64,000 nucleotides of DNA, taken from contig JABDHA010000002.1 in NCBI GenBank assembly GCA_013285705.1, positions 30,146 to 94,145 on the forward strand, written 5' to 3'. Shown here in pieces: positions 1-64,000 of this stretch. Below the pieces are notes generated by a model. The model was not told the DNA's origin, ran no database searches, and was given only the letters and a program-made list of their open reading frames with translations. This DNA is from Acidobacteriota bacterium (GTDB lineage: Bacteria; Acidobacteriota; Terriglobia; Terriglobales; Acidobacteriaceae). Position numbers and translations under genes: made by a program. Each line of letters starts with the position of its first letter. Position 1 is the stretch's first letter.

Positions 1-8
1 AACCTCGG

Positions 9-1370
9 CTAGCTCACCTCCCAGATGAGCTTGGCATTGGTAAGTTCACGAGCGCCCAACGCTCCCAGTTCACGACCAAAACCGGAGCTTTTTACTCCGC
101 CGAAAGGCGCACGCGGGTCCGATCGCACGAAATCATTGATGAATACCGCGCCTGCTTCGAGCTGCGCCGCAACAGAGTTCGCGCGCGCAGGGTCCTGGCT
201 CCATACGGATGCACCAAGCCCGAAATCGCTGTCGTTTGCAAGCTTGACTGCTTCGTCTTCCGTCTTGAAGGTGAAGACCAGCGCGACCGGGCCGAAAAAC
301 TCTTCCCGCGCAACCGCCGCATCGTATGGCAGACCGGCAAGCACGGTCGGGGCAAAAAAATTACCCGGCCCGGCCAGCGATTTACCACCAAGCAGCACAC
401 GCGCCCCGGCTGCAACTGCATCCCGCACCTGACGCTCCGACGTATCGCGTAAATCTCTACGCGCCAAAGGTCCCAGCTTGGTGTCCGCAAGCAGCGGGTC
501 GCCAACTTTCAATGCCCCAGCCTGTTCAACGAAGGCCTTAGTGAATGCATCGGCAACCGGCTCGGCGATAAGAAAACGCTTTGCCGCAATGCAGCTCTGC
601 GCATTATTCGAGTAGCGTGAGGTCACGCCCAGCTGCACAGCTTTCGCGATATCGGCATCTTCCAGCACAATGAACGGATCGGATCCACCGAGCTCGAGCA
701 CTGTCTTCTTGCCATGAAGACCGGCCAGCTGTGCAACGGCGCGTCCGGCTCGCACACTGCCCGTTACGGTCACGGCGCGTATACGCGTATCGGCGATAAT
801 GTCCGCTGCCACTTCACGCTGCACCGATAGATTGACATAGATCCCCTCGGGGCCGCCTGCATCCTGCACCAGTTGTTCCAGTGCCAGCGCACATCCCTGG
901 ACACTCTCGGCATGCTTCACGATGACTGTATTTCCAACCAACGCAGCAGGAATGAAGAAACGCAGGACCTGCCAAAAAGGAAGGTTCCAGGGCATCACCG
1001 CAAAAATAGGGCCTAGGGACTGATATACGACACGGCCCGGCGTACCAGGGATGGTCTCGGGCTGAATGTAAGCCGCGCCATCCTCGGCAAAATGCCGTGC
1101 TCCCATCGCAGCCTTCTTCACCTCGCCACGCGCCTCTCCAATGGGCTTTCCCATCTCAAGCGTAATCAGCCGCGCATATTCCTCAACGCGCTCTTCCAAC
1201 AGGCCGGCGAGGCGAAGGAGAAAAGCTGTTCGCTCGGAAAGCGGAGTCCGGGACCAGCGCAACCAGCCGTCCCAGGCGCGTTGAAGACGGATATCGACCT
1301 CTCGCGCATCATGCTCCGGATATGTGCCTAACAGTTCGCCCGTAGTGGGATTGATCGACTCGAAAGACAT
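9..1370 (-). CDS. NAD(P)-dependent aldehyde dehydrogenase, succinate-semialdehyde dehydrogenase type
   Basis: A 453-residue soluble enzyme of the aldehyde dehydrogenase superfamily, which oxidises an aldehyde to its acid with NAD(P). The general base lies in VLELGG (Glu226) and the catalytic cysteine in NNAQSCIAAKR (Cys260); MPWNLPFWQ and VTGSVRAG are the cofactor-fold landmarks. The length matches the short SSADH/GabD-like subfamily. It is the last gene of a four-gene minus-strand operon, 6 bp after the isomerase-like gene, with AAAGGAG upstream of the ATG. The context suggests that its natural substrate is an aldehyde released by the DUF993 aldolase-like protein rather than GABA-derived semialdehyde; that is inference. 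Confidence 0.9.
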   Translation of the reverse strand: MSFESINPTTGELLGTYPEHDAREVDIRLQRAWDGWLRWSRTPLSERTAFLLRLAGLLEERVEEYARLITLEMGKPIGEARGEVKKAAMGARHFAEDGAAYIQPETIPGTPGRVVYQSLGPIFAVMPWNLPFWQVLRFFIPAALVGNTVIVKHAESVQGCALALEQLVQDAGGPEGIYVNLSVQREVAADIIADTRIRAVTVTGSVRAGRAVAQLAGLHGKKTVLELGGSDPFIVLEDADIAKAVQLGVTSRYSNNAQSCIAAKRFLIAEPVADAFTKAFVEQAGALKVGDPLLADTKLGPLARRDLRDTSERQVRDAVAAGARVLLGGKSLAGPGNFFAPTVLAGLPYDAAVAREEFFGPVALVFTFKTEDEAVKLANDSDFGLGASVWSQDPARANSVAAQLEAGAVFINDFVRSDPRAPFGGVKSSGFGRELGALGARELTNAKLIWEVS

Positions 1371-1376
1371 AGTGTC

Positions 1377-2231
1377 TTATTCTCCTTTGGCAGATTTTTC
1401 CTGCAGATGACATGTCGCGAGGAAGCGTTCAGCGCAGGTGGCAAGCACTTCCTCGCCGGGGCGCTTCCACCAGTTTTCAGATGAGAAGATCTCGACTTCC
1501 TGCGGTCCACGATATCCGGCCTTTTCCATCGCAACACGGATTGCTCTGAGATCGATGATGCCGTCACCCATCATGCCGCGGTCGAGCAAAAGATCGCGCG
1601 TGGGGACCAGCCAGTCGCAGATGTGGTGAGCAAAAATGCGTCCACTGGCTCCTGCCCGCGCGATCTGCGCATAAAGCTTCGGGTCCCACCAAACGTGGTA
1701 CATATCGATCGCGACGCCGACTCCGTCTCCCAACAGGTCGCAAACATCGAGTGCCTGCTCGAGTGTATTGATACAGGCTCGATCAGCCGCATACATAGGG
1801 TGCAAAGGCTCGATGGCAAGCGGCATACGATTTTCCCGGGCATAAGGAAGGATGGCGGCAAGACCATCGGCCACCATCTCACGCGCAGCCGGAAGATTTT
1901 TTGATCCTTTGGGCAATCCTCCCACCACCAGAACCAGGCAATCCGCCTGGATAGCGGCCGCTTCATCGATTGCGCGCTTGTTATCGTCGATGGCAGCTGC
2001 AAGACCGGCTTTATCGGTGGCAGGAAACATGCCTCCACGGCAAAGACCGGTGACCCGCATGTTATTCGTGCGCACGATGGAAGCCGCTTCTTTCAAACCC
2101 GTGGTTTGTACCTGATCGCGCCAGGGAGCAATTGCCGTAATTCCCTGAGCGAGACACGCATCCACCGCCTGAGCCATGGTGTACTGCGGACGCACCGTCG
2201 CCAGATTGATGGACAAGTCGCCGATGCTCAC
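1377..2231 (-). CDS. Sugar phosphate isomerase/epimerase-like TIM barrel protein
   Basis: A 284-residue protein of the xylose isomerase-like TIM-barrel (AP endonuclease 2) fold. Typical elements are the N-terminal SINLATVR strand, AIEPLHPMY near the middle, and the metal-ligand segments GVAIDMYHVWWDP, FAHHICDW and EVEIFSSENWW. Family members are divalent-metal sugar or keto-acid isomerases/epimerases. The GTG start overlaps the TGA stop of the upstream DUF993 gene (GTGA), so the two are translationally coupled. The precise substrate cannot be read from sequence. Confidence 0.85.
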   Translation of the reverse strand: MSIGDLSINLATVRPQYTMAQAVDACLAQGITAIAPWRDQVQTTGLKEAASIVRTNNMRVTGLCRGGMFPATDKAGLAAAIDDNKRAIDEAAAIQADCLVLVVGGLPKGSKNLPAAREMVADGLAAILPYARENRMPLAIEPLHPMYAADRACINTLEQALDVCDLLGDGVGVAIDMYHVWWDPKLYAQIARAGASGRIFAHHICDWLVPTRDLLLDRGMMGDGIIDLRAIRVAMEKAGYRGPQEVEIFSSENWWKRPGEEVLATCAERFLATCHLQEKSAKGE

Positions 2232-3400
2232 GCGATGCCCCCGACAGCCAGCACTTGCCGCATCCGCTGAGCGGCGAGGTCGGGATCGCGCAACACACGG
2301 GCGTTGTCCGCGAGGCGAAACAGTTCGGCAAGATGAACGAGTGAGCGAGCGCTCTGCTGACCACCCAGCATCATGAAATGGTCCTGCAGGCCATTGAGAT
2401 ATGCAAGAAAGACCACACCTGTTTTATAAAAGCGCGTAGGCGCCTTGAAGATATGCCGCGACAACGGCACGGTCGGCGCAAGTATGGAATGAAAACCAGA
2501 CTCGTTTCCCACGCCAAGCTGTGCCAGGGCGGCAGAGGCTGCGGGCGCAATCGCATCGAAGATACCTAAGAGCGCATGTGAGTGGCCCTGCTCGTCTCCT
2601 GCAATCAGCTCTGCATAGTTGAAGTCGTCTCCGGTATACATGCGAACGCCAGCAGCGAGACGGCGACGCATGATGATCTCTTTCTCTGCAGACAAAAGCG
2701 AGATCTTCACACCGTCGATTTTGTCAGCGTGGCTGTTGATGATATCGACGCTTACATCCATCGCAGCCATGTGGTCGTCTGCGCCCCAATAACCTTTTAG
2801 CGCCGGATCGAACATCTCTCCCAGCCAGTGCAGGATCACAGGCTCTTTCATTTGGCGCAAAATCCTGTCATAGACGCGCTGGTAATCTTCCGGCGATTGC
2901 GCGGCGGCGACCAGGGCGCGGCTTGCCATCAGAATGATCCGGCCTCCAAGCTTCTCGACAACTTCCACCTGCTCCTCATAGGCACGGACGACATCATCGA
3001 CAGTAACGCTGCTGCAAACGGGCAGATGATCGGTACCAACGCCGCAGGCAATGAGGGCGTCTGGTCGAGCTCGCGCAGCTTCGAGGGAGTGCCTGATCAG
3101 CTCTTGCGCACCGCTCCAATTCAAGCCCATTCCCCGTTGCGCTGTATCCATTGCTTCGGCCACGCCGAGGCCCATGTCCCATAAATAATTGCGAAAAGCG
3201 ATGGTACGCTCCCAGTCGATGCTCTGGTCAAGCCAAGGATCGTCATCCGCTAGAGGATTCGCAACCACATGGGCTGCCGAATACGCGACACGATTGAATC
3301 GCGGCGGTGCGGAGAAATCCAGCGGCGGCAGCGGGCTGTTCGTAATGGTGTAGGCTTCCAGTTCCCCGTTGTTCGTTGGCAAATTGAGCGCCGGCATCAT
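2228..3400 (-). CDS. DUF993 family protein (dihydrodipicolinate synthase superfamily)
   Basis: A 390-residue protein matching DUF993, a branch of the DHDPS/N-acetylneuraminate lyase superfamily of class I aldolases. The segment DGVKISLL places a lysine (Lys232 by my count) where the superfamily has its Schiff-base lysine. HWLGEMFDPALKGYWG and GVRMYTGDDFNY are also family-like. DUF993 proteins are usually found beside Gfo/Idh/MocA oxidoreductases and TIM-barrel isomerases, exactly as here, so a retro-aldol or dehydratase step in sugar breakdown is a reasonable inference. It starts 3 bp after the stop of the oxidoreductase and overlaps the next gene by 4 bp. Confidence 0.85.
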   Translation of the reverse strand: MMPALNLPTNNGELEAYTITNSPLPPLDFSAPPRFNRVAYSAAHVVANPLADDDPWLDQSIDWERTIAFRNYLWDMGLGVAEAMDTAQRGMGLNWSGAQELIRHSLEAARARPDALIACGVGTDHLPVCSSVTVDDVVRAYEEQVEVVEKLGGRIILMASRALVAAAQSPEDYQRVYDRILRQMKEPVILHWLGEMFDPALKGYWGADDHMAAMDVSVDIINSHADKIDGVKISLLSAEKEIIMRRRLAAGVRMYTGDDFNYAELIAGDEQGHSHALLGIFDAIAPAASAALAQLGVGNESGFHSILAPTVPLSRHIFKAPTRFYKTGVVFLAYLNGLQDHFMMLGGQQSARSLVHLAELFRLADNARVLRDPDLAAQRMRQVLAVGGIA

Positions 3401-3403
3401 CGC

Positions 3404-4582
3404 CTATACCGCTCTCTCTGCCGCATCTAACGACAACGGAGGCACGTCCAGCCAACGCCGCTCAGACCAACTCTTAAGGCCAAGCTCCGCTAATTGCACG
3501 CCTTTAGCGCCTTCCAGCAGATTGAAGCGCCACGGAGTGTCCGCTGCTACGTGACGAATGAACTCCTCCCACTGGAGCTTAAAACCGTTCTCGTAGACTT
3601 GATTGTTCGGTACCTCGTCCCATTGCTCCTCGAACTTCATCGTCTGTGGCTGGTCGGGGTTCCACACTGGGCGCGGCGTGTTCACGCGATGCTGCGTGTA
3701 ACAGCGGGTCAGGCCAGCCACCGCGGAACCGTGCGTTCCGTCCACTTGGAAAGTCACGAGGTCATCGCGTTTCACGCGCACAGCCCAGGAAGAATTGATC
3801 TGTGCGATCACGCCGTCCTGCAGCTGGAAGGTCGCATAGGCCGCATCGTCGGCATCTGCCTTGTAGGCATTCCCCTGTTCATCGAAGCGATTCGCAATAT
3901 GGGTAGCGCCGACGCAACTGACTGCCTTTACCTCGCCGAACAGATTGTCCAGTACATAACGCCAGTGCGGCAGCATATCTAGAATGATGCCCCCGCCATC
4001 CGCTTTGCGGTAATTCCATGACGGACGTTGCGCCGCCTGCCAGTCGCCCTCGAAGACCCAATATCCGAACTCTCCGCGTACGGAGAGAATGCGTCCGAAG
4101 AAACCTGTGTCCTTCAGCATGCGAATCTTGCGCAAACCGGGCAGGTAAAGTTTGTCCTGCACCACACCGCTCTTTACACCATGTGCATGGGCAAGGCGTG
4201 CGAGCGACAAAGACTGTTCAAGCGTCTCAGAAAGCGGCTTTTCGCAGTAAATATGCTTTCCCGCTTCGATGGCGCGGCTCAGTAGCGCGGCACGCATCTG
4301 CGTCGAACCGGCATCAAAAAATATTGTGTCCTCCGGGTTAGCAAGCGCCGTCTCGACATCGTTAGCAACACGAGTAATGCCGTGACGATGGGCCAGCTCC
4401 CTTACCTTTTCTACGTTGCGGCCCACGAGAATCGGGTTCGGCATCATCCGGTCCCCGTTCGGTAGCGCCACGCCTCCCTGCTCTCGTATCGCCACGATCG
4501 AGCGAACAAGGTGCTGGTTGTAGCCCATGCGCCCGGTGACGCCATGCATAATGATGCCGATTTCCCTGGTAGACACTACCAC
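3404..4582 (-). CDS. Gfo/Idh/MocA family oxidoreductase
   Basis: A 392-residue NAD(P)-dependent sugar dehydrogenase/oxidoreductase. It has an N-terminal Rossmann segment (IGIIMHGVTGRMGYNQHL), the family EKP motif (HIYCEKPLSETLEQSL), and GGGIILDMLPHWRYVLDNLFG in the C-terminal domain. It is the first gene of the minus-strand operon. The start is GTG with a GAGGTG-like ribosome-binding stretch; a second GTG lies two codons in. In this context it probably oxidises or isomerises a sugar or polyol ahead of the aldolase step. The substrate is unknown. Confidence 0.88.
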   Translation of the reverse strand: MVVSTREIGIIMHGVTGRMGYNQHLVRSIVAIREQGGVALPNGDRMMPNPILVGRNVEKVRELAHRHGITRVANDVETALANPEDTIFFDAGSTQMRAALLSRAIEAGKHIYCEKPLSETLEQSLSLARLAHAHGVKSGVVQDKLYLPGLRKIRMLKDTGFFGRILSVRGEFGYWVFEGDWQAAQRPSWNYRKADGGGIILDMLPHWRYVLDNLFGEVKAVSCVGATHIANRFDEQGNAYKADADDAAYATFQLQDGVIAQINSSWAVRVKRDDLVTFQVDGTHGSAVAGLTRCYTQHRVNTPRPVWNPDQPQTMKFEEQWDEVPNNQVYENGFKLQWEEFIRHVAADTPWRFNLLEGAKGVQLAELGLKSWSERRWLDVPPLSLDAAERAV

Positions 4583-4778
4583 CTCTTGTTTCTAACGTTT
4601 GTTGCAAAAGTTTTACCGTTAATCATCCATGCTGTGCTGAGCGCCTGTCAAGCATACGTGAACATACAGCCTTCCGGACCCATCCCGGGAATCATGGGAT
4701 CGCCCTATAGAGCTCTCCCACTTCGTGGATCGCAGGCCACTGATGACCCTGCCGAATGGGTAATGGCCGTGGACAGAA

Positions 4779-6017
4779 TCAAATGCGGAGAAAGATTTTG
4801 TTGCGGTACATCCAGAACAGAATGAGCCAGTAAACCAGCATCACCGCCATGCCAAGCATTAGCGGCTCAAGCGCTGACCCAAAAATCTGAAAGACTCTGT
4901 AGCCGAGATTGATGTGAAAGCTGCTGACGATGAAGTTTTCCCATAGATGCGTAATCAGGTATGCCGCAATGGAATTCATACCGACCACAACCAGAGGAAA
5001 TGCCCATCGGCGGTAATTCTTCACATCGATGATCCACGAAAATGCCACGAGGAAAAAGAAGCAGATGCCGCCACTAAAGAGCGTCCAACTGGGAGTCCAC
5101 ACACGTTTCACGATGGGACAGATCCCTGTGAAATGAAAAAATAAAGCAGCGGAGAACAGAATCAGTCCGGCGACGAAGAATCGCCGGAGCGGTATGCGGG
5201 GTGCTGCAGCGCGGAACCACTGACCAGCCATGAGACCGAGCAGCATTGTGCCGAGTGTAGGAATGAAGCTCAGCGTAAGATAACCACCGTCATTAAAAAG
5301 GAAGGGCGACGTACGGGGAAATAAATTCAGGAACCACACGTCGAAGGCTTGGCCGAGGTTGCTGTTCTTGTTCCAGTGTGAAGCAAAGCCAGTGAAGTTA
5401 TGGTGCCAGCCCACGGGAACGCCAACTGACGCGTAGTCGAAATTCGGACCAGGCGCAGGATAGAGAGCCCAGGCCAGCCAGTATCCGAAGAGGATGACGG
5501 CGAACGCGGTCCATTGCCATTTCGGGCGACAGAATGCCAGCAGGAAGGCGACGGTGTAGCCAAGCCCGATCTGCGTAAGCGTATCTTCAAAAGTGAAATA
5601 GGTTTGCGTGCTATGCGTGGAGCGGAGAAAGATTCCCAGTGCAATGAGCAGCAGGCTTCTCCATATCGTATGCAGGAGCAGATGGCCGAAGCTCTGCCCT
5701 TTGCGCATGCGGCTGTGAATGGAATAAGGAAGCGCCACACCCACAAGAAATGTGAATGACGGCTGGATCGTGTCATGCAGGCCGAGGCCGGCCCATTCTA
5801 CGTGTGTCTGGTTGTATGCAAGCACTCGCCAAAACAGACTGCCAGGGTAGGAGTGGGCGATAGTGGCAAAGTTCAGGACCTCGCCCATCATGAGCAGCAT
5901 GACCAGTCCACGATAGGCGTCGACAGCGACATTGCGCCTGGGCGCCTGCACTGCAACGGCCTCAACTGAAGCACTTGCGACTATCGGAGGATATTCTGCG
6001 CTGACTATAGATGACAT
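4779..6017 (-). CDS. Multi-pass membrane protein, heparan-alpha-glucosaminide N-acetyltransferase-like (COG4299/DUF5009)
   Basis: About 412 residues with around ten hydrophobic segments. The family hallmarks are the N-terminal DAYRGLVMLLMMGEV, HDTIQPSFTFLVGVALPYS near residue 95, and NSIAAYLITHLWENF near the C-terminus. These bacterial relatives of HGSNAT are integral membrane proteins thought to acetylate sugars. The ATG at 6017 is preferred over the upstream GTG (6023) because GGAGAGG precedes it at a sensible distance. It is a single gene between the sugar operon and the divergent lipid-like locus. Confidence 0.8.
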   Translation of the reverse strand: MSSIVSAEYPPIVASASVEAVAVQAPRRNVAVDAYRGLVMLLMMGEVLNFATIAHSYPGSLFWRVLAYNQTHVEWAGLGLHDTIQPSFTFLVGVALPYSIHSRMRKGQSFGHLLLHTIWRSLLLIALGIFLRSTHSTQTYFTFEDTLTQIGLGYTVAFLLAFCRPKWQWTAFAVILFGYWLAWALYPAPGPNFDYASVGVPVGWHHNFTGFASHWNKNSNLGQAFDVWFLNLFPRTSPFLFNDGGYLTLSFIPTLGTMLLGLMAGQWFRAAAPRIPLRRFFVAGLILFSAALFFHFTGICPIVKRVWTPSWTLFSGGICFFFLVAFSWIIDVKNYRRWAFPLVVVGMNSIAAYLITHLWENFIVSSFHINLGYRVFQIFGSALEPLMLGMAVMLVYWLILFWMYRNKIFLRI

Positions 6018-6536
6018 GATCACCTCTCCATGGATGAATCAGCTGACTTCGCGATGGGATAGCAGGTCTTTCGATTTCTTACGAATGCTCTGGATTTCGG
6101 ATGATAGTACATAACCCGTGCGCCTTCCGCAAGAGAATCATGAAATCCTGGAAGTAAGTCACGTGATGGGAGAGGATGTCTGCAATCCTGTGTTAGATCG
6201 GAATCTGTGGAGGACAAAGGAACTTGCAGGTGTGCGGTCTTCAGTTGACAGAGGAGAAGGCCTGCTTCTAAACCACCGGGTACTACGCGAAATCATACGC
6301 AATCATTCGTAACATAAGTTGTCGCGATCCAATGTAGAGGAAAATGCGATTCCGATCCACGACTGAAACAGAATTTCTCGCCGATTGACGGGTGAACACG
6401 GAACAACGCATAGACGAAACGTCTCTCATCTCGCTCTTTTCATACCCTCAGCAACAACCTCTTCAGCTTCAACGCCTTCTATATGAACAGCAAGATTGGA
6501 CCTTACCATCCGCTCCACACGATATATTAAATATTC
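6018..6536. other. Gap of about 520 bp without a recognisable gene
   Basis: This stretch separates two divergent genes and must hold both promoters. Short open frames here (for example plus-strand 6392-6634) have no family resemblance and overlap the start of the synthase in another frame. No tRNA, repeat or riboswitch was recognised. Confidence 0.5.
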
Positions 6537-7835
6537 ATGAGTGCCCGCTTACCAATAGAAGAAAGCACCTCCATAACCAGGAAAAATTTCCCCTCCTCTT
6601 CGGGACAGATGTTTCAGGACTATTTCGCCCGTGAGCGCGAAGACAGCTACAAAAAGCATGACCTCATCGATGCCCGGGCGCGAAGGCTGTTTGAGAATAC
6701 GGCACTAGCCTGTTCCCTGGATGCCTATCCGTTTCAAGCTCCATTGAGCACCAAATCAGGGCCTGAAGTGGAGATGGATGGTCACAGGATGTTGATGCTG
6801 TCGTCCTACGATTACCTGGGACTCATCGGGGATCGCCGTGTCGATGAAGCGGCCATTGCGGCGGTACGGAAATACGGTACAGGAACAGGGGGCGTTCGCC
6901 TGTTGACGGGAACGCTGGATCTCCATCAGGAGATGGAACAAGCACTTGCTGAGTTCAAGGGGACAGATGCGGCGATCACCTTCACTTCAGGATACGCGGC
7001 CAATCTGGCGGTGATCAGCGCTCTATTGGGGCCTGCCGATCGCGTCATTGCCGATGCACTCTCACACAGAAGCTTGATGGACGCATGCCGCCTGGCCGGA
7101 GTTCAGGTCCAAAGATTCAATCACAACGATCCGGCCTCTCTCCGGTATCAGTTGGAAAACGGACCAGAGGCCAACCGCACACTCATCATTTCCGATGGGG
7201 TGTTTTCCATGGATGGTGATATCGCCTGCCTTCCAGAACTGATTGCGCTGAAGAAAGAGTTTGACTGCTTTCTGCTGATGGATGAGTCGCATGCGAGCGG
7301 TGTGCTGGGCCGGCATGGCCGGGGAACCGACGAACACTTCAACATTCCGACAGCGGAGATTGATATCTGGACCGGTTCGCTGGCCAAGGCAATCCCTTCG
7401 AATGGCGGATTTGTAGCCGTTTCGCAACGGCTGGCGATCTTCCTGCAACATGCTTCCGCTCCTTTTATTTTTTCGGGCGCGATGGCAGCCCCGGCGGCTG
7501 CGGCGGTTTTGGAAACACTGAAGATTCTGAAAGAGGAGCCCGAGCGAGTCGCCCGGTTGCAGGCAAATGCGACGTTTCTACGCGAGGGCTTGCAAAGCCT
7601 CGGATACGACATCGGGTTATCGCAAACGTCAGTGATTCCGGTGATGCTTCATGACGATGCGAAAACGGCATTTTTTGCCCGAAAGCTGCGCGATCACGGA
7701 GTCCTTGTCTCGCCGGTGCTCTTTCCAGCAGTCGCGCAGGGCGCAGCCCGATTGCGCCTGTGCACCACAGCGGCCCATACACAAGACCACCTCCAATTTG
7801 CTCTGGACGTTTTTGCGAAGATGCGGAACGACTAA
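6537..7835 (+). CDS. Alpha-oxoamine synthase (serine palmitoyltransferase / AONS-like, PLP-dependent)
   Basis: A 432-residue fold-type I PLP enzyme of the family that condenses an amino acid with an acyl thioester and releases CO2 (KAPA synthase, serine palmitoyltransferase, CqsA). Family marks are YDYLGL, GTGTGGVRLLTGTLDLHQ, ADALSHRSLMDA, MDESHASGVLGRHGRG (cofactor-binding D and H) and the PLP lysine in TGSLAKAIPSNGG. A reductase lies 3 bp downstream, and a KAS/ACP pair faces it. This favours a lipid role such as 3-ketosphinganine formation over biotin synthesis, but the substrate is not proven. The start is uncertain: ATG 6537 has no clear ribosome-binding site, and ATG 6609 is possible. 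Confidence 0.82.
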   Translation: MSARLPIEESTSITRKNFPSSSGQMFQDYFAREREDSYKKHDLIDARARRLFENTALACSLDAYPFQAPLSTKSGPEVEMDGHRMLMLSSYDYLGLIGDRRVDEAAIAAVRKYGTGTGGVRLLTGTLDLHQEMEQALAEFKGTDAAITFTSGYAANLAVISALLGPADRVIADALSHRSLMDACRLAGVQVQRFNHNDPASLRYQLENGPEANRTLIISDGVFSMDGDIACLPELIALKKEFDCFLLMDESHASGVLGRHGRGTDEHFNIPTAEIDIWTGSLAKAIPSNGGFVAVSQRLAIFLQHASAPFIFSGAMAAPAAAAVLETLKILKEEPERVARLQANATFLREGLQSLGYDIGLSQTSVIPVMLHDDAKTAFFARKLRDHGVLVSPVLFPAVAQGAARLRLCTTAAHTQDHLQFALDVFAKMRND

Positions 7836-7838
7836 TCA

Positions 7839-8831
7839 ATGCCCGTATTCGTCACCGGAGCCAGTGGATTTCTGGGTGGCCGGCTCACGGAAATGCTCGC
7901 GCTCGCAGGGGAGCAGGTAACGGTACTGGCCCGGCCTACCTCCGACCTGCGGCATCTTTCCGGGCTCGCAGGGGTTCGGGTGGTGCTTGGAGATCTCACA
8001 GAGAACGCCGCGGTCGCGGAAGCCGCGCGCGGAGCCACACACATCTTTCATTGTGCGGCAACTTCTACCGACTGGGCGCCCATGGAGGTGTTTCTCCAGA
8101 GCAATGTGACGGGGACAGAGACATTGTTGGCTGCGGCGCAGCAAGTTCCCTGCCTGGAGCGCTTCATTCATGTCAGCACGACCGATGTTTATGGATATCC
8201 AGCGATTCCCTGCCCCGAGACAGGAGCGCTCCTGGACGTGGGTTTGCCGTACAACCGGACAAAGATCCTGGCAGAACAGACGGTGTGGCAAAGCTCACGG
8301 AATAGACTGCCGGTAACGGTCGTTCGACCGGCAACGATCTACGGTCCGCGCGGGAAAGCGTTTGTCAAAGATATCGCAGACCTGTTGCGGGTTCGTCAGA
8401 TGGTACATATCGGGGGTGGACAGGCGAGGGGTGGCTTTCTATATGTCGATAACGCTGTGGACGCGATGATCGCGGCAGCGCGTAGTCCGCAGACTGAGGG
8501 ACAGGCTTACAACCTGACAGACGGTACAGGAGTGAACTGGAAAATGTATGTAGCAGCGCTGGCCGACGGGCTGGGTTGCAAGCCGCCGTGGATCAATCTT
8601 CCCTATCGTGCTGCGATGGCCATTGCAAGCGCAATGGAAGCTCCGTACCACTGCTTCAGGAAGCTCCCGGGGCGGCCGATGCTTACACGCCACGCAGTCT
8701 CTCTGCTGGGGCGGGATCAGGAGTTCCCCAGCGACAAGGCGCGCGTGGAATTCGGCTTTACTCCACGGGTGTCCTTCGAGGAAGGAATATCCAGGTCCCT
8801 GGCGTGGCTAAAGGGCTTGAACCCAGCTTAA
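7839..8831 (+). CDS. NAD-dependent epimerase/dehydratase (3-beta-HSD-like short-chain reductase)
   Basis: A 330-residue extended short-chain dehydrogenase. The nucleotide-binding GASGFLGG lies at the N-terminus, followed by HCAATS, the active-site strand VSTTDVYG, the catalytic pair in YNRTK, and VRPATIYGPRG. It follows the oxoamine synthase by 3 bp, so the two are cotranscribed. In the known bacterial ceramide pathway an NAD-epimerase-family enzyme (CerR) reduces the ketone made by serine palmitoyltransferase, and this gene is in the right place for that step. It ends 4 bp inside the convergent KAS gene. Confidence 0.85.
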   Translation: MPVFVTGASGFLGGRLTEMLALAGEQVTVLARPTSDLRHLSGLAGVRVVLGDLTENAAVAEAARGATHIFHCAATSTDWAPMEVFLQSNVTGTETLLAAAQQVPCLERFIHVSTTDVYGYPAIPCPETGALLDVGLPYNRTKILAEQTVWQSSRNRLPVTVVRPATIYGPRGKAFVKDIADLLRVRQMVHIGGGQARGGFLYVDNAVDAMIAAARSPQTEGQAYNLTDGTGVNWKMYVAALADGLGCKPPWINLPYRAAMAIASAMEAPYHCFRKLPGRPMLTRHAVSLLGRDQEFPSDKARVEFGFTPRVSFEEGISRSLAWLKGLNPA

Positions 8832-10039
8832 GGAAAAACCTTGAAGGCGAGCGAGGCATTCAGGCCGCCGAAGGCGAACGAGTTCGAAAGGCAAGCCTCT
8901 ACCTGCGTTAATCGCGCCTGATTGGGAATAACGTCAAGGTCACAGCAAGGATCGGCGGTGAGGTAGTTTGCAGTGGGTGGCAACGCCCCATGCTTGAGGC
9001 TAAGGGTGCTGACGACGGCCTCAAGAGCACTGCTGGCGCCCAGGGCATGACCGTGCATGGATTTCGTGGAGCTGATCGCAAGCTTGTCAGCATGCGGGCC
9101 GAAGACATTACGGATGGCAGCAGTTTCGATGCGGTCGTTGGCCTCCGTCGCTGTTCCGTGGGCGTTTATATAGCCAATCTGCTCAGGCGCCAACCCGGCG
9201 TCGCTAAGAGCGAGGCGCATGGCACGACTGGGTCCGGTGGCGACAGGCTGCGTGATGTGACTTGCATCCGCGGACATGCCGAAGCCGATAATCTCAGCAA
9301 GAGGATGCGCGCCGCGGGCAAGGGCGCTATCGAGGGGTTCAAGCACGAGCATGGCGGCGCCTTCGCCCAGAATCATGCCACTGCGCTCGGCGGAAAATGG
9401 GCGGCAGGTGTCTTTGCTGATCACTCGCATCGCCTCCCATGCCTTGAGACCGCCAATAAAAAAAGGAGCTTCGCTGCCTCCGGCAATCGCCAGCGGAGCG
9501 GCTCCGGAACGGACCATCCAGAAGGCCTGGCCAATCGCGTGGGCGGAAGAGGCGCAGGCGGTAGAAATGGTATAGGCAGGCCCTTCAATGCCGTACTGCA
9601 TACAGATATGGCTCGCACCTGCGTTCCCCATACTGAGCGGAATGGTGAGAGGATGGACCCGGTTTTTATTGTTGTGAAAGAGTTCCCAATAGCCGCTGTC
9701 TTCGACCGCCCGCCCTCCAAGGCAGGATCCGGTAATGACTGCGGTAGTTTCGCGCAGGTTCGTCGTCCACTCTATGCCCGCTTCGGTAATGGCCTGGCGA
9801 ACGGCGACGACCGCGAATTGCGCAAAGCGCTCCATGAAGCCTATATCTCTGGCCTCGAAGTGCTCTTCTGGCTTGTATTCCCGTATTTCCGCAGCGTTCT
9901 TGAAGCGGACCTGCGAGGTGTCGACGCTGGTGATCTCTCGAATGGCGGAAGTGCCTGAAAGCAAAGCCTGCCAGAAGCTGGCAGTGCTGTTGCCGAGGGC
10001 GCTCACCACGCCGGTTCCGGTAATGACGACGCGGCGCAC
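8828..10039 (-). CDS. Beta-ketoacyl-ACP synthase (KAS II-like)
   Basis: About 403 residues of thiolase fold. The nucleophile is in the TACASSAHA loop. The two catalytic histidines are in NAHGTATEAND and STKSMHGHALGASSALE, and the C-terminus has NSFAFGGLNASL. The enzyme elongates acyl-ACP by decarboxylative condensation. I place the start at GTG 10039 (VRRVVITGTGVVSALG), 1 bp after the ACP stop at 10041. An upstream in-frame ATG at 10096 would lie inside the ACP gene and add 19 residues with no family match. It is convergent with the reductase gene. Confidence 0.9.
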   Translation of the reverse strand: MRRVVITGTGVVSALGNSTASFWQALLSGTSAIREITSVDTSQVRFKNAAEIREYKPEEHFEARDIGFMERFAQFAVVAVRQAITEAGIEWTTNLRETTAVITGSCLGGRAVEDSGYWELFHNNKNRVHPLTIPLSMGNAGASHICMQYGIEGPAYTISTACASSAHAIGQAFWMVRSGAAPLAIAGGSEAPFFIGGLKAWEAMRVISKDTCRPFSAERSGMILGEGAAMLVLEPLDSALARGAHPLAEIIGFGMSADASHITQPVATGPSRAMRLALSDAGLAPEQIGYINAHGTATEANDRIETAAIRNVFGPHADKLAISSTKSMHGHALGASSALEAVVSTLSLKHGALPPTANYLTADPCCDLDVIPNQARLTQVEACLSNSFAFGGLNASLAFKVFP

Positions 10040-10040
10040 G

Positions 10041-10307
10041 TTATTCAGTGGGCGAAGAATCTGTCTTCGCCTGGACCAGATGGGTGACACCTTCAATCAT
10101 TTCGTGAATGTTCTGGACCTGCTTGGCTTCCTCGTCGTTGATCTCGATGTCGAACTCGCTTTCAAGGTCAAAAAGGATGTTCAAGCGATCCAGCGAATCG
10201 ATCCCGAGGGATTCAAAGCTGCTGTCGGGATGCACATTCTCTATGGGCACACGTTTCGAGGTCGCAATAACCTTCAAAACTCTATCTTCGATGGTCAGGC
10301 CGGTCAA
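10041..10307 (-). CDS. Acyl carrier protein
   Basis: An 88-residue acidic protein with the phosphopantetheine attachment serine in LGIDSLDRLN, preceded by the typical HPDSSFESLG helix-I/II linker. It carries acyl intermediates for the adjacent ketoacyl synthase, and perhaps for the oxoamine synthase across the locus. The only in-frame start is a TTG at 10307, with no strong ribosome-binding site. It is the first gene of a two-gene minus-strand unit with the KAS gene. This looks like a dedicated pathway ACP; the housekeeping acpP normally sits beside fabF in the fatty-acid cluster. Confidence 0.9.
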   Translation of the reverse strand: MTGLTIEDRVLKVIATSKRVPIENVHPDSSFESLGIDSLDRLNILFDLESEFDIEINDEEAKQVQNIHEMIEGVTHLVQAKTDSSPTE

Positions 10308-10546
10308 TGTCAGGAATGGTCCTTGTACGCGATCAATACCGATCCACGTGGGTGCTTAGTCTCTCCAATTTTATCCTGATTTTCGCATCTGACTGAAATA
10401 AGACGATCCACTCCCCAAGAAATCTGACCTGCAGTCGCAAGATACAGTAAAGAGGCCGTCGGGTGTCACTCGGTAACTCTGTGTTCCAAGATGCTTCATT
10501 TAACGCCACAAATGAAAGTGACCCGCGGACGAGTACACTGTGGGCT

Positions 10547-11890
10547 ATGACTGTTCCGGCACGAACATTAGGCGCCTTGAATCTGGAGATCCGTGAATCG
10601 CTGATTGCACGAGCGGTTCAGTTGCCTGTGCAGCAGTTCATTCACACACAGGGCGTTAGCAGCGCATTTCTTCTTGTTGCTTCGGTTGCAGCGCTCATCT
10701 GGGCAAATTCTCCGTGGAGTGCTTCCTACTATCACATCTGGCACATCAAGTTGACCTTGTCCGGATTGCAGCTTCCCATTCACGAGTGGATCAACGATGC
10801 CATGATGGCCCTGTTCTTTTTCCTGGTTGGCATGGAGATCAAACAGGAAATCGTCAACGGTGAGCTGTCCGACCTGCGGCGCGCCTCGCTGCCGATTTGT
10901 GGCGGGCTCGGCGGCATGGTCGTGCCCGCTTTGATCTTTAGCGCCATCAATCGCGGCAGACCGGGTGCCCACGGATGGGGAGTGCCCATGGCGACCGACA
11001 TCGCCTTTTCATTGGGGGTACTCGCGCTGGTAAAGGGGATTCCGGCAGAATTAAAGGTCTTTTTGTTATCGCTGGCTATCGCGGATGACATCGGTGCCAT
11101 TACCGTCATCGCTGTTTTCTACACGGAGACGCTGTATCTTAACTACCTCTTCATTGCAGCTCTACTCCTCGCCGTTATTCTGCTTTGTCGAAAGATCGGT
11201 TTTGGACGGCAAATTCTGTATGTCGCTCTCGGTTTCGGCTTCTGGCTGGCAATTTTGCGATCAGGCGTGCACGCCACAATTGCCGGGGTGATTCTTGGCT
11301 TCCTTGTGCCGGTCAAATCCCAGGTCTCACTTGACGACTTCGATGAACTCAGCCGGCAGACGATGGACGAGTTTCGCAAAGCCCGCGCCGCAGGCGACAC
11401 ATCTCTCGCAGCCCGGCAGCTGGGCGCAATGGAGTATCTGATTGCGAATACCGAATCTCCAGCCGATCGCGTCACACGAAAGCTTCACGATTGGATCGCC
11501 TATCTGATTCTGCCCCTCTTCGCTCTTTCGAATGCAGGCGTGACATTCTCGTCGAATATATGGCAATCCCTGATGCACAGCTCTGTTGCCTGGGGCGTGC
11601 TCCTGGGACTATTTGTCGGCAAGCCAATTGGCATCTTCGGAGTATGTTGGCTGGCAGTAAAGCTGAAAATCGCGCAGCTTCCAAAATCAGTGCGATGGAG
11701 CCACATTGGAAGCGTGAGCATGCTCGCTGGAATCGGCTTCACCGTATCGCTGTTTATTAGCGCGCTCGCCTTTGACGACGGCGCTCAACTGGATGCAGCG
11801 AAGACAGCGGTTCTGGTCGCATCGCTTCTGGCGGGCGTATCCGGATATATGCTGTTGAAACGTGTTGCCGGAATCTCAAAACAGGCATAA
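10547..11890 (+). CDS. nhaA: Na+/H+ antiporter NhaA
   Basis: About 447 residues with 10-12 membrane spans. The family signatures are MMALFFFLVGMEIKQE, VPMATDIAFSLG and the paired aspartates of the ion-binding site in SLAIADDIGAI, with GIGFTVSLFISALAF near the C-terminus. It exchanges Na+ for H+ across the inner membrane. The reading frame extends upstream to an ATG at 10463, but the ATG at 10547 (MTVPARTL) gives a family-like N-terminus. It is a single gene directly upstream of the tRNA-Ser gene. Confidence 0.95.
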   Translation: MTVPARTLGALNLEIRESLIARAVQLPVQQFIHTQGVSSAFLLVASVAALIWANSPWSASYYHIWHIKLTLSGLQLPIHEWINDAMMALFFFLVGMEIKQEIVNGELSDLRRASLPICGGLGGMVVPALIFSAINRGRPGAHGWGVPMATDIAFSLGVLALVKGIPAELKVFLLSLAIADDIGAITVIAVFYTETLYLNYLFIAALLLAVILLCRKIGFGRQILYVALGFGFWLAILRSGVHATIAGVILGFLVPVKSQVSLDDFDELSRQTMDEFRKARAAGDTSLAARQLGAMEYLIANTESPADRVTRKLHDWIAYLILPLFALSNAGVTFSSNIWQSLMHSSVAWGVLLGLFVGKPIGIFGVCWLAVKLKIAQLPKSVRWSHIGSVSMLAGIGFTVSLFISALAFDDGAQLDAAKTAVLVASLLAGVSGYMLLKRVAGISKQA

Positions 11891-11979
11891 GCAATCTCTA
11901 GTGAGTTCGCAACATATTTCACGATTCCGCTGGACAATGGTACACTAAGGCTACCGCCTAAGTCATTGATAGTAAACAT

Positions 11980-12071
11980 GGAGAGGTGGCAGAGCCCGGT
12001 TGAATGCACCTGACTCGAAATCAGGCATGGGGGTAACTCCATCGGGGGTTCGAATCCCTCCCTCTCCGCCA
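11980..12071 (+). tRNA. tRNA-Ser (anticodon CGA)
   Basis: The acceptor stem GGAGAGG/CCTCTCC, a CCTGA/TCAGG anticodon stem with loop CTCGAAA (anticodon CGA), a long class II variable arm, the TTCGAAT T-loop and an encoded CCA (12069-12071) are all visible. The last 20 nt plus one flanking base are duplicated at 21007-21027, so its 3' end is the attachment site of the integrated element. Confidence 0.97.
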
Positions 12072-12072
12072 G
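12052..12072 (+). repeat. attL core (21-bp direct repeat with attR)
   Basis: The sequence GAATCCCTCCCTCTCCGCCA plus a final G recurs exactly at 21007-21027. This copy is the T-arm and acceptor end of tRNA-Ser, so integration leaves the tRNA intact. The next gene is the integrase. Confidence 0.93.
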
Positions 12073-12086
12073 AATCTGGCTACCCT

Positions 12087-12102
12087 TTAAAGTGTTGATT
12101 CC
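12087..12102 (+). repeat. Left copy of a 16-bp inverted repeat just inside the att sites
   Basis: TTAAAGTGTTGATTCC here reappears in reverse complement at 20966-20981, 15 bp inside attL and 25 bp inside attR. With the TAGTACA copies (12131, 12151, 20911, 20921), this layout resembles integrase or excisionase arm sites. Confidence 0.6.
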
Positions 12103-12166
12103 ATTACTTATTTCTGTCCTCATTTTGCCGTAGTACAGAGCAAACGGCTTTAGTACACTGAGCGGC

Positions 12167-13309
12167 ATGGAAAACCCCAGTGTCTACAAGCGGTTCATAG
12201 AGCAAACGGTCAAACCGTCTAAGCGCCCGAAGCTGTTTTGGTACTGTCGCACTCCTGAGGGTTGGCGCTATCTCACCGATACCACTGAGAACCGTAAACA
12301 CATCCAGGGCAGACATGTAATCCGGGAGAACATCTCCGTCGACGGTAAAAGCAAACGAATCTATACGCCTCTCAAAGAGAACGAGACGCCCCAGCAAGCG
12401 TTACAGAATGCGATGCTACGCGCCGTCAGCGCTGCTCGAAAGAGAGTACCCACAAAGACACATGACGGGCTTAAAAAGGCAATGAACGATTACATCGCAG
12501 ACCGTGAAGCTCATGGCAAGTTAGAGGCAGCGGAACACGCGAGGCATACGCTACCGGAGTTTCGGTCTATCTGCCCTCAGGTGTCGACGGTCACCGGGGT
12601 GACTCGCCAACATCTCACCGCATTTTGTGCAGCGCTACGAAAGCGGGGGCAGAGTCCTCGAACCGTGAGCAACAAGTATGACCGCATTCGCTCATTCCTG
12701 AAGTTTGCCGGGAGCGATGTCCAGCTATCGAAAAGTGATCGCCCAAAGTTTGATAAGACGTTGCCGACAACGTACACGAAAGCGGAGACGGACGCGCTAC
12801 TCGCACACGCTACCGATTACATGAAGGTCGTCATCTGCCTCGGATTGCAATTAGGTCTTCGGGATCAAGAGATGATGCACGCGGAATGGGACGATATCGA
12901 CAGAGAGCACAGAACGTTTCGAGTCAAGAGTAAGCCTGTTTATGATTTCGGAGTAAAAGATGCAGAAGAAAGGGATATCCCGATACCGGCATCCCTGTTC
13001 ACAATGCTCAATAAGTGGCGTGAGAGTCGCCCTGGCACATCGCTGATACTTGGAGTGGGTGAAGAGTTCCAGAACACGAACGGGCATCTCCTGAGGACGC
13101 TACAGCGTATGGCGAAGCGTTGCAATGTCGAGAACGCCACTCTGCACAAACTGCGCCGAACATATCTCACTCGCTTATTGCAGTCGGGAACAGACATCCG
13201 AACCGTTCAAGCGTTCGCCGGTCACGCTGACTTGGAATCAAGTATGCGTTATCTGAGACCGGCAGGAGCCAAAGAGATGCTGTCTCACGTCGACGCTATT
13301 GATTGGTAA
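12167..13309 (+). CDS. int: Tyrosine recombinase (phage-type integrase)
   Basis: A 380-residue site-specific recombinase. The N-terminal part (to about residue 90) is poorly conserved. A SAM-like core-binding domain follows (residues 95-185, with LTAFCAALRKRGQSPRTVSNKYDRIRSFLKF-type helices). The catalytic domain has the box I arginine in LGLRDQEMM, HKLRRTYLTRLLQ, the histidine in FAGHADLESSMRYL and the tyrosine nucleophile in MRYLRP. It lies next to the tRNA-Ser attachment site and faces the rest of the element. It presumably recombines the 21-bp att core. A strong hairpin terminator follows its stop. Confidence 0.93.
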   Translation: MENPSVYKRFIEQTVKPSKRPKLFWYCRTPEGWRYLTDTTENRKHIQGRHVIRENISVDGKSKRIYTPLKENETPQQALQNAMLRAVSAARKRVPTKTHDGLKKAMNDYIADREAHGKLEAAEHARHTLPEFRSICPQVSTVTGVTRQHLTAFCAALRKRGQSPRTVSNKYDRIRSFLKFAGSDVQLSKSDRPKFDKTLPTTYTKAETDALLAHATDYMKVVICLGLQLGLRDQEMMHAEWDDIDREHRTFRVKSKPVYDFGVKDAEERDIPIPASLFTMLNKWRESRPGTSLILGVGEEFQNTNGHLLRTLQRMAKRCNVENATLHKLRRTYLTRLLQSGTDIRTVQAFAGHADLESSMRYLRPAGAKEMLSHVDAIDW

Positions 13310-13344
13310 AAAAAAGCTGCCCTCCAGTCCGAAGACCAGAGGGC
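13307..13344 (-). terminator. Rho-independent terminator between int and the tape-measure remnant
   Basis: On the minus strand, an 11-bp stem (13319-13344, two G-T wobbles) with a TTCG loop is followed by a run of T (complement of A-run 13307-13315). It would end minus-strand transcription of the phage module. The hairpin may also act on the integrase transcript. Confidence 0.8.
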
Positions 13345-13353
13345 GCAAGAGTT

Positions 13354-13584
13354 TTATCTTCTGTGACTCGGAGGAAGTCGACTGTTTTGATCTGCTTTAG
13401 CCTTTATCGCGTCCATGACAGAGCGCTGATGCGTTGCCTGTAGACCCTTAATTACCGCTGCCTTCGTCAACTCGGGGTTCGTCGAGTGGCGTGCGTCGAT
13501 TGAGTAATTGTGTGTTGTTCCACCGAAACCCGATTTCGAGTTTGGAATGATCGTCCCTGCTTTTTTCGGGACGAATAATTCAGG
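13354..13584 (-). pseudogene. Tail tape-measure protein, C-terminal exon (exon 2)
   Basis: Encodes PELFVPKKAGTIIPNSK through SIDARHSTNPELTKAAV to a basic C-terminus. This is the usual ending of siphophage tape-measure proteins (GPELFVPxxxGTIIPN, then an IDAR motif). Joined across the 239-nt intron at 13585-13823, it continues the upstream fragment as SIVGEQG-PELFVPK with no gap and in frame. An independent TTG-initiated frame (13587) exists but is more likely an artefact of the intron. Because the upstream exon is frameshifted and lacks its N-terminal bulk, the gene is probably non-functional. Confidence 0.75.
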
Positions 13585-13823
13585 CAATAATGTTGCGATA
13601 TAACCGTGTCCGTTATATCTCTCACCGTTGCCGATGAGTTCAGGTCATCTCTTCACCCTGTTAGGGTGTCTTCCATTTCGCGAACACTGTTCGCTACGTG
13701 CCGAAGCACTGACCGTCACACGTTCCCTTTCGGGCTTCGCTCGGTATTGTCTCCATGTGGAGAGGTTCACCGAATTAGAAAGATTATCGAATAGCATTGC
13801 TGCTACAAGGGGCCATTGAATTA
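13585..13823 (-). ncRNA. Group I intron, 239 nt, no internal ORF, in tape-measure gene
   Basis: Read on the minus strand, the insert follows exon ...GAACAGGGT and ends in G before CCTGAA, the U/G boundaries of group I introns. P1: exon GGGU with the first intron bases pairs to UGGCCC. P3: 13778-13783 with 13669-13674. P4: 13769-13773 with 13741-13745. P5 hairpin: 13751-13762. P6a: CCC-GAAA-GGG, 13725-13734. P7: GGUCA 13710-13714 with UGACC 13643-13647. P7.1: 13698-13709, UUCG loop. P7.2: 13680-13694. P8: 13654-13668. P9: 13621-13638. P9.1: 13597-13619. P7.1/P7.2 point to subgroup IA, common in phages. Splicing activity is untested. Confidence 0.85.
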
Positions 13824-13948
13824 ACCCTGTTCACCTACAATCGACATTTGATTTACGGGCGGTTCCCCTCCGTCCGCGAACCCTAAACCAGAAAACAATG
13901 CAGCGCCTGCGGCCTTACCTAGCAGCCCGCTTAGACCACCAGTAAGCT
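13824..13948 (-). pseudogene. Tape-measure protein, exon 1 end in shifted frame
   Basis: Reading the minus strand in the frame one base back from the upstream ORF gives GKLTGGLSGLLGKAAGA, then GFADGGEPPVNQMSIVGEQG, and reaches the intron boundary. GFADGG...SIVGE is the standard run-up to the tape-measure C-terminus. The upstream ORF stops at 13931 in the other frame. A single missing base near 13945-13955 would explain this, so the gene carries a frameshift. Confidence 0.75.
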
Positions 13949-14761
13949 TGCCAATGTGCCGCGCACAGCACCGCCTATATCGGACATACTGAAGCCACCA
14001 AGGCCACCTTTACCGGAACCACCTAATCCGCTTAAACCGGGGATGCCACCGACAATCTTTACCGGCATCGGCTGCTTCCCAAGTCCGAACGCACCCAGTA
14101 ACCCGCCCTCTGCCTTCTGTAAGCCTGCTTTCCCTATCGTTCGCAAACCATTAGCGGCAGCGTTCTTGATGTTCTTTCCAAACTGTCCGCGCTTGCTGTC
14201 GAGTAGAGCGTCGTTGAAGTCTTCAATGAATTTACCGAAGGTCTGCGTCAACACTTGAGGCATATTCACCGTAAGCATCTGTTGTAGCTGTGCGAGTGAA
14301 GTTGTCGAGCTAATGCTCTGGTTATCGCTCTGTACCTGCACCTGTCGGTTTGCCTGGACGGTAGCAATCTGCCTGCCCACGCGCTGCGATTCCGCAACAT
14401 CTCCTACACCATCGGCAGCACGTTGCTGCTGCTGAAGGTCAGAGAGGGCTTGGGTATAAACTTTTGTATTCAAAGTGGCCAAAGAGATTGCGGCAGCATG
14501 GGCCGATACCGCCCCAGTAGAGAGCTGAAACGATATCGATTGCTCTGCTAGGCTGTCCGCACCGTGCCGTTGAATGTCTGCGAGGTCGTCCTGGTATTTA
14601 GTTAGTTCATCGGATAGCATGATTTCGCCGGATGCGGAACCATGTCCACCACCAACTAAGTAATTCCACGCTGCCACTGAATTGAGTGGAATGGACGGTC
14701 GGTCTAGCATGTTGCGTTGTTCTGTTTTGCGTCCACTAAAGGCGCGAGTTAAAAAACTCAT
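13931..14761 (-). pseudogene. In-frame chimera: portal protein N-terminus fused to tape-measure C-terminal region
   Basis: A 276-codon ORF. Residues 1-45 (MSFLTRAF..., MLDRPSIPLNSVAAWNYL, a Gly-rich patch) look like the start of an HK97-type portal protein. From about residue 46 onward the sequence is helical and Gln-rich (QALSDLQQQQRAADG, RQIATVQANRQVQVQ) and then GGLLGAFGLGKQPMP, which fits the C-terminal third of a tape-measure protein. The portal remainder, protease, capsid and tail genes that normally lie between are absent, so a large internal deletion joined the two in frame. It starts 3 bp after the small terminase stop. The portal call rests on a short N-terminal match. Confidence 0.6.
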
Positions 14762-14764
14762 CGT

Positions 14765-15424
14765 TTATGCGGTTCCTTTGTCTGGGTAGGCGAGTGCTCG
14801 CCATTGCTGCCATAGTTCGTTGGCCAATACTTCGTTGCCTTCGGCTTGCGCTTGTCGCTGCCTCTTGTAGAGGTCTTGCATTCGCTGTGTGCGGTCCTGA
14901 TAGGCGATGACGTAAGCACGTCGTTCTTCTATCTCTGCCCTGAATGGTGCTTGCTCGGATTCGGTGAACCTGCTCATCATGTCGTCAAGGTCACGCTCAC
15001 TCAGAGACATATCGAGACAGAACTGGATATCAGCCTGGAGTTGCTTGTCGACAACCGGTTGTAATTCTTTGGGCAGCGATTCAGGGGCCGAAGGACGCTT
15101 CTTCTCTTTCTTGTCGATTGCTGCAAGCGTCCGCTGAAGTAACGCCAAGTCGGCGCGTGTCGCTTCTGTTTTGGGATTCCGCATCTTGGCGGTAAGCGTG
15201 GCAGCGAGTTCGACATCTAACCGGTCAGCGGCAGTGAGCCACGGTCGCGTACTCGATATTTCTGCCCATGCAGTCTTCGCACCCTGGGGAAGTCTCACCG
15301 GTGGATCGCCAAGGGGATCGCTGGGCGCACTTTGTGCGGTCAACCGCTCCTTGTAGCGCTTCGGATTCTGTTTCAGCGTCCCTGAGAGGGACAATTCGTC
15401 TAAACTCTTGCGTTTTCGTCCCAT
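14765..15424 (-). CDS. Phage terminase small subunit, P27 family
   Basis: 219 residues. The N-terminus LSLSGTLKQNPKRYKERL followed by DPLGDPPVRLP, a Trp-containing AWAEI helix and WLTAADRLDVELAA is the P27-family small-terminase signature. The C-terminal half is charged helix. In a phage it recognises packaging DNA together with the large subunit, whose gene should follow but is missing here. The ribosome-binding site is GGAG 6 nt before the ATG. Transcription probably starts at the promoter at 15479-15508, which is overlapped by inverted repeats. Confidence 0.85.
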   Translation of the reverse strand: MGRKRKSLDELSLSGTLKQNPKRYKERLTAQSAPSDPLGDPPVRLPQGAKTAWAEISSTRPWLTAADRLDVELAATLTAKMRNPKTEATRADLALLQRTLAAIDKKEKKRPSAPESLPKELQPVVDKQLQADIQFCLDMSLSERDLDDMMSRFTESEQAPFRAEIEERRAYVIAYQDRTQRMQDLYKRQRQAQAEGNEVLANELWQQWRALAYPDKGTA

Positions 15425-15464
15425 AGGGTCTCCAAGTTAAAGTAAACAAAGGGTATTTCACCTT

Positions 15465-15521
15465 ATGTTACGCGTCGTAACATATTGATACCCTATGTAG
15501 TTAGTCAACGTAACTCGTTGA
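15465..15521 (-). promoter_or_regulatory. Promoter with overlapping operator-like inverted repeats, upstream of small terminase
   Basis: On the minus strand, TTGACT (15503-15508) and TATGTT (15479-15484) are 18 bp apart. A perfect 8-bp inverted repeat ATGTTACG-CGT-CGTAACAT (15465-15483) covers the -10, and TCAACG-N5-CGTTGA (15505-15521) covers the -35. This is the layout of a repressor-controlled phage promoter. The repressor is not identified. Confidence 0.6.
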
Positions 15522-15862
15522 AAAAACATCATTTATAAAGTTGCCAAGAAAGTTTGACTATGCCACGGTCGGCGCGGCTTGGGATTTCTGAAGATTAAAA
15601 GCACCCCTGGGGCGGGGTCTGCAATCGTTGCTCAAAGGCGAGATGTTACATGTTAGAAGTCACAGCAGACACAACGATAATCTCTCGAAAAACCGTTGTG
15701 TCCGCCAGATGAGACCGCTTGAGATCGGGTGACTTAAGTCCGACCTTGTGTCTCGCTTGCCTGAAGTCGTATGTGGAAAAGGAGAACTACCACGACACAA
15801 CAGGCGACGATTGCAGGGGAAAGAACAGTACAAACCCTGGTCGTCCATTCCGGGAATCAGCC
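15522..15862. other. Gene-free stretch between phage-module promoter and the HTH gene
   Basis: About 340 bp. Short frames on both strands (for example plus-strand 15719-15979, Cys-rich) lack ribosome-binding sites and family resemblance. Beyond the promoter just to its left, nothing convincing was seen. Confidence 0.4.
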
Positions 15863-16195
15863 TTATCGCTGCCGGGAATCCTTTGTCAAAGTTTGAAACT
15901 TCAATGTGTAAGTGTGTCGTGCGATCTTACCGCGTGCACTTGCTTTAGATTTCTTGCCACGCGAGTACGGCATTGGTAGAACGGGGAAAATGAATCCTTT
16001 GTCTGTTAGCTCCTGGCGTGCTCGCTGAAGGAAATCAACATTGATTCCGGCATCGCGTGCGAGCTTCGTATTCGTCCAAGAGTGTGACAACATACCTTGC
16101 CGGGTATCGGGTGGCACTTTTGCGTTAACCTTGCGTATCACCTTGCGTTCAAGATGTTTTAGCAGTCTCGCTGCCTCAAGTGATAAAGGCTTCAT
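15863..16195 (-). CDS. Small winged-helix/HTH-like protein
   Basis: 110 residues, basic. The central SWTNTKLARDAGINVDFLQRARQELTDKGFI reads as a helix-turn-helix with a recognition helix, followed by a KKSKASARGK basic patch. It may bind DNA as a regulator or replication accessory. No specific family was recognised. The ATG overlaps the preceding stop (ATGA), so it is translationally coupled to the 16192-16590 gene. It belongs to an operon that begins at the 71-bp repeat promoter near 16841. Confidence 0.65.
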   Translation of the reverse strand: MKPLSLEAARLLKHLERKVIRKVNAKVPPDTRQGMLSHSWTNTKLARDAGINVDFLQRARQELTDKGFIFPVLPMPYSRGKKSKASARGKIARHTYTLKFQTLTKDSRQR

Positions 16196-16590
16196 CGGAT
16201 GCCTGCCGCGATACTCATCGGATGGAAGTCACGTCCGCGTTTACGACGGACAGATAGCAATACCTGAGTGAACCTGAACAGGGAATCGTCAAGCGCTGTC
16301 ATAAGCACTTGGCACATGTTGTTGGGAATCGTGCCGGGAACATACCCTGTAAGCAATTCCGGGTATTCGTCTTGTAGTTCCTCAATCAATATCGCTGCGA
16401 TGGCTTGTGATCGCCATAGACGGTCGTAATGGTGCTCGGCTACTTCCTGTCCATTCCTTATGCGTTCGGTATCTGCCACGAAGGTATTAAGCACTTCTGT
16501 GTAACAGGCCGCGTTTTCGTCGAACTCCAGAGTTTTTACCCACTTCAGCACATCTAAGGCGAGCAGGCGTTGACTTTCAATTGTTCTCAT
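16192..16590 (-). CDS. Hypothetical element protein, 132 aa
   Basis: Not recognised. A helical, mildly acidic protein (ESQRLLALDVLKWVKTLEF at the N-terminus, AIAAILIEELQDEYPELL in the middle) with a basic C-terminal end. The start is well supported by GGAGGAG upstream of the ATG. It is the middle gene of a three-gene unit (16836 to 15863) and overlaps the next gene by 4 bp. No signal peptide or membrane segment. Confidence 0.65.
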   Translation of the reverse strand: MRTIESQRLLALDVLKWVKTLEFDENAACYTEVLNTFVADTERIRNGQEVAEHHYDRLWRSQAIAAILIEELQDEYPELLTGYVPGTIPNNMCQVLMTALDDSLFRFTQVLLSVRRKRGRDFHPMSIAAGIR

Positions 16591-16620
16591 GTGTCTGCTC
16601 CTCCACAGTGCAGTTGGTAT

Positions 16621-16836
16621 TTATGCTTGTGCTGGCTTGTCGTATATAAATGCACGCATCGCTTGGCAACTTAGGCTGAACTCTTTGGCGAGTTCGGCAA
16701 TCTGCCACTGTTCAGCTTCACTGAGCAGGTGCGCGTTCTCTCGGACGACCGCAAAGAATGTGGTCCAATTTGTGGTATCGGTGACGATGTCAATCAAAGT
16801 CTGTCGTAGTTCTTCGAGTTCGATGTCGTTTGTCAT
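16621..16836 (-). CDS. Hypothetical small element protein, 71 aa
   Basis: Not recognised. An acidic helical protein beginning MTNDIELEELRQTL, with NAHLLSEAEQWQIAELAKEFSLS, which could be a compact HTH or a helical bundle. The ATG at 16836 is chosen over a longer frame (16893) because GAGGGAGA lies just before it and the extra 19 residues are the 71-bp repeat read as protein. It is the first gene behind repeat copy 1. Confidence 0.65.
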   Translation of the reverse strand: MTNDIELEELRQTLIDIVTDTTNWTTFFAVVRENAHLLSEAEQWQIAELAKEFSLSCQAMRAFIYDKPAQA

Positions 16837-16840
16837 TATG

Positions 16841-16911
16841 TCTCCCTCACCTATATAGGAAAAAACGGGGGGTAAATGTCTCAAGAAGGTCAATCTTTTT
16901 TCAACTATTTT
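16841..16911 (-). promoter_or_regulatory. 71-bp repeat, copy 1 (promoter/leader of small-protein operon)
   Basis: Identical over 71 bp to 17732-17802. On the minus strand it runs from an AAAATAGTTGA box through TTGACC and TTTACCCCCC to the palindrome CCTATATAGG and the ribosome-binding site GAGGGAGA, ending 4 bp before the ATG at 16836. TTGACC lies 30 nt from TATATA, which does not fit sigma-70 spacing, so the polymerase form using it is unclear. Confidence 0.65.
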
Positions 16912-17216
16912 TTATCTGCCCTGTATCACCGCACAAAGTGCGTTCGATAGGGGTCGCGCCAAGGGGATCGGCCAAAGGGTCGGAGATTGTAGTCGCTGTG
17001 GTCGATGTGTACTTTTGACTGAGGATTCCCGGTTGGGTGTTTCCTCGCGCGCGGGTACGCGTAGATTACGTAATAGGACACTCGAAAACCTTACGGTTTT
17101 CTCGGTCTTTTAGTAATCGTACTTAGAGAACTAAAGAAATAAATATCTAGGCAGAAAACGTACTTAGAACACGTTTTAAGTTCAGCGTCTGAGGTAATCT
17201 CAGCCTTATTAGGGCC
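16912..17216. other. Non-coding stretch downstream of the large RNA
   Basis: No ORF. It contains the near-palindrome CGCACAAAGTGCG (16930-16942, also at 15326 and 19681). A 7-bp hairpin at 17084-17101 has a GTAA loop on the minus strand. A CTGAG/CTCAG hairpin lies near 17190-17205, and CTAAGTACG occurs twice near 17110-17160. Confidence 0.5.
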
Positions 17217-17742
17217 AAAAAAGCATCAACACCGTCCAAGTACGCAATCCCCGTTATCTCTAACGAAAATAAACCATCTATCTACCGCTTTTGTTAGTTA
17301 CGGTAGATAAGGCTTCTTGGTGGTGTTGGCTTACGGTCCTGCATGGTTTGATGGGTTGTTAGTCCACCAGCGCGTTCTCAGGTTCCGTGCGCTGTAAATC
17401 CGGAACCTAACCATGTCAGCCGCTCAGTGCGTGTATCCCTTTTATCGCAGCCAATCTGCTGCCCTCATAATCACGTACGGATACAGGGACCTATGCCCTC
17501 TGAGGTACGGTTTTATTTTCGACGGTTTGCTCCGTCAAGGGCCGCTTGCCTCTCATCGACTAAACGACTCCACGGGGATACCTGGGTCTAAGATACGGTC
17601 GTGATCTGCAACAGTCCTGCATTCGTCCTCAATGACACGTCAGGGATCAACTTTCGATATGCACGCGGGACGATGATGCCGCCCGGCTTTGACTCCGGGA
17701 CTTTTGGTGTGGTGAGAGAGTTCTAATATCTTCTCCCTCACC
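17217..17742 (-). ncRNA. Candidate large structured non-coding RNA, about 526 nt
   Basis: This minus-strand region has no ORF but many perfect hairpins. The 5' stem is 10 bp (17733-17742 with 17711-17720). Others are CCCGG/CCGGG (17682-17699), GACGG/CCGTC (17521-17536), GCAGC/GCTGC (17447-17462), an 8-bp stem (17380-17387 with 17401-17408), a 7-bp stem (17281-17287 with 17301-17307) and CGTTA-GAGA-TAACG (17252-17265). An 11-bp closing helix (17221-17233 with 17322-17332) is followed by six T (17217-17222), like a terminator. It starts directly behind repeat copy 2. Size and prophage setting recall ROOL or GOLLD RNAs, but I cannot match either by eye. Confidence 0.6.
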
Positions 17743-17802
17743 TATATAGGAAAAAACGGGGGGTAAATGTCTCAAGAAGGTCAATCTTTTTTCAACTATT
17801 TT
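17732..17802 (-). promoter_or_regulatory. 71-bp repeat, copy 2 (putative promoter of the large ncRNA)
   Basis: An exact copy of 16841-16911. Here no start codon follows. Instead its last 10 bases form one arm of a 10-bp hairpin with the following sequence, so it appears to launch an RNA rather than a gene. The adjoining TGTAAACCCTCTG (17802 on) recurs near 19574. Confidence 0.65.
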
Positions 17803-17830
17803 GTAAACCCTCTGTAATCAACACGTGTGT

Positions 17831-18829
17831 CTACTGAGCGTCTTCGTCCTCCGGAGCCGTCTCGGGGACCGTAAGCGCATTTTGTGCACCTGTGGCCATC
17901 ATCCTGGCACGTGTCCGTTCCCTGATCTTCAGTTGTGAGTTGTACTCAGCATCCCGTTCCGCCAGCCTTGCGTTCCTGTCCGCGTGATACTCCTCGCGTT
18001 CGGGTGCAACCTTTTTGCGTATCCGGTAAAAGATGTTTCGAACGGCTTGCTCTGACTTCCCCATTTCCCGGGCAATCTCCTTGTCGCTCAGGCCGTCCAT
18101 TGTCAACTCGGCTGCCCAACGCTCGTGACCCTCAAGAGATTCCGGTATCAAATACTCACCGAAGGCGTACCCTTTGCCCACACCCATAATCATGTTGACG
18201 ATTTCGGGATTGTCGCGAGTCTCAGAGTATTGGCCTTCATCATCGTCTATGTCGACATCGAACGATACGGGAACGTGTGTTGCTCTGTTCTTATTGCGGT
18301 CTCGACGAGCTTCATGAAGGCGGTTGGTGCAGATGGTGTTAACCAACATCTCGAACTCCGTGGAATCGCCCTCGAAGGTGGCCATACGTTCCCAGACTGC
18401 GATTAAAACTTCCTGTGTCCAGTCGCACGCATCCAGCATCTGGCCGTCTGCTCCGCGCCCCTGATCCATTTCCTTATCGAACGAATAGAGGCGTTGCTTG
18501 GCGCGGTCCTCAACAGCTTTGAGTAGCTTGCTTTCGCTCCCTGAGAGGAGCCATGTGTAAAAGCCATCGCTTATGCGTTGCGAGATGGACCGCTTCTTAC
18601 TTTTGGGCCGTGGTGCGTCTACGATCACGTGATCGCTGCTCAGTCCCACATCCTCAGGTGTCAGCGTGCGAACCTCACCGTGGCCGCCTGCTACACGCTT
18701 GGCTTCGCTTCGTGCTACCCGCTTCGCTTCCTTCTCTTGCTCCTTTAGCCATTCGGCAGCTATGTCCTGCTCACGTTCTTGTTCCTCTAATTCCAACTGC
18801 TTCTCATCTTCCGGGTTGTCAAAATACAT
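17831..18829 (-). CDS. Element-encoded sigma-70-like (ECF-type) factor with long charged flanks
   Basis: 332 residues. After a charged, Glu-rich N-terminal region there is a sigma region 2-like block (DWTQEVLIAVWERMATFEGD, then MLVNTICTNRLHEARR). A region 4-like HTH follows (ELTMDGLSDKEIAREMGKSEQAVRNIFYRIRKK). ECF sigmas are usually under 220 residues, so this one has extra arms. The ATG at 18829 is 8 nt after AAAGGAG and is preferred over upstream alternatives. A sigma-70-type promoter (19064-19092) and an attenuator-like leader lie upstream. It could transcribe the non-consensus repeat promoters of the element, which is inference. Confidence 0.75.
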   Translation of the reverse strand: MYFDNPEDEKQLELEEQEREQDIAAEWLKEQEKEAKRVARSEAKRVAGGHGEVRTLTPEDVGLSSDHVIVDAPRPKSKKRSISQRISDGFYTWLLSGSESKLLKAVEDRAKQRLYSFDKEMDQGRGADGQMLDACDWTQEVLIAVWERMATFEGDSTEFEMLVNTICTNRLHEARRDRNKNRATHVPVSFDVDIDDDEGQYSETRDNPEIVNMIMGVGKGYAFGEYLIPESLEGHERWAAELTMDGLSDKEIAREMGKSEQAVRNIFYRIRKKVAPEREEYHADRNARLAERDAEYNSQLKIRERTRARMMATGAQNALTVPETAPEDEDAQ

Positions 18830-18916
18830 GTCATGGTCTCCTTTAAATTGAATTGCGCCCATTCAAGAGCTTGTGTTTGGTTCGGTTTCATACTGCGTGA
18901 TCGTCAAGCGGGCAAT

Positions 18917-18992
18917 AAAAAAGCCCACCTATAAGGTGAGCGCGTGTCGTCATGGATAGAGGCCATCCGTTCTCGGTATATCAGGCGCTCAC
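18917..18992 (-). promoter_or_regulatory. Attenuator-like leader: mutually exclusive terminator and anti-terminator before the sigma gene
   Basis: On the minus strand, GCTCACCT (18934-18941) pairs with AGGTGGGC (18923-18930) and is followed by six T (18917-18922), a rho-independent terminator. Upstream, GTGAGCGC (18985-18992) is perfectly complementary to GCGCTCAC (18936-18943), which contains the terminator's 5' arm. Only one structure can form. A further hairpin lies at 19024-19041. The sensed signal is unknown. Confidence 0.65.
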
Positions 18993-19063
18993 GTTTTCAT
19001 CGGTACATCCTTTTTGGGGGTCATCTGGTTTGGAGACCAGAGACACCTGTGACTACTATTCCT

Positions 19064-19092
19064 AGAATATCAAACGGGCAACCCGAAGTCAA
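19064..19092 (-). promoter_or_regulatory. Sigma-70-type promoter for the sigma-factor leader
   Basis: TTGACT (19087-19092) and TATTCT (19064-19069) on the minus strand are separated by 17 bp. Transcription from here would give a leader of about 225 nt holding the attenuator-like structures before the ATG at 18829. Confidence 0.65.
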
Positions 19093-19707
19093 GACTTATC
19101 CTCGGATGCACCATTTCTAGGGCACAAACCGAGTCATCGCCACGTTGCCCTGTAGCGCGTCCGTTTTCGCTTACTGTGGGATTGCCTGTCCGAGAGGCTA
19201 CAAGTCGAACCTGGGCCGGTCAGCGCCTTACCGTGAGCGATGCCAATATCGGTATCTGACCATAGCTGGCCATTTTCCAAAATTAGGCTCTCAAGGGAAC
19301 TTGGCTTTGGAATTATATACTCTCCTACTAATATATACGGAAATATCAGGGGTAAAACCTTCGAATAAATCAACTATTTTCACTTTTTTTCAACTATTTT
19401 CGAGGGGTCAAACCATTCAATGCGGAAAAGCTACCATTCAATGAAAAACTGTCCGAATGTGGACAAAATTGTGCAATATTACTCGTTGCAACAAATGCCC
19501 ATAAAATGGTGCAATCGTGTATTTATTACACGTATTAGTCGTTGCAACAGTTAAGCATAGCTAACCCCAAACATGTAAACCCTCTGGAATCAGTGGGACT
19601 CCTAAGTTGCTTAGGTATACGATGGCAGGGCGATAATAGGGCGCGAAGGTGGGTTTCGTCGAGAGGTCTGACCAGTTGAGCGCACTTTGTGCGCGGCTCG
19701 GAGCGTT
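19093..19707. other. AT-rich regulatory stretch with diverged third repeat copy and iteron-like boxes
   Basis: A diverged relative of the 71-bp block covers about 19311-19400 on the minus strand, keeping the AAAATAGTTGA boxes, TTTACCCC and a TATATA 30 nt from TTGATT. Behind it a 59-codon frame (19134-19313) has ATT where copy 1 has ATG. Further right are GTGCAAT (19471, 19509), palindrome GTTGCAAC (19485, 19541), inverted repeat CGTGTA/TACACG (19516-19532), CCATTCAATG twice, and CGCACTTTGTGCG (19681-19693). It is a candidate operator or replication region; no gene was accepted. Confidence 0.5.
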
Positions 19708-19929
19708 TCAATCTCCCTTAGAAATCCACACACCATCTTTCTCCAATGCGTCTTCTATATCGGGCCACTTAAGCCCGGAGAATTGTCTAAGCCTCTCAGA
19801 AAGGCCGACTAGGCTTACTTCCTCGTAAGAGCGCTCCCCAAAGGAGAGTTCTCCCAAGATTGCTACATAGCGAATGTTGACCTTTTCTGCGGTCGTAGCA
19901 GCCAGCTTGTAAATACGCATCTTTACCAT
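19708..19929 (-). CDS. Hypothetical small element protein, 73 aa
   Basis: Not recognised. The composition is that of a soluble protein (AATTAEKVNIRYVAILGELS, then ERLRQFSGLKWPDIEDAL, ending in KDGVWISKGD). The last part resembles small domains with a repeated D/E-GVW ending, but no family is assigned. The start is either the ATG at 19929 or the one at 19920. The ribosome-binding site is weak. It stands alone on the minus strand. Confidence 0.5.
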   Translation of the reverse strand: MVKMRIYKLAATTAEKVNIRYVAILGELSFGERSYEEVSLVGLSERLRQFSGLKWPDIEDALEKDGVWISKGD

Positions 19930-20034
19930 GCCGTCATGCTATGCCGGTGCAGCGACATGCGACACCAGATAACACCCTGCGGCGTCTATTGGGCCAATCG
20001 ATAGTAATGGGGCAGATGGGAGTCTTCTATTTGA

Positions 20035-20325
20035 CTAAATGAGTGAGTACCACGCATTGAAGAGACTGTTGCCAATATTGTTCCGCAGCATCAAGGCAGC
20101 CTTCTCTGCTATTCCTCTGTCCGGCAAAGGTGTTGGAAATTCGTAGTTGTATGATTGCCCTCCGGACGTGCATCTGAATGCAAATGTATAGGTACCAGAA
20201 TCCGCCCGGATTAGGGTGATGGGGAACACTTCCGTTATCGTTGCCAGTTCTGGCGCGACGCCTGTATTGCCCCTGTAAACATCACCTGGTGTAGGAGGAT
20301 GCGCAGAAAAATCACTCAGTCTCAT
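20035..20325 (-). CDS. Hypothetical element protein, 96 aa
   Basis: Not recognised. A beta-rich small protein (FPITLIRADSGTYTFAFRC, then SYNYEFPTPLP) followed by a helical C-terminus (IAEKAALMLRNNIGN). The ATG at 20325 has GAAGGGA upstream and is preferred over a longer frame to 20403, whose extra residues are not protein-like. No signal peptide or membrane segment. Confidence 0.55.
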   Translation of the reverse strand: MRLSDFSAHPPTPGDVYRGNTGVAPELATITEVFPITLIRADSGTYTFAFRCTSGGQSYNYEFPTPLPDRGIAEKAALMLRNNIGNSLFNAWYSLI

Positions 20326-20570
20326 CGTTTTAAAATCCCTTCGTGAATAACTTAGCGCATTCTCACTGGCACCAACGAAAGTAGGTGTAAAGATGCGGAA
20401 CACACAAACTAAAACGGCACCTGGAAACGTTCACCAGATGCCGTGATCTTGTCGGGGTCACCAAATTTCCGAGCGACCCCCGTAGGCGCTTGCCAGAGCG
20501 ACATTGAATTGTGACGCGGGATCGGGGATCGTTACAGATAATCTTTCTGCCCAGAGTCTCTAAAAAAGAC

Positions 20571-20600
20571 TTGACACAAAAAATAAATGTGACATATAAT
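20571..20600 (+). promoter_or_regulatory. Perfect consensus sigma-70 promoter
   Basis: TTGACA (20571-20576) and TATAAT (20595-20600) with an 18-bp spacer, both hexamers fully consensus. It lies 57 bp upstream of the small Cys-rich gene, the only apparent plus-strand gene at this end of the element. Confidence 0.85.
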
Positions 20601-20657
20601 GCGCCGCTCATGTTATCGTGATTTCACATCCCAACTAGGGATCGAGGAAAACGAATA

Positions 20658-20888
20658 ATGGAAACTACTATCGTGAAATGCTGCGAATGCGACGAAACCG
20701 GCACCAAAAACGATCTCACACCGTGCCACCAATGTGGCCGATACATGTGCATTCGGCACTGCTGCAAGTGCGATGTCACGATCTCTTCAGCCGAGGAGTG
20801 GAAAGAGTCTTTCGTCAACCCCGTACCCACAGACGCCACGTTTCCGATGGTGCTGTCTTTCGATGCCCTGGGTGAGTTGCTCGGTTGA
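20658..20888 (+). CDS. Small cysteine-rich, probably zinc-binding protein, 76 aa
   Basis: Contains CCEC near residues 8-11, CHQC at 23-26, and CIRHCCKC at 31-38, an arrangement typical of a double zinc knuckle or treble-clef fold. The rest is short and acidic. GAGGAAAA precedes the ATG, and a perfect consensus promoter lies upstream, so strong constitutive expression from the integrated element is likely. The function is unknown. It is placed just inside attR, where elements often keep accessory or maintenance genes. Confidence 0.7.
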   Translation: METTIVKCCECDETGTKNDLTPCHQCGRYMCIRHCCKCDVTISSAEEWKESFVNPVPTDATFPMVLSFDALGELLG

Positions 20889-20965
20889 ATGGGCAGAGAT
20901 AGGACATGTGTAGTACAGCGTAGTACAGTCACACTTTAGCAGAATAATTAAGCGTAACACCAATG

Positions 20966-20981
20966 GGAATCAACACTTTAA
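20966..20981 (-). repeat. Right copy of the 16-bp inverted repeat inside attR
   Basis: Exact reverse complement of 12087-12102. Two TAGTACA boxes (20911-20917, 20921-20927) lie just left of it, mirroring two near the integrase (12131, 12151). Confidence 0.6.
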
Positions 20982-21006
20982 GGCATCTGATGGCGGAATC
21001 TATAGA

Positions 21007-21027
21007 GAATCCCTCCCTCTCCGCCAG
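21007..21027 (+). repeat. attR core (21-bp direct repeat with attL)
   Basis: An exact copy of tRNA-Ser 3' positions 12052-12072, with different bases on both sides. No other tRNA arms are present, so this is an attachment-site remnant and not a tRNA gene. Confidence 0.93.
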
Positions 21028-21342
21028 TCCTGTATATTATATGATCTTCCACATAAAACGGACAGGCAAAAACGCGGGACTTACGGTTCGCTGAGCTTTC
21101 TGAAATCATCATGATCCGTATTCATAACCGACTACACATACATCACGAATCACCTACCTGACATCCTGAAATAATCGAGACAATCAGGCACTCCCGTTGT
21201 AAACTCCTGCCCAGCATCGAAATCCACCCAAAAAAGACCGGTGAAAATTTACCTAAAAGACTTTTTCCCTTTGAAGAAAGAACTGACTGCTTTATTGCTA
21301 GTTTTTACTACCCCCCTGCGCCTAAACAAATCAAAAGAATTT

Positions 21343-21465
21343 ATGAAGTGTCGAGCTTGCCGCTCAGTACGCCACAAGAGTGAGATGTTTCACTCATCCT
21401 ATGGTTGGTTTTGTAATCAAGAAGAACAGGAGGAACACTGGGAAAAATACCAGTATGGCCTTTGA
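21343..21465 (+). CDS. Possible 40-aa zinc-ribbon-like peptide
   Basis: MKCRACRSVRHKSEM, then WFCNQEEQEEHWEKY: a CxxC knuckle with a later Cys and acidic/aromatic residues. The frame extends upstream to a GTG at 21241, but those residues are not protein-like. No clear ribosome-binding site. It lies outside the element, downstream of attR. It may be a small host gene or chance; 21028-21342 holds nothing else I can support. Confidence 0.35.
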   Translation: MKCRACRSVRHKSEMFHSSYGWFCNQEEQEEHWEKYQYGL

Positions 21466-21499
21466 GCTATACCAGAAGAACGATCCGATCAACGCCGAG

Positions 21500-22510
21500 C
21501 TACCAAAATACCCGGCCATACAGCTTATACAGGTTCTTTTTGCTAATAAGATAGCGTCGCCAATTTGATGGCGAAGAAGCGATGTGCCTCAAATGGTAAA
21601 CGCGGCGGAGCGCTCCATGTATTCGCCGTGCGTCCTTCATTTCAAGACAAAGTTCCGCAACCCGGTGAAATCGTACCTCTTCTGAAAACCATTTTTCCCA
21701 CTCGACCCGTGCCCGCTCCCCCATCTCTTTTGCGCGAGGCTTAAGCCGATCAAGCAGCGCGGGTATGCCCGCAACCTCTTTCTCCGGAACGAACACCGCA
21801 AATGATTCCCAGTCCACGCCTTCGTTCGGCACCCACTCGTCCGCAATGATGATGCAGGCTCTACCCGTCTTCATCGACTCATAGAGCCGGATGCTTCCAG
21901 GTCCCCGGCCGCGCGGACACAGGCTGAACAGAGCATCGCCGATCGAGTCTGCGTATCGTTTCCAGAAATATTCTTTCTCGTTGGCGGACCCATGATAGCG
22001 AATGTTGTAGCTCTCTTTTGAACTGTCGATCACATGGATGTCGGCCCGGTTATATCGGAACAATCCGTCGCGCACGGGGTGGGTATTTGCCGATCCCACA
22101 AACGCCGCCAGGTACTTTTCATCTCCAGTAACAGGACGATAGTTGACGAGGGGGTTTTCAGGCATCAGGTAAAAACCTGTCCGTGTATGTTCAGGCGAAT
22201 AGTCTTTCTTGCGCAACGATGCATACAGTCCAGGCAACACTGGACGAATATAGTCGGCCGAATCAAACAAAAAGCTCTTCTCTGGATATTTGCGATAGAG
22301 CGGATAAGCGCGCACTCTTTCCGCAAAGTCGCCAGCTGTGCCCATGGCGACAAAGAGGATAATCTCCGCCTCGTCATGATTGTCCGTAAGCGAATGCTTC
22401 TGGAATCGATCTTTGGCCGCGCTGGCTCTCAGAGCGGCAACAGCAAAATGCTTGTTCTCGTCGTATTCGGGCAGATCATCATCGACCGATAGAAGAGAAA
22501 TTCTCGCCAT
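21500..22510 (-). CDS. Exostosin-family (GT47-like) protein
   Basis: 336 residues. The C-terminal half has FSLCPRGRGPGSIRLYESMKTGRACIIIADEWVPNEGVDWESFAVFVPE-type sequence, the exostosin GT-B signature in which a bound nucleotide sugar is gripped near the RxYE and W/D segment. The N-terminal half (DNHDEAEIILFVAM) fits the acceptor domain. It is probably a glycosyltransferase for a surface polysaccharide. The ATG at 22510 is used because upstream codons of the frame read through the mdh terminator region. No neighbouring polysaccharide genes are visible. Confidence 0.75.
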   Translation of the reverse strand: MARISLLSVDDDLPEYDENKHFAVAALRASAAKDRFQKHSLTDNHDEAEIILFVAMGTAGDFAERVRAYPLYRKYPEKSFLFDSADYIRPVLPGLYASLRKKDYSPEHTRTGFYLMPENPLVNYRPVTGDEKYLAAFVGSANTHPVRDGLFRYNRADIHVIDSSKESYNIRYHGSANEKEYFWKRYADSIGDALFSLCPRGRGPGSIRLYESMKTGRACIIIADEWVPNEGVDWESFAVFVPEKEVAGIPALLDRLKPRAKEMGERARVEWEKWFSEEVRFHRVAELCLEMKDARRIHGALRRVYHLRHIASSPSNWRRYLISKKNLYKLYGRVFW

Positions 22511-22570
22511 AAACCCAAAGTAGCATACGACGATTCCAGCAGGAGCGCATGCAAAACATCTCCATAACAA

Positions 22571-22601
22571 CAATGAGGCCCGCACGAAGCGGGCCTCATT
22601 G
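22571..22601 (-). terminator. Hairpin terminator downstream of mdh
   Basis: A perfect 13-bp stem (22571-22583 with 22589-22601) around a 5-nt loop, T-rich on the minus-strand exit side. It lies 17 bp after the mdh stop. Confidence 0.7.
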
Positions 22602-22617
22602 TTCGCAAACAAGCTGC

Positions 22618-23553
<936 letters not shown>

Positions 23554-23566
23554 TCATAAAACTTCA

Positions 23567-23630
23567 GATGTCATTCTGACGCCGAACGCAGTGAAGCGGA
23601 AGAATCTGCTTCACTGCGCTCCGGCATGAA
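23567..23630. repeat. Intergenic hairpin repeat (GTCATTCTGA type) between icd and mdh
   Basis: Starts with GTCATTCTGA and holds a perfect 11-bp inverted repeat (23587-23597 with 23608-23618). Related elements occur near 25156, 25328, 26563, 28822, 29838 and 55794. Confidence 0.65.
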
Positions 23631-25031
23631 CTACATATTTTCGATCATCCGTGATGCGAACTCGCTGGTCTTTACCTTGGTTGCGCCCTGCATCTGGCGT
23701 TCAAAGTCATACGTCACATATTTCTGCTGAATCGTCTTCTCCATAGACGACTCAATCAGTTTCGCAGCTTCATGCCATCCAAGAAATTCAAACAGCATCA
23801 CGCCAGAGAGCATCACCGAACCCGGATTGATCACGTCCTTATCCGCATACTTCGGAGCCGTCCCGTGCGTGGCCTCAAATACCGCGTAGCCGTCGCCAAT
23901 GTTTGCGCCCGGAGCAATGCCGAGTCCACCCACTTGCGCTGCGCACGCGTCAGAGATGTAGTCGCCATTCAAATTGGGGCAAGCCAGCACGCTGTACTCA
24001 TCTGGCCGGATAATCACCTGCTGAAAGATCGAATCGGCAATGCGGTCGTTGATCAGCACCTTCTTCTTCCACTGCCCGTTACCATGCGTTTTGCCAATCG
24101 AATCGAGCACGCCCTTCACTTCCGCATACAGTTCTTTACGGAAGTCATCGGATCCGAACTCAAGACCTGGCTCAATCAGCGCCGCATTTTCTTCGACTGT
24201 CAGCTTCGGATTCGCTTCCTGGTTGCCTAGAATCCAGCTCTCGCGCTCCGTTACAACCGCATCGCGGAACTCATCGACCGCAACCTCATAGCCCCATTCG
24301 CGGAACGCGCCTTCGGTGAATTTCTGAATATTGCCCTTGTGCACCAGCGTCACCGACTTGCGATTGTTCTCAACGGCATGCTTGATCGCATAGCGAACCA
24401 GTCGCTTGGTGCCGGTAATCGAGATCGGCTTGATGCCCACACCCGAGTCCTCGCGGACCTTCTTCTTGCCGCCCTTCAACATGTCGTTGTTCAGGAAGTC
24501 AATGAGCTTCTTAGCCTCGGCAGTTCCCTCTTTGAACTCAATGCCCGCATACACGTCTTCCGTATTCTCGCGAAAGATGACGACATCCAATTTTTCCGGA
24601 TATTTCACCGGGCTGGGCACACCCTGGTAGTACTTCACCGGACGCACGCAGGAATAAAGATCCAGAATCTGCCGCAACGCCACGTTCAGCGAGCGAATGC
24701 CTCCCCCCACCGGCGTCGTCAACGGACCTTTGATCGACACGCGCAGATCGCGAGCCGCATTCACCGTCTCATCCGGCAGCCATGTCTTGAATTCGCGAAA
24801 TGCCTTCTCGCCCGCGTACACCTCAAACCACTTTACCGAGCGCTTCCCGCCATAAGCCTTTTCTACCGCAGCATCAAAGACCCGCTGCGATGCGCGCCAG
24901 ATGTCGCGCCCTGTGCCATCGCCCTCAATAAAAGGAACGATTGGGTGATCCGGGACCTGATACTTCCCGTCTGCGTACTGAATCGGCTCGCCATCCGTGG
25001 GCAGAGCCTTCCCGTTATACGTCGTCTGCAT
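23631..25031 (-). CDS. icd: Isocitrate dehydrogenase (NADP-dependent)
   Basis: 466 residues, somewhat longer than the 416-residue E. coli enzyme. It has [12 protein letters not shown] at the N-terminus, the substrate-binding [48 protein letters not shown], and the metal-binding aspartate segment [19 protein letters not shown] followed by [12 protein letters not shown]. It converts isocitrate to 2-oxoglutarate in the TCA cycle. It sits just upstream of mdh on the same strand, with a hairpin repeat between them. Confidence 0.96.
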
Positions 25032-25424
25032 GTGTCTGGATATCTCCCAGCAAGATAAGAAATGAGGACTGCAAGTGTGATTCCCCTAGAGGCTACCATC
25101 CGGTTAAGACGGGTGGCAATTCGCCGTCCCGCTCAGTGCGCCACATGCCGAAGCATTGTCATTCCGACCAGAGGCACAATCCATAAAAAAATTTGCAATC
25201 CTCAGCAAACGCGCAGCGCGAAGTCGAAGGACCTGCAGTTTGCATCGGTCAGCACGAAAACAGGGTGCCCCATCCTTTCGCGCCGTTTGCGAAAGGATGG
25301 GAACCACAAAGCTCAATCAGCCCTCGTCATCCTGATGTTGAACGAGATGAGCGGAGAGATCTGTTTTTCTCGCCATCCTCCCTTGAATAGTGAAAAGCAG
25401 TACAATCATCGTGGAATCGATACC
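25032..25424. other. Intergenic region built largely of dispersed repeat fragments
   Basis: Contains GTCATTCCGA-type (25156) and GTCATCCTGA-type (25328) repeat starts, an AGTCGAAGGACCTGC segment shared with 28847, and a perfect 13-bp hairpin (25269-25281 with 25289-25301) after GGGTGCC. The plus-strand reading frame that runs through it is not protein-like. Confidence 0.6.
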
Positions 25425-26543
25425 ATGCGACTGCTCAAATCTCTGCCCGCCCTCGTAGCTTGCCTCTTGTTCTCATCCATCAGCTTTGCGCAGACGCCAT
25501 CTGCGCCTATCCGTGTAGCGATCGTCGGTCTTGAACACGGCCATATCGGCGGATTCCTCCACGAATTCCCTCGTCAGCATGAAGTGGAACTCGTCGGCAT
25601 CGTCGAAACCGACAAAGCACTGGCTGCCCGGTACCAGCAGCAATTTCATCTTGATCCGGGCCTCTTCTATTCCACACTCGATGAAGTCGTCGCTGCCCAT
25701 CATCCACAGGCCCTGCTTGTATACACTTCCGTCGGCAGGCACCGCCAGGTCATCGAACAGGCGGCGCAGCACGGCATCAGCGTGATGGTGGAAAAACCAC
25801 TCACGATCTCACTCGATGATGCTCTCGCGATTCGTCGCGCCGCGAACGTACACCATATTCAGGTGCTCGTAAATTACGAAACTACATGGTATGCCAGCAA
25901 TCGCGCCGTCTATGACCTCATCAATGAAGGTAAGCTGGGGGATGTGCGCAGGGTCGTCGTGCATGACGGCCACGAGGGGCCTGCGGAAATTCACGTTCAG
26001 CCCGAATTTCTGAAGTGGCTCACCGACCCCGTACTGAATGGTGCCGGTGCCCTTTATGACTTCGGCTGCTACGGCGCTGACCTCATGACATGGTGGATGC
26101 ACGGAAAAGCGCCCATCAGCGTCACCGCCATTGCCCAGACTGACAAGCCCGAAACCTACGCCCGCGTGGACGACGATGCAACTATCATCCTTCAGTATCC
26201 CGGCGCTCAGGCCGTGCTCATGCCTTCATGGGCCTGGACCTTCGCGCGTAAGGATTCTGAAATCTACGGAAGCAAGGGCTATGCCATCACTGAGAAACTG
26301 GACCGTCTGCGGGTCCGTTATGTTGGCGACAAAGAGGAAGCCGATATCGCGGCGCAGCCGCTCGCACCGCCGCAGGATAGCTCACTCCACTATCTCGCCG
26401 CCGTCCTCAATGGGACGCTCAAGCCCGAAGGCGATCTGACATCCCTCGACACCAACATGATCGTAATGCAGATTCTGGATGCGGCGCGCGAGTCGGTCCG
26501 CACCGGACGGACCGTAAAGCTCAAGCCGCTGCCGCCTGAGTAG
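25425..26543 (+). CDS. Secreted Gfo/Idh/MocA family oxidoreductase
   Basis: 372 residues. An N-terminal signal peptide (MRLLKSLPALVACLLFSSISFA, cleavage after AQ-type site) precedes a Rossmann domain (RVAIVGLEHGHIGGFLHEF), the EKP motif (VMVEKPLTISLDDALAI) and the family C-terminal domain with GAGALYDFGCYGADLMTWW. It is probably exported to the periplasm like GFOR-type relatives and acts on a sugar. The ATG at 25425 is chosen because the signal peptide starts there and the upstream frame is repeat sequence. Confidence 0.85.
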   Translation: MRLLKSLPALVACLLFSSISFAQTPSAPIRVAIVGLEHGHIGGFLHEFPRQHEVELVGIVETDKALAARYQQQFHLDPGLFYSTLDEVVAAHHPQALLVYTSVGRHRQVIEQAAQHGISVMVEKPLTISLDDALAIRRAANVHHIQVLVNYETTWYASNRAVYDLINEGKLGDVRRVVVHDGHEGPAEIHVQPEFLKWLTDPVLNGAGALYDFGCYGADLMTWWMHGKAPISVTAIAQTDKPETYARVDDDATIILQYPGAQAVLMPSWAWTFARKDSEIYGSKGYAITEKLDRLRVRYVGDKEEADIAAQPLAPPQDSSLHYLAAVLNGTLKPEGDLTSLDTNMIVMQILDAARESVRTGRTVKLKPLPPE

Positions 26544-26562
26544 GAAACAGGCAGAGGGAGAC

Positions 26563-26635
26563 GTCATTCGGAGCGCAGCGAAGAATCCATGGGATGCTTC
26601 GCTGCCATAACCATGAGCAGCGTCTCCCGCAACCT
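26563..26635. repeat. Intergenic hairpin repeat (GTCATTCGGAGCGCAGCGAAG type)
   Basis: A 9-bp perfect inverted repeat (26575-26583 with 26597-26605) follows GTCATTCGGA. It lies between two convergent genes and may serve as a bidirectional terminator. Confidence 0.6.
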
Positions 26636-26911
26636 CTAGACGATCTGCTGTACACGCTTCGCCGCAGCGTCGTACACGTTGCCGGCGGAGTCAATCACAT
26701 CTTCTACAGCGCTTTTGCTCACTCTATAAGCTTTGCCTGCGTGGTCGCTGAGCGTGTCGGCTGTATCCTTCACGTAATCGGAAGCGTCTTCCAGCTTGCG
26801 GCGAACCTGGCGCCGTGTCTTTTCACCAGCTTGCGGTGCATATAGCAGCGCAACACCCGCTCCTGCCGCTACGCCGATCGCAAAAACTGCCCAATATTTC
26901 ACTGCGTTCAT
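26636..26911 (-). CDS. YtxH domain-containing protein
   Basis: 91 residues: one N-terminal membrane helix (YWAVFAIGVAAGAGVALLYAPQAGEKTRR is the YtxH pattern of TM, then APxxGxxTR), followed by an amphipathic helical tail with alternating Asp/Val residues. Such proteins are small stress-linked inner-membrane proteins of unknown mechanism. GGAGAAAAAT precedes the ATG at 26911. The longer frame to 26989 has no support. Confidence 0.8.
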   Translation of the reverse strand: MNAVKYWAVFAIGVAAGAGVALLYAPQAGEKTRRQVRRKLEDASDYVKDTADTLSDHAGKAYRVSKSAVEDVIDSAGNVYDAAAKRVQQIV

Positions 26912-27210
26912 ATTTTTCTCCTTACAATGATGACGCTTACCCGCAATGAGATACCCGATCCGCGCAGGAGGTTGCTGCGTAGCCTGCAATCAAATCGCTG
27001 CGTCTATTAGATAGAATAAATAGATGAGGTTGTCTTTGCTCAGACCTCTGAGAGTACATCCGTAAGTAGACGCTGAATGACGAATTGTTTTTCCTTCTTT
27101 CCTGGACTGCAATCCTTGGATTGCACGCAAATCCACTACGCGCAGAAGCCGCCGATTTTTTCTTCCGCTGCAGCAATCAGCCTGTCATGTAGACCTGCTG
27201 GAGCGCCCCA

Positions 27211-28779
27211 ATGAGCGACCAGAAAACAGCAGTCATCATCGGAGCTGGGCCGGCCGGGCTTACCGCCGCGCTTGAATTTCTTCGCCGTTCTGACATCCGT
27301 CCCATTGTGCTCGAAGCCAGCGATGAGATCGGCGGCATCTCGCGCACGATACGCTACAAGGGCAACCGCATGGATATCGGCGGCCATCGCTTCTTCTCGA
27401 AGTCTGACCGGGTCATGAATTGGTGGACAGAACTGATGCCCATCAGCGCAGAGGAAAACGGTAACGGCGACCATTCCATCCGCTACCAGAATAAAGAGCG
27501 CACCGTCTCAGCCACAGACGCAGCATCCCATCCCGATCTCGTCATGCTCGTGCGCCAGCGTAAGAGCCGCATCTATTTCCTGCGCAGCTTCTTCGATTAT
27601 CCGCTCAGCCTCAGCGGAAAAACGCTGCACCAGCTCGGGGCTTGGCGCATGGTCAGGATCGGTGCCAGCTATCTCCGCGCCAGGCTCTTTCCGCGTAAGG
27701 AGGAGGTCACCCTCGAAGATTTCCTCATCAATCGTTTCGGAATTGAGTTGTATGAGACTTTCTTCAAGTCCTACACAGAAAAAGTCTGGGGGGTTTCCTG
27801 CGATAAGATCAGTGCGGCTTGGGGAGCGCAACGCATCAAGGGCCTGTCCCTGCGCACAGCCGTCGCGCATTTCCTGAAAAAAGCCTTCAGCCGCAAGAAG
27901 ATGTCTGACATTTCACAAAAAGAAACAGAGACGTCCCTCATCGAGAAATTCCTCTACCCTAAATTTGGTCCAGGCCAGCTATGGGAGTACGTAGCTGAAC
28001 TGGTTACAGAGAAGGGCGGCTGTGTCCAACTCGGCTGGCGCGTCAATAAGCTGCATGTCGAAAACGATCGCATTTCCATCGTCGAAGCCGTCAATGCATC
28101 CGGCGAAACGAGCCGCATTGAGGCAGACTACATCTTCTCCACCATGCCGGTGCGTGAGTTGATCAATAGCCTCGATGTACCCGTTCCTCCGGAAATCCGC
28201 GCCATCAGCGACGGCCTTGTTTATCGCGACTTCCTCACCGTCGGCCTGCTCGTCAACAAGCTGTCCGTGACTGAACCAGACGGTTCGCCCCTCAAAGACA
28301 CCTGGATCTACATCCAGGAGCCTGATGTACAGGTAGGTCGCCTGCAGATCTTCAACAACTGGAGCCCCTATCTCGTTGCCGATCCGAGCAAAGTCTGGAT
28401 CGGCCTCGAGTATTTCTGCTATGACACCGATGAACTGTGGCGCATGCCGGATGAGGAGATCAAGAAATTCGCCATCGCTGAAGTGGAAAAGATCGGCATC
28501 CTCAAATCGTCCGATGTCCTCGACGCCCACGTCGTCCGCGTACCCAAAACCTACCCGGCGTACTTTGGCACCTATGACCGTTTCGACGACATCATCCGCT
28601 ACATGGATCGCTTCGAGAACCTCTTTCTCGTAGGCCGCAACGGCATGCACAAGTACAACAACCAGGACCACTCCATGCTCACTGCCATGACCGCAGTCGA
28701 CAACATCATCGCCGGTAACATGGACAAGAGCTGTCTATGGGAAATCAACACCGAGCAGGAATACCACGAAGAAAAATAG
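27211..28779 (+). CDS. FAD-dependent amine oxidase/UDP-galactopyranose mutase-like oxidoreductase
   Basis: 522 residues. The dinucleotide-binding motif ([17 protein letters not shown]) is at the N-terminus, then [24 protein letters not shown] and [10 protein letters not shown]. Near the C-terminus, [20 protein letters not shown] is the second FAD-contact segment. This pattern is shared by flavoproteins annotated as protoporphyrinogen-oxidase-like in polysaccharide loci. The substrate is unknown. It stands alone. Confidence 0.8.
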
Positions 28780-28821
28780 GCCGGCATTTTGTTGAATTGC
28801 TGTGTCTTGCGGAATCACCTG

Positions 28822-28925
28822 TCATCCTGAGCAAAGCTAAGCCGGAGTCGAAGGACCTGCTTTTGCAGCGGGTGCCACGAAAAGGGGTGCCCCATCCTGA
28901 CAAAGTCAGGGTGGGCAGGTACGAC
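28822..28925. repeat. Dispersed intergenic repeat upstream of SCO gene
   Basis: Begins GTCATCCTGAGC and contains AGTCGAAGGACCTGC (28847) and GGGTGCCCCATCCTGA, segments shared with the 25.2-25.3 kb region. Confidence 0.55.
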
Positions 28926-28970
28926 CCAATCACGTCGTGCAGCATACCCCGCCGCAGCGTATCCTGTACT

Positions 28971-29819
28971 GTGAACCTGCGTCGCACTCTTCCGACATTC
29001 TTCCTCGCATTGGTCACTCTCTGCGGAAACGCATTTGCCCAAAACTACTCAGCAGACAAGCCCCTCGGCGCATCCGCGCAATCCACCCCTGCCTATCTCA
29101 AAAACGCAGGCATCGACCAGAATCTGAACCATCCGCTTCCATTGACCGATCACTTTCGCGATGAGAACGGCAACGATGTAGCGTTAGGAAACTACTTCGG
29201 CCATCGCCCGGTTGTCATGGCGCTTGTCTATTTCAAATGCGGCATGCTCTGCCCGCAGGTCCTGCACGGCATGAGCTCGTCTCTCCAGCAAACCGAACTG
29301 CATCCAGGCCACGACTATGATGTGGTTGTCGCCAGCATTGATCCAGGTGACACGCCCGCCGACTCCGTTGAAGCCAAGCAACACTTCCTCATGATGCTAA
29401 GCGATGAATCCGCAGCAAACAGCGTTCACTTCCTCACCGGGCCGCAACAGTCCATCACGGATTTGGCCCAGGCCACCGGCTTTCACTACGTCCGCGTCCC
29501 CGGCCCCGATGGCAAAATGGACCAGTTCGCCCATTCCAGTGTCATCATGATCGCGACCCCGGATGGCCGTATGTCGAAATACCTCTCCGGCGTCGACTAC
29601 CAGCCACGCGACGTCCGCCTAGCCCTGGTCGAAGCCAGCGACCACAAAATCGGCTCGTTCTCAGACCTTGTCTTGATCTACTGCTGCAATTACAGCCCTA
29701 GCCAGGGCCGTTACACCGTGGCCATAATGCGCGTCCTCGGACTCGCAGCGATGGGCTCGGTCCTCATGCTGATCATGGTCGTCTATTTGTTGGGAAAGAA
29801 ACCGAAGACTGCGGTGTGA
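28971..29819 (+). CDS. SCO1/SenC family protein (copper chaperone for cytochrome oxidase)
   Basis: 282 residues. A signal peptide (LRRTLPTFFLALVTLCGNAFAQ) is followed by a thioredoxin-like domain with the copper-binding CxxxC in FKCGMLCPQVL and a distal histidine in FAHSSVIM. A C-terminal membrane anchor follows (GLAAMGSVLMLIMVVYLLGKK). It delivers copper to, or reduces, the CuA centre of cytochrome c oxidase. The GTG at 28971 gives a clean signal peptide; the frame upstream is repeat sequence. No cox genes are visible nearby. Confidence 0.88.
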   Translation: MNLRRTLPTFFLALVTLCGNAFAQNYSADKPLGASAQSTPAYLKNAGIDQNLNHPLPLTDHFRDENGNDVALGNYFGHRPVVMALVYFKCGMLCPQVLHGMSSSLQQTELHPGHDYDVVVASIDPGDTPADSVEAKQHFLMMLSDESAANSVHFLTGPQQSITDLAQATGFHYVRVPGPDGKMDQFAHSSVIMIATPDGRMSKYLSGVDYQPRDVRLALVEASDHKIGSFSDLVLIYCCNYSPSQGRYTVAIMRVLGLAAMGSVLMLIMVVYLLGKKPKTAV

Positions 29820-29909
29820 GGAATTTTTAGCTCAGGAATGTCATTCTGACCGTCGCGAAGAACCCATGCCATGCGGGTATTGTCGCTGCTCCGGACACCA
29901 ATGTGGAAT

Positions 29910-30170
29910 CTACCGTGCCGCCCGAATGGGCTTTCGCTGTCTGGGTTTGACTTCCTTCAATTCAGCCTGCGCCGTCACGCCCGACTGTTGATCCATCCAG
30001 TCGTCCAGCCGCGACTTCTTAAACCGCCAGCGGTTCCCCAGCTTGAACGCCGGAATAAAGCTCTCCGAAGCATACTTATAGAGCGTGTCCGGGCTGATTC
30101 CCAGGTAATCTGCCGCCTGCCGAATGTCCATCACTTCTCGAATCTCACTCCGCACCGCTGATGTCTTCAT
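29910..30170 (-). CDS. Excisionase-family helix-turn-helix protein
   Basis: 86 residues. A MerR-like/excisionase HTH with the family motif EVMDIRQAADYLGISPDTLYKYA, then IPAFKLGNRWRFKKSRLDDWM. The tail is basic. GGAGGAC precedes the ATG at 30170. Despite the excisionase name, most of these proteins are small host regulators, and it is far from the integrated element, so it is not assumed to be the element's Xis. Confidence 0.8.
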   Translation of the reverse strand: MKTSAVRSEIREVMDIRQAADYLGISPDTLYKYASESFIPAFKLGNRWRFKKSRLDDWMDQQSGVTAQAELKEVKPRQRKPIRAAR

Positions 30171-30404
30171 GGCAAAGTCCTCCGAAAGACCACATATGCG
30201 CGGGCGCAAAATCAATCACCCAGCCAAATGCTTATATCGCGTTTTCGGGTAGTAATTCAAGATATTTCCGCAAATCATTGGTTCGATTCGGGTTTCCTCG
30301 GCAAAATCTCGGGGTTTTCACTCGGAAAAGGCGCTTAGTAACGAACTAGGTTCTATTTTAGATTTGCCTCAAGCGATGCTTTTATTGATTGGAGTAAACA
30401 ATTG

Positions 30405-30433
30405 AAGAGGCTAGACATAGTGCCTAGCCTCTT
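30405..30433 (-). terminator. Hairpin downstream of phosphofructokinase gene
   Basis: A perfect 10-bp stem (30405-30414 with 30424-30433) lies 22 bp after the stop codon. The T-tract on the exit side is weak. Confidence 0.55.
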
Positions 30434-30454
30434 ATCGTTGACCCGTTGGGTAAA

Positions 30455-31489
30455 TTACAGCTTTGGCTTCAGACCATCCAGGATTTCAAGGAAATTGTCG
30501 TCCACGGTCCGGTTCTTCGAGATGGCTTCCGCAATCGGAATGTCTTGAATTTCCGTTCCCTTCAGAACCACCAGCCGTCCAAAATTGCCCTTGTGGACTA
30601 AGTCAATCGCCGCCAAACCGTACCGGGTCGCCAGCATGCGGTCATAGGCCGTCGGAGTACCGCCGCGCTGCGTATGCCCCAGGTTGACCGAGCGCGTCTC
30701 ATAACCGGTCTTCGCCTCGATCTCTTCGGCCAGCGCCTGCCCGATACCGCTCAACCGTGCATGCCCAAATGAATCGACCTTCGCCCCGAGCGTAGCCTGC
30801 CCGCCGGTCGAAAGCTTCGCGCCTTCAGCCACCACGACAATGCCATACTTCTTGCCCTGGTCATGGTTGTATTTGAGCAGTGCGCAAACATGTTCGAGGT
30901 CGATCGGCTTCTCCGGAACCAGAACTACATGAGCGCCGCCCGCCACGCCTGCCGTCAGAGCAATCCAACCCGCATCGCGACCCATCACCTCGCAGACAAT
31001 GACGCGGTTGTGCGCTTCCGCTGTCGTATGCAGACGGTCAACAGCTTCCGTCGCGATAGAAACAGCCGTATCAAAGCCAAAGCAGGCATCCGTGCCATAC
31101 AGGTCGTTATCAATCGTCTTCGGCACGCCCACGCCCGGTACGCCAGCCTGAATCAGCGCATTGGTCACCGACTGCGTATCATCGCCGCCAATGGCGATCA
31201 GCGCGTCAATTTTGTTGGCCTTCAGCGTAGCCACGCACTTCTCAATGCCGCCTTCAATCTTGCGAACATTCGTGCGCGACGTGCGCAGAATCGTGCCGCC
31301 CTGGTCGAGAATGCCGTCGACGGACGCGAGCGTCAGCGGAATCGTATTGTTGTCCAGTACGCCGCGCCAGCCCTCAAGGAATCCAACAAATTCATCGCCG
31401 TAGTGAAAAATTCCCTTCTTCACAACTGCATGAATGACCGCATTCAGCCCGGGACAATCCCCGCCGCCAGTAAGCAAACCAACTCGCAT
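30455..31489 (-). CDS. pfp: 6-phosphofructokinase with pyrophosphate-type active site (PPi-PFK, mixed-substrate clade)
   Basis: 344 residues. It has GLLTGGGDCPGLNAVI at the N-terminus, GGDDTQ (Asp104), PKTIDND (Lys124), MGRDAGWIAL and LGHTQRGG. ATP-dependent enzymes have Gly at 104 (GGDGS) and usually Gly at 124 (PGTIDND). Asp104 with Lys124 is the established signature of pyrophosphate users. The reaction is fructose 6-phosphate to fructose 1,6-bisphosphate, which is reversible with PPi. The start at ATG 31489 follows GGAGGAGAAGAGG; six more codons upstream are possible but unlikely. Confidence 0.92.
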   Translation of the reverse strand: MRVGLLTGGGDCPGLNAVIHAVVKKGIFHYGDEFVGFLEGWRGVLDNNTIPLTLASVDGILDQGGTILRTSRTNVRKIEGGIEKCVATLKANKIDALIAIGGDDTQSVTNALIQAGVPGVGVPKTIDNDLYGTDACFGFDTAVSIATEAVDRLHTTAEAHNRVIVCEVMGRDAGWIALTAGVAGGAHVVLVPEKPIDLEHVCALLKYNHDQGKKYGIVVVAEGAKLSTGGQATLGAKVDSFGHARLSGIGQALAEEIEAKTGYETRSVNLGHTQRGGTPTAYDRMLATRYGLAAIDLVHKGNFGRLVVLKGTEIQDIPIAEAISKNRTVDDNFLEILDGLKPKL

Positions 31490-31794
31490 GTTCCTCTTCT
31501 CCTCCAAAAAAAAAATGGGTCGGGATAGTTATGTGTTTTGCGAAGAATCGCGTAACTGTCTCAGCAAGATCATAGCTGGCCCAAGCGACGCGTTACAAAT
31601 CGGAATGAGCATCAGGAAACTGCCTATCTGGGTGTCAGGAAGAAGGAGGAATGTTTTTGAGAAATCAAAAATATGCTAGACCATGTGAGATTTTATCGGC
31701 TTGCCAACTCCATCGAACCAATCAACAAGTAGTCGTGCCTTCGCATCGGAAGAAGCGGGTGCCCCACGCTCCTCCCGCAATCGACTACCACAGA
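31490..31794. other. Intergenic gap of about 300 bp
   Basis: Holds the phosphofructokinase ribosome-binding site (GGAGGAG, 31495-31505 region) and, near 31755, a GCGGGTGCCCCA fragment of the dispersed repeat family. No gene seen. Confidence 0.5.
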
Positions 31795-33585
31795 TTAACC
31801 CTTCGCAGTAGCCTCATCCACGTAGAACGCCGCAATCTCGTCAGCGTATTTTTGATTGATGATGCGGCGTTTCAACTTCAGGCTAGGCGTCAGCTCACCG
31901 TCGGCAAGCGACCACTCCTCCGGCACTACGCGGAAGCGCTTCATCGTCTCAAACTGCGCCAACCCTCCATTCACCTCGTCGACAATCGACTGATAACGGG
32001 CTACAACTTTCGCATCTGCCACCAGCTCACGCCGCGTCGGTGCACTGATTCCCTGCTGCTTCGCCCACTCTTCCAGGGCCACAAAGTTTGGAGAAATCAG
32101 CGCGCTCAAAAACTTGTGCTTGTCCCCGACCACTGCCGCCTGTCCGACAAACAAAAACGCTTTAAGCTTATTCTCAATCGGCTGCGGAGCTACCAGCTTT
32201 CCGCCTGAAGTCTTCAGCAGTTCCTTCTTCCGGTCTGTGATGTAGAGAAAGCCATCGTCATCGATACGCCCGATATCTCCCGTGCGAAACCAGTGCTCCG
32301 CGTCGAACGTCTCAGCCGTCTCGCCCGGTTTGTGCCAGTAGCCGGGAAAGACATTCGGCCCGCGCACCAACAGCTCGCCGTCTTCGGCAATGCGGCACTC
32401 AACGTTCGGCAGCGGCTTACCGACTGAACCAATGCGATACGCGGCCGTTGTGTTAATGGCCAGCACCGGAGATGTCTCCGTCAGCCCATAGCCTTCGAGG
32501 ATGCGAATGCCCACCCCGGCAAACCAGCTCGCAGTATCCATGCCCAACGGAGCGCCGCCCGCGATGTAGTAACGCACGCGGCCGCCAAAGCCCTGCTGAA
32601 TTTTGCTGAAGACCAGTTTGTTCGCCAGCTTCCAGCCCAGCCCTGTCGGCGCCTGTCCCTGCAGAATGTCTTCGCGATGCTTTTGTCCTGTCTTCACCGC
32701 CCATCCAAAGATGCGCTTCTTTGCACCGGATAAAGATGCCTGCCGCTCCGCCTCCTGCCGTACCTTTTCAAAGACACGCGGCACAGCCACCAGCACGGTC
32801 GGCCGAATTTCTTTAAGCGCAACCGGCAGCTTCTCAAAGCTGGGGCAATACGCCACGGTCGCTTGTTTCGTGTAGATCGCGTAGTCCAGGTGCCGTGCCG
32901 TAATGTGCGAGAGCGGTAAAAACGAGATACAAGCATCCTGCTGCGCGATATCAAACCCGGCCAGCGAGTAATTCACGTTGGAGGCAATGTTTCCATGCGT
33001 CAGCATCACACCTTTTGGCTCACCCGTTGTGCCCGACGTATAAATCAGCGTTGCCAGGTCATTAGGCGCAACATCGTACGCGGCGCGGTCAAACGCCGCA
33101 TCGCGCTCTGTGCCGCGACTGTCCGCATCCTTCAACAGTGACGACAGCAGCACCGCATCCGCCACGCCTTCATCATCCATCAGAACAATTTTCTCGATCG
33201 CCGTCTGGCTTCGTACTGTGGCCACCTTGTCATATTGCTGTCGCGACGAAACCACGGCCACGCGTGCGCCGGAGTCGGCTAGCAGCACACCGATCTGCTC
33301 AGCCGTCAGCGTCGGGTAGATCGGCACATCTACCGCGCCAATTGCCAGCGCAGCAAAATCGGCCACGGCCCACTCCCAGCGATTCTCCCCCAGAATCGCA
33401 ATGCGGTCGCCCTTCTGGATTCCCCATCGCCCCAGCGCTTCAGCAAACGTGCGCACGCGTTGATACATCTGCATGCCGGAAAATGCCTGCCACTTCCCTG
33501 CCGCATCCATATACAACACAGCGCGCGGCTGCGAACTTGTCGCTACCAGAAAGAAAATGTCATTGATCGTCTTGAGCTGAAGCAT
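31795..33585 (-). CDS. AMP-dependent long-chain acyl-CoA synthetase
   Basis: 596 residues, ANL superfamily. It has the P-loop-like LIYTSGTTGEPKGVMLTHGN, the EGYGLTETSPV adenylate motif, WFRTGDIGRIDDDGFLYITDRKKELLKTSGGK (hinge), and a C-terminal domain ending before TPSLKLKRR. It activates fatty acids to acyl-CoA via acyl-AMP. The sequence order is that of the FadD/FAA1-like cytoplasmic enzymes. It is a single gene with no beta-oxidation neighbours in the window. Confidence 0.92.
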   Translation of the reverse strand: MLQLKTINDIFFLVATSSQPRAVLYMDAAGKWQAFSGMQMYQRVRTFAEALGRWGIQKGDRIAILGENRWEWAVADFAALAIGAVDVPIYPTLTAEQIGVLLADSGARVAVVSSRQQYDKVATVRSQTAIEKIVLMDDEGVADAVLLSSLLKDADSRGTERDAAFDRAAYDVAPNDLATLIYTSGTTGEPKGVMLTHGNIASNVNYSLAGFDIAQQDACISFLPLSHITARHLDYAIYTKQATVAYCPSFEKLPVALKEIRPTVLVAVPRVFEKVRQEAERQASLSGAKKRIFGWAVKTGQKHREDILQGQAPTGLGWKLANKLVFSKIQQGFGGRVRYYIAGGAPLGMDTASWFAGVGIRILEGYGLTETSPVLAINTTAAYRIGSVGKPLPNVECRIAEDGELLVRGPNVFPGYWHKPGETAETFDAEHWFRTGDIGRIDDDGFLYITDRKKELLKTSGGKLVAPQPIENKLKAFLFVGQAAVVGDKHKFLSALISPNFVALEEWAKQQGISAPTRRELVADAKVVARYQSIVDEVNGGLAQFETMKRFRVVPEEWSLADGELTPSLKLKRRIINQKYADEIAAFYVDEATAKG

Positions 33586-33720
33586 GCGGTGTGATTGGAC
33601 TCCCTGGCCTTGATCAATCTATCCGAGCGGCAACCGATTGCCAAGCAGGGAGAAAACATTGCTTGCATTTCGCCAGTGCTTCCCGCACTCTGTTACACAA
33701 CTTTCCTGTAGAGGGGCCCG

Positions 33721-34161
33721 ATGAAACAGCTTCTAGCGACGACCAACGATACAACGCTTGCCATCTGCCGTCTGGTTCTGGGAATTGTATTTTTTATGCA
33801 TGGCGCTCAATTAGCGCTGGGCTGGTTCGGCGGCTACGGTTTTGCGGCAACCATGCACTTCTTCACCGCGCAACTTGGTATTCCTGCCATCTTCGCAGCG
33901 CTTGCTATCCTCTCGCAGCTTCTCGGGGGCCTCGGTCTCATCGTCGGACTGCTGGGTCGCATCGCCGCCTTGGGCATTGCCATCACCATGCTCGTGGCCG
34001 TCCTCAAAATTCATCAGGCTTTTGGATTTTTCATGAACTGGTCTGGCACGCAGAAAGGTGAGGGTTACGAATACCATCTGCTCACCCTCGCGCTGTGCCT
34101 GCTCATTATGGTAAAAGGCTCCGGTGCTCTGTCGATCGACGGCGTCTTGAGCAAGACCTAA
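33721..34161 (+). CDS. DoxX family membrane protein
   Basis: 146 residues with four predicted membrane helices. The start LAICRLVLGIVFFMHGAQLALGWFGGYGF and the LIVGLLGRIAALGIAITMLVAV segment are typical of DoxX. The family is linked to thiosulfate:quinone oxidoreductase subunits and oxidative-stress membrane complexes, but most members are uncharacterised. Its own promoter region is the gap after the divergent acyl-CoA synthetase. It is followed by the molybdate regulator in the same direction, 147 bp away. Confidence 0.82.
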   Translation: MKQLLATTNDTTLAICRLVLGIVFFMHGAQLALGWFGGYGFAATMHFFTAQLGIPAIFAALAILSQLLGGLGLIVGLLGRIAALGIAITMLVAVLKIHQAFGFFMNWSGTQKGEGYEYHLLTLALCLLIMVKGSGALSIDGVLSKT

Positions 34162-34308
34162 CTTCTAAAATGGAATTATGGGCAGTGTGCAAGAGCTGTG
34201 AGCACGTCATCCATGCGTCTTTATAAGCATTTTCTGATCTCTGAGTTGCCAACGAAAAATCGACTTGATTTCTACAGCATTCAAGAAAATATCGCATAAA
34301 ATCACCGT

Positions 34309-34710
34309 ATGGCATCGTTGCTCACCCCACGGGAAACCGCACTGCGCCTCGGCATTTCCTACCCTACGGTCAAGCAGTGGCTCTATCAGGGCAAGCTCAA
34401 GGCGGTGAAAACCCCGGGTGGACATTACCGCATCCCTGAATCCGAATTAGACGGCCTGCTGCATAAGGCCAAGCAGCCGGAGACGCCCAAACGTCAAATG
34501 ATGCGCACCTTGAGCGGACGCAATCAGCTGGTGGGACGCATCGTTGAAATCAAGATTGATGGCCTGCTCGCTCAGATCAAGCTCTCTATCGGCGGACAGA
34601 TCATCAATTCCATCATCACCTCCGAAGCGGCTCGCGAGATGCAGCTTGAAGTCGGAGAAACGGTTGCCGCGCTGATCAAATCGACTGAGGTCATGGTGCT
34701 TCGTGTATAA
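34309..34710 (+). CDS. HTH-TOBE molybdate-responsive regulator
   Basis: 133 residues. The N-terminal 50 residues are a MerR/excisionase-like HTH (LTPRETALRLGISYPTVKQWLYQGKLKAVKTPGGHYRIPESEL). Residues 66-133 are one TOBE/Mop molybdate-binding domain (RNQLVGRIVEIKIDGLLAQIKLSIGG, then SIITSEAAREMQLEVGE). It is architecturally unlike E. coli ModE, which has a winged helix and two TOBE copies. It overlaps modA by 8 bp, so it is the first gene of the molybdate operon and probably its molybdate sensor. Confidence 0.85.
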   Translation: MASLLTPRETALRLGISYPTVKQWLYQGKLKAVKTPGGHYRIPESELDGLLHKAKQPETPKRQMMRTLSGRNQLVGRIVEIKIDGLLAQIKLSIGGQIINSIITSEAAREMQLEVGETVAALIKSTEVMVLRV

Positions 34711-35446
34711 GCTCTTCCTCTTGCTCTTATTCGCACCATTGGCTGCCGCGCAGACGTTACGTTTAGCTGCCGCAGCAGACCTGCAGCCGGTGATGCCGCC
34801 GATTCTGCAGGAATTCGAAGGAAAAACCAGCATTCACGTAGACGCCTCGTATCAATCCTCGGCGACGCTCACAACGCAAATTCAGAATGGCGCGCCATTC
34901 GATCTCTTCATGGCTGCAGATCTTTCCTTTCCGCAGCGGATCGTTGCCGCAGGACTGGCTGATTCGGATCAACCAGTCGCCTATGCACGCGGTACGCTCG
35001 TCTTGTGGACGCGCAATGACTCACCCTTTCGTCAGCTCTCGGTTGATACTCTGCGCGATCCAACGCTGAAGACCATTGCCATCGCCAATGCCGAACACGC
35101 GCCATATGGACGCGCGGCCGAAACCTCGCTCAAGAACCTTGGGCTCTACGATCAACTCAAACCAAAGTTTGTGACTGCAGAAAACATCGCGCAGACGGCT
35201 CAGTATGTCGACTCCGGCAACGCGCAGGTGGGGCTTATTTCCCTCACCTCCGCGCTTACTGAACGGCTGCACGCCAGCGGGCATTACATCGTCATGCCGC
35301 GCGATTTCTACCCGCCAATCCTTCAGGGCGCCGTCGTCTTGAAAAACTCCGCCAATAGAACGGCAGCACATCAGCTGCTCGATTTTCTGCTGTCGCCAGC
35401 CGTGCAGAAGGAACTCGCTGCGCGCGGCCTTGAGCCTCCGCACTGA
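34703..35446 (+). CDS. modA: Molybdate ABC transporter, periplasmic binding protein
   Basis: 247 residues. A short signal peptide (YKLFLLLLFAPLAAAQ) is followed by LRLAAAADLQPVMPPILQEFE, the ModA N-terminal pattern, then SSATLTTQIQNGAPFDLFMAAD with the oxyanion-contacting serines. It binds molybdate or tungstate in the periplasm and hands it to ModB. The GTG start overlaps the end of the regulator gene, and the stop overlaps the modB ATG by one base. Confidence 0.92.
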   Translation: MYKLFLLLLFAPLAAAQTLRLAAAADLQPVMPPILQEFEGKTSIHVDASYQSSATLTTQIQNGAPFDLFMAADLSFPQRIVAAGLADSDQPVAYARGTLVLWTRNDSPFRQLSVDTLRDPTLKTIAIANAEHAPYGRAAETSLKNLGLYDQLKPKFVTAENIAQTAQYVDSGNAQVGLISLTSALTERLHASGHYIVMPRDFYPPILQGAVVLKNSANRTAAHQLLDFLLSPAVQKELAARGLEPPH

Positions 35447-36108
35447 TGGATATCCAGGCACTCTGGCTTACGCTCAAACTCGCTACCGTCACTACCGTGC
35501 TTTTGTTGTGTTTTGCGATTCCTCTTTCTTTCTGGCTGGCATTTGGCAAAGCACGCTGGAAGATTGTGGTGGAAGCCTTGGCCACACTGCCTCTGCTTTT
35601 ACCGCCCACAGTTCTCGGATTCTATTTGCTCGTCCTGCTCGGCCCGCGCACTGCCCCTGGCCGATTGTTGATCCATCTCATCGGCCATCCTGTCGCGTTC
35701 TCTTTCAGCGGCCTCGTCATCGGATCGATGATTTACAGCCTTCCGTTCGCTGTGCAACCAATCACCAGCGGCTTCTCCGCCATCGCTCCCGAAATCCTCG
35801 ATGCAGCGCACCTGCTGGGCGCTAATCGTCTACGGGTGCTCATGGAAATCCTGCTCCCGCTTGCGCGCCGCGCCATCTTTACAGGAGCGATGCTCTGCTT
35901 TACGCATACCATCGGCGAATTCGGGGTGGTTCTCATGATCGGCGGTGACATTCCCGGAGCCACGCGGACGCTCTCGATTGCCATGTACGACCAGGTGCAG
36001 GACTTCCGCTATGCCCAGGCCAACCATACAGCGCTCCTCTTGCTGACGGTCTCGCTGGTAGCGCTCTTGTTTGTGTACGCCTGGGGAAGGCAGGTACGCC
36101 GTGCCTGA
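35446..36108 (+). CDS. modB: Molybdate ABC transporter permease
   Basis: 220 residues with five or six membrane helices. TLPLLLPPTVLGFYLL and the EAA-type loop (ILDAAHLLGANRLRVLMEILLPLARRAIFTGAML) are characteristic of ModB. It forms the membrane channel for molybdate and couples to ModC through the EAA loop. It overlaps modA upstream and modC downstream. Confidence 0.93.
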   Translation: MDIQALWLTLKLATVTTVLLLCFAIPLSFWLAFGKARWKIVVEALATLPLLLPPTVLGFYLLVLLGPRTAPGRLLIHLIGHPVAFSFSGLVIGSMIYSLPFAVQPITSGFSAIAPEILDAAHLLGANRLRVLMEILLPLARRAIFTGAMLCFTHTIGEFGVVLMIGGDIPGATRTLSIAMYDQVQDFRYAQANHTALLLLTVSLVALLFVYAWGRQVRRA

Positions 36109-36874
36109 TCATGCACTCCTTACAGCGAACATTGCTCATCGCGTTGGCGCATTGGATCTACATATCAGCTTCAGCCTGACGTCGCCCTGGACCGTGCTCT
36201 TTGGTCCTTCCGGCGCGGGCAAAAGCACCATCCTTCGCATTCTTGCGGGACTTACCCAGCCGCAAGCGGGCATCATCACTCTGCAGCATCGAACACTGTT
36301 GGACGTAGAAAAAGGAATATTGATTCCTGCAGGTCAGCGAAAAATTGGATTCGTTACGCAACAACCTGCGCTCTTCCCGCATATGACCGTGCGTCGCAAC
36401 ATCGCATTCGGGCTGCAATCTCTGACTAAAGAAAAACGCGATCAACGCATCACAGAGATGCTGCGCCTTTTCCGCATCGAAGACTTGGCTGAGCGCCTTC
36501 CCGGGCGATTGTCTGGTGGAGAATATCAGCGCGTCGCGCTCGCTCGGGCATTAGCTCCCGAACCCAGATTTCTTTTGCTGGACGAGCCGTTTTCCGGCCT
36601 CGATGCCGACATGAAGGAATCGATACTAAATGAACTGACGACCTGGCTGGCTGCGCGCAGTGTGCCAACTCTCTATGTTTCGCACGACCTTGCTGAGGCC
36701 TACCAGACGGGTGGCGACGCAATCGTCATCGAGCAAGGCCGCACAGAGACACAGGGTCCTGTAGATCAGGTACTCGCTCCGCGCCGGGAACGGCTTCTGC
36801 GGCAACTTGGCATTGTCAGCCGACCCACACAGGTTCCGGTTCCAGGCGAATCGCAAACCGCTCCAAAACCTTAG
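36101..36874 (+). CDS. modC: Molybdate ABC transporter ATP-binding protein
   Basis: 257 residues. Walker A is in FGPSGAGKSTILRILAG, the Q-loop in GFVTQQPALFPHMTV, the signature in RLSGGEYQRVALARAL, Walker B in FLLLDEPFSGLDADM and the switch histidine in LYVSHDLAEAY. The C-terminal TOBE extension of E. coli ModC is absent, and the protein ends soon after residue 240. The GTG at 36101 overlaps the modB stop and follows GGGGAAGG. Its last 59 bp overlap the 3' end of the convergent murB. Confidence 0.92.
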   Translation: MPDHALLTANIAHRVGALDLHISFSLTSPWTVLFGPSGAGKSTILRILAGLTQPQAGIITLQHRTLLDVEKGILIPAGQRKIGFVTQQPALFPHMTVRRNIAFGLQSLTKEKRDQRITEMLRLFRIEDLAERLPGRLSGGEYQRVALARALAPEPRFLLLDEPFSGLDADMKESILNELTTWLAARSVPTLYVSHDLAEAYQTGGDAIVIEQGRTETQGPVDQVLAPRRERLLRQLGIVSRPTQVPVPGESQTAPKP

Positions 36875-37862
36875 CAACAATCGCATCGCGCAGTGCAGTC
36901 ATATCACTGGCCGACGCACCTCCGCGGTTGATAAGCGCCAATGTGTGCCGGCTGGAAATTCCGGCGCGTCCCAGTGCGTATCCTTTATGAAAGCCAGCCT
37001 GGTCCAGCAGCCATGCTGCGGGAATCTTCACCTGGCCATAGGCCGCTGGATAACTGGGTACGCTCATGCCGTCCATGCTCGCCGTGAGTCGTGCAAAATA
37101 CTCAGCAGAAATGATCGGATTCTTGAAAAAGCTCCCTGCGCTGCGGCAATCTGGATCACCGGCCACAATCAACATTCCCTTTTGGTGACGAATTTCCCGC
37201 ACGGCCGAGCTGACTTCCGACAGCGTAGGCTGGCGCGTCCAATTTTGGAAGTATCGCTTTAAATCTGCATAGGAAAGCGATGCATTTAAACTACTTCGTA
37301 GCCAGTAATCAACGCGAGTGACGATGTAACGGCCTCGCTCGGAGCTATTTAAAATACTGCGCCGATAGGCAAAGCCGCACTCCTTTGCATCCAGTTCAAC
37401 GTATTCCATCGCCCGCAAATCAAGTGCTCGAACCAGGCGAATCGTCTCCGCCACCTCCTGCCCATATGCGCCTACGTTCTGAACAGGCGTGCCACCCACG
37501 GTCCCGGGGATGCCTGCAAGGCATTCGATCCCGGCACAGTTTTGCCCCACGGCAAGGGTCACAAAAGCATCCCAGTCTTCGCCCGCAGCCACCGAAAACA
37601 TAGCCGATTCACTCGTTTTCTTTTGCTCAATGCCCTTCAGGGAAATTCGCAGCACAACGCCCGGAAAACCAGCATCGCTGACCAGCAGATTGCTTCCTCC
37701 GCCAAGAACGAATAGGGGTACGTTGCGTTTTTGGGCGAACCGGACAGCTTCCAGAACATCGTCTTCCGTGGATGCTTCCACAAACCAGCGCGCAGGACCG
37801 CCAATGCCAAAAGTTGTATAGGGAGCAAGAAGTACCTGTTCGAGAACCTGCATCAGCTTCAA
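36816..37862 (-). CDS. murB: UDP-N-acetylenolpyruvoylglucosamine reductase
   Basis: 348 residues. An FAD-binding domain (TTFGIGGPARWFVEA, then LFVLGGGSNLLVSDAGFPGVVLRI) and LAGIPGTVGGTPVQNVGAYGQE precede the C-terminal domain with the catalytic serine in RSAGSFFKNP. It reduces enolpyruvyl-UDP-GlcNAc to UDP-MurNAc in peptidoglycan synthesis. The gene is isolated from the mur/fts cluster. It may start at the second Met (37853). Its 3' end overlaps modC by 59 bp tail to tail. Confidence 0.94.
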   Translation of the reverse strand: MKLMQVLEQVLLAPYTTFGIGGPARWFVEASTEDDVLEAVRFAQKRNVPLFVLGGGSNLLVSDAGFPGVVLRISLKGIEQKKTSESAMFSVAAGEDWDAFVTLAVGQNCAGIECLAGIPGTVGGTPVQNVGAYGQEVAETIRLVRALDLRAMEYVELDAKECGFAYRRSILNSSERGRYIVTRVDYWLRSSLNASLSYADLKRYFQNWTRQPTLSEVSSAVREIRHQKGMLIVAGDPDCRSAGSFFKNPIISAEYFARLTASMDGMSVPSYPAAYGQVKIPAAWLLDQAGFHKGYALGRAGISSRHTLALINRGGASASDMTALRDAIVAKVLERFAIRLEPEPVWVG

Positions 37863-37949
37863 GATATATCAAGGGGGCTGGCGGGAGGCTTCAGACCTTC
37901 GTACAATAGGAACAGCCGGGCTTTATCCAGGCTGGAGGAACAAAAGCGA

Positions 37950-38375
37950 ATGTATCCAGAAATTATGGTTATTCCGATGCGTGAAGAGTTGGCTCGCGCA
38001 GGCATCAAGGAAGCGCGGACTGCGGAAGAAGTGGACGCCGCATTGGCAAAGCCTGGAACGACGATGGTGGTCGTCAATTCAATTTGCGGCTGTGCGGCCG
38101 GCAAAATGCGTCCCGGTGTACGCCTTGCATTGCAGAACGCCACTCTTCCCGATCAGTCGATCACCGTTTTCGCCGGCCAGGATCGCGAAGCAACCGAGCG
38201 CGCCCGTTCGTATTTTGAAGGCAATCCGCCGACCTCGCCCGCGATTGCTATCCTGCGCGACGGCAAGCTCGTGTACCTGATGCAGCGTTTCATCATCGAG
38301 AGCAACACGGCTCAGGCCATTGCCCAGGAACTTGCGCGTGCCTTCACTGAGCTCTGCGCGAAAGCTACAGCCTAA
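37950..38375 (+). CDS. BrxA/BrxB family bacilliredoxin
   Basis: 141 residues, a thioredoxin-like fold with the family CGC active site in VVVNSICGCAAGKMRPGV. Bacilliredoxins remove bacillithiol from S-bacillithiolated proteins in Firmicutes, and DUF1094 homologues are common in Acidobacteriota. AGGAACAAAAGCG precedes the ATG at 37950. A terminator follows directly. The longer frame beginning at 37731 overlaps murB and is not used. Confidence 0.9.
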   Translation: MYPEIMVIPMREELARAGIKEARTAEEVDAALAKPGTTMVVVNSICGCAAGKMRPGVRLALQNATLPDQSITVFAGQDREATERARSYFEGNPPTSPAIAILRDGKLVYLMQRFIIESNTAQAIAQELARAFTELCAKATA

Positions 38376-38395
38376 ACAACATTGGCGAAATAAAG

Positions 38396-38427
38396 AAAGC
38401 CCCGGCTTGCGCCGGGCTTTTCTTTTT
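38396..38427 (+). terminator. Rho-independent terminator after the bacilliredoxin gene
   Basis: A GC-rich stem around a TTGC loop (38396-38420, one bulged C) followed by a T-rich tract. It also lies at the 3' end of the convergent gene at 38435, so it can act both ways. Confidence 0.8.
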
Positions 38428-38434
38428 GTGGTAT

Positions 38435-39235
38435 TTAGTTCCCAGCCGGCACTGAGAAGTCGAGACCAGATTCCTGGTTTGTCCGTACCGTGGCGGCCAC
38501 GTCAATCGTATCCAACGGAATTTCCGGTCTGCGTCCGGAAGCTGCATCGTCAAGTACGTAGAGTGTTGTTTTTGTCACCGCGTAGTTGTGCACCTGCTGC
38601 GAATGTCCATCCTTGAAGACCAGCGTGATCGCAGCTTGAGGAAGCGGCTCAGGTACGCCTGGTGGTGGAGGAGGCACATCCTGCTGCGCCTGATACGTCA
38701 TCCCCGGCGCCTGTTCACTGTCGTTGGGCGCTGTTTCAGGTCCAGAGTTTCCATTGTCCCCAGCCTGCGACGCTTGTGCAGACTGGTCACCCGCATAGTT
38801 ATCTTGCGCATCGTAGCCGGACGGATAGTCCCAATATGAGTTCAACAGTCCAGGAACCAGATAGGTTGAATTTGCATAGTAATAAGGCCGGTAAGGCTGT
38901 CGATAGCCATGTGACGGATATGGATTTGAAGGGTGGTGATATCCGGCATATCCTGGCGGATTGCGCCAATTCCCATATGGCATACGATTTTGAGAACGGG
39001 CGGGCACGCTCCAGTTGTAGTGCGGCGGCCCATTGAAATTCCGTGGAGCAAGTGCAGGCCCAGACGAGAAATGAGCAGGCGAGCCAAAGCCTCCGCTCAT
39101 CCGGGGAGCTGACGGCGCAAACGAATGTGGCGCGGAAAACCCACCCGCATGTCCTGCTGAACCCGCGCGTTGCGCTTCAGCAGAAGGAGCCATGACCAAT
39201 CCGGCCAGCAAAGAACCAACCAGCAACCAGCGCAT
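38435..39235 (-). CDS. Secreted low-complexity protein of unknown function
   Basis: 266 residues. A signal peptide (RWLLVGSLLAGLVMAPSAEAQ) is followed by a Gly/Ser/Pro/Tyr/His-rich region and a short proline run. The C-terminal 70 residues are ordered: AAITLVFKDGHSQQVHNYAVTKTTLYVLD, then EIPLDTIDVAATVRTN. That small C-terminal domain recurs in acidobacterial secreted proteins and looks like a beta fold. GGAGG precedes the ATG at 39235. No function assigned. Confidence 0.7.
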   Translation of the reverse strand: MRWLLVGSLLAGLVMAPSAEAQRAGSAGHAGGFSAPHSFAPSAPRMSGGFGSPAHFSSGPALAPRNFNGPPHYNWSVPARSQNRMPYGNWRNPPGYAGYHHPSNPYPSHGYRQPYRPYYYANSTYLVPGLLNSYWDYPSGYDAQDNYAGDQSAQASQAGDNGNSGPETAPNDSEQAPGMTYQAQQDVPPPPPGVPEPLPQAAITLVFKDGHSQQVHNYAVTKTTLYVLDDAASGRRPEIPLDTIDVAATVRTNQESGLDFSVPAGN

Positions 39236-39319
39236 ATTGGCCTCCTTTGTTCCTATTAGACGCTTTTGCACGCCCGTCTGTTCTAGAAAATTAGCGGCTT
39301 TGCCATGATCAACAAAGCG

Positions 39320-42007
39320 CTAGTCGATTTTTGTGGCCAGCTGAGCCGCTGCCCGCATTGCTTTCTCGGCCAGCGCTTGTTTTACATGCAAAAGCTCTTC
39401 CCATGGATCACGCTGCAGGCGTTTCTTCCAGTCATCGAAATTCGAGACGCTAAACTCTACCGGATTGCCTTTGCGCAGCTCCTCCCAACCCATTGGAACA
39501 GCCACACGCACGCCCTTCCTCGCGCGCGGTGAATAAGGCGCCACTGCCGTTGAGCCGCGATCATTGCGCAGATAATCGAGAAAGATGCGACCTTTGCGCG
39601 CCGATTTCGTCATCTTCGTTAAATAGCGATCCGGACGCGCTCCCGCAAGCGCTTTCACCACGTTGTGCGTGAACTCCTTCACGGCAGGCCACTCGTGTTT
39701 CGCCTGAATCGGCGCGACTACGTGAAGCCCTTTGCCGCCTGTCGACTTTACGAAAGATTGGAGTCCCAGCTCCTTCAATACATCGCGCACTTCAATCGCG
39801 CTCTCGACCAGAATCTTCCATTCAATCGCCGCATCAGGGTCAAGATCGAAAATGATTCTGTCCGGCGTCTCCAGTGCATCGTTTTTCGAGCCCCAGGGGT
39901 GAATTTCAAGCACGCCCATCTGCGCTAGACCGACCAGGCCTTCTTCACTTGAAACGGTGATGTACTCTTCCGATCCGTTGCCTCTTTTATCTGGCACGGT
40001 CACGCTGTCGATTCCCTTGGAGACACCCTGGCCAACGTGCTTCTGAAAAAAGCACGGCTTCCCGCTGCCTTCCGGGCAGCGAACAATACTCAGCGGCCTT
40101 TCGGCAATATGCGGCAATAGATGGTCGGCGACGGCGAGGTAGTACTCGGCCAGCTGCTGCTTGGTAAGATGACTTTCTTCGTCGAGAATTTTTTCGGGAT
40201 GCGTCAGGCGCAGATCCTGTGTCACCGTTTTGGTTTCTGATTTCGCAGCAGTTGGCTTGTCTGCTTTGCTCTTATGGGTACGAGATGGCTTGGGCATGGC
40301 AATCGGCTCCTCGCGCCGCACATCCTTAGCGGCTTTGTCTTCGCGCAGACCTTGGAACGAAGCCTGTCTCACGCGGTGATCCTCGGTCCACGTGGCGAAC
40401 TGGACCTCCGCCACCAGCTCGGGTTTCACCCAGATTGCATCCTTCCGCGCATCCGCTGTCAGTTCCTTAAAATCCGGCTTCGACTGTTTCAGCTCATCCA
40501 GACGTCTCCGCAGCATCCGTTGTGTTGCCTGCGTAAAGCCGGTTCCTGTACGCCCCGCATAGAGAAGACTTTTGCCGTCATAATAGCCGAGCAGCAGCGA
40601 TCCGATGCCGGGACCAGCATTGGAAGGCGGCGTAAAGCCCCCGATCACCAATTCCTGCTGGTGGATACATTTCGCTTTCAACCAGCTCTTACCGCGCCCT
40701 GAAAGGTATTTCGATGCCGCCAGTTTAGAAACAATCCCTTCCGCTCCAAGCTTGCAAGCCTTTTGAAAGGTTTCTTCGCCGTGCCCGCGAATGTGTTCGC
40801 TATAACGGAGGATGCTGTCATCGCCCAGCTCACCAAGCAATCCTTCAAGGATCGTCTTACGCCGTTCGAGATCCATGCCTCGCAGGTTATGACCATCGAG
40901 ATGCAGTAGGTCGAATGCGAAATAGGTAAGGTGCTCTTTCTTGCCATCCTGAAAAGCTGCCTGCAGATCAGCAAAGCTCGTCTTGCCTGACTTGTCCAAC
41001 ACGACAACTTCACCATCAATCAGCGCGCTCTTAATTGAAAATTGCTCCGCCGTATGCGCAATGTCCGGCATACGATGCGTCCAGTCAAGACCGCCGCGTG
41101 TATAGATCACGGCTTTACGCTTGCCCGATGCCTCTTCCGCAACGTGCAACTGGATGCGATAGCCATCCAGCTTCAGCTCATGCAGCCAGTCTTCACCCCC
41201 AGGCGGAGTCGTAACCTGCACGGCCAATACTGGCGGAACAAACGCCGGAATTGTCTCTTTTGGCGCTCCTGCTAACACGCTTGTGCGGTCGGGAGCCACG
41301 GCCGGCTTGTCAATTTCTTTTGCCCTGGTGAGTCGCGACCGGTTCTGCTTCTTCCCCGACTCTTTTGAGTTCCAGACGTGGTCTACCTGGGTACCGATAG
41401 CCTCCAGATCGCGGCCCGTCACCACACTATCCGGGGCACTCTCTGTAATGGGGGTGTCGTCCCCGCCGCGCTCGAATTCATCGTGCTCTTTAATCAGCAA
41501 CCAGTTCGGCTTTGCTTCGCGAGCCGCGCGCCCACCCATGCGGACAAGCGTCCATTTCCCTTTCAACTTCTGGCCGTGCAGAGAGAACTTCAATCGCCCT
41601 GTGCGCAGCCCTTCATCAAAATCCTCATTTGGCTCCCATGTTCCCTGGTCCCACACCATTACAGTGCCACCGCCATATTGCCCTTTGGGAATGGTGCCTT
41701 CAAAACCGCCATATTCAATGGGATGGTCTTCTACCTGCACGGCCAACCGCTTATCGCCGGTAAAATAACTTGGTCCTTTCGCCACCGCCCAGCTCTTTAA
41801 CACGCCACGCCAACCGAGCCGGAAATCATAGTGCAGCCGGGTCGCGGCATGTTTCTGGATGACAAACGGCAGCTCGCCTTCACCCCGCTCTTGCGCGCTG
41901 CCGCTAGGCTCAGCCGTCATGGCAAAATCGCGCATGGCCCGATAGCGGGCCAGCTGTTCATCGACCGCATCAGCCGCTGAAACGTGCGCTTTTCTTGGTC
42001 GTGGCAT
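39320..42007 (-). CDS. ligD: Multifunctional DNA ligase D (NHEJ)
   Basis: 895 residues in the order 3'-phosphoesterase, ligase, polymerase. The PE domain is at about 40-190 (FVIQKHAATRLHYDFRL, then VEDHPIEYGGFEG). The ATP-dependent ligase domain is at about 255-560, with the adenylated lysine in ELKLDGYR (Lys279). The primase-like polymerase domain is at about 620-890 (LTHPEKIL, then FDLDPD and STGGKGLHVVAPI). It repairs double-strand breaks with Ku. No ku gene lies in the window. It is divergent from glpK. Confidence 0.95.
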   Translation of the reverse strand: MPRPRKAHVSAADAVDEQLARYRAMRDFAMTAEPSGSAQERGEGELPFVIQKHAATRLHYDFRLGWRGVLKSWAVAKGPSYFTGDKRLAVQVEDHPIEYGGFEGTIPKGQYGGGTVMVWDQGTWEPNEDFDEGLRTGRLKFSLHGQKLKGKWTLVRMGGRAAREAKPNWLLIKEHDEFERGGDDTPITESAPDSVVTGRDLEAIGTQVDHVWNSKESGKKQNRSRLTRAKEIDKPAVAPDRTSVLAGAPKETIPAFVPPVLAVQVTTPPGGEDWLHELKLDGYRIQLHVAEEASGKRKAVIYTRGGLDWTHRMPDIAHTAEQFSIKSALIDGEVVVLDKSGKTSFADLQAAFQDGKKEHLTYFAFDLLHLDGHNLRGMDLERRKTILEGLLGELGDDSILRYSEHIRGHGEETFQKACKLGAEGIVSKLAASKYLSGRGKSWLKAKCIHQQELVIGGFTPPSNAGPGIGSLLLGYYDGKSLLYAGRTGTGFTQATQRMLRRRLDELKQSKPDFKELTADARKDAIWVKPELVAEVQFATWTEDHRVRQASFQGLREDKAAKDVRREEPIAMPKPSRTHKSKADKPTAAKSETKTVTQDLRLTHPEKILDEESHLTKQQLAEYYLAVADHLLPHIAERPLSIVRCPEGSGKPCFFQKHVGQGVSKGIDSVTVPDKRGNGSEEYITVSSEEGLVGLAQMGVLEIHPWGSKNDALETPDRIIFDLDPDAAIEWKILVESAIEVRDVLKELGLQSFVKSTGGKGLHVVAPIQAKHEWPAVKEFTHNVVKALAGARPDRYLTKMTKSARKGRIFLDYLRNDRGSTAVAPYSPRARKGVRVAVPMGWEELRKGNPVEFSVSNFDDWKKRLQRDPWEELLHVKQALAEKAMRAAAQLATKID

Positions 42008-42121
42008 AATTCGCAGTCACCTCGCAAGATAGATTCCCAATTTTGCTTCCGGGCTGCCAGCTTGCCACAAGACGGCCTAACGTTGTCTACTCAATTCGCC
42101 GTCACTCTTGAGAAAATACCG

Positions 42122-43621
42122 ATGCCTTATGTCCTTTCGCTTGACCAGGGAACCACTAGTTCGCGCGCGATTCTTTTTGGCCAGAGCGGCGAAATCGTTG
42201 CGCGTTCGCAGAAGGAATTTCAACAGATTTACCCGAATCCCGGATGGGTCGAGCATGACCCGTATGACATTCTTACGTCCCAACTGAGCTCTGCACTCGA
42301 GGCATTGACAAGATCTGGCATCCGTCCACGAGACATCGACGCGCTGGGTATCACCAACCAGCGTGAGACGGTCATCGTGTGGGATCGCGAGACCAACAAG
42401 CCTGTCTATAACGCCATTGTCTGGCAGGATCGCCGCACCGCAAGCACCTGCCAGCAACTCGTCAAAGATGGCGCAGAAGATATGGTGCGCAGTAAGACCG
42501 GCCTGCTCATCGATCCCTATTTTTCCGCCAGCAAAATCGCCTGGATTCTCGACAATATCTCCGGCACGCGCGAAAGGGCTGAAGCAGGTAAGCTCGCCTT
42601 CGGCACCGTGGATAGCTGGCTCATCTGGAACCTGACCAGCGGCAAAAAGCATGTCACGGACTACACCAACGCCTCGCGCACCATGCTCTTCAATATCGTC
42701 GAGGGCAAATGGGACGACGAGCTGCTGCGCCTCTTCAAAATCCCAGTGCAGATGATGCCCGAGGTCGTCTGGTCGAGTGGAGAGGTCGGCGAGGTTACCA
42801 CCACCCTCGGACTTAGTCCGATCCGGATCGGAGGCATCGCAGGCGATCAGCAGGCCGCCCTTTTTGGGCAGTTATGTATCAATCCGGGTGATGCCAAAAA
42901 CACCTACGGCACCGGATGCTTTCTACTGCAAAATATTGGCGAGACCTTCATCGAGTCGAAGCACCGCCTCATTACAACGTTGATCTGCAGCCTTAACCGG
43001 CGGCTTGAATACGCCTTTGAGGGGAGCATCTTCATCGGCGGTGCCGTGGTGCAGTGGCTGCGCGACAACTTAAAACTGATCCGCGCATCTTCTGACGTCG
43101 AGGCGCTCGCGCAGTCGGTCGAAGATTCCGCCGGGGTGGTCCTCGTCCCAGCCTTTGTTGGCCTGGGCGCGCCGCATTGGGACGCGCATGCCAGCGGGCT
43201 GCTGATCGGCCTGCGGCGCAGCACGCAGCCGGCCCACATTGCGCGCGCGGCACTGGAAAGCATCGCCTTTCAGATCGCAGATGTCATCGACGCCATGAAC
43301 TCGGAGTCAGACAACAAATTCACCGAACTGCGAGTGGACGGGGGCGCCGCGGTAAACGACATGCTCATGCAGTTTCAGGCTGACCTTCTCGGAATCCCTG
43401 TCCTTCGCCCAGCCGTGACCGAAACAACCGCGCTTGGCGCAGCTTATCTCGCCGGCCTCGCAGTCGGCTTCTGGGAGAGCCCCAAGCACATCTGGTCGAA
43501 CCGCAAAAATGACACCTGTTTTGCACCGAAGGTCGACCGCAACCAGGTCACAACGCTTCGCCAGCGCTGGCAAAATGCCGTAGAGCGCTCCAAACACTGG
43601 ACACAGGATGAAATCATATGA
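42122..43621 (+). CDS. glpK: Glycerol kinase
   Basis: 499 residues, FGGY kinase family. It has SLDQGTTSSRAILF at the N-terminus, TNQRETVIVWDR, GTVDSWLIWNLTSGK, GIAGDQQAALFGQ, and the C-terminal ELRVDGGAAVNDMLMQFQADLL. It phosphorylates glycerol to glycerol 3-phosphate. The ATG at 42122 begins the family N-terminus; the upstream frame runs into the divergent ligD promoter. Its stop overlaps the glpD start (ATGA). Confidence 0.96.
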   Translation: MPYVLSLDQGTTSSRAILFGQSGEIVARSQKEFQQIYPNPGWVEHDPYDILTSQLSSALEALTRSGIRPRDIDALGITNQRETVIVWDRETNKPVYNAIVWQDRRTASTCQQLVKDGAEDMVRSKTGLLIDPYFSASKIAWILDNISGTRERAEAGKLAFGTVDSWLIWNLTSGKKHVTDYTNASRTMLFNIVEGKWDDELLRLFKIPVQMMPEVVWSSGEVGEVTTTLGLSPIRIGGIAGDQQAALFGQLCINPGDAKNTYGTGCFLLQNIGETFIESKHRLITTLICSLNRRLEYAFEGSIFIGGAVVQWLRDNLKLIRASSDVEALAQSVEDSAGVVLVPAFVGLGAPHWDAHASGLLIGLRRSTQPAHIARAALESIAFQIADVIDAMNSESDNKFTELRVDGGAAVNDMLMQFQADLLGIPVLRPAVTETTALGAAYLAGLAVGFWESPKHIWSNRKNDTCFAPKVDRNQVTTLRQRWQNAVERSKHWTQDEII

Positions 43622-45183
43622 ATCGTGAGCAGATGATCGCGCAAATTGCGCAGCGCAAAACACCGTGGGACATGCTTGTGGTCGGCGGCGGCGCCACCGG
43701 CATGGGTGTGGCAGTCGACGCGGCCACACGCGGCTTTGATGTACTGCTGCTCGAGGCGAAAGACTTCGGCAAAGGCACATCCAGTCGCAGCACGAAGCTC
43801 GTGCACGGCGGCGTGCGTTATCTGGAGCAAGGTAACGTCTCGCTCGTCATGGAAGCACTCAAGGAGCGCGGCATTCTGCGTCAGAATGCGCCGCATCTCG
43901 TCCGTGACCTCGCCTTCATCGTGCCCAACTACTCCTGGTGGGAAGCCCCTTTCTACGGCATAGGCCTCAAGCTCTACGACATGCTCGCGGGTAAGTACGG
44001 CTTCGGCAAATCCCGTGTTCTCTCTTCTGAGGAAACGCTGGAGCGGATACCGACGCTCCAAACCGAAGGACTGCGCGGCGGCGTCATGTATTACGATGGC
44101 CAATTCGACGATTCGCGCCTGCTTATCCATCTTGCCGCAACGGCTGTCGATCACGGCGCGGCGCTCGTCAATTACATGCCGGTCATCACTCTCTTAAAAG
44201 ATGAGGACGGCTACCTCAACGGCGTCGTCGCTCGCGACGAAGAGAGCGGCGTCGAGCATAAGATTCAGGCTCAGGTCGTCATCAACGCCACCGGCATGTT
44301 CACTGACAGCATCCGCAAGATGGCAGACCCAACAGTCACCGCCATGATTGAGCCAAGTCAAGGTATTCACCTGGTCTTTGAGCAATCGTTTTTAGAAGGC
44401 GACACAGCCATCATGGTCCCGCATACCAGCGACGGCCGCGTAATGTTTGCGATACCCTGGCATGGCAACACCCTCGTCGGCACAACGGACACGCCCATCG
44501 AGCAGCCATCCTATGAGCCGAAGCCGCTTGAGCAAGAGATTGAGTTCATTCTTGAGACGGCTTCTCTCTATCTCAGCCGTCCACCCAAACGAAGCGATGT
44601 ACTCAGTGTCTACGTAGGCATTCGTCCCTTGGTCAAAGCCGGAGGGCCATCCTCAAAAACTTCCGCTCTCTCACGCGACCACACCATCCACGTCGATAAC
44701 TCCGGCCTGCTAACGATTACCGGTGGCAAGTGGACCACCTATCGTCACATGGCTGAGGATTGCGTCGATCACGCGATCACGCTTGGCCGGTTACGCGAAG
44801 AATCCTGCGTCACGAAGACACTCAAGATCCACGGCTATCGAAAACATATTGAGGACCTCGGCAGCCTTTGGGTGTATGGCTCAGATGCCGATGCAATCCG
44901 TGACATTGCAGCGCGCGATACGAAGCTCAGTACGCCGCTGCATCCGTCGCTTCCCTACATCGGCGCAGAAGTTGTGTGGGCTGCGCGGCAGGAGATGGCT
45001 CGCACGATAGAAGATGTGCTGTCGCGCCGGACACGCGCACTGTTTCTCAATGCGCAAGCTGCCCATGAGATGGCATTGCCCGTCGCACGCATCATGGCGG
45101 AAGAACTGCATTACGGAGAAGACTGGATAAGCGGGCAGGTATCGGAATTTCAAACACTCGCCCGCCAATACAGCCTGCGATGA
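43618..45183 (+). CDS. glpD: Aerobic glycerol-3-phosphate dehydrogenase
   Basis: 521 residues, FAD-dependent and membrane-associated. It has the FAD motif VVGGGATGMGVAVDAATRG, GTSSRSTKLVHGGVRYLEQG (the GlpD/GlpA signature), WHGNTLVGTTDTP and IRPLVKAGG. It oxidises glycerol 3-phosphate to DHAP and passes electrons to quinone. It is translationally coupled to glpK and followed 52 bp later by glpF. Confidence 0.95.
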   Translation: MNREQMIAQIAQRKTPWDMLVVGGGATGMGVAVDAATRGFDVLLLEAKDFGKGTSSRSTKLVHGGVRYLEQGNVSLVMEALKERGILRQNAPHLVRDLAFIVPNYSWWEAPFYGIGLKLYDMLAGKYGFGKSRVLSSEETLERIPTLQTEGLRGGVMYYDGQFDDSRLLIHLAATAVDHGAALVNYMPVITLLKDEDGYLNGVVARDEESGVEHKIQAQVVINATGMFTDSIRKMADPTVTAMIEPSQGIHLVFEQSFLEGDTAIMVPHTSDGRVMFAIPWHGNTLVGTTDTPIEQPSYEPKPLEQEIEFILETASLYLSRPPKRSDVLSVYVGIRPLVKAGGPSSKTSALSRDHTIHVDNSGLLTITGGKWTTYRHMAEDCVDHAITLGRLREESCVTKTLKIHGYRKHIEDLGSLWVYGSDADAIRDIAARDTKLSTPLHPSLPYIGAEVVWAARQEMARTIEDVLSRRTRALFLNAQAAHEMALPVARIMAEELHYGEDWISGQVSEFQTLARQYSLR

Positions 45184-45235
45184 CTATGACACGAAGCAAC
45201 TCAACCTATAGCCTTTTCAAGGTGAACTAAAACGA

Positions 45236-45964
45236 ATGCGGTCGCCTTTCTTTGGTGAATTCATGGGCACACTGGTGCTCATTCTGCTCGGTAACGGTGT
45301 AGTTGCCGGCGCGGTTTTGAAACGCTCGAAATCAGAGAACAGCGGATGGATGGTCATTGCAACCGGCTGGGGCTTCGCGGTGCTGTGCGGCATTTTTGTT
45401 GCGATTCTTTGCGGCAGCCCCGACGCGCACCTGAACCCCGCCATCACTCTTGCCGCTGCAGTGCAGACCGGGAATTTCGGCAAGATCTCGTCCTACATCC
45501 CTGCGCAGATGCTAGGCGCCTTCGTTGGGGCCGCGCTGGTCTGGCTTCACTATTTTCCGCATTGGGAGATCACGGAAGATCCGGCGGCGAAGCAAGCTGC
45601 TTTTTGCACAGCGCCTGCGATTCCAAATCCAATCGCAAACTTTTTTTCAGAAGTGGTGGGAACAGCAGTTCTCGTTTTGGTCGCTGGGGCATTGGGCTCG
45701 AAGCTTGTCTTTTCGTCGGGCGCTGCCGCGGGCTTCGCGCCCTATCTCGTAAGCTGTCTGGTCTGGTCTATCGGCTTGTCGCTTGGTGGAACTACGGGCT
45801 ACGCGATTAATCCTGCGCGCGACTTCGGTCCACGCGTTGCACACGCTGTCCTGCCGATTGCCGGCAAAGGCACAAGCAATTGGGACTACGCGCTCATCCC
45901 AATTCTCGGGCCGTGCGCGGGAGCAATCCTTGCAGGCCTGCTGCTCCGCGCATTAGGAGCCTAG
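45236..45964 (+). CDS. glpF: Glycerol uptake facilitator (aquaglyceroporin)
   Basis: 242 residues, six membrane spans plus the two half-helices carrying NPA motifs (DAHLNPAITLA and GYAINPARDFGPR). The aspartate after the second NPA (NPARD) is the glyceroporin marker. It lets glycerol cross the inner membrane to GlpK. It is the third gene of the glycerol operon. It overlaps the convergent channel-like gene by 4 bp. Confidence 0.94.
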   Translation: MRSPFFGEFMGTLVLILLGNGVVAGAVLKRSKSENSGWMVIATGWGFAVLCGIFVAILCGSPDAHLNPAITLAAAVQTGNFGKISSYIPAQMLGAFVGAALVWLHYFPHWEITEDPAAKQAAFCTAPAIPNPIANFFSEVVGTAVLVLVAGALGSKLVFSSGAAAGFAPYLVSCLVWSIGLSLGGTTGYAINPARDFGPRVAHAVLPIAGKGTSNWDYALIPILGPCAGAILAGLLLRALGA

Positions 45965-46662
45965 AAGTGATGCAGTTTTTCTTCCACCGGGACCTCCACC
46001 GGCCGGTTCGTCTCGCGCTCCAAAGACCTGCTCACCAAATCGCGAGAGCCAAGCCCGACCGCCAGCGCCAGCGCCAGAACAATTCCGCCGAAGAGAATGC
46101 CAAACGCCAGATCGACAATATCGCCACCAATCGCCAGGTGATCGAGGACCATGGCTGCAGTAAGCACAAATACCAGCCAGCGCACTCCAGTGGCCAGCAA
46201 TCTGGCATAGTGCAGATTCAGGTTTACAGCGGTGATCAATACGCTACGCGAAAGAAAACGGCCAATGATGGTGCCAAAAAATAACAGGACCGCTGCCCCT
46301 ATTACGCGCGGCACATACGCGAAAACATAGGCCGAGATGCCCGATTCCGCCGAAGCCGCTTCAAAGGCTGAAACGCCAACAAGAACGCCAATGATGACGA
46401 AGGACCAGAAGACAACTCGCGTGACGAGAATCGTCGGCGTCTGACGCGGAGCCCATTCACTCAGCGTGCTCGTTGAGCTGGTGCGCTCATCGAATTTGAC
46501 AGCTCGCAACACACTCCTTACCAGCATCGCTATGAGCCATGCAATGATCAGGAAGATGAGCAATACGAGCACAAACGCAAGAATTCCAGGCAGGAGTGTT
46601 GCAATCTTCGTGAACACACGCCCCATGGAATCGCGCAATGATTCTTCAATTTGCTGCCACAT
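45961..46662 (-). CDS. Membrane protein with conserved TM-helix repeats (MscS/CmpX-like N-terminal unit)
   Basis: 233 residues with about five membrane spans. Segments such as LPGILAFVLVLLIFLIIAWLIA followed by a short cytosolic loop, and AYVPRVIGAAVLLFFGTIIG, match the conserved-TM-helix repeats found before the pore of some MscS-like channels. The beta domain and pore of a full MscS channel are missing. It is the last gene in the GlgE operon, so a role linked to osmotic adaptation is plausible but inferred. Confidence 0.7.
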   Translation of the reverse strand: MWQQIEESLRDSMGRVFTKIATLLPGILAFVLVLLIFLIIAWLIAMLVRSVLRAVKFDERTSSTSTLSEWAPRQTPTILVTRVVFWSFVIIGVLVGVSAFEAASAESGISAYVFAYVPRVIGAAVLLFFGTIIGRFLSRSVLITAVNLNLHYARLLATGVRWLVFVLTAAMVLDHLAIGGDIVDLAFGILFGGIVLALALAVGLGSRDLVSRSLERETNRPVEVPVEEKLHHF

Positions 46663-46689
46663 TACTCTTCTCCTTCTTATCTCAAGGCT

Positions 46690-47952
46690 CTACGGATTGA
46701 AACGGTCTGGCCATCTCCACCGCGATACAAGATAGGGCTTGCCCTCCTCGTACGACCGCGCCAGTTGCTCAAAACGCTGCTCTGCCGCGAAAGGCGATAA
46801 ACCAGCGACTTCCTGAGCGTAGGAAGCAACCCATCCCAGGTACAGAGGTGTAAGGGCGCCCATAAGATGACCGCGGTTCATCGTGCGCAGTCGATGCGCC
46901 AGGGCAAAATCGTAGACAATGCGGACCCATAGATCATCCGGCATGCGAAACGCTTCCGGCGAAGAGCGTGCGAGCTTCTTCAACTCCAGCAACGTCACCG
47001 GCGGCAGAACCAATCCCCACACTTCCTGCAGATTATGGGAGCCCAGCAGGAACGAATCAATCAGAGGCTTCGCATCCACCGGCTCTCCATCGTTGATCTG
47101 CTGCGCGGCATTGCCTGAGACGGCAGGGGGATGGGAGCCACGCACTCGCTGCCAGAAAGGCGCATATGTCTCCATCTCAATGTATGCCGATCCAACCAGG
47201 CTGCTGAGCACCGTACTCAAATCCAACCCCTCAGTTTGCGTCGCGTGCTGTACATCTACGTTGACCTGGCACACCTGAAAGCTATTGAGTGCAGCCTGCG
47301 TGGTTGGCCATAGCAGTGAACTTTCACTTCGTTCGCGCGTGTTGTCCGTTTCGCTCAACTTCCCGCACATGCGAGCAGAACAGCTCAAATCCTGCGCCAG
47401 TGGATAGCGCACGCGCTGACCATACAATGCACGGGCGATAGGAGCCAGAATGCTGTGGTTCAGCAAGCCCTCAAATTTTCGTGATGGATACACCGGCACA
47501 ACAAGATCACATGCTTTTTCGAGAACCGGAGAAGTAAATAATCGCAGTTTCTCGGGCGTCAACATCGCCAGGTCGCTGTGGAGAAGAACACATACCTTTG
47601 CGTCCAGTTCCACAGCAAGAGAACAAATAGCTTTCTGCGCGGCTGAGGCAATCGTCCACGGCAAGACAGCAGGATCACCGGCTGGGAGCGAATACTGCAG
47701 AAAACGCGGCGCATTCACTCCAGCAGCGCCGGCGAACCTTTCCGCTTCCCCGCTCTCTAATTCACTGCTTCCCGGATAGGCAACAACAACATGGGATGAT
47801 TGAGCGGTCGCAGACAAATCCGCATTCATGTTCTGCAAATATTGCTGCATTTCATCCTTATTCACAGCTCCGGCGATGCCGATTAACAGATCCACCGGAC
47901 CTGCTTGCTCCACATCGTTTTTTGTTTCTTCCGCCAGGTCGCTCTTCGGCAT
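46690..47952 (-). CDS. Putative GT-A glycosyltransferase (GT78/mannosylglycerate synthase-like)
   Basis: 420 residues. A GT-A-like core has VCVLLHSDLAMLTPE in the DXD position, VVPVYPSRKFEGLLNHSILAPIARALYG, and a conserved PLAQDLSCSARM segment. The C-terminal third is helical. The arrangement resembles GT78 glycosylglycerate synthases, from memory of that family. It is cotranscribed with the trehalose synthase/maltokinase and GlgE, 18 bp after the former. It could make an osmolyte or modify the glucan. The donor and acceptor are unknown. Confidence 0.65.
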   Translation of the reverse strand: MPKSDLAEETKNDVEQAGPVDLLIGIAGAVNKDEMQQYLQNMNADLSATAQSSHVVVAYPGSSELESGEAERFAGAAGVNAPRFLQYSLPAGDPAVLPWTIASAAQKAICSLAVELDAKVCVLLHSDLAMLTPEKLRLFTSPVLEKACDLVVPVYPSRKFEGLLNHSILAPIARALYGQRVRYPLAQDLSCSARMCGKLSETDNTRERSESSLLWPTTQAALNSFQVCQVNVDVQHATQTEGLDLSTVLSSLVGSAYIEMETYAPFWQRVRGSHPPAVSGNAAQQINDGEPVDAKPLIDSFLLGSHNLQEVWGLVLPPVTLLELKKLARSSPEAFRMPDDLWVRIVYDFALAHRLRTMNRGHLMGALTPLYLGWVASYAQEVAGLSPFAAEQRFEQLARSYEEGKPYLVSRWRWPDRFNP

Positions 47953-47970
47953 CTGGTCTTCCTCTATTTC

Positions 47971-50900
47971 TTACGACAAAAGTGACAAAATTCCGGACAA
48001 GGGAATGCGAACCCAATCGGGCCGGTTATTCAGCTCATATCCAAGTTCATAGAGAGCCTTATCCAGTACATATACATCCAGAACCACTCGGAAATCATCC
48101 GCAGTTGCAGGAACAATCGGCGATTCTCCGGCAGTCTCGCGGTATGCCTGCAAAAATACGCCCGATACGGCAGTGACCCACAACTTTGCCCACGGTTCCA
48201 TCTGCTGGTAATCTTCGGGACGGCGCGCCGTATGTTTGGCCAATCCGGAAAATGCGGCGTAGTGAAAGGATCGAAGCATCCCGGCAACGTCCTTAATCGG
48301 CAATTGCTTCTGGCGCCGCTCCGCTAAAGGCCTCGCCGGCTCACCTTCAAAGTCAAGGATCACAAAATCGGCTTTGGCCCTCAACACCTGTCCCAGATGA
48401 TAGTCCCCATGAACTCGAGTTCGCACCAGCTTCGATTTCACGGTTGCAAGCTGCTTAAATCGCCCGATGATCTCCCGCCGCCGACTCATGACCAGGCTGC
48501 CCATTTCAACCGCGTCATCGGACAGACGCGAAAGATTCGTCTTCAACAATTCCATGCTGCGCGTGGCATGCTCGGCAAGATTTCGGCTCAACGCTTCTAA
48601 GTCCGCAGCGTATACGGCTTCCGGACGAAAATCTTCCACATCCTCGGAGGACGCAAGCGCCAGATGCATCTCGGCAGTTCTACGACCCAGCGTGCTTGCC
48701 GCTTCCAGATAGATGCCTGCATGCTCACGCACTGCCGCATATTCATCGTCTGCCAGCGCAGATCCGGATAAGCTACCCGTAGCCGAGCTTTCGAAGTAGC
48801 GTTCCAGGTCTTCCAGCGTCCATTCCCACCCGTCCCCCTCATTAGCAACCAGTCCTTGCAGCATCGCCAAAGTTGCAGCCGGTTCACCTTTGCGCGCGTA
48901 TTCGATAGATCCACCAAATGGCGCGATCTGCCGGAATTGCGTTCGCTCGGTAAGGAATCGTCCGATTTCCGTATCAGGATTTGGACCAAACTCCTGCCTT
49001 CGAAAACACTTCATAATCAGCCGGTCCTCAAACAGGATCGACGTATTACTCTGTTCCGCAGAGCTGCGGCGTGCCGATAATTTCGTATCGTCGCCCATCA
49101 GCTGCGCAAACATGCTGCTCGGAATTCCTCGAATGACGCCCTGCTCGCTTTGCAGGGTACCTTGCTGTGAGATTAGCGATAGAAGCGCCTGGCATGTGCT
49201 TTCGCGAAGCAATGCGTCACACAGCACGCCGTCGCCGCCTGCGCTGCGAATCGGAACAATCACGGCATTCGCATTTGTTTCCCGCACGCTCTGCGCTGCG
49301 TCATCGGAAAGAATCGTCACTGGCAGGAAATAGGTATCAATTTCACCAGAACTATACTCGACCGCGACAAGAACCAGCGCGGACTGTCCTTCATCAAATG
49401 GACACCAATCTGTAACTGCGACGGAATGTATTTCCTTCGACTTGCCTCCAAACCAGCGCTGTCGCTGCAAAAATTCAGGCAAGACACTCGTCTGCAACCT
49501 CTCGCCATTCGTCCCGGAAAATAACGTCTCCCAATCATCACTGCGGCCGATTTCGATCGCGGCTGGTTCGCTCACAGTGGCAGTAGCGGGCTCATCCCAT
49601 GTCACGGACGCGGCCTGTATCTCCAACCAGAGAAATCCATAGGGCCCGATGGTCAGTGAATACGGCTGTTTCGTGATGGTTGGAAACTCTACATACCCCA
49701 ACATTTCGACCGGGGTCATTCCCTCGAATTCCGACAAATCCAATTGAACGGGTTGCGCAAATCGTGAGAGATTCGCGACGCACAGTACCTGTTCGTTTTC
49801 ATATTGACGGACGTAGGCCAAAATTTTTCTATTCGCCGACGGCAAGAACTTCTGCGTTCCTCGCCCGAAGACGCGAAACAGCTTGCGCAGCGCGATCATG
49901 TTGCGCATCCAGTTCAAGAGCGAAGAAGCATCGCTCTGCTGCGCCTCTACGTTGAGCGCCTGATAGCCCCAGACCGGGTCCATGATCACCGGGCTAAAAA
50001 GCTGGGCTGGGTTCGCGCGAGAAAATCCGGCGTTGCGATCGGCTGTCCACTGCATCGGTGTGCGCACACCATTGCGATCGCCGAGGTAAATGTTGTCGCC
50101 CATTCCAATCTCATCGCCGTAATAAAGAATGGGCGTTCCTGGAAAGGAAAACAGGAGACTGTTCAGCAGTTCGATGCGTCGCCGGTTATTGTCGACAAGC
50201 GGCGCCAGCCTGCGCCGAATGCCGATGTTGATGCGCATGCGCGGATCGGCACTGTAGGCCAAATACATGTAGTCGCGCTCGTCATCGGTCACCATCTCAA
50301 GCGTCAACTCATCATGGTTGCGCAGGAACAATCCCCACTGGCAGTTCTCAGGGATTTCCGGAGTCTGCGCCATGATCTCCGTAATCGGCAGGCGATCTTC
50401 CTGCCGCAGGGCCATGTAAATACGCGGCATTAATGGGAAATGGAATGCCATGTGGCACTCATCGCCATCGCCGAAATAGGGACGCACATCCGTCGGCCAT
50501 TGGTTCGCTTCCGCCAGAATCACCCTGTTCCGGTACCCTTCGTCCATTGCGGCGCGAATCTTCTTGATGACCGCATGCGTCTCCGGAAGGTTCTCGCAAT
50601 TGGTGCCCTCCCGTTCCACGATGTAAGGAATGGCATCCAGGCGAAGCGCATCCACGCCCATATCCAGCCAGAAACGCAGGATTTTTATGACCTCCTCTAT
50701 CACCTGCGGATTGTCATAGTTCAGATCCGGCTGATGAGAGAAGAAACGGTGCCAGAAGTACGCGTGTGCTACCGGGTCCCACGTCCAGTTAGATTTTTCC
50801 GTATCGGTAAAAATAATGCGAGCATCTTCGTACTTGTGATCTGTGTCACTCCATACATAAAAATCGCGCTCAGGAGACCCCGGCGGAGCGTGTCGCGCCC

Positions 50901-51288
50901 GCTGAAACCATGGGTGCTGATCGGACGAGTGATTGATAACCAGCTCGATCATCACCTGCAGCCCGCGCTCGTGCGCAGCACTTAAGAATGCCTTGAAGTC
51001 ATCGAGCGTTCCATAGCTCGGATGGACGGTCATGTAGTCGGCGATGTCGTATCCATCATCCCGCAATGGCGAGGGGAAGAATGGCAGCACCCAAAGACAG
51101 GTAACGCCCAGATCCTGCAGATAATCGAGCTTCTGCATCAAGCCTGGAAAATCACCGATGCCGTCATTGTTGCTGTCCGCGAACGCGCGCACATGCAGCT
51201 CATAAATGATTGCGTCTTTGTACCAAAGAGGGTCGCTCGCACTGCCTGTGCGCTTCAATGTGCCCTGCGGAGTCATATGCGTGCTCAC
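47971..51288 (-). CDS. treS: Trehalose synthase-maltokinase fusion (TreS-Mak)
   Basis: 1,105 residues. Residues 20-560 are a GH13 trehalose synthase with catalytic Asp218 (ALRLDAIPY), Glu260 (VILAEANQW) and Asp326 (LRNHDELT). From about residue 600 to the end is a maltokinase with phosphotransferase-like [15 protein letters not shown] and [18 protein letters not shown]. Together they convert trehalose to maltose and then to maltose 1-phosphate, the substrate of GlgE. The fusion is common outside actinobacteria. It follows glgE by 15 bp. Confidence 0.95.
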
Positions 51289-51303
51289 AAATCCCGCCCA
51301 ATC

Positions 51304-53298
51304 TTATAAATAGTAATCAAAGTCTTTTTCAGATCTCACTCGCCGCAGCACACGAAATACATGGGCCGGGATCTTCAGCGGGGAAAGCTCTACATAGTTT
51401 TTAGATCCCTGCCATAGGTAACGCGTGTCTACCAGTTGATCGTGCAATTGATATGGCTCGCGAGGATTCAACCCGAGTTTGTCCAAATCTAAATCTACCC
51501 ATCCTGACTGGACATGGTAGGGATCAAGATTGACGACGACAAGTATCGTGTTAGAGCCGTCCACACTCTTTTTGCTGTAGCAGATCAAGTAAGGATTGTC
51601 GGTCGCATGAAATACCAGCGCATGGTTCGCCTGCAGCGCGGCATTTTCGTGCCTTGCACGATTCACAATCCCGATGAATGGTGCGAGGCTATTTTTATCT
51701 TCAAGATCCCAATGCTTCAGTTCATACTTCTCTGAATTAAGATATTCTTCACCACCTGCTTTCGCAGGAGTGTGTTCCTGCAGCTCGAATGCGGGGCCGT
51801 AAATGCCGTAGCTTGTTGCCAGCGTTGCTGCCAATACCAGCCGTGACATAAATGCAGCCTTGCCGCCGATCTGGAGCGGCTCGGGCAAAATATCCGGGGT
51901 GTTCGGCCAGAAATTCGGACGAAAATATTCGCTGATCTCTGTTCCCGTTAACTGCTCCAGATAATCAGTTAAGTCCTGCTTCGTATTTCTCCAGGTGAAG
52001 TAGGTATACGATTGCGAGAATCCCAGCTTCGCCAGCCGTTCCATCACGCGTGGACGGGTAAAAGCTTCGGCGAGAAACAACACATCTCGGTGATCGCGCT
52101 TGATCTCACCAATGACCCACTCCCAGAACGGAAATGCCTTCGTATGCGGATTGTCCACACGAAAGATGCGGACGCCCTGCTCAATCCAGAATCCAAAAAC
52201 GCCTTTCAGACCATCCCAGAGCCCTATCCAATCCTCGCTCTCGAAATCCAACGGATAAATATCCTGATATTTTTTCGGAGGGTTTTCTGCATACTGAATT
52301 GAGCCATCGGCGCGATGCCGGAACCACTTCGGATGCTCTTTCACCCATGGATGATCCGGCGAACATTGAAAGGCGATATCCATCGCGATTTCAAGGCCAA
52401 ACTTCTTCGCAGCCGCCATCAGGTGAAGAAAATCATCCAGCGTTCCAAGCTCGGGATGAATGGCCGTGTGACCACCCAGCTCTGACCCAATCGCCCAGGG
52501 ACTTCCTACATCGTCCGGCGCTGCAGTAACGCTATTGTTCTTGCCTTTCCGGAAACTTTCTCCGATCGGATGGATCGGCGGCAGATACAAAACATCGAAC
52601 CCGAGCCGGGATACGTATTCCAGCCGGTCTTCTACATCTCGGAATGTGCCATGCTTACCCACAGTCGGCGAGCAGGAGCGTGGAAACAGCTCATACCAGC
52701 TGGAGAACCGCGCCTTTTCACGGTCGACGACAACCGCGAGCTCTCTTCCGTATTTCGTTTCGAGCCCGGTATCCGCATACTCTTCCATAACCTCGGCAAG
52801 TATCGGCTCAAGCGCCACAACTTTCGCATCTTCGGAGTCGCAATCCGTCCGCAAAATGTGTGCCCATTCATTCAACTGGATGGCATCTTTGCCTTCGGCA
52901 TGGCGTGCGGCCTGTTCCACCAGCAGACCGCCTGTCTGCAATTCCAGGCAGACATCCTGCCCCGCCTCAAGGCGCTTCATCAGATCACCACGCCACGTAC
53001 CAAAGTGATCGACTCTGCCTACAATGGTGTAAAAGTAACGTCCAGTCTTATTTACCGGAAACGAAGCGCGCCAGCGGTCATTCCCTAGAGGCTCCATTTT
53101 GACGCGTTGCTGATGGGATTCATCTTCGTGCCGAAACAGCAGGTGGCAAGTGACGCGATCATGACCATCGCCAAAGACATCCGCTTCCACCTGAACGATG
53201 TCTCCAACAATCCGTTTAATGGGAAAACGGCCTGCGTTGACCTCCGGATCAACGCCCTCGATTACCACTCTTTTTCTTCCGTCTGCTGGCTTTGTCAT
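51304..53298 (-). CDS. glgE: Alpha-1,4-glucan:maltose-1-phosphate maltosyltransferase
   Basis: 664 residues from the ATG at 53298. It has an N-terminal beta-sandwich/insert region, then a GH13_3 barrel with catalytic Asp382 (IFRVDNPHTKAFPFWEW) and Glu411 (VLFLAEAFTRP). YLPPIHPIGESFRKGKNN is the GlgE-specific loop. It extends alpha-1,4-glucan with maltose units from maltose 1-phosphate. It is the first gene of the operon. The longer frame upstream (53349) adds a Cys-rich stretch with no family match. Confidence 0.95.
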   Translation of the reverse strand: MTKPADGRKRVVIEGVDPEVNAGRFPIKRIVGDIVQVEADVFGDGHDRVTCHLLFRHEDESHQQRVKMEPLGNDRWRASFPVNKTGRYFYTIVGRVDHFGTWRGDLMKRLEAGQDVCLELQTGGLLVEQAARHAEGKDAIQLNEWAHILRTDCDSEDAKVVALEPILAEVMEEYADTGLETKYGRELAVVVDREKARFSSWYELFPRSCSPTVGKHGTFRDVEDRLEYVSRLGFDVLYLPPIHPIGESFRKGKNNSVTAAPDDVGSPWAIGSELGGHTAIHPELGTLDDFLHLMAAAKKFGLEIAMDIAFQCSPDHPWVKEHPKWFRHRADGSIQYAENPPKKYQDIYPLDFESEDWIGLWDGLKGVFGFWIEQGVRIFRVDNPHTKAFPFWEWVIGEIKRDHRDVLFLAEAFTRPRVMERLAKLGFSQSYTYFTWRNTKQDLTDYLEQLTGTEISEYFRPNFWPNTPDILPEPLQIGGKAAFMSRLVLAATLATSYGIYGPAFELQEHTPAKAGGEEYLNSEKYELKHWDLEDKNSLAPFIGIVNRARHENAALQANHALVFHATDNPYLICYSKKSVDGSNTILVVVNLDPYHVQSGWVDLDLDKLGLNPREPYQLHDQLVDTRYLWQGSKNYVELSPLKIPAHVFRVLRRVRSEKDFDYYL

Positions 53299-53478
53299 CA
53301 AGAAACCGGACTTGCTGAATTTGGCGCAGGCGCACCTGCACCCAGACAAGGGTAAACCCTCACCTTTAACAAGATGCCTGTTTCTGAAAATTCGTTACGT
53401 CGGCCTTAGAAATTGGGCCGGCTTGACCAAGCGGATGGAAAACGGCTGCCTCTGAAGAAGGCAGCCTGAACAAGTAAA

Positions 53479-54465
53479 TTAGTTCTCGAGCAACAGGCTT
53501 GGCTCTTCGGGCGACCGCAACCGCACCAGGCGGTCAATGGTATACGGCGCGCGTTGCGTCGAAGTATGGTAATGCCGCACTTGTAGCTCACCGAGCAAGC
53601 CAATCGCCAGCATCTGGATACCAGCCAGAATCAGCACGCCCGCAATCACGAAGAGCGGTCCATGCTGGTCCATCACATGCTGATGGGTAAACAGCTTCAA
53701 CAGCAGCAGGAAGAACGAAATCACGCCTCCGCCAAGCATGCTCAACGCGCCAAAGCTGCCGAAGAAGTGCAGCGGCCGGGTCATATATTTCAGCAGAAAG
53801 CGGATCGTCAAAAGGTCGAAGAATACGCGAAAGGTCCGTCCGATGCCGTAGTGCGACTTCCCTCTCTCTCGGTTCACATTCTTGATCGGAATCTCGCAGA
53901 TGCTTGCGCCATACCATGACGCCAGAGCCGGAATAAAGCGATGCATCTCGCCGTACAGCGGGATATTGTGGATCACCTCGCGCCGGTACGCTTTATATGT
54001 CGTTCCGAAGTCGTGGATGTCCACTCCAGAGAGCTTCGCCATCAGCCAATTGGCACAACGGGACGGAATACGCCGCATGACAAAGTTGTCGATGCGCTCC
54101 TTACGCCAGCCGCTTACCACGTCATATCCCTCTTCCAGCTTCGCCAGGAAATTCGGGATTTCGTCGGGATCATGTTGCAAGTCGCCGTCCATGGCCAGGA
54201 TAAATTCGCCCTGGGCATGATCGAATCCTGCCGCCAGCGCCGACGTCTGTCCGAAATTGCGGCGCAGCTTCACCACCAGCACGCGGCTGTCGACTGCGGC
54301 AATCTCTTCCAGCAGCTTGTAAGTGCGGTCATTGGACCCATCATCCACGAAGACCAGCTCAAAGCTGTCTCCCACTTGCTCCATGACACCCTTCAGGCGG
54401 TCATACAAGGCGGTTACATTGTCTTCTTCGTTGTGGAAAGGGACGACGATGGAATACTTCGGCAT
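53479..54465 (-). CDS. Family 2 glycosyltransferase (polyprenyl-phosphate sugar synthase, GtrB/ArnC type)
   Basis: 328 residues. A GT-A domain (SIVVPFHNEEDNVTALYDRL, then VFVDDGSNDRT and MDGDLQHDPDEIP) is followed by two C-terminal membrane helices (FGALSMLGGGVISFFLLLLKLF and the next). Such enzymes load a sugar onto undecaprenyl phosphate at the inner membrane. It stands alone. The tail after the second helix (TQRAPYTIDRLVRL) is typical. Confidence 0.88.
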   Translation of the reverse strand: MPKYSIVVPFHNEEDNVTALYDRLKGVMEQVGDSFELVFVDDGSNDRTYKLLEEIAAVDSRVLVVKLRRNFGQTSALAAGFDHAQGEFILAMDGDLQHDPDEIPNFLAKLEEGYDVVSGWRKERIDNFVMRRIPSRCANWLMAKLSGVDIHDFGTTYKAYRREVIHNIPLYGEMHRFIPALASWYGASICEIPIKNVNRERGKSHYGIGRTFRVFFDLLTIRFLLKYMTRPLHFFGSFGALSMLGGGVISFFLLLLKLFTHQHVMDQHGPLFVIAGVLILAGIQMLAIGLLGELQVRHYHTSTQRAPYTIDRLVRLRSPEEPSLLLEN

Positions 54466-54641
54466 ATCCTATTAATTATAGACTTTCCCCCTGAAAACGC
54501 CCCAAAAACATCTCCAGTTGGAACCTCCCTTGAAAACCATCCCTGAAAACGATCTCTGACACCATCACTACTGACACCATGCTGTCAGTAGGCCTCCCGT
54601 AGCCTGCTCTCGTAGGTCAATTCACCCTTTCAGAGGACTCT

Positions 54642-55025
54642 ATGCCGACAGCACAGGAAACAGCGGTCTCCACCATAAGCTGGTTTGAGATTCCCGCCAA
54701 CGATTTCCCCCGCGCCATTCAGTTTTACGAGACCATCCTGGATGCGCCCCTGATCCATCAGGCGGCATGGCCATCGCTGGCCATCTTTCCCTACGAGAAA
54801 CCCGGCATCTCCGGCGCCATCGCGCACGGCGAAGGCTTCAAACCCACGGGTGACGGAGTCGTCATCTATCTCAACTGCGATGGCAAATTTGACGCCGTCC
54901 TCAACCGCGTGGAAGACGCCGGGGGAACCATTGTCGAACCCAAAAAACATCTTCCTACGGTAGGCTGGGTCGCCCAGATCCGCGATAGTGAAGGAAACCG
55001 CATCGGACTCCATGCAACGGCTTAA
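54642..55025 (+). CDS. VOC (glyoxalase/bleomycin resistance-like) family protein
   Basis: 127 residues with two babbb modules: ISWFEIPANDFPRAIQFYE at the start and VIYLNCDGKFDAVLNRVEDAGG in the second half, ending with RDSEGNRIGLHA. These are small metal-dependent or structural domain proteins with varied roles. It lies 11 bp before the WYL regulator gene in the same direction, and the pair is a common arrangement. Confidence 0.88.
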   Translation: MPTAQETAVSTISWFEIPANDFPRAIQFYETILDAPLIHQAAWPSLAIFPYEKPGISGAIAHGEGFKPTGDGVVIYLNCDGKFDAVLNRVEDAGGTIVEPKKHLPTVGWVAQIRDSEGNRIGLHATA

Positions 55026-55036
55026 CATAGAGCCGT

Positions 55037-55735
55037 ATGCGTCGCGCCGACCGGCTCTTTCGAATCGTTCAACTGCTGCACTCCGGGCGGCTGCAGACCG
55101 CCCGGCATCTGGCCGAAAAGCTGCAGGTGTCGCACCGCACCATCTACCGCGATGTGCAGGACCTGCAGCTTTCCGGCGTACCCATCACAGGCGAGGCCGG
55201 CGTTGGCTACACGCTGCGCCGCGATTTCGATATTCCGCCGCTCATGTTTGACCGCGAGGAGATCACCGCTCTCGTCCTGGGAGCACGCATGGTGCAGGCC
55301 TGGGGCGGCATGCAACTCACCGAGGCTGCCAACCGCGCCCTGCGCAAGATCGAAGCCGTGCTGCCAACCGATCTGCGCGAACGGATCGACGAAGTCCTGC
55401 TCTATGCGCCTGGCTTTCGCGTCTCGCCAGAGCTTCGCTCCAAGCTCGACACACTTCCTGCCGCCGCCCAGCAGCGGCACGTCGTCCTCATCGCTTATTC
55501 CCGCGAAGACGCGCAACAGAGCGTGCGCCGCGTCCACCCTCTGGCTCTTTACTTCTGGGGAGGCACATGGACACTCGCCGCATGGTGCGAGCTAAGAAAC
55601 GATTTCCGCAGCTTCCGCGTAGACCGCATGGAACATCTGGAAAACCTAACAGAGATATTCCAGCCAAAGCCAGGACAGCTACTGGCAGATTTTCTCAAGC
55701 GAGTACGCACCGAACGTAAAGAACTACCTACTTAA
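55037..55735 (+). CDS. YafY-type transcriptional regulator (HTH_11 + WYL)
   Basis: 232 residues. An N-terminal winged helix (RRADRLFRIVQLLHSGRLQTARHLAEKLQVSHRTIYRDVQDL) is followed by a WYL domain (residues about 130-215; HPLALYFWGGTWTLAAWCELRNDFRSFRVDRM). WYL domains sense nucleotides or other ligands in bacterial regulators. It is cotranscribed with the VOC gene, which it may control. Confidence 0.9.
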   Translation: MRRADRLFRIVQLLHSGRLQTARHLAEKLQVSHRTIYRDVQDLQLSGVPITGEAGVGYTLRRDFDIPPLMFDREEITALVLGARMVQAWGGMQLTEAANRALRKIEAVLPTDLRERIDEVLLYAPGFRVSPELRSKLDTLPAAAQQRHVVLIAYSREDAQQSVRRVHPLALYFWGGTWTLAAWCELRNDFRSFRVDRMEHLENLTEIFQPKPGQLLADFLKRVRTERKELPT

Positions 55736-55793
55736 AGATCAACCTCAGGCTAGATCATTTTATTTGGTGCAGAGCTATCACTTTAGAGAGAAC

Positions 55794-55830
55794 GTCATTC
55801 TGATCCTGAGGTACGAAGGAGCAGAATGAC
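55794..55830. repeat. Intergenic hairpin repeat (GTCATTCTG/CAGAATGAC)
   Basis: A perfect 9-bp inverted repeat (55794-55802 with 55822-55830) between convergent genes. It is a member of the dispersed GTCATTCTGA family. Confidence 0.65.
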
Positions 55831-55878
55831 ATCTCCTCTTTTGCTCTACATCTAAGGAAAAATCTAAGGAAATTCATC

Positions 55879-58800
55879 CTAGAACAATACTCGCCCTCCC
55901 ACCTGGATGATGCGGTTGCTGCCTCCACTGCCGGTAACTTCGCCGAAGGTTGAGCTGTTCATCGAGGCCGACGGCGTACCAAGGTTCGTCAGGTTAAAGA
56001 CGTTGGTGAACTCGCCGCGAACCTGGAACTTAAGGTTTTCAAGCACACCAAACGTACGGAAAAGAGAGGCATCCACATCCCGATAACCAGGGTCATCGAG
56101 CTGTGCGGGACGCGTATTGCCAAGAAGATTCAAAGGACCGACACCCGGGCAACCGGCTGTACCCGGTACGCAGTAAGCCGTCGTATCGAACCACTGTGCT
56201 TCTCCTGCAATACGTGAGCGTTTGCCGCCGAGAATGTGCGGTATCTTTCCCGGTGCAATGCTCGGACGATCGTTTGTCTGCCCATCCCCGTTGACATCGG
56301 TTCCGGTTGTGACGGTGAATGGCTGACCGCTGTTCATCGTAGTGATGCTGCTGATCGTCCAGCCGTCCAATGCGGTTCGAACAATCCGGTTGTAACTGCT
56401 GAAGTAGTCAGGAGTCCACACGAAGTTAATGGTCACCATGTTGCGCCGGTCCTGGTCCGAGCGCTGATGGGCTTCCAGTTGAGGGTAATTCGGATCGACA
56501 AAGGTCGCGGCCAGGTTGGTTCCGTCCAGAGCGTTGCTGGCCAGCGTCTTGCTGAAGACGTAGAAGGCGCGTGCACTGAAGTTGTGCGAGAGCCGTTTTT
56601 CGAGGACCACCTGCATTCCGTTGTAGTTGGAGTTCTGGCTCGATTGAAGGTTATAGACGTTCGAATAGGTAGGCTTTGCCGCTGAAAGCCCAAACTGCGA
56701 GTTCAGCGGACGGCGATTGTTGACCGTGCTGCTTGTGTTTGCGTAGCCACACGCCTGGGTCAGGTCTGTGCAGCTTGCACCGGAGGTACCGGCAGCGGTG
56801 ATGTTGAACTGCGGAGGATTGAGGTCATGGTAAATCGGCATTTTGCGGTTGAGCGATCCGACATAATTCACAGTCAACGCGAAACCACTGCCGAACTCCT
56901 GCTGGAAGCCGCCATTGATCTGATACGTAACCGGCCATTCGAAGTGAGAATCGAAAGACGAGACCTGGTTCAGCGCAAGGAAGCTTGCGTTTCCGCTGCC
57001 GCCTACGAATGTCAGGGTTGGAAATGGATTGGTGCCGCCGGGAAATTCCGTCGGATCGCCCGAGTAAGGATGAGCCATCGAAGTGACCTTGCTGAACGTA
57101 GGACGGACCGCGTAAGGAGCGAAGTTCGAGGGCAGCTCCCACAGGTTGCCGGAGATTCCGCCATAGAAAAGACCGGCGGCGGCATGGAAGACCGTCTTGC
57201 CATTGCCCAATGGATCAAACGAAAGACCGACGCGGGGAGAGATGTGGCTGCTGGGCGTATATGCCCCGGTTGAAGGCACTCCAGGATCGCCGGGGAAGAG
57301 CATGCCGATCGGCGCCAGTTGGTTCCCGGGTTTGCCGGAGACGCTTACGTTTTGAAATGCATGAGACTGGACACCGGGAACAAAGTTGGTCTGCCGGTTC
57401 TGCGTGTCGGTAGGGGCCTGCTGCCAGTCATAGCGCAGACCCAGATTGAAGGTCAGATTCGAACGTATGCGCCAGTCATCCTGTGCGAAGAGCGCGTAAT
57501 TCCAATAGTTGGCTTCCGCGTATTCGCCGGTGTCCTGCTCAAAAGTATTCGGGCGCCCGAGCATATAGTCGGACAGAGCATTCGAGGTGCGTGTGCCTTT
57601 CGTCGTGGCGAAGGAAAATACCCCGTAGTTGTCGAGCGATGTGAGCTGGAAGTCCTTTTCGAGGCCAGCCTCAGCACCAAGAGAGAGCGTATGCTCGCCG
57701 CGCGTCGTGCTGAGCACATCGCGGAAGCCATATTGGTTGGCACCAGCCTTAGGACCGGTGATGGCCTGGGCAAGCGTGAACCAGTTGGGTATGCCAACCT
57801 GCCCGCGTGAAGGCGATCCTGAAATCCCGAAGTCCGATCCGAAATCCGCAAATGTGCTGTTGCCCGGAACAGGGATACGGCCACCCGCCTGTCGCGTATA
57901 GCTCACCCACACCTGGTTAATGGAGCGCGAACTGATCGTCCAGGTATCGCCCACGTTTGCGTTCTGCTGCTTGGTCGCGTAGTTCGAGTAACTCCAGTTA
58001 TTTGGTGTCAAACTACCGGTATTCGATCCAGTGGTAGTCGACTGACCAGGATTCGACCGGATGCTGTAGTCATACAGGAAGTAGCTCAGCGTGAGGCGGT
58101 GAGACGATGTCAACTGGTGGTCTGTCTTGATCAGATATTGGTTGTACTGTTCCGGCGTAGGATCGTATTCCCGATAGGTGTAACGGTTGTCGCCAAATGC
58201 TGTTGCGCCAACGCCCGGTTTGACACCCTTGGAGTAAAGATAGTTCGTGATGGCGACTGCCGTTGGGTCGAGCGGGTCCGTAATCACGTTGTTCGGATAG
58301 GGCTTATTGGTCGCCGGGTTGCAGACGAGGAACTTGAAGCTCGCATTATCGGCTGCCGTCGGGCTCTGCGAACAGGAAGTAATGTCTGTTGGCAGGTTCT
58401 CAGAGAAATTGCCTGCAATCTGAGCGGCGCTGGGGACATTGCCGCTGAATGCCAGAGATGTCGTGTCGCGCAGACCGCCGTAACTGCCGAAGAAGAAATC
58501 TTTGTCGTGCCGAATCGGGCCACCCAGAGTTGCGCCAAACTCATTGCGGGCATAAGGCTGCTTGATCTGCTGATTGTGCGGTACGGCGGTGAAGTTTTTC
58601 GTCCGATAGAACTCGAAGGCCGATCCATGGAACTGGTTCGTCCCCGACTTCGTCACAACGCTGACAACGGCGGCTGCATAGCGTCCGAGCGTCGCATTGA
58701 AGTTGTTCGTCTGCACGTCAAACTGGCCAACGGCATCCGGGTTAGGGATAGCGTTGCCGCTGTTGCGCAGACCGGTCATATTCAGGCCACCGTCGAGATA

Positions 58801-59448
58801 GAACGAAACCTGACCAGTAAAATCGTCCGTCGAGCCGTTGATGTAAACGTGCTGTTCCGGGAAGCCGAGGCTGTTTGTGTTGGTGTTTTGCTGAACACCC
58901 GGCGTCAAGCTGAGCAACTGATAGACGTTGCGGCCGACAAGAGGAAGATTGTCGATCTCAACATTGTCGACCGTTCGCCCCACTGTGGCGCTGCCCAGGT
59001 TAATCAAAGGGATGCCCGCAGTCACATCGACCGTCTCAGCCGTCGAGCCGATCTCGAGCACCAGCGATAACTCTGCGTTCTGCATCACCGCGAGCACGAT
59101 TCCGGTACGGTCCAATGTCTTGAAGCCCGGCGCCGTGACTGTAATCTTGTAAGGGCCTACAGGAAGAAATTCCTGTCGATAGGAACCATCCCCCTTCGTC
59201 GTAGTGACGCGTGTAAAGTTGGTATCGGTCTGGACCATGGTGACAGTCGCATTCGGAATGGCTGCTCCCGAAGCATCCGTGACATTGCCAAACATCGTAG
59301 CGGTACTGAGCTGCGCCCAGGCAGAAAAGCAACTGAAATTGGCCAGTCCTGCGAAGATCGCAATAGCCAGGATAATTTCCATGTTGCGATAGACCCGTTC
59401 CGAAAATGCATTGCGTATTTTTCTTATTGTGAGTTGCATTTGCTTCAT
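55879..59448 (-). CDS. Oar-like TonB-dependent receptor with N-terminal carboxypeptidase-regulatory domain
   Basis: About 1,189 residues. A signal segment (IILAIAIFAGLANFSCFSAWAQ) is followed by a CarboxypepD_reg-like domain (TMFGNVTDASGAAIPNATVTMVQ), a plug (TAGIPLINLGSATVGRTVDNVEIDNLP, then AVVSVVTKSGTNQFHGSAFEF) and a long outer-membrane barrel ending in GRVLF with a terminal Phe. These large receptors are greatly expanded in Acidobacteriota and probably import polysaccharide breakdown products. The start may be the ATG at 59448 or 59439; both follow GGGAGG. Confidence 0.9.
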   Translation of the reverse strand: MKQMQLTIRKIRNAFSERVYRNMEIILAIAIFAGLANFSCFSAWAQLSTATMFGNVTDASGAAIPNATVTMVQTDTNFTRVTTTKGDGSYRQEFLPVGPYKITVTAPGFKTLDRTGIVLAVMQNAELSLVLEIGSTAETVDVTAGIPLINLGSATVGRTVDNVEIDNLPLVGRNVYQLLSLTPGVQQNTNTNSLGFPEQHVYINGSTDDFTGQVSFYLDGGLNMTGLRNSGNAIPNPDAVGQFDVQTNNFNATLGRYAAAVVSVVTKSGTNQFHGSAFEFYRTKNFTAVPHNQQIKQPYARNEFGATLGGPIRHDKDFFFGSYGGLRDTTSLAFSGNVPSAAQIAGNFSENLPTDITSCSQSPTAADNASFKFLVCNPATNKPYPNNVITDPLDPTAVAITNYLYSKGVKPGVGATAFGDNRYTYREYDPTPEQYNQYLIKTDHQLTSSHRLTLSYFLYDYSIRSNPGQSTTTGSNTGSLTPNNWSYSNYATKQQNANVGDTWTISSRSINQVWVSYTRQAGGRIPVPGNSTFADFGSDFGISGSPSRGQVGIPNWFTLAQAITGPKAGANQYGFRDVLSTTRGEHTLSLGAEAGLEKDFQLTSLDNYGVFSFATTKGTRTSNALSDYMLGRPNTFEQDTGEYAEANYWNYALFAQDDWRIRSNLTFNLGLRYDWQQAPTDTQNRQTNFVPGVQSHAFQNVSVSGKPGNQLAPIGMLFPGDPGVPSTGAYTPSSHISPRVGLSFDPLGNGKTVFHAAAGLFYGGISGNLWELPSNFAPYAVRPTFSKVTSMAHPYSGDPTEFPGGTNPFPTLTFVGGSGNASFLALNQVSSFDSHFEWPVTYQINGGFQQEFGSGFALTVNYVGSLNRKMPIYHDLNPPQFNITAAGTSGASCTDLTQACGYANTSSTVNNRRPLNSQFGLSAAKPTYSNVYNLQSSQNSNYNGMQVVLEKRLSHNFSARAFYVFSKTLASNALDGTNLAATFVDPNYPQLEAHQRSDQDRRNMVTINFVWTPDYFSSYNRIVRTALDGWTISSITTMNSGQPFTVTTGTDVNGDGQTNDRPSIAPGKIPHILGGKRSRIAGEAQWFDTTAYCVPGTAGCPGVGPLNLLGNTRPAQLDDPGYRDVDASLFRTFGVLENLKFQVRGEFTNVFNLTNLGTPSASMNSSTFGEVTGSGGSNRIIQVGGRVLF

Positions 59449-59650
59449 GACCTCCCATTTAGACAAACGCTTGCGTTCGCGCTCTTTAGAGCACGCCGCA
59501 TGTGCTTTCTAAACTGTCTAACTGTAAGTACAGGTCTGAAAAAATAACTGTCAATGAATGTGCTGCATCCTCATCCCGCTAGGTGGTACGGCATTACATT
59601 TTCGGGAATACTAGTTCGCTGGGCGGTACGCGGCTGCAATGATGACAGTT

Positions 59651-61138
59651 TCAGGCATCCGCATTTGTAATTGTTTTGAGAGCAATTGCCAGCTCACGAA
59701 CCCCGCGCCGGATTTCGCGCGTATCGACAGCGGCAAAGCCAAGTTGCAGGCCTTCCCTTCCCATCTTGCCGCGGTTGTACCAGCTCAAAGGGATAGTATC
59801 CACATGACGCTGCGCCGCGGCCCGTGCGGCAGATCTGCTGTCGATGCCACGGCACAGCAGTCCCGCGGTTTGCAATCCAGCCTCCACGCCTGCAATCTCC
59901 AGCAGTCCCGCAAGATGTTCACGCGCGCCCTCCAGCAAAACCGACAAACGCTCTGCATAGATTTCTCTCATGCGGCGGAGATGCCGTCCGAAATGCCCTT
60001 CCGTAATGAAATCGCATAGCACGGCCTGCTCTAACAGAGGCGCGTGCCTCGTCGTTACGGAAAGAGTTGCCGCAAAATAATCCACCAGATCCTCCGGAAT
60101 CACCAGGTATCCCAACCGGAGCGATGGAAATAAAACTTTGCTGAAACTCCCGGCAAATAATACGAGACCATTCCGATCCAGCCCCTGCATCGCCGGCACC
60201 GGACGTCCCGTATACCGATACTCACTGTCGTAATCGTCTTCAAAGATCAGGGCGCCCGACTTACGCGCCCACTCGAGCAGCGCCAGACGACGCGGCAGGC
60301 TCATCGTGATTCCCATTGGAAACTGATGCCCTGGCGTAATGTAGATCAGTCGCGCCCCACGCAGACTCTTCTCTCGCAATGCCATTCCCTCTTCGTCGAG
60401 ACCAACGGCAGAAATCTTCGCCCCAACCGCCTCAAACGCCATCGCCGCGCCGGGATAGCCCGGATTCTCCATGCATACTTTGTCGCCGGGATTGAGAAAG
60501 AGCCGCGACGCCAGATCAAGCGCCTCCTGCGCTCCGGCAACAATCGCCACCTGCTGGGGAACACACTTCACGCCGCGCGAGACATTAAGATAATTCGCGA
60601 CTGCCTCTCGCAGCGGCCCATACCCCAGCGGATCGCAGGTCAGCAGCAGGTTCGTCGAAGCACGGCGCAGCCGCCGCGCCGTTGTCTGCGCCCACAATGT
60701 CGCCGGGAATAGATCCAGCGCCGGAAGATTCGGACGAAAGGCTCGGGTCGGACGCACCTGAAGATTCGAGAACAAGCGAACTCTGCGTCCATAGTCCGAA
60801 ACTCTGCGGCGCACCTTTGGCCGCGACGCTTTGTTTGAACCACCTTCGCGGGTAACCTGCAGTAATTCTTCTGGCAGAACCTTGCTTACATACGTCCCTG
60901 ACCCAATGCTGCCCTCCACATAACCCTCAGACTTGAGTTCATCGAAAGCACTGACGATCGTCCCTCGCGACAATCCATATTGATCTGCAAGGTCTCGGGT
61001 GGCCGGAAGTTGAGCCCCCGGACGAAGGTTTCCATTTAAAATCTCGGCCCGCACAGCGGAATAAAGCCACCGGTAGGCGGGCACCCCGATTTCACGCGGC
61101 GGAAGCATCAGCCCGAAAGTAGTCGATTGTTTTGCCAT
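59651..61138 (-). CDS. MocR/PdxR-type transcriptional regulator (GntR HTH + aminotransferase domain)
   Basis: 495 residues. A GntR winged helix (YRWLYSAVRAEILNGNLRPGAQLPATRDLADQYGLSRGTIVSAF) is followed by a fold-type I aminotransferase-like domain with YITPGHQFPMG, FEDDYDSEYRY and the PLP lysine in FAGSFSKVLFPSLRLG. Members sense PLP or amino compounds, for example PdxR in vitamin B6 control. It is divergent from the cupin gene, and a 10-bp inverted repeat (61164-61190) sits in the shared promoter region. The ATG at 61138 gives the family N-terminus. Confidence 0.92.
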   Translation of the reverse strand: MAKQSTTFGLMLPPREIGVPAYRWLYSAVRAEILNGNLRPGAQLPATRDLADQYGLSRGTIVSAFDELKSEGYVEGSIGSGTYVSKVLPEELLQVTREGGSNKASRPKVRRRVSDYGRRVRLFSNLQVRPTRAFRPNLPALDLFPATLWAQTTARRLRRASTNLLLTCDPLGYGPLREAVANYLNVSRGVKCVPQQVAIVAGAQEALDLASRLFLNPGDKVCMENPGYPGAAMAFEAVGAKISAVGLDEEGMALREKSLRGARLIYITPGHQFPMGITMSLPRRLALLEWARKSGALIFEDDYDSEYRYTGRPVPAMQGLDRNGLVLFAGSFSKVLFPSLRLGYLVIPEDLVDYFAATLSVTTRHAPLLEQAVLCDFITEGHFGRHLRRMREIYAERLSVLLEGAREHLAGLLEIAGVEAGLQTAGLLCRGIDSRSAARAAAQRHVDTIPLSWYNRGKMGREGLQLGFAAVDTREIRRGVRELAIALKTITNADA

Positions 61139-61163
61139 AAAGTGGTACAGCAAAAATATCGTA

Positions 61164-61190
61164 AATGGACCTTTTTGATAGGTCCATTTA
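61164..61190. promoter_or_regulatory. Inverted repeat in the MocR-cupin divergent promoter
   Basis: AAATGGACCT and AGGTCCATTT, perfect 10-bp arms separated by 7 bp, 26 bp upstream of the regulator ATG. A candidate MocR operator controlling both directions. Confidence 0.7.
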
Positions 61191-61224
61191 AGGTTACCTT
61201 TTGGTAGTACGAAGGAGCAAGTCA

Positions 61225-61662
61225 ATGATGAAACATAAAACGTGGGCCGCTTTTGGGTTAGCAATTGCCTTTAGCGCAACCATAAGCGCTCTTGTGGCCC
61301 AGGCATCAAACAACGGCGCAGGCGCAAAGGTCAGTACAGTGTTTTCTCGCGATCTTCCTAAACTCGATGGCGGCCATTTAGCTGCGAAGATCGTCGAAGT
61401 CACTTACGGACCTGGTGGCGCATCCTCGCCTCACAGCCATCCCTGTCCTGTCATTGGCTATGTGCTGGAAGGAGCCGTCCGCATACAGGTAAAAGGCGAG
61501 CCCGAAGCAATCTATAAGGCGGGAGAAAGTTTTTACGAGCCGCCCAATGGCATTCATCAGGTCTCAGCCAATGCCAGCGATCACGAGCCTGCAAAGCTCC
61601 TTGCTTATTTCATCTGTGACCATGACACCCCGCTCACCGTGCCGATAGCAGGAGGCAAGTAG
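61225..61662 (+). CDS. Secreted cupin-domain protein
   Basis: 145 residues. A signal peptide (HKTWAAFGLAIAFSATISALVAQA) precedes a cupin barrel with metal-ligand motifs SSPHSHPCPVIGYVLEG and YEPPNGIHQVSANAS. Family members are small metal-binding proteins or enzymes. GGAG precedes the ATG at 61225. It is the first gene of a plus-strand trio (cupin, DoxX, SnoaL-like) divergent from the MocR regulator. Confidence 0.85.
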   Translation: MMKHKTWAAFGLAIAFSATISALVAQASNNGAGAKVSTVFSRDLPKLDGGHLAAKIVEVTYGPGGASSPHSHPCPVIGYVLEGAVRIQVKGEPEAIYKAGESFYEPPNGIHQVSANASDHEPAKLLAYFICDHDTPLTVPIAGGK

Positions 61663-61664
61663 CG

Positions 61665-62108
61665 ATGACTACGTCCACGATCCAAAGCAACCGCACAATA
61701 CGTTTAGAGCGATTGGCTATTCTGTATGCTCGCATCGCGGTCGGCACTGCCTTTCTTTCCGCCGTTGCCGACCGCTTTGGACTTTGGGGCAGCCATGGCG
61801 GCTGGGGGAACTTCGCTAACTTCACGCGCTACACAGCCCAGGTCAATTCGTTCATGCCTGCATCGACCATTCCATATCTCGCCTGGATTGCCACCATCGC
61901 CGAAACACTGCTCGGCATTGCACTGCTCATCGGTATCTGGCCTCGATATGTGGCGCTTGCCTCTGCTTTGCTCTTGGCCGGCTTCGGAACTGCCATGGCG
62001 ATCTCCTTCGGCATCAAGTCGCCCCTAGACTATTCCGTCTTCTCTGCATCCGCCGCAGCATTGCTGCTCGCCTTGCACCAGCCGCACAAATTAGATTCCG
62101 CCTCCTGA
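61665..62108 (+). CDS. DoxX family membrane protein
   Basis: 147 residues with four membrane helices (LAILYARIAVGTAFLSAVADRFGLWG at the start, AWIATIAETLLGIALLIGIWPRY in the middle). It lies 2 bp after the cupin stop, so it is in the same operon. Uncharacterised; DoxX proteins often pair with redox or cupin proteins. Confidence 0.82.
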   Translation: MTTSTIQSNRTIRLERLAILYARIAVGTAFLSAVADRFGLWGSHGGWGNFANFTRYTAQVNSFMPASTIPYLAWIATIAETLLGIALLIGIWPRYVALASALLLAGFGTAMAISFGIKSPLDYSVFSASAAALLLALHQPHKLDSAS

Positions 62109-62133
62109 GCTTCACCACAATTGGAGAAAAGAT

Positions 62134-62592
62134 ATGCGCCGTTTACCTTGGATCACCGCAGCCCTCATCGCCGTTTTGCTAACACTTAACGGATCGGCCC
62201 TGGCGTCAAGCACGAAAGAACAGGCAGATCTTCTTACCGTTCGCGAAGCTGTCTGGCGCGACTGGTTTGCTGGAGATACGAAATCTCTGGCGAAGCTGGT
62301 GCCATCCAATGCGATCGCCATCAGCACGGGCGAAGAGCATTGGCAGAACCATGCAGACATATTTCGGGAAGCCGTTAAATTCCACGCATCCGGCGGAAAG
62401 CTCGTCCGTCTCGAATTTCCCCGCACGGAAGTACAACGATTCGGCAATGTCGCGGTTCTCTACAGCAAGTACCTCTACGAAACCGAGACCAACGGAAAAC
62501 GATCACTGAGTTCTGGACGAGCCACTGAAGTCTTCGTCCTCAACAACGGACAATGGACCAATCCCGGCTGGCATACTGATTCAGAAAAATAA
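62134..62592 (+). CDS. Secreted SnoaL/NTF2-like protein (DUF4440-type)
   Basis: 152 residues. A signal peptide (LPWITAALIAVLLTLNGSALA) is followed by an NTF2-like cone fold: LLTVREAVWRDWFAGDTKSLAKLVPSNAIAIS, then EFPRTEVQRFGNVAVLYSKYLYE and ATEVFVLNNGQWTNPGWH. It is the third gene of the plus-strand trio. The function is unknown; such proteins bind small molecules or act as weak enzymes. Confidence 0.8.
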   Translation: MRRLPWITAALIAVLLTLNGSALASSTKEQADLLTVREAVWRDWFAGDTKSLAKLVPSNAIAISTGEEHWQNHADIFREAVKFHASGGKLVRLEFPRTEVQRFGNVAVLYSKYLYETETNGKRSLSSGRATEVFVLNNGQWTNPGWHTDSEK

Positions 62593-62637
62593 AGGTTGTT
62601 ATACCGAATCGCGTCATGCCAGTCGCAAGCACTTGTG

Positions 62638-63720
62638 CTATAGCTTCGTAATCTCCTCGATAGCGGTACGCGCAGCCTGTTCGCACGCGGCCCGGTCTAC
62701 GTCATGGTGCGTGACAAAGCGGACGGAGTTCCGGCCAATCATTCCGCACAGTATGCCCAGCCGTTTAAGGCGCACAACCAACTCTTCCGCTTTTCCTTCT
62801 TCTTTCAGCGTAAAAATCACAATATTCGTTTGCACCGTCGCCAGATCAAGTTCGATCTGCGGCAGACCAGCCAACTGCTCAGCCATGTGCCGCGCATTCG
62901 CATGGTCCTCGGCGAGGCGTTTCGGCATCTCTTCCAGAGCAATCAGGCCCGCAGCAGCCAGTACACCAGCCTGCCGCATGCCTCCACCCAATGCTTTGCG
63001 CACCATTCGGGCACGCTCGATCGGTTTGCGATTGCCGACGAGCATGGATCCAACCGGCGCGCACAGCCCCTTCGACAAGCAGAACATCACCGTATTGAAT
63101 CCACTGGTAAGCACAGCCACCGGAACCTTCAGCGCAATCGACGCATTGAAGATGCGCGCCCCATCCAGATGCAGCGGGATACCAAGCTCGCGCGCCCCAT
63201 TCCATATCTCCCCAAAGACCGGGAGCGGTGTGACCGTTCCCCCCGCCATATTGTGCGAGTTCTCGAGTGAAATAAGTCCCGTAGGCGCATTGTTGCTTGT
63301 GGGGCGCTTCAAAACAGGCTCAATGTGCTTCCACGTTACGATGCCCCGCTCAGCCGCCACTGGACGCAGTTGGCATCCGGAAAATGCCGCCGCCATCGCC
63401 ATCTCCCAGTCCACGATATGCGCGCGCGATTCGCAGATGACCTCCTGCCCAGGTTGCGTGTGCAGGCGAATCGCAATCTGGTTCCCCATCGTGCCGGTTG
63501 GGACGAAAAGAGCAGCCTCGCGACCGAAAATCGTCGCGGCGCTGGTTTCGAGCAGATTCACCGTCGGGTCTTCCCCGTAGACATCATCGCCCACTTCAGC
63601 CGCCGCCATGGCGGAGCGCATGGCTTTCGTTGGCCGGGTCACGGTGTCACTGCGCAGGTCGATAACGCTTACTGGATTTTGCGAAAAGACTTCTTCACGA
63701 GGCTCGGTTTCGGTCGACAT
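62638..63720 (-). CDS. ltaE: Low-specificity L-threonine aldolase
   Basis: 360 residues, a fold-type I PLP enzyme. It has VIDLRSDTVTRPTKAM at the N-terminus, VGDDVYGEDPTVN, SLENSHNMAGG, LHLDGARIFNA and the PLP lysine in FCLSKGLCAPVGS. It cleaves threonine or allo-threonine to glycine and acetaldehyde. The start at 63720 fits family length. It is convergent with the SnoaL-like gene. The next gene upstream on the same strand, hemW, ends 9 bp from its start. Confidence 0.92.
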   Translation of the reverse strand: MSTETEPREEVFSQNPVSVIDLRSDTVTRPTKAMRSAMAAAEVGDDVYGEDPTVNLLETSAATIFGREAALFVPTGTMGNQIAIRLHTQPGQEVICESRAHIVDWEMAMAAAFSGCQLRPVAAERGIVTWKHIEPVLKRPTSNNAPTGLISLENSHNMAGGTVTPLPVFGEIWNGARELGIPLHLDGARIFNASIALKVPVAVLTSGFNTVMFCLSKGLCAPVGSMLVGNRKPIERARMVRKALGGGMRQAGVLAAAGLIALEEMPKRLAEDHANARHMAEQLAGLPQIELDLATVQTNIVIFTLKEEGKAEELVVRLKRLGILCGMIGRNSVRFVTHHDVDRAACEQAARTAIEEITKL

Positions 63721-63729
63721 ATTTCCTTT

Positions 63730-64000
63730 TTACACCGTGACAGGATCAGCGATTTCCATCACATCCAAAAATTGCGCAAAGACCTCATTCGAGAGCAGCC
63801 TTCCACGCGTCGTGAGCGCGATAGAGTCGCCTTTCCTCTCCAAAAGACCGTGAGAGCAAAGTCCCTGAAGAATGGGCTGGAACTGCACCAGAGATTCTCT
63901 GCCAAATTCGGCTTCCAGCCGAGACAGGCTCACCCCAGCGTTCAGGCGCAAGCCAAGGAACCACGCTTCTTCCATCTCTTCCTGCCGCGTAAGCGTATGG
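63730..64000 (-). CDS. hemW: HemW-like radical SAM protein, C-terminal fragment (window edge)
   Basis: The frame is open to the right edge of the window and encodes the last 89 residues. LTRQEEMEEAWFLGLRLNAGVS and ALTTRGRLLSNEVFAQFLD are the C-terminal domain marks of HemW/HemN-like heme chaperones (formerly oxygen-independent coproporphyrinogen oxidases). The radical SAM core and true start lie outside. It is upstream of ltaE on the same strand. Confidence 0.8.
   Translation of the reverse strand, partial: HTLTRQEEMEEAWFLGLRLNAGVSLSRLEAEFGRESLVQFQPILQGLCSHGLLERKGDSIALTTRGRLLSNEVFAQFLDVMEIADPVTV

Follow-up and report, generated by a model that had tools for sequence, protein, structure and literature searches.

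A portal/tape-measure fusion in a tRNA-integrated island of an Acidobacteriota genome, probably the scar of one deletion in a capsid-carrying phage satellite

Phage satellites differ in how much of the virion they encode themselves. The cfPICIs, as described, carry genes for the two terminase subunits and for head-tail connectors (PMC10690885), and putative satellites of E. coli have been described that carry capsid and tape-measure genes without a terminase (PMC10448857). How do such elements arise? Origin by phage reduction and origin by acquisition are treated as unsettled, and a reductive model has been set out (PMC11389934). Our literature search returned no paper pairing Acidobacteria with phage satellites.

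The window analysed here is a stretch of 64,000 nucleotides from a 94.8-kb contig of an Acidobacteriota draft genome (4.47 Mb in 229 contigs, 59% complete). It contains an island of 8976 bp (9.0 kb, 12052-21027) bounded by two perfect copies of a 21-bp direct repeat, attL at the 3' end of a tRNA-Ser (cga) gene (12052..12072) and attR at 21007..21027, neither with a strand. The tRNA gene (11980..12071, plus strand; tRNA call and Rfam tRNA) is the integration target, and the full-length ORF of a 380-aa tyrosine integrase adjoins attL (12167..13309, plus strand; PF00589, E 6.7e-21; phrog_1). Nearly all other notable features are on the minus strand, and the coding fraction of the island is 59%. 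Among them is a terminase small subunit (TerS) of 219 aa (14765..15424, minus strand; PHROG 83, E 3.8e-6 over residues 1-82), which also resembles the annotated TerS of relatives of Pseudomonas phage D3. The preliminary description of this DNA had stated that the terminase large subunit (TerL), most of the portal, and the capsid and tail genes are gone. This was borne out, as PHROG, Pfam and TerL profile searches of the island found no TerL, intact portal, capsid or further tail gene, the absence of TerL being based on one TerL profile and a Pfam scan of selected ORFs. AlpA and primase gave no match in PHROG, Pfam and profile searches, no phage replication, lysis or tail gene could be recognised in the right-hand half with PHROG or Pfam, and PADLOC reported no credible defence gene.

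The island is therefore not an intact siphophage prophage, which would have TerL, portal, capsid and tail genes. Like a PICI or SaPI with TerS, it is an att-bounded element of satellite size (about 9 kb) that has an integrase and a TerS-type packaging redirector, with neither TerL nor a full set of particle genes of its own. Unlike those elements, it has no recognised stl/alpA/pri-rep module, a sigma-70-like protein being found instead, and its TerS is D3-type-related. It shares with the cfPICIs integration at a tRNA, satellite size and an own integrase, and its relatives have portal, protease and capsid genes. It differs from them in that TerL is missing, as in the TerL-less relatives described below, and in that AlpA and a primase/replicase are missing too; of the head genes only portal residues 1-48 are left. 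A TerL-bearing prophage was not found in the island's own genome, which at 59% completeness may still hold a helper.

What lies behind the TerS gene? An ORF of 276 aa (13931..14761, minus strand) begins 3 bp past the TerS stop, preceded by a Shine-Dalgarno-like AAAGGA. It was compared with portal and tape-measure protein (TMP) profiles made from intact relatives, 24 TMPs in the latter case. The portal N-terminal profile matches residues 6-48 with E 2.5e-7, the only match among 750 window ORFs; the next best window ORF reached E 0.43, and none of 500 shuffles of the chimera's first 60 residues fell below 3. Residues 51-270 match the TMP profile (positions 440-675 of 785) with E 4.7e-33. The limits of the two matches place the junction between residues 48 and 51, at about 14609..14620 on the minus strand. 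In pairwise alignment, residues 13-48 of this HK97-type portal N-terminus are about 45-51% identical to the portals of the loci L014, L041 and L013, while residues 62-273 are 28% identical to L013 TMP 453-692. The TMP half also matches L107 TMP 454-659 (30%, E 5.6e-12) and the TMP of L041. The portal/TMP fusion behind the small terminase, as first proposed from the sequence, is thus real: it consists of a portal part (residues 1-48), a TMP part (residues 51-270) and, at its end, a few out-of-frame residues. Matches to DUF6409, DHH phosphoesterase and Cas6e were weak or below curated cut-offs, lay largely on coiled-coil TMP sequence and were rejected.

Is the fusion a new working protein? Phage satellites can interfere with helper morphogenesis, and a portal arm on a TMP rod might poison the assembly of the helper's portal or tail, with the frame kept by selection. 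The 276 open codons close behind TerS and the Shine-Dalgarno-like sequence would suit such a role. We consider this very unlikely. Conservation of the 276 residues as one unit, the sign of a genuine protein according to the preliminary description, was sought in 299 genomes of the class, IMG/VR, GTDB contigs and phage records and not found, in whole-chimera searches that used a single sequence and reach best among close relatives; one genome, G139, matches the TMP half only (chimera residues 61-268). In the structure model, residues 1-53 have a pLDDT of 31-37 and are followed by a helical rod, with no compact fold, and the C-terminal end is frameshifted TMP. Selection for an open frame is also not needed, because a single deletion keeps the frame in one third of cases.

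The TMP coding sequence runs past the 276-aa ORF, in the order of a frameshift, about 45 codons, an intron and the last 76 codons. Thus the early view that the ORF ends in a TMP C-terminal region holds as to its TMP derivation, but the extreme C-terminus is separate, at 13354-13584. The frameshift is located at roughly 13940-13990, and the frame translations give ...LTGGLSGLLGKAAGAALFSGLGFADGGEPPVNQMSIVGEQG for the coding sequence that follows it. The 45 or so TMP codons in this frame, which differs from that of the chimera (13824..13959, minus strand), show 42% identity over 40 aa to L013 TMP 678-717. After a stop, TMP coding resumes about 240 nt on as PELFVPKKAGTIIPN..., the 3' exon with the last 76 codons and the stop (13354..13584, minus strand; 35% to L013 TMP 718-797), and the ORF 13354-13587 matches TMP profile positions 709-785 with E 9.6e-23. 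The two parts are separated by a group I intron of about 239 nt without an ORF (13585..13823, minus strand). The region 13621-13832 matches RF00028 with 56.4 bits (E 1.8e-12), above the gathering score of 50, and the fold of the intron beats 199 of 200 shuffles (z -3.6). The bounds of the intron were set by the exon junction at L013 TMP 717|718, so that it lies in a broken tape-measure gene, exactly at the conserved GEQG|PELFVP motif; judged from the sequence, splicing would join the exons in frame as GEQG-PELFVP. In its score, the U before it, the G at its end and its place in a conserved phage-gene motif it resembles the Rfam RF00028 introns, but it is small, has no homing endonuclease and sits in a broken host gene. 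A search of 139 other genomes of the family did not find it, and no intron of this kind occurs in seven related loci.

A sequencing error may account for the frameshift. A more far-reaching doubt would be that portal and TMP reads were misjoined in a metagenome-assembled genome and that the frameshift is a base-calling error. That the genome is a draft of 229 contigs, 59% complete, and that a second copy of the locus was not seen would leave room for it. However, portal and TMP share no evident repeat that could join the assembly graph, the locus runs without a break from one perfect att repeat to the other on a 94.8-kb contig, flanked on either side by chromosomal genes, and the intron junction is exact. 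We consider an artefact very improbable.

From what kind of element, then, does the fusion derive? Loci whose portals are related, in the host's family and in IMG/VR, were classed by gene content. Most are phages with the order TerS-TerL-portal-protease-MCP...MTP-TMP. Five lack TerL although portal and capsid genes are present, and neither a TerL profile nor a Pfam scan of their larger ORFs found a terminase large subunit: L014, L123 and L125 from genomes of the host's family, L041 from the host's genus, and L107 from an IMG/VR metagenomic contig. Four of the five are flanked by direct repeats at a tRNA and span 13-16 kb: L014 (16.1 kb, 55-bp att), L107 (13.1 kb, 45-bp att), L123 (15.1 kb, 23-bp att) and L125/L131 (about 15.6 kb, about 49-bp att). 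L041 has the order portal-protease-MCP-connector-TMP; no att was found for it and its far end was not located. The four bounded elements have intact head genes, and MCP, portal and protease of their own, as in cfPICIs, are present in L014, L123, L125 and L041. L107 runs integrase ... TerS - portal - MCP - TMP, with TerS (PF05119), portal (PF04860) and capsid (PF05065), and the tape measure is full-length in both L107 and L041. In L014 a tail-tube-like gene lies between TerS and portal. The TerL-less rows occupy five places in the portal tree, a count that includes the less certain L129, which is not bounded and was set aside. L014 and L125 form a supported clade in which portal, protease and MCP are all full-length (46, 51 and 37% identity between the two), and this suggests that TerL-less elements persist over time, though exchange of head genes between elements could also explain the similarity.

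The preliminary description had also called for intact relatives. TerL-less elements with portal and capsid were found, but no close relative of the island, so the ancestral order proposed here is drawn by analogy. Given these elements, we think it probable that a single large deletion in a TerL-less, capsid-carrying satellite left the fusion behind as an in-frame scar, not as a new working protein. The ancestor would have been of the class TerS - portal - [protease] - capsid - ... - TMP, as in the same bacterial family. Elements of this type would bring an integrase for their integration and respond to induction by a helper phage. They would supply portal and capsid themselves and take the tail from the helper, and their TerS would steer the helper's TerL onto satellite DNA. 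A single deletion would then have joined portal codon ~48 to TMP codon ~440-450, with about 4 kb lost from an L107-type order, to leave TerS - [portal 1-48 | TMP ~450-end]. The island would no longer make a head while retaining integrase, att sites, TerS and regulators, and would now be at best, by analogy with known families, a TerS-only satellite packaged in helper particles. Its fusion product, for which no new function is predicted, would be decaying, as the frame breaks before the end of TMP and the group I intron interrupts what remains of it. Residues 1-53 of the chimera lack a confident fold and only 59% of the island is coding, which is why we take the fusion for a scar and the island for at most a TerS-dependent satellite. 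The earlier alternatives of degradation or a satellite thus pointed in the right direction, with an att-bounded island and a frameshifted TMP remnant. Two deletions, or a rearrangement plus selection, which had been considered necessary, are not: the absence of TerL need not mean a second deletion in view of the TerL-less relatives, and one deletion from an L107-like order suffices, in frame one time in three. Against this reading, the portal N-terminus of L107 gives no significant match to the chimera; those of L041 and L014 do match, but neither locus has both TerS and TMP.

Another origin would be a decayed temperate siphophage, in which one deletion took TerL, another joined portal to TMP, and the remaining tail and lysis genes were lost. 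The majority of portal-bearing loci in the family are TerS-TerL-portal...TMP prophages, the TMP resembles those of phages, for example L013 (28%), and decay agrees with the low coding density and the frameshift. Against it, two or more deletions would be required whose clean ends lie 3 bp apart, replication, lysis and tail genes are not recognisable in the right-hand half, and satellite-sized TerL-less elements recur in the family. We regard this origin as possible but rather unlikely. TerL might still have been present once in the lineage of the island and lost later, given its presence in L124, which has a related integrase and a tRNA-Ser site. L124 (G123:C1:2510000-2529900, 2378-16128), of the same family, is a cfPICI-like element of 13.7 kb with a 19-bp att at tRNA-Ser, TerS-TerL-portal-protease-MCP and an integrase. 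The integrase was at first taken as a sign of satellite kinship, with full-length relatives of 34-37% in L123 and L124; its subfamily also occurs in islands without phage genes, so it carries little weight for origin and was dropped.

In view of the putative E. coli satellites (PMC10448857), elements that combine capsid genes and a TMP without TerL are not an entirely new find. Among published elements these come closest to L107 and L041, with capsid and TMP, most tail genes missing, att at a tRNA and no TerL. The E. coli elements differ in lacking any terminase gene or protease and in having RepA_N initiators, whereas L107, L014 and the window retain TerS, a protease occurs in some of the present elements, and the hosts are Acidobacteriota. 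Our tentative proposal is that Acidobacteriota host recurrent, several-times-evolved satellites that have their own portal and capsid, often TMP and TerS, and rely on a helper's TerL, and that the window may be a fossil of the step of reduction that comes next, the conversion of a capsid-making satellite into a TerS-only one by a single deletion. A scar that keeps both ends of the lost block, beside TerL-less relatives with intact heads, would make a reductive path concrete and testable. What is more, TerL-less capsid satellites with TerS and TMP predict a satellite head filled by the helper's motor.

The TerS ORF is intact and its core, residues 1-110, is confidently modelled (pLDDT 84.6 for the model), with a C-terminal extension past about residue 110 modelled as helices. 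Foldseek gave no significant match for the model, the extension has no relatives in 250 genomes of the family, and neither TerS nor the sigma-like protein has relatives in viral contigs. C-terminal TerS extensions were seen in two TerL-less elements (window TerS, 14768-15124; L014 TerS, 5450-6013) and not in TerL-bearing phages.

Upstream of TerS are a 110-aa helix-turn-helix protein (15863..16195, minus strand; HTH_36, below cut-off) and a 132-aa protein to which PHROG and Pfam assign no function (16192..16590, minus strand); aligned with the portal neighbours in L123, L125 and L014, the two showed no convincing homology. A small gene with its ATG at 16836 (16621..16836, minus strand) follows a repeated leader of 85 bp, whose copies (16841..16925 and 17732..17816, both minus strand) are 93% identical and 891 bp apart, near the gene of a sigma-70-family-like protein of 343 aa (17831..18862, minus strand; Sigma70_r4_2, E 7e-6; Sigma70_r2, E 3.7e-4; phrog_1740, E 1e-7). 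This protein had only weak, generic sigma-factor matches in 250 genomes. Sigma-70-like or sigma-region helix-turn-helix proteins recur in L125 (13232-14503, minus strand), L129 (4199-4852, plus strand) and the window (17831-18862, minus strand). The 16-nt motif AAATAGTTGAAAAAAR has three copies in the window, where none would be expected, all in the island on the minus strand, including 19384-19399; lying next to the sigma-70-like gene, the leaders and the motif are possibly element-specific promoters. The same genome carries a second integrase, 42-44% identical to that of the island (L164, G000:C12:1-7723), which is followed by resolvase-like, DNA-methyltransferase-like and Vsr-like ORFs, assigned by eye.
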